From the IMG/VR virus record IMGVR_UViG_3300048015_000152, positions 1 through 33,138 of that record: 33,138 nt of DNA; one strand, given 5' to 3'. This DNA is from a virus. A program made the translations under genes and the position numbers. Under the pieces are notes generated by a model. The model was given only the letters and a program-made list of their open reading frames with translations, had not been told where the DNA came from and searched no databases. This document shows positions 1 to 33,138 of this stretch, in pieces; within the stretch, counting starts at the first letter, position 1, and every line of letters starts with the position of its first letter.

Positions 1-1
1 C

Positions 2-217
2 GTGCAGCGCGAGGATGACAAGGTGACGAGCTTGTACGATCGCGCCATGCGCCTGCGGAATCGCGGCGCGGCGGCACCGCCCGCATCGACGCCCATCATG
101 GCCCCGCCGACCGGGCCGATGGCGGAAATTTTTCGCGGCGGCAGTATGGAGCCCGGCGGCGTCGGCATCGGCGATCAACCCGACTCCGAGGACACCGAGA
201 TCATGGAGGGCGCGTAA
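2..217 (+). CDS. Hypothetical phage protein, possibly 5'-truncated
   Basis: The reading frame opens at the window edge with a GTG at position 2, so the true start may lie outside. At least 71 residues are visible. The N-terminal part is charged (a LYDRAMRLRNRG helix-like stretch) and is followed by a low-complexity Pro/Ala/Met segment and a Gly-rich, then acidic tail. There are no domains I recognise. Its TAA stop shares a base with the ATG of the next gene (TAATG), so the two are probably cotranslated. Its position ahead of a possible small terminase suggests a head-gene operon, but the function is unknown. Confidence 0.5.
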   Translation: MQREDDKVTSLYDRAMRLRNRGAAAPPASTPIMAPPTGPMAEIFRGGSMEPGGVGIGDQPDSEDTEIMEGA

Positions 218-819
218 TGGCCGGGCGCCGCAAGAAGCCGTCCGACACGCCGCTGGACGAGACGCCGGTGCTGATGCTGCCCGCGCCACGCACGCACAAG
301 CACGGCGAGCGCGACAAGGACCCCTACGTTGCCCCTGCCGGCGCCGTGCCGGGCCGCGCGACGAACATGAAGATCGTGGGCTCGAAGCCGCTGGACCGCG
401 CGCTCACGGACAAAGAACGCGAGCAGCAGATCGCGCTGCAAGGCGAAATGGCGGCGAAGGCCGACCGATATCATCGGTGGCTGGAGGCGCTCATCATTAC
501 GGGCGGCGAGCGCGCGCAGGCGCTCGTCCACATGAAAGAGTGCGCGAGCATCGAGGAAGCCGAGGAGCGCGCCTACGTGCTCGAGATGGAGATTCGCCAG
601 GGGCAGACCGTCTCGGACATCGGCGACATTCTGATGCGCCACGACCTCACGGCCGAGATGCAGGTGATGAACATCAAGCGGTGGCTGCTCTCGGACAACG
701 CGGCAGCGTCGATCAACGCGCAAAAACTACTCCAAGAATTGGCGGGCGACTCGCATCAAGAGGGCTCGTTCGAGCAACTGATTCGCATCCACAACGCACG
801 AAAGCAGATGACGGCATGA
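217..819 (+). CDS. Hypothetical protein, possible small terminase subunit
   Basis: This 200-residue protein has a basic N-terminus (AGRRKKP), a disordered Pro-rich stretch to about residue 60, and a helical C-terminal two thirds. The end of the protein (WLLSDNAAASINAQKLL, then a short acidic segment and a final helix) resembles the C-terminal oligomerisation/clamp region of some phage small terminase subunits. I see no clear helix-turn-helix, so that label rests on this likeness and on the neighbourhood only. It begins at the ATG overlapping the preceding stop and ends overlapping the next start (ATGA at 816-819). An alternative is a generic head-operon protein. Confidence 0.4.
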   Translation: MAGRRKKPSDTPLDETPVLMLPAPRTHKHGERDKDPYVAPAGAVPGRATNMKIVGSKPLDRALTDKEREQQIALQGEMAAKADRYHRWLEALIITGGERAQALVHMKECASIEEAEERAYVLEMEIRQGQTVSDIGDILMRHDLTAEMQVMNIKRWLLSDNAAASINAQKLLQELAGDSHQEGSFEQLIRIHNARKQMTA

Positions 820-1355
820 GCCAACAAATCGGCCCCCCGGAGTTTCTCAAGGACAACACGATCCCGCTCGTTCGGCCGCGCGTGTTGGAAAAGTTCCACC
901 TGCTGCTGCACGATTTCGACCCGACCGAAATGCTGCCGATCGGCGACCGCTACATCGTGGAGACGATCCCGGTCGAGGAAACGGTCAAGTTCGGTTCGTT
1001 CGTCGTCGTGGCGAACGTCGGCGGCGATACGAACCCGCGCGACCCTTCGGGCAACCCGGCGGTGGAACGGCGCGGTGTGTTGCCGGCGGTTATCATCGCG
1101 GCGGGCAACGGGCATCTGCTCGGCTTGCCGGATCACAAGATCGTGGTGGACGGCAAGATTGTGCGCGAGCCCGCCGACGTGCCGATCTTCTTCACGCCCG
1201 GCGACGTCGTGCTCTTGGACATGAACGCGAAGGGGCGTTCGCTGATGATTGTGGACCGCGAGATTCGCGTGGTCAATCAGATGGATTGCCTCGTCAAACT
1301 GCCGCTTCGGTTGGAGTGGACGGAGCAAGGCTGGAAGCGCGAAGGTGTGGAGTGA
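816..1355 (+). CDS. GroES-like co-chaperonin (phage-encoded)
   Basis: The 179-residue product has the layout of a GroES-fold protein. There is an opening strand PIGDRYIVETIPVEET (about residues 41-56), a long insert, a strand pair around RRGVLPAVIIAAGNGH (85-100), and a closing PGDVVLLDM...REIRVVNQMDCLVKL (128-162) that corresponds to the GDxVL and final 'DILAVI' strands of GroES. It is larger than bacterial GroES (about 95 residues), as phage co-chaperonins often are, with N- and C-terminal extensions. The known role of such proteins is to partner the host GroEL in folding the capsid protein. The start is the ATG overlapping the previous TGA; a longer open frame upstream is a shadow. No GroEL gene is visible here. 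Confidence 0.6.
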   Translation: MSQQIGPPEFLKDNTIPLVRPRVLEKFHLLLHDFDPTEMLPIGDRYIVETIPVEETVKFGSFVVVANVGGDTNPRDPSGNPAVERRGVLPAVIIAAGNGHLLGLPDHKIVVDGKIVREPADVPIFFTPGDVVLLDMNAKGRSLMIVDREIRVVNQMDCLVKLPLRLEWTEQGWKREGVE

Positions 1356-1540
1356 GCGACGAACTTCGCATCGGGTCGAAGGACCGCGCGATCGTGCTTG
1401 TGCTGAAACCGAAGATCGGCGACTTCCGCTCAACGACCAAGACGCAGGTCATCGGCGCTGACGGTTCGTTCTCCGACGAAGCGAAGCGCGCCATCGCCAC
1501 GTTGTACGACTGGCTCGAATCCGCGAAGGCGAAGGCGTAA
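1352..1540 (+). CDS. Small hypothetical protein
   Basis: The 62-residue product starts at a GTG interlocked with the stop of the GroES-like gene (GTGA). It has a compact alpha/beta look: a basic strand (RAIVLVLKPKIGDF), an ADGSFSDEAKRAIATLYDWLES helix region, and a Lys/Ala tail. I do not recognise the family. Translational coupling to the upstream gene is the main support for it being real. The next gene begins 28 bases after its TAA, one of the few true gaps in this block. Confidence 0.45.
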   Translation: MSDELRIGSKDRAIVLVLKPKIGDFRSTTKTQVIGADGSFSDEAKRAIATLYDWLESAKAKA

Positions 1541-1568
1541 CATCAAGCAGTCCGACATTGACGCGCTG

Positions 1569-2555
1569 ATGGAGCCGCGCCTGCCCGAAGGCCCCGACGT
1601 CATCATTACGACCGGCGACCTTCTCGGGCTGGGCGATCACGGTGCGTTCTCGACGCTTCCCGAGCGGTTCGCAAAACTTTGCTGGAAGTGTAAGCACGAG
1701 CATCGACGGGATAGTTCGTTCGGGCAGTACGATCGCGATCACGCGCTTTGCGGTAGTTGTAGGTGTGACCATTCTGAGCCGTACAACGTCTACATCGACG
1801 CCGATACGCGCGCGTCCAACCCGGAAATCCTCGAACTGATTTGGGAGAAGAACCCGTACGTCAAAGGACTCTCCGACAAGAAGCCCAACGCGGGGTACGG
1901 GTTTTCCGGCATCCTGCAAGGCAAAGCGTACGAGCTAACCAACACGCTTGGCGGTCATCGCGGCATTGAGTGCGTCGAGCGCGCCAACGGCCTGCCGCCG
2001 CCGTACAGCATGGCGCCGAAGATCTACTACACGCCGAAGCCCCCGCCCATCGACGTGCGCGAAACCGTCATCGTGGACTACTCGGCCGTCTCGACGAAGT
2101 ACGGTCGCGGCGACATCGAAGAAGAAATCAAGATGATGATCGGGCGCTTCCGTGGCGCACCGATGCTGCAACTGCTGCACCCATCGTGGGTCGTGCTCAA
2201 CCAAGAGCAGTGGGTGCCGTCCGTGTATCGCTGTGGGTCCATCTTCGAGTACATGGATTTTCTGCACGCCTGTCGCGCGTGGGTCGGTAGCGAGGCCGGC
2301 GGCCAGATGCTTGCGGCGGCGGTGCGTGGCGAGCATGACGTGTACGACGACGCCGCGCGTCCCGAAATCGTGTGCAAGATCACGCCCGCCACTTTCAACA
2401 GCGGGATGTATCGTTGGAGGGGTGTAGACTACCGCGTTACTGCTAACGGAAACGGCGGGGGGTACTGGTCGCCATCTGAGGTGAAAAACTATCAGTACCA
2501 CATCGCTTGTAAGATTCGCGAGTTCAAGATGGCCGAGGAGTTAGCGCATGGCTGA
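1569..2555 (+). CDS. Heptosyltransferase-like (GT9/GT-B type) glycosyltransferase with Cys cluster
   Basis: This 328-residue protein reads like an ADP-heptose:LPS heptosyltransferase. There is a TTGDLLGLGD opening loop, an ENPYV-like segment (IWEKNPYVKG, 91-100), a mid-domain strand VIVDYSAVSTKYGRGD (167-182), and a C-terminal GSEAGGQMLAAAVRG (240-254) that matches the nucleotide-sugar site where such enzymes have 'D/SGG..H.AaA.g'. An unusual insert holds Cys38, Cys41, Cys61, Cys64 and Cys66, a likely zinc knuckle not found in standard members. The first ATG is taken as the start, although in-frame codons continue back to 1542 with no better start. It leads the glycan cassette and overlaps the next gene by 8 bases. 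The exact sugar donor is not predictable. Confidence 0.55.
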   Translation: MEPRLPEGPDVIITTGDLLGLGDHGAFSTLPERFAKLCWKCKHEHRRDSSFGQYDRDHALCGSCRCDHSEPYNVYIDADTRASNPEILELIWEKNPYVKGLSDKKPNAGYGFSGILQGKAYELTNTLGGHRGIECVERANGLPPPYSMAPKIYYTPKPPPIDVRETVIVDYSAVSTKYGRGDIEEEIKMMIGRFRGAPMLQLLHPSWVVLNQEQWVPSVYRCGSIFEYMDFLHACRAWVGSEAGGQMLAAAVRGEHDVYDDAARPEIVCKITPATFNSGMYRWRGVDYRVTANGNGGGYWSPSEVKNYQYHIACKIREFKMAEELAHG

Positions 2556-3321
2556 CGATCGCCGCGTGCTAATCGTGTCGTCAATCCCGCCGAAGCGCGC
2601 GGACGTGCAAGGTCCGCATTGGAGCGATCTGACCGATTCAACCTGGTCCGTGATGAAGAAGTATTGCGATAAGTGGGGCTATGCGTTTCACGGTGATGTG
2701 AGCGACGTGTATCTGCCTATCGCATCGCCCGAACTGTTCCGCTCGTTGACGGTGGCGCAAGCGCCGATTCGCTACATGGTGAAGTTCAAACTCATGCAGC
2801 ACTTTCTCACGCCCGAGAACTGCGGCGAGACGTTCGATTACGTCGCTTGGGTCGATGCGGATTGCTTGGTGACGAACTTCGACTTGCCGATCACGAAATG
2901 GTGCAGTAACGGGCGCGCATCGACCGGCGACGACGCGCCGCTTATTGGCGACCTGCTGTTGTGTTGGGATCAAAACTCGCTGCATCCGACCGTCATCATC
3001 GCGCGAGCGACCACGCTGATGCGCGGGCTGATGTGGGAACTCGCCGGCATCGGCTGGCGGCTCTTCGGCACGCAAGAGTGGGTGGACAACTTCGCGCTGC
3101 GCTTCGCCATTTCGACGCCGCCGTATCAGCAAGCCGTGTGGTGGGCGTCCGCGAAGGACGTGTGCGCGCAGCATCCGGGCTTGTACCCGATGCCGAAGGA
3201 CGTGGCGGCGATGTGCGAGTGGACGCCCGAATCGTGGAGTTTGCATCTGTCCGCTCTGCCGATCGCGCACCGGATCAAGCTCGCGCGAGAATACATCGAC
3301 CGGCTCGGGTTGTTGTCGTGA
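2548..3321 (+). CDS. DxD glycosyltransferase, GT34-like (first of three)
   Basis: The 257-residue product shows the core of galactosyl/mannosyl transferases of the GMA12/MNN10 (GT34) type. An N-terminal strand (RRVLIVSSIPP) is followed by a segment describing a tagged residue at YCDKWGYAF. Then comes the metal-binding motif YVAWVDADCLVTN with D103-A-D105, and a C-terminal WSLHLSALPIAHRIKL that matches the conserved H-containing end of the family. The ATG lies inside the last codons of the preceding gene, and the stop overlaps the next start (GTGA). With its two paralogues downstream it probably adds successive sugars to one glycan. Acceptor and donor are unknown. It looks cytoplasmic, with no signal peptide or membrane segment. 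Confidence 0.6.
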   Translation: MADDRRVLIVSSIPPKRADVQGPHWSDLTDSTWSVMKKYCDKWGYAFHGDVSDVYLPIASPELFRSLTVAQAPIRYMVKFKLMQHFLTPENCGETFDYVAWVDADCLVTNFDLPITKWCSNGRASTGDDAPLIGDLLLCWDQNSLHPTVIIARATTLMRGLMWELAGIGWRLFGTQEWVDNFALRFAISTPPYQQAVWWASAKDVCAQHPGLYPMPKDVAAMCEWTPESWSLHLSALPIAHRIKLAREYIDRLGLLS

Positions 3322-3974
3322 AGGTTGCGATTGTGTCCGCTGGCTCGCCGGACTACGCGGACCTTGCTGCAGTAACGCAACCGTCACGCAACGCCTACGC
3401 GCAAAAGCACGGCTACCATTCGTGGTATTTTGAGGTAGACAAGAAGCGCGGTGACGCCTGCAAGCGCGATGCGTACGAAGCGTTGTGGGGTCGCGGCTAC
3501 GACGTTATGGTTTGGATGGACCTCGATAGCGTCGTGATGAACAGCGCCATGCGCGTCGAAGACATTTGCCGCGATTGGAACCTTGCCGACGACTTCACGG
3601 ATAGGCCGTATCACTTCCTCTGGGGCTACGATCACGGCGGCCCAAATAGCGGCGTCTACATCGTGCGGTTCACGGACGAAGGTCGGCATTGGATGGACCG
3701 CGCCTACGCGACGATGCTGGAAAACGGGCTCGCTGACGAAACCGCGATGGAGATTCTTGCGACGACGTACCCGTTCAAGGATTACGTCGTTGCGTGCCCT
3801 GGTGTTGTGCTCAACAGTTACGACTACCGATACTATGGCTGGGACCGCTACTCGCTGGAGTATCAGCGCAAGATGAACCTGTACGAACCAGGGCGGTGGA
3901 TTCTTCACATGCCTGGTTACCCGAATGAAGTACGCATCCCTGAACTGAAGCGACGACTCGCGGAGGCGACGTGA
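3318..3974 (+). CDS. DxD glycosyltransferase, GT34-like (second of three)
   Basis: This 218-residue product starts at a GTG interlocked with the previous TGA. Motifs are VAIVSAGSPDY at the N-terminus, YAQKHGYHSWYFEVD (27-41), the DxD motif VWMDLDSVVMN with D68-L-D70, a GGPNSGVYIVR loop, and a C-terminal WILHMPGYPNEVRI. The order matches the gene before it and the N-terminal half of the fusion protein after it, so the three are likely paralogues. The open frame extends far upstream of 3318, but that part is a shadow of the preceding gene. It is expected to transfer a hexose from a nucleotide sugar with a divalent metal; the specificity cannot be read. Confidence 0.6.
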   Translation: MKVAIVSAGSPDYADLAAVTQPSRNAYAQKHGYHSWYFEVDKKRGDACKRDAYEALWGRGYDVMVWMDLDSVVMNSAMRVEDICRDWNLADDFTDRPYHFLWGYDHGGPNSGVYIVRFTDEGRHWMDRAYATMLENGLADETAMEILATTYPFKDYVVACPGVVLNSYDYRYYGWDRYSLEYQRKMNLYEPGRWILHMPGYPNEVRIPELKRRLAEAT

Positions 3975-4249
3975 CGCCCGCTGAGACATCCGCGCTTCTC
4001 CACGCCGTGAAGCAATCGCATTGGGATCCGGTGATTGGCGTGCAAATGTTCCATCGTCGCCACCCGGACGTGCCGCTGATGCCAGAGGTCTACGGCCTGG
4101 CGATCTGCGTCGGTAGGACTCCATTTCCAAACATCGTCGGCCTCCCCGAAGGGCCGTTCCCCGAAGATAAGTCGCGCCCGTGGCTGGATTCTAGAATGTG
4201 GAATCGCGCTGAACAAGCCGAATGGGAAGCCGAGATGGAGAAGCTATGA
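3971..4249 (+). CDS. Small hypothetical protein in glycan cassette
   Basis: The 92-residue product begins at a GTG interlocked with the preceding stop (GTGA) and ends interlocked with the next start (ATGA). It is rich in Trp, Pro and His (HWDPVIGVQMFHRRHPD, LPEGPFPEDKSRPWLD) and ends in an acidic helix. There are no membrane segments or known motifs. Being sandwiched between two glycosyltransferases with coupled translation suggests an accessory role in that cassette, but this is inference only. Confidence 0.45.
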   Translation: MTPAETSALLHAVKQSHWDPVIGVQMFHRRHPDVPLMPEVYGLAICVGRTPFPNIVGLPEGPFPEDKSRPWLDSRMWNRAEQAEWEAEMEKL

Positions 4250-5787
4250 CTGAGACGCAAATGGTCTACCCGAAAACGCGCGCGGAGTGGTTCATCTCGG
4301 GCACCGGCCTCGTTCGGAAGAACATCGTCAACTGGGACCCGAAAGGCGACCTGCCGATTCCCGGCGTCAAGGTTTGCGTTATCGGCATGTACGATGAAGC
4401 GTACGATCCGATCGCCGCGATTGCGGAGCCGAATTGGGCTGCGTATTGCGCGAAGCACGGGTACGCGCTACGCACGTACCCCGGTTCGTTCCACACCGAT
4501 CCCTCTCGGCCCGAAACGTACGGCGATAAGGTGCGCTTCTCGCTCTACTACGATGTGCGGGGCCTGTTCGATGTGGTGATGCTCCTCGACATCGACAGCC
4601 TGTTTGTGAACATGGATACGGCGATTCCGTTCGGCGAGTACGAGCATTTTCTGTGGACGTGGGCTGAGGGCGGTCCTATGTCGGGACTGATGATCGCGCG
4701 TACGGATGACAAGACGGAGCGTCATCTGCGCTACGCCTACGAACTCGCGGCGCGCGAGAACAACGTGCGCCACGGCGTGATTGAGCCGAACGGGATCTCC
4801 GACCAAGACGCAATGACCCGCTTAATGAACGTGCCTCCGTGGGACGCGACATTTGGCGGAAGTTGCGTTCAGGCCGAACGCATCGGCTTTTGCTACCCGG
4901 AGGACGCAGACAACAAGCCGTGGATCGTGACGTGTCGCGGTGGCAGCGTCGACGAGAAGCTCGCGACCATGCGTTCGTTGAGCAACGATGCGGTCCCAGC
5001 GCACGCGCCCACCCATGCTGTTGCGTCCTACGATCCACGCGCATCGTTTGATCGGAATTGGGTCGGACCCGCAGACATGAAGCCGCGCGTGTACCGCACG
5101 CAGTCTGAGAAGGATACGTGGTACGCCGTTGCCGTGGAGAACGAATACGACGTGCCCGACACCTTCGGGGCCGACGACGTGGTGGTGGACATCGGCGCGC
5201 ACATCGGGTCGTTCTGCTATCGCGCGTATCGTGCGGGATCACGCAGCATCTACGGCTTTGAGATTGACCCGTGGCACATGGAGGCCGCTGTGGCGAACCT
5301 GGTCGATCTGCGGGATGGTGTGGGGTTGTACCATAAGGCCGTCGTGCGCGGTGATGCCCATCGCGCTGCCACGTATCACTACGACGGGGCGTGGAACTCG
5401 TTCGGCCAACTCGGGCCGGAAGTCTCGTCTACTTCGCTCGACGAACTACTGGACGAGATTGGAGAGCCCGTGCGGTTTCTCAAGATTGATTGCGAGGGCG
5501 GCGAGTATCCGATTCTGTATACCTGCACGAAACTGGACCGCATCACCGAGATTGCCGGCGAGTATCACAACCTGGATGCGTCACCGCCCGAACTGCGGAA
5601 TCTGCCGTATGCGACGAATGGCGAGGCGCTTGGCGCGTTCTTGCGCGAGCAGGGCTTCCGCGTCATCGTGAAGCCGAGCAACGACACCACGGGCAACTTC
5701 CATGCGCTGCGCTCGAAAGTGCAGAGTGGTCCCCCTTTCGCGCAAGACGACCCGGGCGCAGGCGTCTTCTACGCTAAACTGTCGTGA
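4246..5787 (+). CDS. Bifunctional glycosyltransferase (DxD) - FkbM methyltransferase fusion
   Basis: The 513-residue protein joins two enzymes. Residues about 38-240 form a GT34-like glycosyltransferase: VKVCVIGMYDEAYD, YCAKHGYALRTYPG (67-80), VMLLDIDSLFVN with D115-I-D117, and GGPMSGLMIAR (142-152). Residues about 290-513 are an FkbM-type SAM methyltransferase: VVVDIGAHIGSFCYR (motif I, 312-326), IYGFEIDP (335-342) and the hallmark FLKIDCEGGEY (411-421). A single chain could add a sugar and then O-methylate it. The ATG at 4246 interlocks with the previous TGA; a start eight codons earlier is possible but would lose this coupling. Its stop interlocks with the next gene (GTGA). Confidence 0.7.
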   Translation: MTETQMVYPKTRAEWFISGTGLVRKNIVNWDPKGDLPIPGVKVCVIGMYDEAYDPIAAIAEPNWAAYCAKHGYALRTYPGSFHTDPSRPETYGDKVRFSLYYDVRGLFDVVMLLDIDSLFVNMDTAIPFGEYEHFLWTWAEGGPMSGLMIARTDDKTERHLRYAYELAARENNVRHGVIEPNGISDQDAMTRLMNVPPWDATFGGSCVQAERIGFCYPEDADNKPWIVTCRGGSVDEKLATMRSLSNDAVPAHAPTHAVASYDPRASFDRNWVGPADMKPRVYRTQSEKDTWYAVAVENEYDVPDTFGADDVVVDIGAHIGSFCYRAYRAGSRSIYGFEIDPWHMEAAVANLVDLRDGVGLYHKAVVRGDAHRAATYHYDGAWNSFGQLGPEVSSTSLDELLDEIGEPVRFLKIDCEGGEYPILYTCTKLDRITEIAGEYHNLDASPPELRNLPYATNGEALGAFLREQGFRVIVKPSNDTTGNFHALRSKVQSGPPFAQDDPGAGVFYAKLS

Positions 5788-6365
5788 GCCAGGGCGGCAC
5801 CTATTCGCAGTATGACGAGGATCGTTGGATTGCCGACCTCATCGCGGAGATGCCTGGCATCCCGCGCACGTTCGTGGAGATTGGCTGCGGAGACGGTAGC
5901 GAGAACAACACGCGATTGCTCTTGGATCGCGGGTGGGAGGGCTGTTGGTACGATGCAAGCCCGGAGAACATCAAAGCGGCGGTGAAAGTCAATCCGTGGT
6001 CCGAGTGCCAACGCGTGACGTGTGAGGATTTTCCGCGCCTTTCGTTTTCCGAGGGGATCGGCCTTCTCAGTATCGACGTAGACGGCAACGACTGGCACCT
6101 GTGGAAACGGTCACACGAACTCGGATGGCGTCCGTGGGTCGTCGTCATCGAAGCGCAAATACAGAAGCCGTTCGATGAGCCCTACGTCATGCCGTACAAC
6201 CCGGATTGGGTGTGGCCCGACGATCCGGCAACCGAGACGTACGATTGGGGCGCAAGCGTCTATTCGCTCATTGAACTCGGCAAGGCCATCGGATACACGT
6301 ACGTCGGCAAGCCGGAGAACCCGCATTGTCCGAATCTGTTCTTCGTGCGATCGGACCTCGCATGA
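5784..6365 (+). CDS. SAM-dependent methyltransferase, FkbM-related
   Basis: This 193-residue product has the FkbM-like opening SQYDEDRWIADLI, then motif I FVEIGCGDGSENNTRLLLD, an acidic motif II region (GCWYDASPENI), and a LLSIDVDGNDWHLW strand equivalent to the 'IDcEG' segment of FkbM enzymes. The C-terminal half (WVVVIEAQIQKPF, YTYVGKPENPHCPNLFFVR) is typical of small polysaccharide-cluster methyltransferases. GTG 5784 interlocks with the preceding TGA and the stop interlocks with the next ATG. The likely role is methylation of a sugar assembled by the upstream transferases. It is cytoplasmic, with no transmembrane part. Confidence 0.65.
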   Translation: MSQGGTYSQYDEDRWIADLIAEMPGIPRTFVEIGCGDGSENNTRLLLDRGWEGCWYDASPENIKAAVKVNPWSECQRVTCEDFPRLSFSEGIGLLSIDVDGNDWHLWKRSHELGWRPWVVVIEAQIQKPFDEPYVMPYNPDWVWPDDPATETYDWGASVYSLIELGKAIGYTYVGKPENPHCPNLFFVRSDLA

Positions 6366-6925
6366 GTACGCTCGTCTCGCATCTGCCAGAGATCCAAGAC
6401 ATCGTGATGCGGTACGGCATCCGCACGCTCATCGAGACGGGCGTCGGTGAGCCGAAGGGCTTCGCTTCCGGTGGCCTCGCTGTGGCGGAACTGCTCGGTC
6501 TGCGCGGATTGTCATGCGACATTGACGAGGGCAGCGTTGAGGCGGCGCGCACGCGCTTTCCCGAAGCGGTCGTGTATCACGGGACGAGCACGGCGTTCCT
6601 TGAGAAGATGCTGCCGCTCGCGCACGGGCCGTGCTTCGTCTGGCTAGACGCCCACTTCCCGGGCGATGCGAGCGTGCCGATGTGGCCCGTGTGGGACGAC
6701 TTGGCGCTGCTCCGGGGCTACGAGCGTCACGTCATCTGGTGCGACGATATGCAGCACGTCCGCGACCCGGAGAATCCGGCCTGCAAGGGCCAGCGGGTCG
6801 GCGTGGACGGTTGGCCCAGCGACACCGCGCACACGATTGCGGAGTACAAGGCGTGCCTAGCAGACACGCACGTCGCCGCGATCGTCGGTACGGTGCTTCG
6901 ATTCACCCCGAAAGATCGCGACTAG
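6362..6925 (+). CDS. Class I SAM methyltransferase-like protein, last gene of the glycan cassette
   Basis: The 187-residue product shows a glycine-rich SAM loop (LIETGVGEPKGFASGG), a motif II acid (GLSCDIDEGSVEAAR), and a strand ending FVWLDAHFPGD that resembles sugar and secondary-metabolite O-methyltransferases. ATG 6362 interlocks with the previous TGA; the upstream in-frame extension overlaps that gene and is not needed. Its TAG (6923-6925) interlocks with the stop of the reverse-strand terminase gene within the palindrome CTAG. Substrate unknown; context points to the same glycan. Confidence 0.55.
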   Translation: MSTLVSHLPEIQDIVMRYGIRTLIETGVGEPKGFASGGLAVAELLGLRGLSCDIDEGSVEAARTRFPEAVVYHGTSTAFLEKMLPLAHGPCFVWLDAHFPGDASVPMWPVWDDLALLRGYERHVIWCDDMQHVRDPENPACKGQRVGVDGWPSDTAHTIAEYKACLADTHVAAIVGTVLRFTPKDRD

Positions 6926-9900
6926 ATACGCGATAAGTCGGGCCGGTTGCGCGACGACGGCCCGCTATTCGCGAACCATTGCGACGACCACGATTCTTGC
7001 GGCTGCTTCGGCTTCTCGGTATCGGGACGGTGCAGCCCGGAGTACGGATCAAGCGCGATGCACCACGCAATCTCCAGCGCGTCGCAATGATCGTCATGCC
7101 CGTTCTTGGACTTGAACGCGCCTGACGGCTTGCGAATCAGCCCCTTGATTTCGGCGATCGTCTTGGCATCGGGGATGATACACAGCGGCTCGGCCTTGCC
7201 CGTCTGCGGGTTGCGGTGGCACACGTACTCCAAGAGGCGCTGATCCATCATCGCGCGCATGAACGGCTTGGCGGTTTCCCATCCGGGAAACTTGGTCGGC
7301 TCTGGGTTGTCCGCGTCGTACCGTTTGTAATAGTGCGTGTTGCCCATGCCCGCGTCGATGCAGCGACGAACGAGGTCGTAGCCCATGCCGGCCGTTTCAA
7401 TGGCGTAGTAGCAGTTGCCGTACCACTTGTAGAGGCAGAACAGTTGCCGCATCAGTTCGTGTGATCCGACCTTGGCAGTATACGTCGCGACGAGCTTGTT
7501 GTCGCTGAAGCGCACGACTTGGGCCACCGTGAAGTCGCTTTCCTCGTTCTCGTAGGCCACGTCCGTATCGACGCCCATCGTGTATTTCTCGCCCGGCTCC
7601 GGCGGCGCGTAGATGCGGATTTCTTGCCACGGGTTCGGGTCGCGATGCACGACCGAAATGGGCTCGCCGTGCATTTGCCAATGCGCGAATTTGCCTTCGC
7701 TCTCGAACAGGCCAACGGCGGCGGGCGTGCGGATCATGCGCGAGAGCGCGTCCATCGACTCGCGCGGAAACGGCGTCGTGCCCGTATCCACGAACGCGGA
7801 CTCCACCGTCGTGAGAAACTCTTGCCGGAACGCTAGCAGGCACGATTCTTCGCTCGGTAGTTCGTAGTTGTCGATCTGGCAGCGCCGCCAGAACAGCCGC
7901 TCGAGCGAGACGCCGTAGCGGTCGCGCTGCTCAATTTCCTCCTCGCCACCGTACTTGTTCATCTTGCCGAGCGTGGCGTTCATCTCGTCGCGCATCGCTT
8001 TGCTGAAGCGGGCAATCTGGCCGCGCGGGTGCGCTTTGTCGCGCACGGTGTTGTGAACGAGAATGCCGTTGGCTGCATATTGATGCACATCGGCAACTGA
8101 AATGTCGTATACGTTTGCGAAGCCAGCGTCCTCAACTGAGACGACTCTATCGTACTCGGACTCTACTGCGCGCGCGCTAACGCGCCGCTCGCCGCGCCGG
8201 GATTTCGTTGGGTCGGCGCGCCATGATTTTCGCTTTGAAACAAAGCCAATCTCAGCAAGGAACGTTTCTGACTGTTGTGCCCGCAGGTACATTTTCCAGC
8301 CCTTGTGGCGCTTGCCGCGAATCGTTCGGTCGTTGCTATAGATTCTCGCCCGAACGCCAAAACCCAAAAGCAACAACTGGACCTGCCGCAAAAACTCAAC
8401 ATTCTTGGCGTAGTATTCGACGGACGTCGCGCGCGTGTTGCGGTACCCATCGCCCTCGAATAGCCCGCGCAGAAACTCGCGAACAACTGGCTTTGGTGAG
8501 CGAAATATCGCGTTTGGAACGCACGGCGTGCGGCGTTGTATTTCGGGATCAAATCCACCGAGTTCGGTGAAGAACTCCTTGAAGGCCAGGCGACCGGAAC
8601 GCACCACGGTACATGCGGATGCGCCGTGTTTGATTGGTTTGATCGGAACCTTGCCCGCTGACCCACGCGACGGAAACCGCTCCGTAAACGCTGTGACCAA
8701 CGACTTCACATCGTCAACCACGTCTTCGTCCTGAGCGTCGCAAGCGAACGAAAGTTCGCCGTATCTGTCAAGGCACCCATCGGCCATGTAGTAGCCGAGT
8801 AGTCGCCCCATCTCGTTGGTGATGCTGATGCCGCCGACTTCTTGATAGTCAGCGCCGAATTGGTGGCCGACGAGTTGCACGTCTTTGCCGAGCGTATTGT
8901 CGGCAACGATCCATCCGTCTGGCGTCCAGAACGGGTGCGTCGGCGTGCATACGATTGAGCGTCCCTGCTCCGTGGTGACGCGAACAACTTGGCGGTTCTC
9001 GAACTTGAACGTGTCGGTTACGCGCCCGTAGGTCGTCTCATCTCCGACGACGATCGTCTCGATCGGTTTTAAACCGTCCTTACATGCGACAAGCATCCCC
9101 TCAATTATACAGTATTCTTCGTGATATCGCCACGGGCAGAGCGCCGGAACCATCACGCCCGGGCGGCCCTTCTCAACGCAATCCGGGATGCCGAACAAAC
9201 CGTTGAGCACGTCCTCGGCGCTCGGCTCGCCGATGTAATTTTCGATGCGCTTGATCCACTTCGGGTTCTGTTCGCACGCCTTGAGGACCATCGAATGATA
9301 TGAGTCGCCCGGGCCGTTCGGCGTCGTGTCGATGATGAGGATGGCGTACGGGTTGTTGCCGAGCGCCGAAATGAGGCCCATGTTCACGGCTTCTTGGCGC
9401 GTCTCGTCCATGTGGGCGTACTCGCCGATCGACACGAAGATCGCACCGCCGACGCCGCGGAACGACGACGGGACCGTGACCTGCGAAGCCGAGTTGAGCC
9501 CAGGGTTTGCTACGCGGTCCTTGGGATCTGGATTTTCAAAGACGAGCGATTTTAGGCTTTGGATGCGCCTCATGGGTTGCATCCATTTTGGCAATCCGTT
9601 CAACATCACGTTGAAGTCGGTGGCTTGTGCCGCAGCGACATCCTCGTCATCGACGAGGATGAACGCACGCTTGTTCTCGTCTAAAATAAAATGCAGCCCG
9701 CGCGCAAGGCACTCCGTTGTCCATCCAAGCTGGCGGGCTTTGATTTCTACAAGTCGTCCGGGTAGGCCAGCGCGTAATTGCGAATCAAGCGCAACGCGAT
9801 GAATCGCTTGGCCGACGAAGGGCCGCAGCAGTTTTGTGTTTCCCGCCTTGTCGCGGATGTAGCAGAAGTTCGACGCGAACCAGGTGTACGAGTTCCGCAT

Positions 9901-10035
9901 GTGGCTCGTCATGGCGAGGCGCACAACGTTCCGGTTCGCGTCGGGAATGTGGTCCCCGTATTTCGCGGTGAGCCAAGCGTTTTGATCAACGAGTTCGTCT
10001 TGGCTATAGAGCGATTTCACGTACGATCGTTCCAA
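6922..10035 (-). CDS. terL: Terminase large subunit (TerL) interrupted by an intein
   Basis: The 1037-residue precursor is the DNA-packaging motor plus an intein. In the mature 683-residue extein the ATPase has a Walker A variant KARQLGWTT (residues 99-107), a Walker B strand FVSIGEYAHM with catalytic E205, and coupling motif DTTPNG (236-241). The nuclease domain has GVDTD (D823, D825), YAIETAG (E880) and HDDHCDALEIA (D981, D982, D985). The intein (309-662) splits Tyr308 from Thr663. The frame upstream is closed by a TAG at 10159-10161, and TTG 10035 is the only usual start before Met42. The gene is opposite in strand to the portal and all other head genes. There are only 17 bases to a possible divergent gene and no obvious promoter. 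Confidence 0.93.
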   Translation of the reverse strand: MERSYVKSLYSQDELVDQNAWLTAKYGDHIPDANRNVVRLAMTSHMRNSYTWFASNFCYIRDKAGNTKLLRPFVGQAIHRVALDSQLRAGLPGRLVEIKARQLGWTTECLARGLHFILDENKRAFILVDDEDVAAAQATDFNVMLNGLPKWMQPMRRIQSLKSLVFENPDPKDRVANPGLNSASQVTVPSSFRGVGGAIFVSIGEYAHMDETRQEAVNMGLISALGNNPYAILIIDTTPNGPGDSYHSMVLKACEQNPKWIKRIENYIGEPSAEDVLNGLFGIPDCVEKGRPGVMVPALCPWRYHEEYCIIEGMLVACKDGLKPIETIVVGDETTYGRVTDTFKFENRQVVRVTTEQGRSIVCTPTHPFWTPDGWIVADNTLGKDVQLVGHQFGADYQEVGGISITNEMGRLLGYYMADGCLDRYGELSFACDAQDEDVVDDVKSLVTAFTERFPSRGSAGKVPIKPIKHGASACTVVRSGRLAFKEFFTELGGFDPEIQRRTPCVPNAIFRSPKPVVREFLRGLFEGDGYRNTRATSVEYYAKNVEFLRQVQLLLLGFGVRARIYSNDRTIRGKRHKGWKMYLRAQQSETFLAEIGFVSKRKSWRADPTKSRRGERRVSARAVESEYDRVVSVEDAGFANVYDISVADVHQYAANGILVHNTVRDKAHPRGQIARFSKAMRDEMNATLGKMNKYGGEEEIEQRDRYGVSLERLFWRRCQIDNYELPSEESCLLAFRQEFLTTVESAFVDTGTTPFPRESMDALSRMIRTPAAVGLFESEGKFAHWQMHGEPISVVHRDPNPWQEIRIYAPPEPGEKYTMGVDTDVAYENEESDFTVAQVVRFSDNKLVATYTAKVGSHELMRQLFCLYKWYGNCYYAIETAGMGYDLVRRCIDAGMGNTHYYKRYDADNPEPTKFPGWETAKPFMRAMMDQRLLEYVCHRNPQTGKAEPLCIIPDAKTIAEIKGLIRKPSGAFKSKNGHDDHCDALEIAWCIALDPYSGLHRPDTEKPKQPQESWSSQWFANSGPSSRNRPDLSRI
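8050..9111 (-). other. Intein with LAGLIDADG homing endonuclease inside TerL
   Basis: Residues 309-662 of the TerL precursor form a full-size 354-residue intein. The N-terminal block starts at Cys309 (CIIEGMLVACKDG...IVVGDE), block B has CTPTHPFW (T364-x-x-H367), and the C-terminal blocks are NVYDISVADVHQYAANGILVHN with His661-Asn662, followed by Thr663 as the +1 nucleophile. Between them lies a two-motif LAGLIDADG endonuclease: LLGYYMADG (412-420) and FLRGLFEGDG (521-530). The DNA is visibly less GC-rich and uses different codons from the flanking extein, which fits separate acquisition. All splicing residues look intact, so protein splicing should be active. The acidic residues of both endonuclease motifs are present, so homing may be active too. 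Confidence 0.9.
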
Positions 10036-10052
10036 ACCCGTCTGGCTTGTGT

Positions 10053-10169
10053 ATGTGCGGATGCGGCCAACGCACGAAAATATCGAAATACACCTACGAC
10101 ACGGCGGAAGAAGCCGACGCGGCGGCGCGGGAGTGGCGTCTTGCGAACATGCCAGGAGCTACTGGATAG
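10053..10169 (+). CDS. Small Cys-containing hypothetical protein
   Basis: ATG 10053 opens a 38-residue frame beginning MCGCGQR and continuing with a Tyr/Asp turn and an acidic-to-basic helix (DTAEEADAAAREWR). Short proteins starting MCGCG occur in phage head operons, and the helix composition looks coded. It starts 17 bases from the divergent TerL start and overlaps the next possible small frame. Short length makes this a tentative call. Confidence 0.35.
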   Translation: MCGCGQRTKISKYTYDTAEEADAAAREWRLANMPGATG

Positions 10170-10233
10170 GCTTTTCAAGCAGGGGGACTTTCTGCCCGCC
10201 GCGACGTATTTCCGCCACCGTGCGCCTCCTTGA
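10141..10233 (+). CDS. Possible small protein between TerL and the portal operon
   Basis: A TTG at 10141 opens a 30-residue frame (…ELLDRLFKQGDFLPAA…) that reads like a short amphipathic helix followed by an aromatic/basic tail. It overlaps the previous small frame by 29 bases and the next gene by 14. A GGAG lies before neither start convincingly. It is listed because the overlap pattern matches the rest of the genome; it may be spurious. Confidence 0.22.
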   Translation: MRTCQELLDRLFKQGDFLPAATYFRHRAPP

Positions 10234-11002
10234 CGCGATCCGCAAAGCCGTTGATCCCCGAGGCCCTCTTGGCGAGGTTCTGTCGCCATCGGAAGTGTTC
10301 AAGGATCGGCTCGGGCTGCCGATCGCGGCCCCGCATACCGCCCGCGCCGTCTTGGCGGCATCGAAGGAACAGGTCGAACACGCCCTCGCCGCTCCGCGCT
10401 TCGCGAGCCTGGACGAGTCCGCGCCGCCGAATCGCGTGCGTCAGGTGAGCGCGTACGTTGAGGAGCATTGGTCGCCCGTCTACGCCAAGACGGACAGCAC
10501 GGACCTTGCGACGATCCTCGTCACCTCGCAGCAGCAAATCGGGTGGACCGTCACGCAGCGCGAGTCCGAGCAATCGCGCCTCGCGCGCCGCGCGCAGCAG
10601 AACGCCGAGGAGTTTGCCGAGGTCCTTCAGTCGATGCAGATTCAAGCGTCGGACGAGTTCTACGTCGGCTACTACGAGACGATCCCAGGCAACGACCCGG
10701 TGATCCTTGACGGCGAGATTCTGCGCGGCGAAGCGACGTACGACGAGAACGGCAAGATGACGCATGACGGCATCGTGCGCGGCGGAACGTACATTCGCGG
10801 GCGCAAGCATTACAACGCCGCGACGAAAGGCTTCATTACTTGGGATAAGGGCGCGTGGGCGGAACACGAACGCGCGCAGGCCGAGTACGCTTCGCGGGGC
10901 GTTCGCAACGTGCGCCGCGCGCTCGAAGATTGTCAAAATGCATTGCCCCTCTGGCGCCCGGTTGGCATAAATTTTCGCAGAGATAGACGGAGCGCGGTAT
11001 AA
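10220..11002 (+). CDS. Hypothetical phage protein preceding the portal gene
   Basis: The 260-residue product starts best at GTG 10220; the frame is open further upstream but that stretch overlaps other candidates and reads poorly. The protein is mainly helical in the first 170 residues (QQIGWTVTQRESEQSRLARRAQQNAEEF looks like a charged coiled coil). It then has a more beta-like part with GYYETIPGNDPVILDGEILRG and VRGGTYIRGRKHY, and a short Arg-rich tail. No family is recognised. Position just before the portal suggests a head or packaging role. Its TAA overlaps the -10 of a candidate portal promoter. Confidence 0.55.
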   Translation: MRLLDAIRKAVDPRGPLGEVLSPSEVFKDRLGLPIAAPHTARAVLAASKEQVEHALAAPRFASLDESAPPNRVRQVSAYVEEHWSPVYAKTDSTDLATILVTSQQQIGWTVTQRESEQSRLARRAQQNAEEFAEVLQSMQIQASDEFYVGYYETIPGNDPVILDGEILRGEATYDENGKMTHDGIVRGGTYIRGRKHYNAATKGFITWDKGAWAEHERAQAEYASRGVRNVRRALEDCQNALPLWRPVGINFRRDRRSAV

Positions 11003-11003
11003 T
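10974..11003 (+). promoter_or_regulatory. Candidate sigma70-type promoter for the portal operon
   Basis: A perfect TATAAT lies at 10998-11003, 18 bases after TTCGCA (10974-10979), which matches TTGACA at four of six positions. It sits at the end of the preceding gene and 42 bases before the portal GTG. The local DNA is the most AT-rich of the neighbourhood (CATAAATTTTCGCAG), which supports a promoter. Confidence 0.4.
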
Positions 11004-11015
11004 TAGGTGAGGTTC

Positions 11016-11048
11016 ATGCCGTATTCGGAAGCCGATAAAGTGTCGTGA
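11016..11048 (+). CDS. Ten-residue leader mini-ORF coupled to the portal gene
   Basis: ATG 11016 opens MPYSEADKVS and a TGA at 11046-11048 that interlocks with the portal GTG (GTGA). A purine-rich GGTGAGG lies just before it. The portal gene itself has no good ribosome binding site, so translation of this mini-ORF could deliver ribosomes to the portal start. Too short to judge by composition. Confidence 0.25.
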   Translation: MPYSEADKVS

Positions 11049-13138
11049 GTAACGCGATATTCGGCAGTTCGTATAACGAGGCTGGAGGGCGCGGCGGTTG
11101 GCTCGGCGGTCAGCCCGAGGACCTGTCATCGCAACGGCGGCAACGTGAGACAACGAAACAAACGCCGTTGCTCAAGTGGACACAAAACGTTGAGGCAACG
11201 CTGAAGCGCGAGCGGCAACAAGTGACCGAGCAGATGAAGAACAACACGGCGATGGCGCAGGGCGAAACGCCGTGGTGGCGCGGTCGCCCGAAGTGGAAAG
11301 TGCGTGCGCGGTTCAATAGCTGCGCGACCGTGCCGTTGACGTGGACCGCCATTCTGTGCGATGCGAAGCCGTCCGTGACGTATCAGGCGCTGGACCGCAA
11401 AAAGCAGCGTCGTGCGGACATCGCGACGGCCGCGTGGGAGCAGGCGTACGAGGACGGCAACTGGGAGGAGTGCATCCACGCGGCTGTGCTTATCTCGCAG
11501 GTGCAGAAGAAAGCGTATCTGTCGCTGCGCCCGCGGCTGAAGGGCGATCAAGTCATTCCGCATCTGGTCGTGTTTTTGGGCGAGCAGGTGTACGTCGATT
11601 CCAACGCACGGCGGCTAGAAGATGCCGAGATTCGCATGGTGGAGTATCGCGAATCGTACGGCTCGCTTTGTGCGCGATTCGATGGCCTGGAGAAGAAACT
11701 TCAGCGCAAGTATTTCTCCAACCGCACGGAGATCGGCAACAACAGCCAACTCGCACCGCCCGCGACGTACTCGTTCTCCGGGCTCTCACCGGGCGGCAAC
11801 AGCCCCGGCGTGACGACGCCGGCGTACGCCGGAACGCCCAATCCGCCGGATGGTGCGTCGGGTTCCGCGGGCATGAAGGTCGTGGAGTTCTGGACGACAC
11901 CGCACAAGACAATCGACATTGACGAGGTGCAGTTCCTCACCTCGGGCGAGCCTGCCACGCGGCCCAAAATGTACGAAACGATCAACCCGGACGACGAGGA
12001 GCCGCTGCGCCGCATCGTCACGGAAGCCGGGATCATCTACGAGATTCCCGAGTCGCTCGTACGAAAACTACACGACGCCGAGGACAACGGCGGCATCCGC
12101 ATACTCTCGGATCGGCCGGCGCTCGAAGCGATCACGCACAAGGTCCGCTACCCGCTCTATCCCGATGGCCGTCTTGTCGTCAAGGTAGACGACGACATCA
12201 TCGCCGACGACCGCATGAATCCCCTGGGCTATATTCCGCTCGTCGAGATTTCCGCCAACGCCGACCCCGGCGGCGGCTACTACGGGCCATCGTCGGTGGA
12301 TCTGATTGCGGATGCCTACGAGTTAAAGATTCGCACGATTTCCGGCATCGGCGACAACGTGAATCTGATGGGCAACAACGGTTGGCGCGTGTGGGAAGGC
12401 GAGCCGACGCCGAACGACGACTTCACCAACGCGCCGGGGTTCATCACGCGCGAGACGATCAACTCGCTGCGCTACTCGAAGCGTGAAGAAGCGCCCGACC
12501 TGCCGAGCTACATCATGAAGACGCTCGAGTATTACGATGCGCAGATCAAGGACCTGAGCGGCCTTTCGGACATGGTGACGGGCAAGATGCCGCCGCGGAT
12601 GCAAGTGTCCACCGAGACGATGACCAATCAGCAGGAGGCGTCGGGCGTGCGCTTCCGCGATTCGCTGGCGTTCGTGTCGCGCGGCATGAAGACGCTCGGT
12701 TCGCATTTCCTTGAGTTTGCGGCGCGGTTCTACACCGCACCCGTGATCGTGCAGATCAAGAACAACGCCGGGGTGACGGAGCCCGTGCCGATGCTCGGCG
12801 CGTACATCACGGACCCGTTCATCGTCGAGGCCAAGGCGGGGTCGAAGCAGCCGTCCGGGCCGAGCGCGCGGCTGCAAACGCTCATGTCGATGGCGGCGGC
12901 CGGGATTCCGGTGGCGACCGAGATGATCTACGACCTCATGGAGCAACTCGGGTCGCTGCCGTCCGCGACCCAGGCGATGCGGCAACTCGAGCAACTCATC
13001 GCCGACGCGCAGCGCGACCCGCGGCAGGCGTGGAAGGTAAAGGGCTATCAGCCCCCCGGACAGCCGGGCGCGAACAAGCCGCAGGCGAAGAAGCCGGGCA
13101 GTCGCGCGAGTCGCAAGCAGGGTGCCCAGGCGTCGTGA
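11045..13138 (+). CDS. Portal protein (podovirus-type)
   Basis: The 697-residue protein has the length and plan of a podovirus-type portal. The N-terminal region has a WWRGRPKWKVRARFN stretch, a wing/stem region with long helices (MKTLEYYDAQIKDLSG), and the conserved segment SGLSDMVTGKMPPRMQVSTE (about 500-520) typical of portals that dock DNA. The C-terminus is a long helical, Gln-rich 'crown/barrel' and a Lys-rich disordered tail. It should form the dodecameric ring at the capsid vertex. GTG 11045 is preceded by a coupled mini-ORF, and its stop interlocks with the next gene (GTGA). Identification rests on these motifs and on operon position next to the scaffold and capsid genes. Confidence 0.85.
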   Translation: MSNAIFGSSYNEAGGRGGWLGGQPEDLSSQRRQRETTKQTPLLKWTQNVEATLKRERQQVTEQMKNNTAMAQGETPWWRGRPKWKVRARFNSCATVPLTWTAILCDAKPSVTYQALDRKKQRRADIATAAWEQAYEDGNWEECIHAAVLISQVQKKAYLSLRPRLKGDQVIPHLVVFLGEQVYVDSNARRLEDAEIRMVEYRESYGSLCARFDGLEKKLQRKYFSNRTEIGNNSQLAPPATYSFSGLSPGGNSPGVTTPAYAGTPNPPDGASGSAGMKVVEFWTTPHKTIDIDEVQFLTSGEPATRPKMYETINPDDEEPLRRIVTEAGIIYEIPESLVRKLHDAEDNGGIRILSDRPALEAITHKVRYPLYPDGRLVVKVDDDIIADDRMNPLGYIPLVEISANADPGGGYYGPSSVDLIADAYELKIRTISGIGDNVNLMGNNGWRVWEGEPTPNDDFTNAPGFITRETINSLRYSKREEAPDLPSYIMKTLEYYDAQIKDLSGLSDMVTGKMPPRMQVSTETMTNQQEASGVRFRDSLAFVSRGMKTLGSHFLEFAARFYTAPVIVQIKNNAGVTEPVPMLGAYITDPFIVEAKAGSKQPSGPSARLQTLMSMAAAGIPVATEMIYDLMEQLGSLPSATQAMRQLEQLIADAQRDPRQAWKVKGYQPPGQPGANKPQAKKPGSRASRKQGAQAS

Positions 13139-13461
13139 GCGCCATCCGCGGGAAAGCCGCGCATCCGAACAGCGACAATTCTGCGGCGGCGACGGCGGCC
13201 TCGCCGATGTACGCCACCACGCGGCCGGCGGTGGTCACGCCCGTTGTCATCCGGGACGTGCAGGGCTGGCTGACGCAGCGGTTCGGCCTGCGGGTGGCGC
13301 TCGTCATCGAACGATGCGGGGACCGGAATCGAGTCGCCTTGCGATTGATTGATCCATCGTGTACGTATGAGGCAGAGGTCGCCTTGCTGAACGCTCTACG
13401 GAAGCGTGAGCCGCGCGCACCAATGGAGCGGGTGATGGTGCTGTTTGAGAGGACTGCGTGA
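13135..13461 (+). CDS. Hypothetical phage protein
   Basis: The 108-residue product starts at a GTG interlocked with the portal stop. An Ala/Ser-rich disordered N-terminus of about 30 residues precedes a compact domain (VVIRDVQGWLTQRF, ALVIERCGDRNRVALRLI, EAEVALLNALRKRE). It ends overlapping the next GTG by four bases. There are no membrane segments and no recognised family. The downstream lysis-like genes make it the boundary between the head and lysis groups. Confidence 0.5.
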   Translation: MSAIRGKAAHPNSDNSAAATAASPMYATTRPAVVTPVVIRDVQGWLTQRFGLRVALVIERCGDRNRVALRLIDPSCTYEAEVALLNALRKREPRAPMERVMVLFERTA

Positions 13462-13715
13462 GTGCTCAGGATGCGTACGATCGGCGGAATTACGATGACC
13501 GGCTCAGTCGGCTTGAGATCGACGTTGCGGTGCTGAAGGAGGGCCAAACGGCGATCAAAGAAGACGTGCGCCAGAGCCGGACGCTGCTGGACGCCGCCGC
13601 CGCCAATCAAACGCGCATCTACAACGCGGTCGTGTTGTCGATCCTCACGACGCTCGTCTCGGCGTTGTCGTTCGTGCTCTGGCAAGTCTACACGCATCCG
13701 CACGGGTTCTTCTGA
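13458..13715 (+). CDS. Small coiled-coil membrane protein, XhlA/holin-accessory-like
   Basis: This 85-residue protein has a charged coiled-coil N-terminal half (DDRLSRLEIDVAVLKEGQTA, then more heptads) and one transmembrane helix near the C-terminus (YNAVVLSILTTLVSALSFVLW). This is the layout of XhlA-type hemolysin/holin-associated proteins found in lysis cassettes. It starts at a GTG interlocked with the previous stop, and its last base overlaps the ATG of the peptidase gene (TGATG). A role in placing the lysis enzyme or holin at the membrane is likely; exact family assignment is uncertain. Confidence 0.6.
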   Translation: MSAQDAYDRRNYDDRLSRLEIDVAVLKEGQTAIKEDVRQSRTLLDAAAANQTRIYNAVVLSILTTLVSALSFVLWQVYTHPHGFF

Positions 13716-14155
13716 TGAGCCAGGCCGCCAGAGACGCGCTGATTGCCTCGCCGTTGACGTTCTTTCAAGACGACACGCAACGCGCCGACCTGGATGACGT
13801 GGACACCACACAGACCGGGCTCATCGCCCTGCTCTCGGAATTGGTCGCCAAGGGTCACGCGCTTGAGTTCACGGCCGTGAAGACGGACCATCACGACGAC
13901 TCGGCGCTGGGCGAGCATTGCCACTTCAACGGCTATTGCGCTGACCTGTGGCCGCTCGCGAGCGCCACGGCGGGTGACTACCTGGACGCCGGCGACCCGC
14001 GGTTCCAGGCGTTTCTTCGCGACGTGGCGGCCTCGCGGTATCTGTACCAGGTCGGCCTTGCGGGCTCGGCGTGGACGAGCGCGAACGCGGTCGCCGCAGG
14101 CGGCACCGTCTTTCACGACGACGGCGCGGATCACGTTCATTTGGGCGCGACGTGA
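13715..14155 (+). CDS. Putative endolysin: M15-type zinc D,D-/L,D-peptidase
   Basis: The 146-residue product carries the metal-binding pattern of M15-like peptidoglycan peptidases. H70-FNGYCA-D77 gives the His and Asp ligands (consensus HxxGxAxD), and the C-terminal DDGADHVHLGA supplies a catalytic acid and a third His ligand (H140 or H142). The substrate is expected to be the peptide cross-links of peptidoglycan. There is no signal peptide, so release would need a holin, and membrane proteins of that kind flank it on both sides. Start ATG 13715 overlaps the preceding stop and its own stop interlocks with the next gene. A virion-structural peptidase role is the main alternative. Confidence 0.65.
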   Translation: MSQAARDALIASPLTFFQDDTQRADLDDVDTTQTGLIALLSELVAKGHALEFTAVKTDHHDDSALGEHCHFNGYCADLWPLASATAGDYLDAGDPRFQAFLRDVAASRYLYQVGLAGSAWTSANAVAAGGTVFHDDGADHVHLGAT

Positions 14156-14460
14156 ATCTCATCGCCGTGTGGCAGGGCTTGCCTGCATCGGTGCGAGAAC
14201 CGATTCGTAGTGGCCTTGTCTCGTTCGCCTTCTCGGTTCAAACGGCTGGCCTCGTCCTTATCGGCGCTGCTGCTCAGGCGGGTGACGTGGGATCACCCGG
14301 TGATCTACTCCACTACGTCCACGACCATTGGTGGGGTGTCACCATCGCCCTCATCCTCCCCACGGCATATCGTGCTCGCCAGGGCGCAATCCGAGCTTCA
14401 AACACGGTTCAACTCGCCGGCGGCGCAAGCGCCGTCGTCACCCCACCGAAAGGAACCTAG
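14152..14460 (+). CDS. Holin-like small membrane protein
   Basis: The 102-residue product starts at a GTG interlocked with the peptidase stop. Two hydrophobic segments are visible: SGLVSFAFSVQTAGLVLIGAA (about 20-40) and a shorter WWGVTIALILPTAY (about 60-74). A Gly/Ala/Thr-rich, weakly basic tail follows. Size, two membrane segments and location right after a cytosolic endolysin fit a class II-type holin. The sequence itself is not one I recognise. A neighbouring gene with two membrane helices (14822) is a competing holin candidate. Confidence 0.5.
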   Translation: MNLIAVWQGLPASVREPIRSGLVSFAFSVQTAGLVLIGAAAQAGDVGSPGDLLHYVHDHWWGVTIALILPTAYRARQGAIRASNTVQLAGGASAVVTPPKGT

Positions 14461-14461
14461 C

Positions 14462-14779
14462 ATGCCTTCGATCATCCAAGACCTCGGCATCGTGGAAACC
14501 GTGCTCGGCGACATCGCCGGGTTCGCCGCAGGCAACCCCGTGGCCGCGACCATCGACGGGTACGGGGTGTCCGTCGTCGTGCTTACGAATGGCCCCGTCT
14601 CGCCGTACACCGAAATCACCGGCTCGTTCTTCTCCATCCTCTTTGCCGTGCTCGGCCTTGCGGCGGAGTTCCAGGCCGGAACGCCGATCACGATCGCGGT
14701 GAAGGAAAACAAGACGTGGTACGGCGTGACACTCACGCCGAAGGCCACGCCGGCTCCCGCCGTTCCCGAAGCCGCCTAA
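14462..14779 (+). CDS. Small hydrophobic hypothetical protein
   Basis: The 105-residue product follows a clear AAAGGA ribosome site about eight bases before ATG 14462. It has a hydrophobic, Gly/Ala-rich centre (VETVLGDIAGFAAGNPVAA, TGSFFSILFAVLGLAAEF) and a terminal Ala/Pro tail. The second stretch may be a membrane helix. Its place between two membrane-protein genes suggests a lysis or envelope role, but no family can be named. Confidence 0.45.
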   Translation: MPSIIQDLGIVETVLGDIAGFAAGNPVAATIDGYGVSVVVLTNGPVSPYTEITGSFFSILFAVLGLAAEFQAGTPITIAVKENKTWYGVTLTPKATPAPAVPEAA

Positions 14780-14821
14780 GCGCGGTGCTTGAACCGCGCT
14801 CGCTTGCGGTAGGAGGTCGCC

Positions 14822-14992
14822 ATGAGCGAACTTCTGCATCTCCTCGTCATCGCGATCGTGCTCGCGGTGCTGTTCTACGTGGCGAGCCGCGTGCCGGTGC
14901 CCGCGCCGTTCGCGTGGATCCCGTGGGTCGTCGTGGCGATCATCGCGCTTGCGGTGCTGCTGCCGTTCCTGGGTTTGCATTTGCCCGCGTGA
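14822..14992 (+). CDS. Small two-helix membrane protein, holin candidate
   Basis: ATG 14822 lies seven bases after a near-perfect ribosome site (TAGGAGGT). The 56-residue product is almost all membrane: helix one LLVIAIVLAVLFYVAS, a Pro-rich turn (RVPVPAPFAWIP), and helix two WVVVAIIALAVLLPFLGL. Such a hairpin is a common class II holin or small membrane regulator shape. It is too short for standard gene finders but well supported by its signal and composition. Confidence 0.6.
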   Translation: MSELLHLLVIAIVLAVLFYVASRVPVPAPFAWIPWVVVAIIALAVLLPFLGLHLPA

Positions 14993-15036
14993 TCGTGTAC
15001 GAAGGTCGCATGGGCCGGACATCGGAGCGCGTCTAG

Positions 15037-15537
15037 GTGGCAGGCATGCCGCCGGCAGCAGGGCCAGGTGGGGCACAGCCCCCGCCGAGGCCACCACTCG
15101 CTGCCGTACCGAATGGCCCACCACCGCCTGGCGCTCCTGGTCCTCCGGGACCGCCGCCCGGGCCACCGCCCCCGCAGCCGATGCCCGGGCCACCGAATCA
15201 AAACGCCGGGCTCAACGCCTTCCTCGCCGCGTTCCTCACGGACGTGTCGGCCAATCTGCCGCCCGAATGGCAGATGGTCGATATCGCTGCGACCGCGCTC
15301 CAGATCGCGATTCGCGGCAAGTCGATGCAGAAGGCCGAGAAGACGGTGGCCGCGTTGACGAGCGTGCAGAACGTGCTCAAGACGCTGCTGAACGCTCGCA
15401 TCGAGGGGAGCACCAAGAGCGGGCCGCAAACACCGGAGGTGCAGGGCAACGCGACCGGCAGCGATGCCGACGCGGGAGGCGTAGACGCTGACGCGCAGCC
15501 CGGCGCGGGCGGCGACGGAGGAGGTGAGGCAACATGA
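15037..15537 (+). CDS. Proline-rich phage protein of unknown role
   Basis: The 166-residue product starts with a GTG and then has a long Pro/Gly-rich disordered segment (residues about 1-55, mostly PP and PG repeats). A helical core follows (AFLAAFLTDVSANLPPEWQM, TALQIAIRGKSMQKAEKTVA). The tail is acidic Gly/Asp. The layout (flexible arm, helical domain, acidic tail) suggests a structural or scaffolding accessory protein. Its last four bases overlap the next ATG (ATGA). No family is recognised. Confidence 0.5.
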   Translation: MAGMPPAAGPGGAQPPPRPPLAAVPNGPPPPGAPGPPGPPPGPPPPQPMPGPPNQNAGLNAFLAAFLTDVSANLPPEWQMVDIAATALQIAIRGKSMQKAEKTVAALTSVQNVLKTLLNARIEGSTKSGPQTPEVQGNATGSDADAGGVDADAQPGAGGDGGGEAT

Positions 15538-15623
15538 AGAAGGGCAAGGGCGGCGGGTTCTTGGCGCATATCAAGAGCCACCGCAAAGAGGGCAAAAAGG
15601 GTTCGAGGCGCGCGCGCAAGTAG
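15534..15623 (+). CDS. Tiny Lys/Arg-rich protein A
   Basis: ATG 15534 interlocks with the preceding TGA and follows the purine-rich GGAGGAGGTGAGG. The 29-residue product is strongly basic (MKKGKGGGF...HRKEGKKGSRRARK). It has a short GGGFLAHIKS segment and the tail SRRARK, shared with three other small genes of this genome. Nucleic-acid binding is a natural guess. Its short length and one-sided composition keep confidence moderate. Confidence 0.45.
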   Translation: MKKGKGGGFLAHIKSHRKEGKKGSRRARK

Positions 15624-15672
15624 CCGTACGCTGAGACGTGCCGACACGATCGGCGGAAAGGAGGGATGGCAG

Positions 15673-15741
15673 ATGAAACGTGGTCGCAAAAAGGAAGGCA
15701 AAAAGGAAGGCAAGCGGGCTCGCAAGCGCGCCCGTAAGTGA
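15673..15741 (+). CDS. Tiny Lys/Arg-rich protein B
   Basis: ATG 15673 lies eight bases after AAAGGAGGG, an excellent ribosome site. The 22-residue product is nearly pure Lys/Arg/Gly/Glu (MKRGRKKEGKKE…) and ends KRARKRARK, the same style of tail as protein A 50 bases upstream. An overlapping frame from ATG 15665 gives a Gln/Gly-rich peptide with too short a spacing and is less likely. Confidence 0.4.
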   Translation: MKRGRKKEGKKEGKRARKRARK

Positions 15742-15776
15742 CGGGACGGCGCCCGCTTCCCTAGAACCAACTGAGC

Positions 15777-15823
15777 GGGCTCGCAGCGTGGTCCTTTCTC
15801 GCTGCGGGCCTTCTCGCTTTTTT
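15777..15823 (+). terminator. Rho-independent terminator before the scaffold gene
   Basis: A 12-position stem (GGGCTCGCAGCG at 15777-15788 against CGCTGCGGGCC at 15800-15810, one G-U pair) encloses an 11-base loop and is followed by TTCTCGC and six T residues (15818-15823). This closes the portal/lysis transcription unit. The scaffold gene starts 23 bases later. Confidence 0.55.
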
Positions 15824-15846
15824 CGTGCTGAAAAGGACTCAGACTA

Positions 15847-17205
15847 GTGGCAGAAACCGTGTTCCCCGTTCGCGAGACGTTGGACAAGATCGTCGATAAG
15901 GCCAGCAAAGAAGGCCGCATTCCGCCAGCGTCGGCTGAGCATGGCCCGGGCGCCTTGTTGCCGTCGTTTTCCAAGGGCACGATGCCGCTGGACGATCACG
16001 GCGCGACGATCGAGCAGCGCGTTCCGCCCGCGTTCGAGACGGCGCACGTTGACCTCCCGGCGTCCACCGAGACGACCGGCGCCGCCCCATCGTCCGCCAC
16101 ACCCGCGGCGAAGGAGCCCGGCCCCGTCGTGGGCCGCGCGGCAACGCCGACCACGCCCGCGGTCGCAGCGCCCGCCGCTGGTGCAACCGAAGCGCCCGCC
16201 GCCGCTGCCGTTGGTGCGGCCGCCGCCGAGAGCGCCGCGGCCGCCGTCGAGGAAATGGCGGACATTCTGTTCCGCGACCCGGACCTGGACCTGGACATTC
16301 CGATCAAGGTGCCCAAGCGGTTCGAGGAAACCGTAAAGCGCGGCTACGGCCGGCGCACCGCAATGGACCGCAGCCTGACGTTTGTCAAAGAAGCCGAGCC
16401 AGTCCTCAAGGAATACATCGAGACGGGCGCGATTCGCGACCTGCTGCCGCTCATCCAATTCGCGAAGACGAACGAGCCGTTCGCGCAATTCGTCAGCGAG
16501 GCGTTCCGCCGCGCGCAAGCCGGGCTTCCCCTGGCGGAGCAAGTCCGCAACGAAGCCGCCCTGGCGCACGCGGTCGCCGCCACCGAGACGGCCGCCGCAC
16601 CCGCACCGCCGGAGAACCCGTTCGAAGATCCGTCCGTCGCCGAGCTACGCCAACGCCTTGCGGCGATCGACGCGCGCGACCGCGAGCGCGAGGAGGCCCA
16701 GCGCCGCCAGCAGACCGAGCAGCAGCAGCGCCAAGCCCGCCTCCAGGCGCACAACAGCCGCATGGCATTCGCCCACAATGACCTCGCGGGGCAGTACCCC
16801 GGCGTCTTCAACCCGGCGCTCGGCGAGCGCGACCCGAACTTCGATCGCGCGTATCAGTACGCGCTCTCGGCGGGCTACTTCCAGACCTACCAGGACCCGG
16901 CCGCCGCCGTGCGCTTCGGATGGTACGGCGTGCAGCAACTCGACGCCGAACGCGCCGCGGCGTTGCAAAGCCCAGCCGCCACCGCCCTCGCTGCCGTGGA
17001 TACCCGGATGCTCGACGCCGCCGCCCGCGAGGCGCGAGACAGCGCCTCCACGGTGGCCGGCGGGGCCGTGGCGACGAGCGTCATGCCCGCGCCGCCACCG
17101 AAGCCGTCCACGAAGGACGCGGCGGGCAAACTGAAGCCGCAGGAGGTCTACATGTCCGAGGTGCTGGCGTGGGAGCGGCAGTTCGGGCGGTTGAAGGGAG
17201 CGTAA
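15847..17205 (+). CDS. Predicted capsid scaffolding protein
   Basis: This 452-residue protein has a long Ala/Pro/Glu low-complexity N-terminal region (to about 140). A helical middle follows (LTFVKEAEPVLKEYIETGAI, LPLIQFAKTNEPFAQFVSEA). Next is a strongly charged, Gln/Arg-rich coiled coil (DREREEAQRRQQTEQQQRQA, about 276-300) and a C-terminal helix (VYMSEVLAWERQFGRLKG). That order, with position just before the capsid gene and after the portal, is typical of podovirus scaffolds that line the procapsid interior and leave at maturation. Start GTG 15847 follows a terminator and weak purine stretch. No enzymatic motif is seen. It ends just before a strong terminator. Confidence 0.6.
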   Translation: MAETVFPVRETLDKIVDKASKEGRIPPASAEHGPGALLPSFSKGTMPLDDHGATIEQRVPPAFETAHVDLPASTETTGAAPSSATPAAKEPGPVVGRAATPTTPAVAAPAAGATEAPAAAAVGAAAAESAAAAVEEMADILFRDPDLDLDIPIKVPKRFEETVKRGYGRRTAMDRSLTFVKEAEPVLKEYIETGAIRDLLPLIQFAKTNEPFAQFVSEAFRRAQAGLPLAEQVRNEAALAHAVAATETAAAPAPPENPFEDPSVAELRQRLAAIDARDREREEAQRRQQTEQQQRQARLQAHNSRMAFAHNDLAGQYPGVFNPALGERDPNFDRAYQYALSAGYFQTYQDPAAAVRFGWYGVQQLDAERAAALQSPAATALAAVDTRMLDAAAREARDSASTVAGGAVATSVMPAPPPKPSTKDAAGKLKPQEVYMSEVLAWERQFGRLKGA

Positions 17206-17239
17206 GCCCGCAAGGGACGGCCGTAAGAAGGCAGGTTCA

Positions 17240-17275
17240 GGAGCCCCGGAGTAGTTACCGGGGCTCCTTCCTTGT
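17240..17275 (+). terminator. Strong hairpin terminator after the scaffold gene
   Basis: A perfect 10-bp stem GGAGCCCCGG (17240-17249) / CCGGGGCTCC (17258-17267) encloses the loop AGTAGTTA and is followed by TTCCTT. It lies 34 bases after the scaffold stop. The run of T is short but the stem is very stable. Confidence 0.6.
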
Positions 17276-17300
17276 GCGTTGCAAAGCACCCTGCAAGCGT

Positions 17301-17334
17301 TATTGGATGAAGCGGACATCCTTGCTATCCAATA
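17301..17334. repeat. Inverted repeat in the scaffold-capsid intergenic region
   Basis: TATTGGAT (17301-17308) is matched by ATCCAATA (17327-17334), an 8-bp inverted repeat with an 18-base centre. It could be a regulator site or an RNA hairpin. The flank was later split from the capsid gene by the transposon. Confidence 0.35.
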
Positions 17335-17381
17335 AGCTCTAGGTCCCTGGCGAGGTACTTGCGCTGCGCCAACACCTGGTG

Positions 17382-17389
17382 AAATAATG
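17382..17389. repeat. Left target-site duplication of the transposon
   Basis: AAATAATG directly abuts the left terminal inverted repeat and is identical to the eight bases after the right end. Eight-base duplications are characteristic of IS1595-family insertions. Confidence 0.93.
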
Positions 17390-17407
17390 GGCTATTATAT
17401 ACTTGAC
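17390..17407 (+). repeat. Left terminal inverted repeat
   Basis: GGCTATTATATACTTGAC reads inward. Its last bases TTGAC form the -35 box of an inward-facing promoter candidate. Confidence 0.95.
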
Positions 17408-17432
17408 GAAAGTAGGGCCAATGTCAGATAAT
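17403..17432 (+). promoter_or_regulatory. Inward promoter arising from the left repeat
   Basis: TTGACG (17403-17408, five of six) and GATAAT (17427-17432, five of six) are spaced by 18 bases. The -35 is inside the terminal repeat. It would transcribe toward the 47-residue protein gene. Confidence 0.4.
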
Positions 17433-17493
17433 TCGACCGACAGGGCGGTGCCGATCGCGGCCGATAAGGCCGCGTCGTGCTATGCTTTAGGGG

Positions 17494-17637
17494 ATGCCGA
17501 AGGAGCCTTTGAAGCCCCTAATCCCGCTGGACGAACTGAAGAAGGTCGTCCAAGGGTTGGTGCGCGTTTCGAAGGACGAGATCGACAAGGCAGAGGCCAA
17601 TCGGCCGAAGCGGCGGAGCCCGAAGAAGCCCGCCTAA
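17494..17637 (+). CDS. Small basic passenger protein of the transposon
   Basis: ATG 17494 opens a 47-residue frame (MPKEPLKPLIPLDELKKVVQ, then a helix VSKDEIDKAEA and a basic tail RPKRRSPKKPA). TATGCT sits at 17481-17486, seven bases before the ATG, the spacing of a leaderless mRNA. The pattern (helix then Lys/Arg tail, very short) recalls small conserved proteins found in several bacterial phyla, but I cannot name it. Its TAA interlocks with the stop of the convergent gene (CTAA at 17634-17637). A longer overlapping forward frame through here is a shadow of the reverse gene. Confidence 0.5.
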   Translation: MPKEPLKPLIPLDELKKVVQGLVRVSKDEIDKAEANRPKRRSPKKPA

Positions 17638-18464
17638 AGAGCCTTAAATCTCTCCACGACCTTGGCGACGTAATCGCACGTGGCATCTACATAGCCGAGC
17701 GGTATTACGATACCGCGAGGCTCTTGAGCGAACGCCGGTGTTCCGAAATATACTTCCACGGTAACATGGCCTTGGAGGTACACGTTCGACGGAAAGGGGG
17801 CCGCATAACGGATGCGGCCGACTTCATGTTCCGCTTGTACTTCCCAACGCGGCGCCACTTGATTACGGACTTCCTCGACGATGCCTTCGCTTGGGGAGAT
17901 CTGAAGCACGCTTTCTTGCAAGAACGGCAGATTGTCGGCAATGATGCGATGCTTGTCGGCATTGGAGAACCGATGCACGACGTAGAGGGGATCTCCACGC
18001 GGGTCTTTCTTTCGGTGGAACGGTTGCACGTCCCAAATATCTTGGAGGCCGATAGTGACTCCGTGCAATGGCCCCTGACGACCCTTTATTCCTGGGATAG
18101 CAACGAGGTTGTTTCCGACACGGTTTTCGTAACCGACCTTAGTACTAAAAACCGGAAATTGGTGGCTGTTCGTAAGAGCCGCATTGCTAGCACCGACGAG
18201 CGCGGTAACGATATAGTCCAAGGCGCAACGCAAGTTGTGCATCACATCGCCGAAGAGAATGCCGAGCGTGTATTCACGAGGATAGTCGATGCGGGTCAAG
18301 TGGATGACGTACCACCCGCTATCTGGATCGACCTGACTAATGCGGCTTCCCCACGGATTGCGCTCTGCGACAACGCGATCGACTTCAGCCTGCAAGGCTT
18401 TCGCGTGTTCGCGCGCCCTTGCGATCTTTGCGTCTGATGCTGACAGATCGAGGCTCAGGGACAT
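17634..18464 (-). CDS. Conserved hypothetical passenger protein
   Basis: The 276-residue product starts with a helical N-terminus (KIARAREHAKALQAEVDRVV) followed by a beta-rich segment. The signature LRCALDYIVTAL (in GDVMHNLRCALDYIV) comes next, and later FSNADKHRI. This pairing ('HnLR.aLDh.v..L' then 'l.n.DKHR') marks a family of bacterial proteins of unknown function common in chromosomes. No catalytic motif or membrane segment is visible. It lies inside the transposon, convergent with the 47-residue gene, so it appears to be captured chromosomal cargo. A different forward-strand reading of this region lacks any such motifs. Confidence 0.7.
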   Translation of the reverse strand: MSLSLDLSASDAKIARAREHAKALQAEVDRVVAERNPWGSRISQVDPDSGWYVIHLTRIDYPREYTLGILFGDVMHNLRCALDYIVTALVGASNAALTNSHQFPVFSTKVGYENRVGNNLVAIPGIKGRQGPLHGVTIGLQDIWDVQPFHRKKDPRGDPLYVVHRFSNADKHRIIADNLPFLQESVLQISPSEGIVEEVRNQVAPRWEVQAEHEVGRIRYAAPFPSNVYLQGHVTVEVYFGTPAFAQEPRGIVIPLGYVDATCDYVAKVVERFKAL

Positions 18465-18672
18465 TGATCCACATCGGGCCGGCGAGCAACCACCCTATCC
18501 CCGGTTCCGTCCACACCCCGCCCACTCCGCCCGCCGGGCCATTCGCCACCGGCGGCCAGTCATGAACAAGAAACTGCGGCTGTGCGCATCGGCTCCACAA
18601 GGAACCGAATTGTATATCTAGTAGGTGTTCAGCCCGGCCAAACACAATATCTTGTGTCCTGTCGGCAAAGCA

Positions 18673-18700
18673 AACGGGACTCTCTTTCGAAAGTCCCGTT
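18673..18700 (-). repeat. Hairpin just upstream of the tRNA, possible reverse-strand terminator
   Basis: AACGGGACT (18673-18681) pairs with AGTCCCGTT (18692-18700), with an inner CTTTCGAAAG palindrome. On the reverse strand the stem is followed by TTTGCTTTG, as in a weak terminator. The 18465-18672 stretch before it holds no gene I can support, only a Pro/Gly-coding-like GC stretch without a good start and a short ACACAA/TTGTGT inverted repeat. Confidence 0.4.
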
Positions 18701-18703
18701 CCT

Positions 18704-18777
18704 GCGGTAGTAGCTCAGACAGGTAGAGCGCCTGGCTGTTAACTGGGAGGTCGCCGGTTCGAGTCCGGTCTACCGCG
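18704..18777 (+). tRNA. tRNA-Asn (anticodon GTT) carried by the transposon
   Basis: All four arms fold by eye. Acceptor GCGGTAG pairs with CTACCGC, D stem GCTC pairs with GAGC, the anticodon stem CCTGG/CTGGG (two G-U pairs) holds loop CTGTTAA with anticodon GTT at 18738-18740, and T stem GCCGG/CCGGT encloses TTCGAGT. Length is 74 and the discriminator is G; CCA is not encoded. It lies wholly within the transposon boundaries. A terminator follows 11 bases later, so it forms an independent transcription unit. Confidence 0.93.
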
Positions 18778-18788
18778 CACCCAAGGAT

Positions 18789-18824
18789 CGCCGTCAACGC
18801 CCAAACGTTGGCGGCGTTTCTTTT
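18789..18824 (+). terminator. Rho-independent terminator of the tRNA gene
   Basis: An 11-bp stem CGCCGTCAACG (18789-18799) / CGTTGGCGGCG (18806-18816), with one G-U pair and loop CCCAAA, is followed by TTTCTTTT (18817-18824). Confidence 0.75.
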
Positions 18825-18911
18825 GGGACGTCGGCCGTTGGACGGCCGTTATGACCGACCCTTCGCGCTGGCCACCTCAATTCCCCTCGTTTCGCCTCGA
18901 AGCGCTGTGCT

Positions 18912-18941
18912 TTGCCTCGGAACGCCTTTTGATGATATGAT
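18912..18941 (+). promoter_or_regulatory. Candidate promoter of the ribbon-helix-helix gene
   Basis: TTGCCT (18912-18917) and TATGAT (18936-18941) are spaced by 18 bases. The -10 ends eight bases before GTG 18950, so the transcript would be leaderless. Confidence 0.45.
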
Positions 18942-18949
18942 CGCGGCCC

Positions 18950-19171
18950 GTGACCGATCCCAAGGTGGCAAAGAAGCCCTTTACGGTGCAGCTTTCCGAA
19001 GACGATCTTGCAAAGCTCAAGCGCCGTGCTGATGCTTTAGAGACAAGCGCTTCTAGCGTTGCTCGTATTTTGATTCAATACGGTCTACAGCGCGGGCGTG
19101 CAGGTGACGCCGCAAAAGCGGCGCTGGACGCGGTTGAAGAAAGCGAAGAAGTGAATCAGGCTGCGCGTTAG
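18950..19171 (+). CDS. Ribbon-helix-helix DNA-binding protein (transposon-borne)
   Basis: The 73-residue product has the ribbon-helix-helix pattern: basic start, strand KPFTVQLSEDDLAKLKRRAD, second helix SSVARILIQYGLQRG, then an acidic/Ala tail. Members usually act as dimeric repressors or antitoxins. No toxin-like partner is adjacent; the next gene is the convergent transposase, with interlocked stops (TTAG at 19168-19171). GTG 18950 is preferred because a -10-like TATGAT lies eight bases upstream. It could regulate the transposase, but that is inference. Confidence 0.7.
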   Translation: MTDPKVAKKPFTVQLSEDDLAKLKRRADALETSASSVARILIQYGLQRGRAGDAAKAALDAVEESEEVNQAAR

Positions 19172-20118
19172 CGTTCCTTGCCCGTCAAGGTGTTGTAAGT
19201 CAAACGCTTGCCGTCCGCGCCCTTTAGTGCCTTGGCAAAGCGCGGGCCATCCGCTTCCTCGCGCTCGTTGAATCGGAACACCTGTTCCTCAACATACGCC
19301 TGTAAATGCTGCGGGCGCGCCGCGATATAGGTACCGCCCAAAGTCCGCTTCAGCACCGACCAGAAGCCTTCGACGTTGTTGGTGTGGACGTGTTCGCGAA
19401 CGTACTCGTAGGCGTGGTTGATGACGAAGTGAACGTATTCGCGATGCAGGTGCTTGTAGGAGTGCAGCGCGTCGGTATAGACCGTCGCGCCGTGCTCCAC
19501 GTTGTCCCAAATCTTGGGCAGAAGCGTCTTTTGCCGGACGCTTGGAATGACCCAGGCGCGGGCCTTTCCATCGCGCTGAACGATGCCCATAACCGGCGTT
19601 TTGCCGACCGGGCCCATGCCCTTGCGACCTGAAGGCTGACAACCGCGCGAACCCGCGCCGCGCACCTTATGCCGCGTGCGGCCGCCGATGTACGTTTCGT
19701 CTACCTCAACCGACCCGGTCAGCTTCTCGAATGAATCGTTCTGCATCGCGAGGCGAATGCGGTGCAGCATAAACCACGCCGTTTTCTGCGTGACCTTCAG
19801 AGCCCGCGCCACCTCGCAGGACGAGATGCCGTTACGGTTGCTGGCCAGAAGCCAGATCGCCGGCAACCACTTGGTAAGCGGAATCGGCGAATCCTCAAAG
19901 ATCGTTCCGACCTTAACCGAGAACTGCTTCTTGCACTCGTTGCAGTACCAACGCATGGACTTCTCTAGGAAGGCCACGCGAGCCGAACCGCAGCCCTGAC
20001 GCGGGCACGCAACGCCATTCGGGAACCGAATCTGGGTCACGAAGTCATGGGCGACCTTCGGATCGGCGAACTGCCGAACCGCTTCGATCATCGTGTCCGG
20101 GATCGGCTGCTTGTCCAT
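19168..20118 (-). CDS. IS1595-family (ISXO2-like) transposase
   Basis: The 316-residue product has an N-terminal zinc ribbon (C38...C43, C59-x2-C62 in CPRQGCG and WYCNECKKQF), a helix-turn-helix-like ISSCEVARALKVTQKTAW, and the DDE-type core. The core has VEVDETYIGG with D140, YTDALHSY with D216, and HTNNVEGFWSVLKR, the family's conserved third-residue segment (N248/E250). Length and motif spacing are normal and no frameshift is seen, so the enzyme should be active. ATG 20118 lies six bases after a -10 box, and the -35 box is in the right terminal repeat. It moves the 2777-bp element by cut or copy at its 18-bp ends. Confidence 0.95.
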   Translation of the reverse strand: MDKQPIPDTMIEAVRQFADPKVAHDFVTQIRFPNGVACPRQGCGSARVAFLEKSMRWYCNECKKQFSVKVGTIFEDSPIPLTKWLPAIWLLASNRNGISSCEVARALKVTQKTAWFMLHRIRLAMQNDSFEKLTGSVEVDETYIGGRTRHKVRGAGSRGCQPSGRKGMGPVGKTPVMGIVQRDGKARAWVIPSVRQKTLLPKIWDNVEHGATVYTDALHSYKHLHREYVHFVINHAYEYVREHVHTNNVEGFWSVLKRTLGGTYIAARPQHLQAYVEEQVFRFNEREEADGPRFAKALKGADGKRLTYNTLTGKER

Positions 20119-20124
20119 GCGCTA

Positions 20125-20153
20125 ATTCTATCGAACTTAGACACTTGAGTCAA
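20125..20153 (-). promoter_or_regulatory. Transposase promoter overlapping the right repeat
   Basis: On the reverse strand TTGACT (20153-20148) and TAGAAT (20130-20125) are spaced by 17 bases. The -35 extends the TTGAC of the terminal repeat. Only six bases separate the -10 from the ATG, so the mRNA should lack a leader. Confidence 0.6.
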
Positions 20154-20166
20154 GTATATAATAGCC
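20149..20166 (-). repeat. Right terminal inverted repeat
   Basis: GTCAAGTATATAATAGCC is the exact reverse complement of the left end. Confidence 0.95.
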
Positions 20167-20174
20167 AAATAATG
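20167..20174. repeat. Right target-site duplication of the transposon
   Basis: AAATAATG repeats the eight bases at the left junction. Confidence 0.93.
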
Positions 20175-20550
20175 CGCTGGTAATACGAAAACGGCCCGCC
20201 GATCTTCCCTCCCGCTAGAGCAAGTTGATCGTGAGCCGTTGAGTGGGACAGGTCTGATTTCTCAGGTCTGCCTCCACGTGTATTTTATCACCATCCTTAA
20301 ACGCAAGGGTATTGGCAAAATATGCAAGACCAAAACTTTCGCTTGCCCTCTTGCGCTATGCCCCGCTCATCGTGTACGTAGACGGTATCAGCCCGTTCAC
20401 CCTGGCGACAGACGCGAACACGGCCGACCGTCACACCCACAAGCAAGCCAACCAAGAGTAAGACCTGCCGCCGTTCGCGCGAGCAGACTCCAATCTTGAG
20501 GCGCACATCGCGTTTCGATCAGGAGATTTTGCACTTTATGGACGCTTGCA
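20175..20550 (+). other. Capsid-gene leader region without a supported gene
   Basis: These 376 bases are less GC-rich than the flanks and hold no convincing gene. A frame from TTG 20312 ends at TAA 20459-20461 after 49 residues and then reopens in the same frame to TAG 20564, which could be a decayed small gene or chance. Two CAGGTCTG copies 16 bases apart lie near 20250. The capsid gene is preceded by AGGAG at 20521-20525, rather far from ATG 20551. Confidence 0.4.
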
Positions 20551-21579
20551 ATGCCTAGCAATTTAGGCGGATTTGACGACTCCAGCACCATCATTGCCGA
20601 GGAGTTCGCGCCGTACGTTTCCGATGCGGTGTTCATCGGCAACCGCGTCATCAAAGTTTTGTGGGACAACGCCCGGAAGCACAACGAAGGCCGCTTCCTG
20701 GCTCTCCCGCTGCTGACGCAGAAGAACAACACCGCCACCTCGTTCGGGCAGTACGACACGCTGCCGTCCGGGCCGCAGTCGATCTACTCGGTCGCCAGCT
20801 TCCCGTGGTCGTGGTACACGGCGTCCTGCACGCTGGACTACATCACGGCGCGCCTGGTGCGCGGGCCGAACATGCGTGTGGACAACCTTGTGGTGCAAGA
20901 AGAAGACGCCATCGGGTCGCTCACGGACCTGTTCGGCACGGACACGTGTTCCGCCACCAAGGGTGCGACCACGCAGCACGGCCAGCCGCTCGTCGGCGTG
21001 TTCGAGGCGTGCGACAACGGCACCACGTTTGACGTGTACGGCAACCTGGCGCGACTCGGCTCCGGGTCGCTCTCGACCTGGGCCGGCCAGGCGATCTACA
21101 ACACGCAGAGCACGATCGGCACGGCGGCCAACGACGTGTCGCGCGCGCAGTTCCTCCGCAACTTCGCGGCGTGCGTGGTCGGTGACGCCAACCCGACGCA
21201 CATCATGGGGCATCAGCAGATCGTGGCGTCGTGGATGTTCGCGATGGACGCGCAGGTGCGCGTGTCGCCGGGCGACTCGGCGAACCCGTACCTCGGCAAC
21301 CCGGGCCTGCTCGGCGCGCAGTGGATCGGCGACAACCACTTCGACACCTACACCGCGTCGTCGGGCTCGTCGAACGTCGGCTACAACGCCTTCTTCGTCA
21401 ACGTGCCGCACACGCCGTACCGCTACTTCGGCGAGAAGGGCTTCGACTTCATCCCCTGGCTCGACACGCCGAACATCCTCGAGAAGACGTGCCGGTACGT
21501 CACCGGGCTCGCGATGGCGTCGGACAACTGTCGCCTCAACGGGCTTGTCGCGTATTTAAACGACCTCCAAAACCTCTGA
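20551..21579 (+). CDS. Major capsid protein candidate
   Basis: The 342-residue product starts with the usual short arm and a helix (EEFAPYVSDAVFIGNRVIKV), then GRFLALPLLTQKNNTATSFG, the extended region seen in HK97-fold coat proteins. The C-terminal half has ANPTHIMGHQQIVASWMFAM and the closing YVTGLAMASDNCRLNGLV. Size, position after the scaffold and before decoration-type genes, and highly optimised GC-rich codons all fit the most abundant virion protein. I cannot assign a named coat family by motif alone. Terminal residues LNDLQNL end at TGA 21579, and the start codon follows a long leader that now lies next to the transposon. Confidence 0.75.
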   Translation: MPSNLGGFDDSSTIIAEEFAPYVSDAVFIGNRVIKVLWDNARKHNEGRFLALPLLTQKNNTATSFGQYDTLPSGPQSIYSVASFPWSWYTASCTLDYITARLVRGPNMRVDNLVVQEEDAIGSLTDLFGTDTCSATKGATTQHGQPLVGVFEACDNGTTFDVYGNLARLGSGSLSTWAGQAIYNTQSTIGTAANDVSRAQFLRNFAACVVGDANPTHIMGHQQIVASWMFAMDAQVRVSPGDSANPYLGNPGLLGAQWIGDNHFDTYTASSGSSNVGYNAFFVNVPHTPYRYFGEKGFDFIPWLDTPNILEKTCRYVTGLAMASDNCRLNGLVAYLNDLQNL

Positions 21580-21611
21580 CCTCGTATTGCTAAGCAAGGG
21601 AAGCGTCTAAC

Positions 21612-21848
21612 ATGGCAAAAAGTGAAGAGCGAGGCCGGAGCGGCAAGACAACGGCCTCGCACAGCGAGCGGTTCGGGACGAGCTATCCGTCCGCGTTGCT
21701 CAACAATCCGTTCAACGCGAACGACGATCTGTACGAGGAGGGCAACGCCTCCAAGACGCTCGACTCGCCGACGAAGAACACGATCGACCACTGCGGGTTG
21801 CCGCTGCGGAAGGGCAACGCCTACGACAAAAATTGGGAGGGTGACTAG
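21612..21848 (+). CDS. Small hydrophilic head-region protein
   Basis: The 78-residue product follows a GGGAAG ribosome site. It begins with a charged, Ser/Lys/Arg-rich stretch (MAKSEERGRSGKTTASHS), then FGTSYPSALLNNPFNANDDLYEEG and an Asn/Asp-rich end with two Gly-Asn turns. It has no membrane part and no known motif. It is probably a minor head protein by position. Confidence 0.5.
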   Translation: MAKSEERGRSGKTTASHSERFGTSYPSALLNNPFNANDDLYEEGNASKTLDSPTKNTIDHCGLPLRKGNAYDKNWEGD

Positions 21849-21850
21849 AA

Positions 21851-22528
21851 ATGGCCCTTCGCCAACTGTTCCAACTCACCACCGGGTCGATGAATCCGTC
21901 GTACCTCACGGGCCTGCTTGCGGGCGGCGCGGGTGCGGCCACGGCCGGTATCGCACCGGCTCCTGGTGTTTCCGCGCCATTCATCGAGCCGAGCGAAGTC
22001 GAAGTCTTCGACGTCACGGCTCCGACGCTGCTCACGGCGGTGGTCGGCGCACAGACGCCTGCGGCGCCGGCGGCGTTCGGCAAACTGTTGGTGCTGGATC
22101 CGTCCAACTCCGGCCCGGGTGGCTGGAAGTGGAAGCAGAACGCCATCCGGTATCAGTCCGTTCCAGGCGGTCAGTACGGCGTCGTGTCCAAGCCTGCGTC
22201 GGCAAACACCCTGGGGAACTTCCTCAACGGTTCGGTCGGCCAAGCGACCGCGGTCGGCAACATCGCGACCCCCGGTGACAAGGCGCTCGTCGTCACGGAC
22301 GGCCCGGTTCCGGCGCTCGTCACCACGACGACCACCGCGATCTCGGCCGGCATGCCGCTTGCGGCGGACGGCGCGGGCAACTTGACGCCGATCAACCAAG
22401 GGCTCCCGGGCAACACCACCAACAACATCCAGCCGGGCGCGGGCCAGGTGCTCGCCACGTCGCTCGACTTCCTCACCACGGGTATCTCGACGCCCGTGCT
22501 GCGGAACGTCTGGCTCGGAGGGTACTGA
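21851..22528 (+). CDS. Possible head decoration protein
   Basis: The 225-residue product follows GGGAGG near its ATG. It is rich in Gly, Ala, Thr and Pro, with many short beta-like strands (VEVFDVTAPTLLTAVVGAQ, ALVTTTTTAISAGMPLAADG, then GNLTPINQG). The segment GxPLAADGAGNLTP recalls the small-barrel decoration proteins that bind capsid surfaces (DUF2190-like), where a 'G.pl....G..... ' loop is common. It is co-located with the capsid gene and couples by TGATG overlap to the next gene. The family assignment is tentative. Confidence 0.5.
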   Translation: MALRQLFQLTTGSMNPSYLTGLLAGGAGAATAGIAPAPGVSAPFIEPSEVEVFDVTAPTLLTAVVGAQTPAAPAAFGKLLVLDPSNSGPGGWKWKQNAIRYQSVPGGQYGVVSKPASANTLGNFLNGSVGQATAVGNIATPGDKALVVTDGPVPALVTTTTTAISAGMPLAADGAGNLTPINQGLPGNTTNNIQPGAGQVLATSLDFLTTGISTPVLRNVWLGGY

Positions 22529-23337
22529 TGGAGCCGCACATCCGCGCAGACGATACGCTGCGCTCGGTCACGGAGCAGCCTGGCTATGTCGATGGCGTGA
22601 AGACGCAAGCGGCGAAGGTGGTTACGCTCGGCGCGTACTCCTCGCTGCAATCGCAGCCGCTCGGGACGCAGGCGAACGAGAACTTCTCGGTGCCTGCCAA
22701 CTACCGCGTGCCGCCAGCGCAAATCTACGTCGTCAACCACTCGCGCACGCGCAAGTGGAAGCGCACGGTCACGGCCGTGTCGGAGACGCGCGGCGCCGAG
22801 GACGCGCTCATGCTCTCGAAAGAGCTTCGCAACATGTACAACGCGGACATGATGTACAAGCAAGTCGAGAAGGGCCGCGACATGAACCAGTACGCGACCG
22901 AAGTGAAGCCGGTGGTCTGGAAGCTCGCGCTTCCCGGCGGGCAGTTCGCGCTGATTCCGCCGTCGCACCCGGACGCGCCCGATCGCAAGATCATGGTCGA
23001 AGTGCCCGAGGGCACCTGGGACATGTACCTCGGCAACTACGAGCGGATGCAGGGCTATCCGGGCACGGGACCGCGGTTCCTCAAGGGGCCGAACGGTGAA
23101 GACATCCCGAACCCGATGGAGAAGTTCTCGCGGAAGATCCAGGGCGACGAGGAAACGCGCCTGGCGATCTTCTGGCGGCAGCGTCACAACCCGGTGTTCC
23201 TCGTCACGGACGACGGCGAGGAGAAGAACCGCAACAACCCGTTCGGCGTGCTCGAGTTCGTGCGCGTCTCGCGGACGGCGACGCGCGAGGTGATCGACAA
23301 GGAATACCTGGCCGCGCTGGATCTTGCGGAAGTCTGA
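22528..23337 (+). CDS. Hypothetical head-region protein
   Basis: This 269-residue protein starts at an ATG sharing a base with the upstream stop (TGATG). It mixes charged helices (EDALMLSKELRNMYNADMMY) with basic segments (HSRTRKWKRTVTAVSETRG) and aromatic loops (GTWDMYLGNYERMQGYPGTG). There is no signal peptide, membrane helix or enzyme motif. Its place between decoration-type and adaptor genes suggests a head-completion or internal protein. I cannot name it. Confidence 0.55.
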   Translation: MEPHIRADDTLRSVTEQPGYVDGVKTQAAKVVTLGAYSSLQSQPLGTQANENFSVPANYRVPPAQIYVVNHSRTRKWKRTVTAVSETRGAEDALMLSKELRNMYNADMMYKQVEKGRDMNQYATEVKPVVWKLALPGGQFALIPPSHPDAPDRKIMVEVPEGTWDMYLGNYERMQGYPGTGPRFLKGPNGEDIPNPMEKFSRKIQGDEETRLAIFWRQRHNPVFLVTDDGEEKNRNNPFGVLEFVRVSRTATREVIDKEYLAALDLAEV

Positions 23338-23603
23338 TGGCGCGTCACCCGTGGCTTGCCGGTCGGGCCGAGGAAGACACGCGGCGCGTGGGGCGCGTTG
23401 CGTGGGCTTCGCCGCCGCCTGACATCGGATCGCACGTCTTTAACGAGCCGTGCGATCCCGGGGAAGAAATGCCGCACCGCCCCATTCGCATCATGGAGGT
23501 GCAGCCGTCCGCGTACGATCGCGGCGGCAATATGTACGCGCAGCGGCAGCAGTACGACGCCACGATGAAGGCGCGCGGCTTTGGCCCGGAGGAGGACGAC
23601 TAG
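23337..23603 (+). CDS. Small hypothetical head-region protein
   Basis: The 88-residue product starts at an ATG sharing its first base with the upstream TGA. It is rich in Arg, Pro and Gly with a DIGSHVFNEPCDPGEEMPHR middle and an acidic end (GFGPEEDD). No motifs are recognised. The gene contains GGAGGAGG near its end that serves as the ribosome site of the next gene. Confidence 0.5.
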   Translation: MARHPWLAGRAEEDTRRVGRVAWASPPPDIGSHVFNEPCDPGEEMPHRPIRIMEVQPSAYDRGGNMYAQRQQYDATMKARGFGPEEDD

Positions 23604-23903
23604 ATGGCATCGACCCCAGTCAACGTGCCCAATCCGGTATCGACACCGACTGCCGTGCAGCTCGCACAGGTGGCGGCGAACATTGCCGGCACGATCTTCA
23701 CGGCCACGCAGAAAGGCCAGCAGTACGAGGATGTCTATCAGACGCTCGGTGACCTCGCTGCGGCGGTGAACTGTCTCGCGCAGGCGCTCATCACGATCAA
23801 CAACACCACGCCTTCGTCGGTCGGCACCGTGCAGACGCGCGTGGGCTACGCGCTCGGCGCAAACGCCGTCATCCCGGCCAATATCAGCACGCGGCAAATC
23901 TGA
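23604..23903 (+). CDS. Small hypothetical structural protein
   Basis: The 99-residue product follows an excellent GGAGGAGG site and starts directly after the previous TAG. It is polar and Thr/Asn/Ala-rich (NVPNPVSTPTAVQLAQVAAN), with a helix around YEDVYQTLGDLAAAVNCLAQ and a beta-like C-terminal third. No charged clusters or membrane helix are present. Its stop shares a base with the next ATG (TGATG). Function unknown; head or tail completion is likely by place. Confidence 0.5.
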   Translation: MASTPVNVPNPVSTPTAVQLAQVAANIAGTIFTATQKGQQYEDVYQTLGDLAAAVNCLAQALITINNTTPSSVGTVQTRVGYALGANAVIPANISTRQI

Positions 23904-24064
23904 TGGCAAAGAAGCACGAGGACGAAGCCGAGGACAAGGCGCTGTTCGAGAAGATGATCGCCAAAAAGGGCGGCAAGAAGAAGAGCAAAAAGTCCAAGAA
24001 GAAGTCGGGCAAAGACGGGGCTGCTCCGTTCGAGAAAAAGACGACGAAACGCGCGAAGAAGTGA
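23903..24064 (+). CDS. Small Lys-rich protein C
   Basis: The 53-residue product starts at the ATG in TGATG. An acidic opening (HEDEAEDKALFEKM) is followed by a Lys-rich block (AKKGGKKKSKKSKKKSGK) and the tail KKTTKRAKK. It ends three bases before the next gene. The split acidic/basic character and the tail are shared with three other small proteins here, suggesting a DNA-binding or packaged-core role. Confidence 0.55.
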   Translation: MAKKHEDEAEDKALFEKMIAKKGGKKKSKKSKKKSGKDGAAPFEKKTTKRAKK

Positions 24065-24067
24065 CCT

Positions 24068-24289
24068 GTGGCGAAGCTGACCGCGAAGGCTCGCCGCAAG
24101 TCCGCCACGATCGCGCCGGACAAGAAGCATCCTTCGGGTCGGTTTCCGATTCCCGATAAAGCCCACGCGCGCAACGCGCTCGCGCGGCTCGGCCAAGCAA
24201 AAGGTTTGTCGTCGGCCGAGAAGGCCAAGATTCGCAAGCGCGCGGAGAAGAAGCTCGGCACGTCGGCGCAGAAGCGAGCGAGGAAGTAG
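24068..24289 (+). CDS. Small basic phage protein with HARNALARL motif (DUF6582-like)
   Basis: The 73-residue product (GTG start) is basic throughout. It carries PIPDKAHARNALARLGQAKGL, a motif of small phage and bacterial proteins where 'dxxHarnAlaRl.qa...s..e...i..ra' forms a helical hairpin, and it ends TSAQKRARK. This motif is usually found near phage head-maturation proteases or structural genes. Role unknown; nucleic-acid or capsid-interior binding is plausible. Confidence 0.6.
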   Translation: MAKLTAKARRKSATIAPDKKHPSGRFPIPDKAHARNALARLGQAKGLSSAEKAKIRKRAEKKLGTSAQKRARK

Positions 24290-24598
24290 ATGGCCGAATC
24301 GGTACAGTTCAAGCCCTACGCTTCAAACGTCGTCAACACGGCAAGCGCGCTGCAAGTCACGGCGAAGTTCATCTGCGGCGCGCATAACCTCAATGCCGCT
24401 GCCGCACAGACCGCTACGGTGACGATCACGGATGCTGCATCGGGTGCGGTGCTGGCCGTGGTGCCGGCGCTCGCCATTGGTGCGTTCTGGAACCCGCCGC
24501 TGACGGGGATCACGGTGCCGAGCGGGTCGTTCATCGCTACTCCGTCTGCGGGGCCTTCGGGCGCGGGTATCGCGATCTTCTCGCAGCAAGTCGGGTAG
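24290..24598 (+). CDS. Small beta-rich structural protein
   Basis: The 102-residue product starts immediately after the previous TAG. It is dominated by alternating hydrophobic and Thr/Ala residues (NTASALQVTAKFICG, TATVTITDAASGAVLAVVPA, PPLTGITVPSGSF), which suggests a beta-sandwich. It lacks charged patches and membrane helices. It may be a head-tail stopper or capsid-surface protein by position. No family recognised. Confidence 0.5.
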   Translation: MAESVQFKPYASNVVNTASALQVTAKFICGAHNLNAAAAQTATVTITDAASGAVLAVVPALAIGAFWNPPLTGITVPSGSFIATPSAGPSGAGIAIFSQQVG

Positions 24599-24604
24599 CC
24601 GCGT

Positions 24605-25711
24605 ATGGCGGTCCCGCAGGGCTACTCCGGCTCCACGGCCATCGCCATGGTGCAACGGAACTGCGACGAGTACACCTATCCGACGACCACCGACATCCTG
24701 GCGTTCCTCAACGCTGGGCTTGAGCAAGTCGAACGGCTGCTGAACGGGATCTTCGCCTGGAGCGTCTACCCGACCGTCGCGCTGCAAACGTACATCCAAC
24801 TCAACGACGACATCCAGTACATCGAATCGTGCAACTTCTCGAGTGGCGCGAACAATGCGAACGGGTTCATTACGTCGTCCTCGCCGCTTGCGGCGGGCTC
24901 CCTGGTGTACCCGATGTTCCAACTCGAGCAGGGCTCGTTCAATGATGCCGCAGCGGGATTCCCGGCCGTGGGCTTCGGGCCGCCGCAGGCGTACTTCATC
25001 TACTCGGATCAAGGCTACGCGCCGACCACGACGCTGCCCGCGCCGTCTGCTCCGACGCTGACGACGACGATGGGCACGTCTACGGTCGCCGAGACGGTCT
25101 ACGTCGAGAACACCTACGTCAACGCGAACGGCGAAACCACGCCGTCGCCCGATTCTTCGCAGGCCGTGACGACCGCGCAGCAGGTCGTCAACATCAGCCC
25201 AAGCGGCGTGTCCAACGCGACAGGCTACAACACGTACGCCGCGCTCACGGCGAACGGCACGTACTACCTTCAGAACACGTCGGGGCCGACCGCGCTCGGC
25301 ACGCCGTACACGCTGCCCTCAACGATCCTCACGTCGGGCACCGCAGCCCCGTCGTCCAACACGGCCACGGGCGCAGGCGCCGGCGGCGCCATGTTCATGC
25401 AACTGTATCCGGCTGCGATGATCGGGCAGGTGAACGTCTACGCACGGGTCCGGCCGCAACTGTGGGCCGATGCGACGACCTCCTCCTGGACGAATCTGGA
25501 CACCTCGCTGCAAGAATCCGTCATCCTGTGGGCCACGTACCGGGTGCTGCGGAACCGCTCGCGCTATGATGACGCGAAGGAATGGCTAGCCGACTTCAAC
25601 GCGGCGATCGAGTCGATGAAAGAGAGCGCGATGCGCCGCACCCGGCCCAAAAGCGGGTCGGTTCGCGATGTGGTCGGCCGCGCTTACCCAAATGGCCCGT
25701 GGTGGCACTAG
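24605..25711 (+). CDS. Head-to-tail adaptor-like protein with an inserted Ig/FN3-like domain
   Basis: The 368-residue product has adaptor-type ends. Residues about 1-60 hold a helix TTDILAFLNAGLEQVERLLN, and the C-terminal about 295-345 hold SLQESVILWATYRVLRNRSR then KEWLADFNAAIESMKES, as in podovirus adaptors that sit under the portal. Between them (about 150-255) is a Thr/Ser/Gly-rich segment with ENTYVNANGETTPS and ATGYNTYAALTANGTYYLQ that reads like a fibronectin/Ig-like insert, which may project from the neck. It is followed by a small gene and the nozzle protein. Assignment to the T7 gp11/P22 gp4 class rests on layout and place. Confidence 0.55.
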   Translation: MAVPQGYSGSTAIAMVQRNCDEYTYPTTTDILAFLNAGLEQVERLLNGIFAWSVYPTVALQTYIQLNDDIQYIESCNFSSGANNANGFITSSSPLAAGSLVYPMFQLEQGSFNDAAAGFPAVGFGPPQAYFIYSDQGYAPTTTLPAPSAPTLTTTMGTSTVAETVYVENTYVNANGETTPSPDSSQAVTTAQQVVNISPSGVSNATGYNTYAALTANGTYYLQNTSGPTALGTPYTLPSTILTSGTAAPSSNTATGAGAGGAMFMQLYPAAMIGQVNVYARVRPQLWADATTSSWTNLDTSLQESVILWATYRVLRNRSRYDDAKEWLADFNAAIESMKESAMRRTRPKSGSVRDVVGRAYPNGPWWH

Positions 25712-25712
25712 G

Positions 25713-25991
25713 ATGAATCACGACGCTATCGCCGCATCCTGGGCGCTGCGCGGCCCCATCGCCCGCGGCGCACGCTTCCGCATCGTCGAGGAAGAAGGCC
25801 GCCTGGATATCATCACGGACCTCTCGAGCCCCGGCCGGATGCTGCGCGCATTCCGCTCGCTACCGATTACTGCTCCCGACGAGGACATCGAAGCGGCCCT
25901 GGACGGGCTCTACGCGGACCTCGGCGGGTTGCCGGCGCTTGCCGACCGCATCCGGGGTCGGTCGTTCTCCGACCATCTGGCGCAAGAATGA
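25713..25991 (+). CDS. Small hypothetical tail-region protein
   Basis: ATG 25713 follows the adaptor stop by one base; an upstream in-frame start lies inside the adaptor and is less likely. The 92-residue product is an alpha/beta protein (GARFRIVEEEGRLDIITDLS) with an acidic helical C-terminal half (DEDIEAALDGLYADLGG). Its TGA interlocks with the next ATG (ATGA). Unknown role, but always likely cotranslated with the nozzle protein. Confidence 0.5.
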   Translation: MNHDAIAASWALRGPIARGARFRIVEEEGRLDIITDLSSPGRMLRAFRSLPITAPDEDIEAALDGLYADLGGLPALADRIRGRSFSDHLAQE

Positions 25992-27649
25992 GTGTCCAAC
26001 TCGGGCCGACGCGGCGCCGCGGCGCGGGCACGAAAGACTTCGGCGTCTACAACTTCGCCCAGGGGCTCGACGTGCGCTCCACGCCACAAGAAGTCGATGA
26101 CCATGCGCTCACCATAGCCAAGGATGTGTATCTCCGAGCGGACGGTGGCGTAACGCTTCGATACGGAATGAAAGCCTTTGGAAGTCCACCGGCGAGCGGT
26201 ATCGGAACGCTCGCGAGATTTTACCAGGGCGTGCAAAACGGGTCCGTCGTCACGCCGATGACCACCGCGTTACTTGAGCAAATCGGCAACACGCTTTACA
26301 GCGTTACGTCGGGTTCGAACACGCCCATCGGTTCTATCTGGAACGGTATAACCGCGGCATCGCCAATGACGTGGGTACGCATTCAAAATCCGAACGATCC
26401 GCATTTCGCTTCTGGTTTGACCGATTGTATTGTCATGTGTACCGGCAGCGGTGGCCCGTACGTTTGGGATGGGACTAATCTGTACACGCCAGCAGGTTGG
26501 TCCGCAGCGAGCGGGGCCACGATGTGCACCTTGGTGAACGGCATTTTATGGTTTAATTCGGCAGCGTATCCGAATCAGATTTTCGGCGCCGGCGACGGGA
26601 TCACGGCGTCGATGGAGTCGCTGCCGTCGTACCGTAACTTCATCTTCTCGGCGCCCGTGACGGGCCTGTGCGCGATCGGCACGGGCGCGAACGCCATCCT
26701 GGCCTGCGGGCGCAACACGGGGCTCACGCTGCTCTACGGCACGGGGCCGAGCACATTCTACGCGCAGGACATTCCGTTCCCGGACGGGATCCAGGCCGGG
26801 CGCACAATGGTCAGCGGCAGCGGCGTGCTCTACTTTCTCGGCCGCATGGCGTACTATTCATTCGACGGCACCTCAACGCCGCAGCGCGTCTCCAAGCGCA
26901 TCGAACCGTGGCTGCTGAACGACCCCATCGCGGCGGTGCAGCCGGGCGCGTATCCGCTCACGTCGTCGAACTACGCCTGGGCGCAACTCTACAACAACCG
27001 CATCCACCTCGGCTACTGCGCCAACTCATCATCCACGCCGAACGCGATCCTGTGCCTGGACCTTGAACTTGGCGGATGGACCGTGCTTGTGCCGACCCCC
27101 GGGCTCTCGTCGATGGTGCTGCTGGATGCGCCGAGCGACCCCGCGCCGTACCAATGCTACGTCGCATCGGCCACGAACGGGCAGGTGTACCAATGGGACT
27201 ACATCGGGTCGTTCGTCAACAACAACGCGCCATCGGCGATGGACGGATCGACGCCCGTGCTCGGGTGGGCGCAATCGAAATACTTCAAGATCGGTGCACC
27301 GGGCACGAACAAGGCACTCACGCGCTTCTATCCCGAGTTTTTCGTTAGCGCCACGCCGTTCAGCATCCCCGTGACCGTGGCGACCGACTACGGCAACGCG
27401 ACGACGACGACCGTGGTGGACAACACCGGCAGCAGCGGCAATCCGAACGTGCTGATTTGGGACCAGGGACAATGGGACGTGAACGTGTGGGCTGGGAGCG
27501 GATACACGTCGTTCAACGCGCCCGAAACGCGCATCGACTACGATCTGCAAGGCGAAGCATTTGCCTTCGGATTCCAGATGAGTAGCGCGCTGCCACCGTT
27601 CATTTGGGCCGGCGGTTCTGGCTCGTATCATTCAAGAGGTCGCACGTAG
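25988..27649 (+). CDS. Beta-propeller-like tail nozzle protein (P22 gp10 / T7 gp12 type)
   Basis: The 553-residue product is beta-rich throughout. The N-terminal signature is NFAQGLDVRSTPQEVDDHAL and LRADGGVTLRYGMKAFG, as in podovirus tail nozzle or stabilisation proteins ('n...Gld.R....l.dg.......v.......vrkR.G'). Repeated blade-like units follow (GILWFNSAAYPNQIFGAGDG, VSGSGVLYFLGRMAYYSFDG, LCLDLELGGWTVL). It should cap the tail tube under the adaptor. The first third (to about base 26580) uses visibly different codons from the rest, a mosaic junction inside the gene. The start interlocks with the upstream stop, and the stop TAG overlaps the next GTG. Confidence 0.65.
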   Translation: MSVQLGPTRRRGAGTKDFGVYNFAQGLDVRSTPQEVDDHALTIAKDVYLRADGGVTLRYGMKAFGSPPASGIGTLARFYQGVQNGSVVTPMTTALLEQIGNTLYSVTSGSNTPIGSIWNGITAASPMTWVRIQNPNDPHFASGLTDCIVMCTGSGGPYVWDGTNLYTPAGWSAASGATMCTLVNGILWFNSAAYPNQIFGAGDGITASMESLPSYRNFIFSAPVTGLCAIGTGANAILACGRNTGLTLLYGTGPSTFYAQDIPFPDGIQAGRTMVSGSGVLYFLGRMAYYSFDGTSTPQRVSKRIEPWLLNDPIAAVQPGAYPLTSSNYAWAQLYNNRIHLGYCANSSSTPNAILCLDLELGGWTVLVPTPGLSSMVLLDAPSDPAPYQCYVASATNGQVYQWDYIGSFVNNNAPSAMDGSTPVLGWAQSKYFKIGAPGTNKALTRFYPEFFVSATPFSIPVTVATDYGNATTTTVVDNTGSSGNPNVLIWDQGQWDVNVWAGSGYTSFNAPETRIDYDLQGEAFAFGFQMSSALPPFIWAGGSGSYHSRGRT

Positions 27650-28683
27650 TGTCTACGCTTGTACTCCCATATACGGCTGTCGCCAACCAAGTCGCGCCGA
27701 GCGCGAGTTATAACGCCAACGATGCGGCGATCGTGGCATGGGCGAACGGCAATATCGACAACACCAACATCGGTAGCGCGGGCATTTTCGCATCGCAGAT
27801 TAAGCCGACTACCGGAACGCAAGCCACTTTCGGCGCAACAGCTACGGGCGTCGGCTACAAGTTCCTGGCAAACGATGCAACGGCGGTCCCGCTCACCGTC
27901 TCGGGCGTCTCGGGGCAGTCGGCGGACATCTTCGATGTTACGCTGACGAGCGGTGGCAATAAGGTCTTTTCTGTCGTATCCTCGGGTGTTACCGGAACAA
28001 CGGCGCTCGCAGCTTTGTCCCTGCCACCGGCGGCAGTAGCGGGCGACTTCGTTGTTCAGCGTACGGCATCTGCGGGCGCGGCGTGGTTCGGGGGTGCTTC
28101 CCAGCGTGGAAGTATCGACTTCGGCACAAGCACGGCCGGTCAATTCACTATTAGCGCGGCAACGGCGTTCAATGGGTTTATCTCTACTGTCGGTATTGTC
28201 TATGGTTCATATACTGCTACCCCTTCAGCCCCCGGGACTTCTTCAACCGGAGACGGAGTATTTCAACGAACGGCGTCCACCGGCGCATTGTTCCTCGGCG
28301 GCGCCACCGACTTTATGGCGATGGACTACTCGCTGAATACTTCGGGCCACGTCACGATGCTGCTTAAAAGCGGTGCCGGCGCTCCGCTCAACTGCGGCGC
28401 GATCACGAACATTTCGGATGCTTCGCTCAAGGAGAACGTTGTCCCGATCTCCGGTGCCCTTGCGATCCTTGAGCAACTGAAGCCCTCGTCGTTCACTTGG
28501 ATCAACGACGGGCAACCGGACTACGGTTTTCTAGCCCAGGACGTCGAGGCGGTACTGCCGGATGCGGTTAGTGATGTCGGCGAGTTGAAGGGGATCAATT
28601 ACGCGGCGATCACACCCTGGAACACCGCCGCGATCGTTCAGATCGCGACGATGCTCAAGGCGGCGGGCATCGCGGGCTTCTAG
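27649..28683 (+). CDS. Tail fibre/spike with C-terminal S74 intramolecular chaperone
   Basis: GTG 27649 overlaps the previous TAG. The 344-residue product has a short N-terminal anchor, then about 230 residues of Gly/Thr/Ala-rich repeats (TAAVAGDFVVQRTASAGAAW and GVFQRTASTGALFLGGATDF recur as related units). It ends in a peptidase S74 domain: ISDASLKENVVPI with the Ser-Lys dyad, SSFTWINDGQPDYGFLAQDV, VLPDAVSDVGELKGINY. The domain trimerises the fibre and then cleaves itself off. This is the likely receptor-binding protein. It is convergent with the lipoprotein gene, one base apart. Confidence 0.8.
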   Translation: MSTLVLPYTAVANQVAPSASYNANDAAIVAWANGNIDNTNIGSAGIFASQIKPTTGTQATFGATATGVGYKFLANDATAVPLTVSGVSGQSADIFDVTLTSGGNKVFSVVSSGVTGTTALAALSLPPAAVAGDFVVQRTASAGAAWFGGASQRGSIDFGTSTAGQFTISAATAFNGFISTVGIVYGSYTATPSAPGTSSTGDGVFQRTASTGALFLGGATDFMAMDYSLNTSGHVTMLLKSGAGAPLNCGAITNISDASLKENVVPISGALAILEQLKPSSFTWINDGQPDYGFLAQDVEAVLPDAVSDVGELKGINYAAITPWNTAAIVQIATMLKAAGIAGF

Positions 28684-28684
28684 G

Positions 28685-29719
28685 TCAGAACGCGAATGAT
28701 CCGTTTGCCTGGGAGTGCAACGACATACCCTGCGCGGCATTTACGGCGGTCGATCCGGGCTGATTTTCGAAGTATACCTTTGCGTATCCACCATCTTGCG
28801 TCTGGATTGCGAGGAGTGCGCCGGATTGGATAGCGGTCATGGGCATGAGCCCGCTTTGCGCGGCAAACACAGGTGCTGCGGTAAACTGGGGCAGGATCGT
28901 CGCCGTGTTGCCGTACTGATCTGCAACCGGTTGCGAGAGGATGATCGCACCCTTCGGGAAGTCGATGTTACCGTTCACGCAATCGGCGTACACGTCGCTT
29001 GCAGCCTCGGTCGTCGTCGCCAACGGAACGCCGTTGACATACGCCCACCCAGCATTGCACGGCAAGTTCCAGCCGTCGTAGATGTCATCGAACGTGCTGC
29101 CCGTTGTGCCGTCCGAGAACGAGATGCTGATGGTCTGCTGACCAACGGGTTTCCCGTTCGCCGATGTCGTGCCAAACGTCCACGCCGTTGGATGAAGAAT
29201 GCAGGCACCCGTGGCTTGGCCGACGCACGAGATCGGCTCGAAACCGGGGTTGTCGATCGGAAGGTTTCCGCTCGACGTTATCGTGCCGCTCGTTTCGGGG
29301 ATGTTCGCTGACGTCTGCGCGTTCGTCACCCAGATCGCTTGATCGCTGGACCACGTCGCGACCATTCCGGACGACTCAACAAGAAGCGGCAAGCCGTTCG
29401 CCACGCCTTGGGCCTGCGCGCGACGAGCGGACGCGGCGGTGCGGCCAGCGGATTGAAGCTGGGCCACCGTCGCGGTCGTGGGCGCGCCGCCAATCACGCG
29501 CAGCGACAACGGTACCGCCGTGGCCGTTGGGGCCGCAGATGCCGTAGCGGTGGGCGATGACAGCGGAACGGGCGTTGCGCTCGCCACCGGGCTCGGCGTG
29601 GCCTTTGGCGCGGTTGTCGCGCCGACGGTCGGCGCGGGTGCCGGCGGGACGGACGACGAGCCGCCAGCGCATCCGGCAAAGAGGAGGGCCGCAGCGGCGG
29701 CGAACAGAGCGTTCTTCAT
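28685..29719 (-). CDS. Phage-encoded surface lipoprotein with Thr/Pro/Ala linker
   Basis: The 344-residue product has a lipoprotein signal (MKNALFAAAAALLFAGC, Cys17 as the lipidated residue). A Pro/Thr/Ala-rich spacer runs to about residue 70 (many PxATPxP units), followed by a Ser/Thr/Gly-rich extracellular domain. Visible segments include VIGGAPTTATVAQLQSAGRT, SFDDIYDGWNLPCNAGW-like aromatic loops, and YADCVNGNIDFPKGAI. The spacer type is common in lipoproteins of GC-rich environmental bacteria. It reads against the late genes, so it may be expressed from the prophage; known phage lipoproteins of this sort block superinfection. An upstream in-frame extension (to 30151) crosses the promoter and is rejected. 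Confidence 0.75.
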   Translation of the reverse strand: MKNALFAAAAALLFAGCAGGSSSVPPAPAPTVGATTAPKATPSPVASATPVPLSSPTATASAAPTATAVPLSLRVIGGAPTTATVAQLQSAGRTAASARRAQAQGVANGLPLLVESSGMVATWSSDQAIWVTNAQTSANIPETSGTITSSGNLPIDNPGFEPISCVGQATGACILHPTAWTFGTTSANGKPVGQQTISISFSDGTTGSTFDDIYDGWNLPCNAGWAYVNGVPLATTTEAASDVYADCVNGNIDFPKGAIILSQPVADQYGNTATILPQFTAAPVFAAQSGLMPMTAIQSGALLAIQTQDGGYAKVYFENQPGSTAVNAAQGMSLHSQANGSFAF

Positions 29720-29754
29720 CGGAGATAGTCCCTTCGGTGATGTGCAGGCCCGGT

Positions 29755-29880
29755 CTAATCCGCCGGGTCTGCCTTTGTGTCGGGGGTTGATGGTACTGCT
29801 TTTGACGGCTGCTTGTCCAACATGGCTAGCAGCGCGTCGAGCTGCTTCGCGGCGTAGTCCTCGTTCTTGATATCCTTCAT
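29755..29880 (-). CDS. Small 41-residue protein upstream of the lipoprotein
   Basis: ATG (29880-29878) is leaderless with respect to a -10-like box six bases away. The product has a charged helix (KDIKNEDYAAKQLDALLAML) and a Pro/Ser/Asp tail ending TKADPAD. It probably leads a two-gene unit with the lipoprotein, which starts 35 bases later. No family recognised. Confidence 0.45.
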   Translation of the reverse strand: MKDIKNEDYAAKQLDALLAMLDKQPSKAVPSTPDTKADPAD

Positions 29881-29886
29881 GGCAAG

Positions 29887-29931
29887 ATTGTCTCATAAAG
29901 CCTTGCATCATGCAAGACAATGCAGTATCAT
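29887..29931. promoter_or_regulatory. Divergent promoters sharing a palindromic operator
   Basis: The palindrome CTTGCATCATGCAAG (29902-29916) supplies the -35 box TTGCAT of both directions. Forward, TATCAT (29926-29931) follows after 17 bases. Reverse, GACAAT (29892-29887) follows after 17 bases. Additional half-sites ATTGTCT (29887) and AGACAAT (29915) flank it. A repressor on the centre would control both the Arc-like gene and the lipoprotein unit. Confidence 0.6.
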
Positions 29932-29938
29932 CGCGTTC

Positions 29939-30106
29939 ATGCAGGATGCTCAACTGACGGTACGGCTTCCGGCCGACCTCAAAGACCAAATCCAAGAGCG
30001 CGCCGCCGCCGAGTCCAAGCGCGGGACGCGCGTCACCATGGCCAATGTGGTCGTGCGAACGATGGCGCAAGCCGCGAAGCGGTGGGGGAACAATGGACAA
30101 GCCTGA
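29939..30106 (+). CDS. Arc-like ribbon-helix-helix repressor
   Basis: The 55-residue product matches the size of phage Arc (53 residues). A short N-terminal strand LTVRLPADLK is followed by a helix DQIQERAAAESKRG, the turn, and helix VTMANVVVRTMAQAAKRW. The ATG is seven bases after the TATCAT box, a leaderless layout. It lies immediately beside the shared palindromic operator, so autoregulation and control of the divergent lipoprotein unit are likely. Alternative upstream starts cross the operator and are rejected. Its end overlaps the next gene by 14 bases. Confidence 0.75.
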   Translation: MQDAQLTVRLPADLKDQIQERAAAESKRGTRVTMANVVVRTMAQAAKRWGNNGQA

Positions 30107-30293
30107 CATCGCGTGGTGCATGCGCTGCGAAAAAGCGCCGTCGCGGCCCAACGACCTGTACTGCGGCCGGTGCCGCGAGCAGATCGACGAGGACGGCCCC
30201 TCCGACGCTCAGATGGGCTACGCTGGCCCGTATGAGCCGCTCGGCTACCGCCAGGACATGATCGACGCCGGTCGGGGGCATCTGCTGCGATGA
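30093..30293 (+). CDS. Small zinc-ribbon protein
   Basis: The 66-residue product has two CxxC pairs (WCMRCEK and YCGRCREQ) about 17 residues apart, a zinc ribbon, then an acidic and Tyr-rich tail. GGGGGAA before ATG 30093 is a plausible ribosome site. It overlaps the Arc-like gene by 14 bases and its stop interlocks with the next ATG, so the group to 32790 reads as one operon. The role is unknown; small zinc ribbons often bind nucleic acid or protein partners. Confidence 0.6.
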   Translation: MDKPDIAWCMRCEKAPSRPNDLYCGRCREQIDEDGPSDAQMGYAGPYEPLGYRQDMIDAGRGHLLR

Positions 30294-31369
30294 CCGCCTC
30301 CGAATTGGCGCTGCGCGAGAACGCCGCCGTGGCGACCTGGACGCCTTCGTTCGCCGTTGGCGTCGATGAGGCCGTCGCGGCGGTCGAGGCCAAGCGCGAA
30401 TTTTTCTCCCGCGTCATGCGCGAGGACGAGCACTACGGCAAGATCCCCGGCACGGGCGACAAGGCCAAGCCGACGCTGTTGAAGCCGGGCGCGGAACTGC
30501 TCCTGGCGAACATGGGCCTGCGCCCCGAGCTTGTTGATGCGGACGCGCCCACGATCGATTACGGCGAGCCCGGCCGCGAAGGCATGATCCGGTATCGCCG
30601 GGCGTGCATCATCTATCGGCAGACGGGTCCGTCCTTGGATGACCGCATCGTCATCGCGCGAGCGGAGGGTTCGTGCGCTTCGCGCGAGACGAAGTACCGC
30701 TGGCGTGACGCGCAGCGCGTGTGCCCGGAGTGCGGCAAGCCCGCAATCATCGCCGGCAAGAAAGAGTACGGCGGCGGGTTCCTCTGCTTCAAGAAGAAAG
30801 GCGGGTGCGGCGCCAAATTCGGCGACGACGACGTGAAGATCACGGGTCAGCGCATCGGGCGCGAGCCGAACCCCGACCTCGCGGACATCGAGAACACGAT
30901 CTTAAAAATGGCCGACAAGCGCGCGCTCGTCGCGGCCACGTTGCTTGCCACGGGATGCTCCGATATGTTCACGCAGGACATGGAGGACTTCGTGTCATCG
31001 CACACGGCTGCGCGGCCCGACGACATCGAGGGCGAGTACGTCACGGCTAAGTCGGGGCTCCCCGACGACCTCATCATCGAGATTCGGGCGACCGCGAAGG
31101 CGCTCGGCTTTGACGAGGACCGGCTGGCGAAGGGCGTGTCGCACATGAGCGAAGGCACGACGGACGTGCTTGCCAACCTGCTCGTGCCGCAGGGCGAGAA
31201 GTTGCTGGCGTATCTGAAGCGCGAGCAGGCGAAGGCTGAAGCCGCGAAGCCGGCGCCCGACTACGACGAGGTGCTGTACTGCCCAAGTTGCGGCGCGCAG
31301 CGGGCGCCGCAAGGGGCCGTGCAGCCGCACGCGGATGATTGCGAACTGAAAGACGCGAGCGATCCGTGA
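30290..31369 (+). CDS. Conserved phage protein with zinc ribbon, possibly DNA-recombination related
   Basis: The 359-residue product belongs to a family seen in many phages and prophages. There is an N-terminal REFFSRVMREDEHYGKIPGT and TLLKPGAELLLANMGL, then SCASRETKYRWRD, a zinc ribbon (C145, C148, C166, C173 in CPECGKP and FKKKGGCGAKF), and the strong motif NPDLADIENTILKMADKRAL (194-213) with ATGCSDMFTQDMEDF. A second CPSCG cluster ends the protein. Its place among recombination-type genes suggests ssDNA annealing or repair, but I know no proven activity. ATG 30290 interlocks with the previous stop. Confidence 0.55.
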   Translation: MTASELALRENAAVATWTPSFAVGVDEAVAAVEAKREFFSRVMREDEHYGKIPGTGDKAKPTLLKPGAELLLANMGLRPELVDADAPTIDYGEPGREGMIRYRRACIIYRQTGPSLDDRIVIARAEGSCASRETKYRWRDAQRVCPECGKPAIIAGKKEYGGGFLCFKKKGGCGAKFGDDDVKITGQRIGREPNPDLADIENTILKMADKRALVAATLLATGCSDMFTQDMEDFVSSHTAARPDDIEGEYVTAKSGLPDDLIIEIRATAKALGFDEDRLAKGVSHMSEGTTDVLANLLVPQGEKLLAYLKREQAKAEAAKPAPDYDEVLYCPSCGAQRAPQGAVQPHADDCELKDASDP

Positions 31370-31743
31370 TGACGGAGATTCACGAAGAATTGGCCGAGAC
31401 GCTCGGCAACGACCTGGCCTTCGCGGACGTGGCGGAGGCGGTCTGCGCGTTCGACGAGCGCGTGCGGATGGGCCAGGACACGAAGGCGTTCGCGCTGACG
31501 TACCTGTACCGCGAGATCGACGGCGACGGCATGATCGCGCGCGGGCAGCGCACCAAGACGGCGCACGGGTATCGTTTCCACGTCTCGCCGCCACAGGAGC
31601 GCGAATACTGTACGGGCTGCGAGCATAGCCCGACGCTGCTCTACCAATGCACCACGCCAATCGACGAACGCCTGGGCGTCATCCGCCGCATGGATAGCAG
31701 GCCGTCGATGTACGTGACGCGAGTGAAGAAGGGGGAAGAATGA
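31369..31743 (+). CDS. Hypothetical protein in the integrase operon
   Basis: The 124-residue product starts at the ATG in TGATG (a GTG one codon earlier is possible). It has a helical acidic N-terminus (EIHEELAETLGNDLAFADVA) and a later basic part with one Cys pair (YCTGCEHSP). There are no membrane segments. It overlaps the next gene by four bases (ATGA). No family recognised. Confidence 0.5.
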   Translation: MTEIHEELAETLGNDLAFADVAEAVCAFDERVRMGQDTKAFALTYLYREIDGDGMIARGQRTKTAHGYRFHVSPPQEREYCTGCEHSPTLLYQCTTPIDERLGVIRRMDSRPSMYVTRVKKGEE

Positions 31744-31922
31744 TGGACCGTATTCGCGCGTGGCTGCGCGCCCTGTGGTATCGCTACGACGAGGGGGCCG
31801 AGCCGCACTACGCGCAAGACCTGTTCGCCGAATGGGATGCCGCGCGGCGCACGCGCCAACTCGAAGCGTTTGTCGTCGCACGTGCCGACCTCTACGCCCA
31901 CGGTATCTCCGATGTCACCTAG
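31740..31922 (+). CDS. Small hypothetical protein preceding the integrase
   Basis: The 60-residue product (MMDRIRAWLRALWYRYDEGA start) is rich in aromatic and Arg residues and ends in DLYAHGISDVT. It starts interlocked with the preceding TGA and ends 11 bases inside the integrase gene. Its length and helical Arg/Trp start suggest a small DNA- or membrane-associated factor such as an excisionase-type helper, but no motif proves it. Confidence 0.4.
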   Translation: MMDRIRAWLRALWYRYDEGAEPHYAQDLFAEWDAARRTRQLEAFVVARADLYAHGISDVT

Positions 31923-32790
31923 CCTCATCGACGGCTTCATCGCCGACCTGCTGCGGAAGAACCGCAGCGAGCGCACCCGCGAAGCGTACCGCCGCGACAT
32001 CAGCCTCTTTGCCCGCTGGATGAGCGACGAGGGCGAGCGTGCCATCGAAGTCGCCACGCCGGCCGACGTACGCGCCTACACGCTCTATCTGATGATGGAG
32101 CGGAAGTACCGCGTCATGACCGTGCGGCGCAACCTCTGCACCCTGCGCGCCCTGTTCGGCTATCTGCGCCGCGAAGGCATCCGTGAGGGCAACCCCGCTG
32201 ACGATATTGACCTGCCATCGCCCGAGCAGCGGAAGCCCAAGGTGCTGCGCGTCGGCGAGGTGGTCAGCATTCTCGGTTCGCAGCGCAGCGTGCGCGACCG
32301 GGCCATCCTCGAGTTGCTGTACGGCTCTGGGCTGCGCCGCGCCGAGATTGCCGGGCTCGGCCTGGACGACGTGGATCTGGTGCAGAAGGTCGCGATCGTC
32401 ACGGGCAAGGGCAACAAGCGCCGGATGGTTCCGCTCACGGATGCGTCCGTGGACGCCATGCAAGCGTACCTGCTCGTTCGGCCGGCGGCGGAATGTCGCG
32501 CGTTCTTCCTGAGCAACCGCAACGGCGCGCTCGGACTGCGGCAGGTGTGGAAGATCGTCAAGGACGCCGCGAAGGCGGGCGGGGTGCCGCGCGCATCCAC
32601 GCACGCGATGCGGCATTCGTTCGCGACGCACTTCATCGAAGGCGGCGGCGACCTGTCCTCGTTGCAGCGGCTGCTCGGTCACGCGAACATCGCGACGACG
32701 CAGATTTACATTGACCAGAGTATTGAGCACCTGCGGGCGCAGTTTGCGATGGCAAGCCAGCGCGACAAAGCGGGGTTCATGACGCGATGA
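31912..32790 (+). CDS. int: Tyrosine recombinase/integrase (XerC/D-like)
   Basis: The 292-residue product has an N-terminal core-binding domain (SLIDGFIADLLRKNRSERTR to about 105) and a catalytic domain with all expected residues: Arg142 (SGLRRAEI), Lys166/169 region (TGKGNKRR), His231-x-x-Arg234 (THAMRHSFATH), His257 (LGHANI) and nucleophile Tyr266 (TTQIYIDQ). Length is normal and no residue is missing. It should insert and excise the phage at an attachment site outside the visible bases. ATG 31912 is preferred over an upstream start that runs through the previous gene. It closely resembles Xer-type chromosome recombinases, so use of the host dif site is possible. Confidence 0.9.
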   Translation: MSPSLIDGFIADLLRKNRSERTREAYRRDISLFARWMSDEGERAIEVATPADVRAYTLYLMMERKYRVMTVRRNLCTLRALFGYLRREGIREGNPADDIDLPSPEQRKPKVLRVGEVVSILGSQRSVRDRAILELLYGSGLRRAEIAGLGLDDVDLVQKVAIVTGKGNKRRMVPLTDASVDAMQAYLLVRPAAECRAFFLSNRNGALGLRQVWKIVKDAAKAGGVPRASTHAMRHSFATHFIEGGGDLSSLQRLLGHANIATTQIYIDQSIEHLRAQFAMASQRDKAGFMTR

Positions 32791-32846
32791 CCCCCACCGA
32801 GCGCCGGGCGTTGGTGATCCACGCCATGATGCCGGTGGCGCGATGA
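32787..32846 (+). CDS. Nineteen-residue linker ORF
   Basis: ATG 32787 interlocks with the integrase stop and gives [19 protein letters not shown], ending in a TGA that interlocks with the next ATG. The perfect chain of ATGA overlaps suggests translation, but it is very short. Confidence 0.25.
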   Translation: MTPTERRALVIHAMMPVAR

Positions 32847-32908
32847 GCGACGGCAAGCAATATCCAATTACTGATTTCTGCGCTCGGGAGGGCGCGCACC
32901 ATGCGTAA
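32843..32908 (+). CDS. Twenty-one-residue ORF
   Basis: ATG 32843 opens a frame with [12 protein letters not shown]. It ends inside the start of the pentapeptide gene (overlap of eight bases). The chain of overlapping frames supports it weakly. Confidence 0.25.
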
Positions 32909-33138
32909 TATCGAAAAGGCTGACCTCGAAAAAATCCTTGCGCGCCATCTGGATTGGCTGAAGGGTAACGCCGAAGGCGAACGCGCGGACCTCAGCGGCG
33001 CGGACCTCAGCGACGCGTACCTCAGCGGCGCGAACCTCAGCGACGCGTACCTCGGCGACGCGTACCTCCGCGACGCGGACCTCAGCGACGCGTACCTCAG
33101 CGACGCGTACCTCGGCGGCGCGAACCTCCGCGGCGCGG
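32901..33138 (+). CDS. Pentapeptide-repeat protein, 3'-truncated by the window end
   Basis: ATG 32901 follows GGGAGGG and is the last gene visible. After a helical start ([20 protein letters not shown]) the frame is a run of A(D/N)LxxA pentapeptides ([16 protein letters not shown] and on), at least 11 repeats. At DNA level this is a near-perfect 15-base repeat of the GCGGACCTCAGCGAC type. Pentapeptide proteins form right-handed quadrilateral beta-helices; some mimic DNA and protect gyrase. The end of the gene is not in the window. Confidence 0.85.

Follow-up and report, generated by a model that had tools for sequence, protein, structure and literature searches.

The stretch of DNA considered here, in the following called the window, comprises 33,138 nucleotides of an uncultured bacterial virus (IMG/VR record IMGVR_UViG_3300048015_000152). 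On its plus strand, between positions 1569 and 6925, lies a run of seven genes, g1 to g7. These and their neighbours are:

217..819, plus strand: o2, a 200-aa protein with a homologue of 36% identity (tblastn) in the phage contig L053
816..1355, plus strand: o3, a 179-aa protein, 42-47% identical to its L053 homologue
1569..2555, plus strand: g1, predicted GT-B / GT9 (heptosyltransferase-like) glycosyltransferase, 328 aa
2548..3321, plus strand: g2, GT34-like DxD glycosyltransferase (WVDADCLV), 257 aa
3318..3974, plus strand: g3, GT34-like DxD glycosyltransferase (WMDLDSVV), 218 aa, GTG start
3971..4249, plus strand: g4, an unknown of 92 aa, GTG start
4246..5787, plus strand: g5, fusion of a GT34-like domain with an FkbM SAM-methyltransferase domain, 513 aa, ATG start
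5784..6365, plus strand: g6, class I SAM-dependent methyltransferase-like, with the motif FVEIGCGDG, 193 aa, GTG start
6362..6925, plus strand: g7, predicted class I SAM-dependent methyltransferase fold, 187 aa, ATG start
6922..10035, minus strand: large terminase subunit (TerL) with a LAGLIDADG intein, convergent on the cassette
11045..13138, plus strand: portal protein, used as a landmark (phrog_156, 4e-15; 59% identity in L053)

All seven reading frames are present and open. They comprise one enzyme of the GT9/heptosyltransferase fold, three GT34-like DxD glycosyltransferases, the third being joined to an FkbM methyltransferase within g5, two stand-alone methyltransferases and one small unknown. 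Stop/start overlaps, which the original prediction had claimed for nearly every joint, are found at all six (8, 4, 4, 4, 4 and 4 nt). For g5 the start at 4246 was preferred over the listed 4222, because it yields an ATGA overlap. Overlaps of 1-4 nt are frequent among the other late genes of the same phage and, by themselves, are thus no mark of a special cassette. Promoter and terminator scans over positions 1-11100 stayed at chance level and are uninformative on co-transcription. None of the products g1-g7 has a transmembrane segment (best 19-residue hydropathy ≤1.28), which implies that the set holds no GtrA/GtrB-like or flippase component. Having no match to the GtrA flippase or bactoprenol GtrB families either, it is not a seroconversion (gtr-type) system. 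In contrast to the surface-sugar clusters of cyanophages, none of the seven genes (0/7) serves nucleotide-sugar synthesis.

That the cassette is built into a phage head operon turned out to be too strong a statement: TerL is encoded on the opposite strand, and the portal and capsid genes lie beyond it, as seen from the cassette. The intein spans TerL residues 309-662. On the other side, o2 delimits the conserved neighbourhood to the left; neither o2 nor o3 matched a family in profile scans. A reading of o3 as GroES was dropped, its C-terminal part being only faintly GroES-like (hhalign probability 25%). The window also encodes a tyrosine integrase. Portal and MCP had no match by tblastn against 50,697 phages, and the TerL of L053 yielded remote matches only by tblastn.

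A divergent version of the cassette is found in L053, where g1-g2-g3-g4-GT-FkbM-GT-g7 stand between the same upstream genes and the terminase. Seven of eight functional units keep their order. The cassette proteins are about 35-58% identical to those of the window, as compared with 51-59% for terminase and portal, and this closeness suggests that the units were inherited together. L053 has no g6, another GT34 gene occupying its position, and carries a degenerate copy of g7 in addition; the counterpart of g5 consists of two overlapping genes (54% and 39% identity). The expected gene order was thus largely recovered (g1-g4, GT, FkbM and g7), except that the fusion is split and g6 absent. Owing to the same two exceptions, the postulated linkage of the fusion with the two other methyltransferases is recovered for FkbM, GT and g7 only. 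Judged from the recurrence at the same position in L053 and from purifying selection on g7 (dN/dS 0.10 over 122 codons, window versus L003), the cassette appears to be more than a chance assembly.

The first enzyme, g1, has an AF2 model (pLDDT 79) that begins directly in the glycosyltransferase fold. Its Foldseek matches in the PDB are TibC, the GT9 structure 3tov, WaaF and WaaC (E 7e-6 to 7e-4, probability 0.99-1.00); the nearest solved fold is TibC (E=7e-6, TM ~0.5), closely followed by WaaC and WaaF. The GLGD motif, i.e., the N-terminal Gly-Asp, is invariant across 20 relatives of g1. By predicted fold and motif, g1 is therefore filed as a GT9-fold enzyme with a heptose donor that is only putative; it is not a Pfam GT9 member, since PF01075 gave no match at E 0.1. 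The homologue in L053 is 42% identical. It lacks an insertion of the type CxxC-x19-CxxC that g1 carries at residues 39-65. TibC is a protein O-heptosyltransferase, the conserved iron finger of which is built from Cys-339, 342, 358 and 370 in the C-lobe (PMC4358343). The insert of g1 was considered as such a finger and rejected, because it lies in a different lobe, the N-lobe, and has no counterpart in the L053 homologue. Although TibC, as a BAHT enzyme of the GT9 superfamily, is the best solved-structure match, g1 itself is not a protein heptosyltransferase of the BAHT (TibC/Aah) type: it has neither TibC's N-terminal beta-barrel nor the C-lobe four-cysteine iron finger.

The GT34-like domains of the window (g2, g3 and the N-terminus of g5) all stay under the curated cut-off of PF05637. 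The match of g3 is weak (E 0.016, 15.4 bits versus a cut-off of 23), whereas its L053 orthologue passes (E=6.9e-8, 33 bits), as does the extra glycosyltransferase of L053 (64 bits). g2, 41% identical to its L053 counterpart, is related to that orthologue of g3, and g3 is paralogous to the N-terminal domain of g5. The DxD and a downstream Asp are invariant in all eight GT34-like sequences compared. The C-terminal metal-ligand His (His-x-x-Gly) is present in g2 and g3; in the g5 domain and its L053 partner a Thr is found instead.

In g5, the GT34-like domain (LLDIDSLF) extends approximately over residues 40-256 and the FkbM domain over residues 288-490. The latter matches PF05050 (E 1.1e-11, 45.6 bits; curated cut-off 22.7) and TIGR01444 (E 3e-14, 53.7 bits; curated cut-off 37.7), and displays the SAM motif I VVDIGAHIG as well as LKIDCEGGE for the signature KIDxEGxE. 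By profile and motif, the C-terminus is assigned to the FkbM methyltransferase family. The GT34-FkbM fusion looks unreported.

Of the remaining genes, g7 has the best model (AF2 pLDDT 88.8, pTM 0.88). Its predicted fold is that of a class I SAM-dependent methyltransferase, Rossmann-like and with the last pair of strands antiparallel: the best PDB matches listed by Foldseek, starting from E=1e-6, are methyltransferases apart from AzeJ, a related SAM enzyme, and the weak PDB matches of a g7 profile are all methyltransferases. The L053 homologue is 48% identical, and 80 viral loci are related to g7. g6 matches PF13489 with E 4.7e-5, which is under the Pfam gathering cut-off, and its relatives overlap FkbM-profile matches. 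The small g4 is characterised by the motif PFPxIxGxxEGPFPxxxxRPxxDxR; phmmer finds homologues of it in L053, in the corresponding position, and in L054, next to a homologue of g7 (E=1.5e-5 and 4.6e-6). Fold prediction thus speaks for g1 and g7, the two least certain members, and the enzyme classes originally proposed hold by profile or fold match, g6 being the weakest class call of the set.

Outside the window and L053, the families of the cassette are found separately, for the most part within other sugar clusters of phages, and the full set was not found at the other g1 or g7 loci examined. Two-member alignments A4 and A5 led to 42 and 80 loci, respectively. Peptide scans of IMG/VR, run singly with the proteins g5, g3, g6 and g1, and two scans of GTDB (fusion; GT alignment) revealed no relatives; as peptide scans require exact short peptides, this means the absence of close relatives only. 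PDB sequence searches with g1, g5 and g7 gave chance-level matches.

The kind of system is already known, and the view that it is unusual next to head genes was overstated. The Cluster O mycobacteriophage Corndog has an O-methyltransferase (gp35), two glycosyltransferases (gp36-gp37) and a GlcNAc-transferase (gp38) between portal and protease (PMC4351075). According to PMC11600133, which cites Freeman 2023, the Cluster O set modifies capsid and tail tube. On the maps of the window and L053, glycosyltransferase and methyltransferase genes likewise run together next to head genes. The cassette of the window differs in that it has seven genes instead of four, relies on enzymes of the GT9 and GT34-like types and includes the fusion as well as a total of three methyltransferase domains; its flanks are the unknown genes upstream and the terminase in inverted orientation. 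No Cluster O relative appeared when the cassette was compared to phages by tblastn. Similarly long, overlapping runs of glycosyltransferases and methyltransferases are seen in the sugar clusters of the cyanophages P-TIM68 (AIR93518-AIR93533) and Sf-CH8. AIR93524 is a relative of g1, with conserved GLGD...STLPE and NPY(V/I)KG motifs, and SfCH8_152 one of g7. These clusters, however, reside in large genomes and include epimerases, nucleotidyltransferases and phosphoheptose isomerase for nucleotide-sugar synthesis. The Synechococcus phage DSL-LC02 shares with the window the succession of a glycosyltransferase gene, a gene for a multidomain protein that includes FkbM, and a small FkbM-annotated gene, with overlaps, but there FkbM is fused to radical SAM/SPASM instead of a glycosyltransferase, and the run lies between tail fibres. 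What sets the window apart is its enzyme families and the GT34-FkbM fusion.

The seven genes probably represent a real pathway of coupled glycan building and methylation. This part of the original prediction is supported by the enzyme classes, the single overlapping run, the order kept in a divergent relative and the same genomic place. By analogy, we assign a probability of about 0.5 to the reading that g1-g7 build a methyl-capped short glycan on a protein acceptor in the cytosol, the virion proteins of the phage itself being the likeliest candidates. The genes would be co-transcribed to yield one set of soluble cytoplasmic enzymes. The first sugar would be placed by g1 or by one of the GT34-like enzymes; g2, g3 and the N-terminus of g5 may extend the chain from host nucleotide sugars, and the FkbM domain, g6 and g7 would O-methylate the sugars, the fusion linking methylation to one of the extension steps. 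Capsid, tail or neck proteins are candidate acceptors, and the modification might protect the virion from surface interactions or change the way it engages in them. This reading is favoured by the enzyme classes, by the fact that L053/G001 keeps the gene order and the location next to terminase and portal, by the lack of transmembrane segments and of nucleotide-sugar synthesis in the set, by the make-up and place of the Corndog genes and by the similarity of g1 to a protein O-heptosyltransferase. In its favour, too, the distant relatives CRP-7 and ctuNt529, in which terminase adjoins portal, have no cassette. Against it, the cassette enzymes bear no protein-glycosylation signature, the relatives of g1 are mostly members of phage clusters that include epimerases and dehydratases and are taken to serve host-surface sugars, and the integrase makes lysogenic conversion possible. 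A more specific version is rather doubtful: the pathway would be an autonomous one on GT34-like enzymes, in which the fused polypeptide sets chain length and methylation by coupling sugar addition to methyl-capping. The split L053 pair would then run the same step with two proteins.

Alternatively, the enzymes could extend and methylate LPS core, or another envelope glycan at the cytosolic face, during infection or lysogeny and thereby block adsorption of competing phages. We regard this as a serious possibility, if short of probable. WaaC and WaaF, which match the fold of g1, build the LPS inner core in the cytosol; g1 relatives are found in long co-directional cyanophage-like clusters with epimerases, GDP-mannose dehydratases and other glycosyltransferases, that of P-TIM68 included; FkbM and glycosyltransferase genes flank the tail-fibre genes of DSL-LC02; and in the literature such phage sugar genes are read as surface modification (PMC7029224; PMC9602691). 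The integrase would fit as well, yet no homologue of it was found in G001, the remaining region of which shows Erf, RusA, a Cas4-like nuclease, a DNA methyltransferase and lysis genes. Moreover, in both phages the cassette belongs to the packaging/head neighbourhood instead of lying beside integrase or tail fibres, and it brings along no genes for nucleotide-sugar synthesis, a flippase or a membrane anchor.

It is improbable that the genes are individually acquired cargo with unrelated acceptors, held together merely by compact packing. The common overlaps, the changes in L053 (g6, the extra GT34 gene, the degenerate g7 copy, the split fusion) and the failure to find full sets elsewhere would suit this idea; the kept order of the units, at a divergence near that of terminase and portal, does not. 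GT9, GT34 and FkbM are, to our knowledge, not families of DNA glucosylation. Decoration of hydroxymethylated or otherwise modified DNA bases, for which phage glycosyltransferases set a precedent (Pyle 2024, as cited in PMC12619734), is very unlikely also because no thymidylate-synthase-like hydroxymethylase or other base-modification gene occurs among the scanned genes of the window or of the remaining region of the relative.

So far, reports of phage-encoded decoration of virions with methylated glycans concern a small number of mycobacteriophage isolates. If such decoration holds true in this unrelated, podovirus-like metagenome lineage, virion glycosylation would be broader and would have arisen with different enzyme families. 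The seven-gene set, one step of which exists naturally in both a fused and a split form, is compact enough for reconstitution in E. coli. This would allow asking directly which protein carries the decoration, what the decoration consists of and what purpose the methylation of the sugar serves.

The window is a complete uncultured-virus record, 33,138 bases long. The coordinates first proposed for the cassette, 1569-6925, proved correct; it is encoded on the plus strand. Its seven genes (g1 to g7) and their surroundings are as follows:

upstream of the cassette, +, four small genes of unassigned function
1569-2555, +, g1, predicted GT9-fold glycosyltransferase
2548-3321, +, g2, GT34-like glycosyltransferase
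3318-3974, +, g3, GT34-like glycosyltransferase
3971-4249, +, g4, conserved protein of 92 aa without assigned function
4246-5787, +, g5, fusion of a GT34-like domain and an FkbM methyltransferase domain
5784-6365, +, g6, putative methyltransferase
6362-6925, +, g7, predicted methyltransferase
6922-10035, -, large terminase subunit, convergent with the cassette and split by a LAGLIDADG intein
past the terminase, a conserved gene of unassigned function, portal (phrog_156), major head protein, SU10-type adaptor
further past the terminase, tail-fibre protein (Peptidase_S74 domain), tyrosine integrase

The joints from g1 through g7 overlap by 8, 4, 4, 4, 4 and 4 nt, and the preferred starts of g3 (GTG 3318), g5 (ATG 4246) and g7 (ATG 6362) each create a stop/start overlap. 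Other late genes of this phage overlap similarly; tight packing is thus a genome-wide habit and alone no proof of a pathway. The cassette end reaches 4 nt into the terminase gene. The original prediction of a cassette built into a head operon holds in that it adjoins packaging and head genes, but it is not embedded there, since the nearest head gene reads the opposite way.

Fold prediction, proposed earlier as a check, was run on g1 and g7, neither of which has a family match. The g1 model, built from 20 relatives (pLDDT 79; a cysteine insert and one C-terminal stretch modelled poorly), points to a GT9 fold, matching TibC, a Veillonella GT9, WaaF and WaaC. Phage proteins named GT9, RfaF and Aah/TibC are among its matches in the viral library; one BFVD phage protein named FkbM also matches the fold. 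Residues 39-67 of g1 (window 1680-1770) form a metal-knuckle-like CxxC-x19-CxxC insertion within the presumed GT9-fold enzyme, which is present in the window and missing in the related viral contig L053 and the other 18 relatives.

The DxD domain of g5 is paralogous to g3 (35% identity; 34% across the GT domain). It, g2 and g3 each fall below the Pfam cut-off for GT34 (PF05637); the L053 orthologue of g3 and an additional L053 paralogue match at 6.9e-8 and 1.7e-17, respectively. All eight GT34-like homologues in the alignment keep the DxD and an Asp further downstream. In the g5 domain and its L053 partner, the L-H-x-x-G motif has Thr where the C-terminal His would stand, so this domain may be unusual. 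C-terminal to it lies the FkbM domain (PF05050, 1.1e-11; TIGR01444, 3e-14). In the g6 product a methyltransferase motif I can be recognised, and PF13489 matches below its threshold. The g7 model (pLDDT 88.8, pTM 0.88) resembles class I SAM-dependent methyltransferases, including the sugar methyltransferases TylM1 and DesVI.

A search for the same gene order elsewhere, which started from g7 aligned to its homologue from a cyanophage, found most of the line-up in L053 (IMGVR_UViG_3300027439_000001, 53.9 kb). This contig reads: small upstream genes o1, o2 and o3, g1, g2, g3, g4, g5 GT, FkbM, an extra GT34, g7, a degenerate g7, inverted terminase, the conserved gene o10, portal and major capsid protein. 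The GT and FkbM halves of g5 are here two overlapping genes, and the extra GT34 gene occupies the place of g6. The second g7-like gene (L053 8570-9097) lacks the conserved DAHF and DD residues, which suggests an inactive paralogue. Identities to the window are 42% for g1, 41% for g2, 35% for g3, 54% and 39% for the GT and FkbM domains of g5 and 48% for g7, compared with 59% for portal, 71% for major capsid protein and 51-57% for the terminase exteins. For most cassette genes the divergence thus exceeds that of the packaging genes by only a little, which is what joint inheritance would give. In the more distant Roseobacter phage CRP-7 and ctuNt529, whose terminases are still recognisable, the terminase adjoins the portal and there is no cassette, which makes the cassette a feature of the window/L053 lineage. 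Among 50,697 phage records this lineage has no close relatives. Another contig, L003, from a different sample, is 91-97% identical to the window and starts inside g7; for the shared part of this gene dN/dS is 0.10 (a small count: 6 synonymous vs 2 non-synonymous changes in 122 codons). Upstream, window 816-1355 and L053 2098-2763 encode a conserved protein pair whose C-terminal 40 residues are faintly GroES-like, a lead only.

The terminase intein (residues 309-662) differs from that of L003 by 4 changes in 354 codons (dS 0.004), while the flanking exteins show dS of 0.59 and 0.86. Together with the intein-free L053 terminase, this comparison is a clear sign of recent homing between diverged terminases. 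An IS1595-family element, missing from L003, occupies 2.78 kb with terminal inverted repeats, and an exact 8-bp target duplication borders it on both sides (AAATAATG, 17382-17389 and 20167-20174):

17390-20166, IS1595-family element
17634-18464, -, passenger ORF
18704-18778, tRNA-Asn gene
19168-20118, -, transposase

At the right end (32901-33138) the record runs into a pentapeptide-repeat-like ORF made of 15-bp tandem repeats, which may be why the contig ends there.

Beyond this lineage, g1-like genes occur at 42 viral loci and g7-like genes at 80. Of the 40 genes that flank the g1-like gene at 20 distinct loci, 39 share its strand and 32 overlap; among the neighbours are epimerases, GDP-mannose dehydratases, GT2, GT11 and methyltransferases. 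The identified families next to g7-like genes include methyltransferases, FkbM, GT10, GT2 and GT9, besides unrelated phage genes. FkbM profiles match at 8 of the g1-like and 24 of the g7-like loci, GT34-like genes occur in six loci only, and the full set in L053 only. Homologues that are single and scattered would have spoken against one pathway. That picture is half right: the families are widespread and recombining, usually within sugar clusters, but this line-up is kept in its lineage.

None of the cassette proteins has a transmembrane segment. With soluble enzymes, and no lipid-carrier, flippase or nucleotide-sugar genes in the set, the cassette would act on an acceptor accessible from the cytosol and draw on host nucleotide sugars. 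Candidate acceptors are virion proteins, LPS core before its export, and DNA. We favour virion proteins, in view of the terminase/portal-side position in both phages and the precedent of Cluster O mycobacteriophages, in which portal and protease are separated by genes for an O-methyltransferase and three glycosyltransferases and unexpectedly few capsid peptides were recovered (PMC4351075); PMC11600133 reports these enzymes as modifying capsid and tail tube. Modification of the host surface via LPS core is plausible: WaaC and WaaF share the predicted fold of g1, and related genes in cyanophage and pelagiphage clusters have been interpreted in this way (PMC9602691; PMC7029224). DNA hypermodification is unlikely, as neither the scanned window genes nor the remaining region of L053, both records being possibly incomplete, contain a base-modification gene.

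This kind of system is already known, and so are phage proteins that fuse FkbM to other domains. The GT34-FkbM fusion had no further instance in our sequence searches. New are the GT9-fold and GT34-like enzyme families, the lineage of phages that carries them, and this fusion, for which L053 offers a naturally split version.
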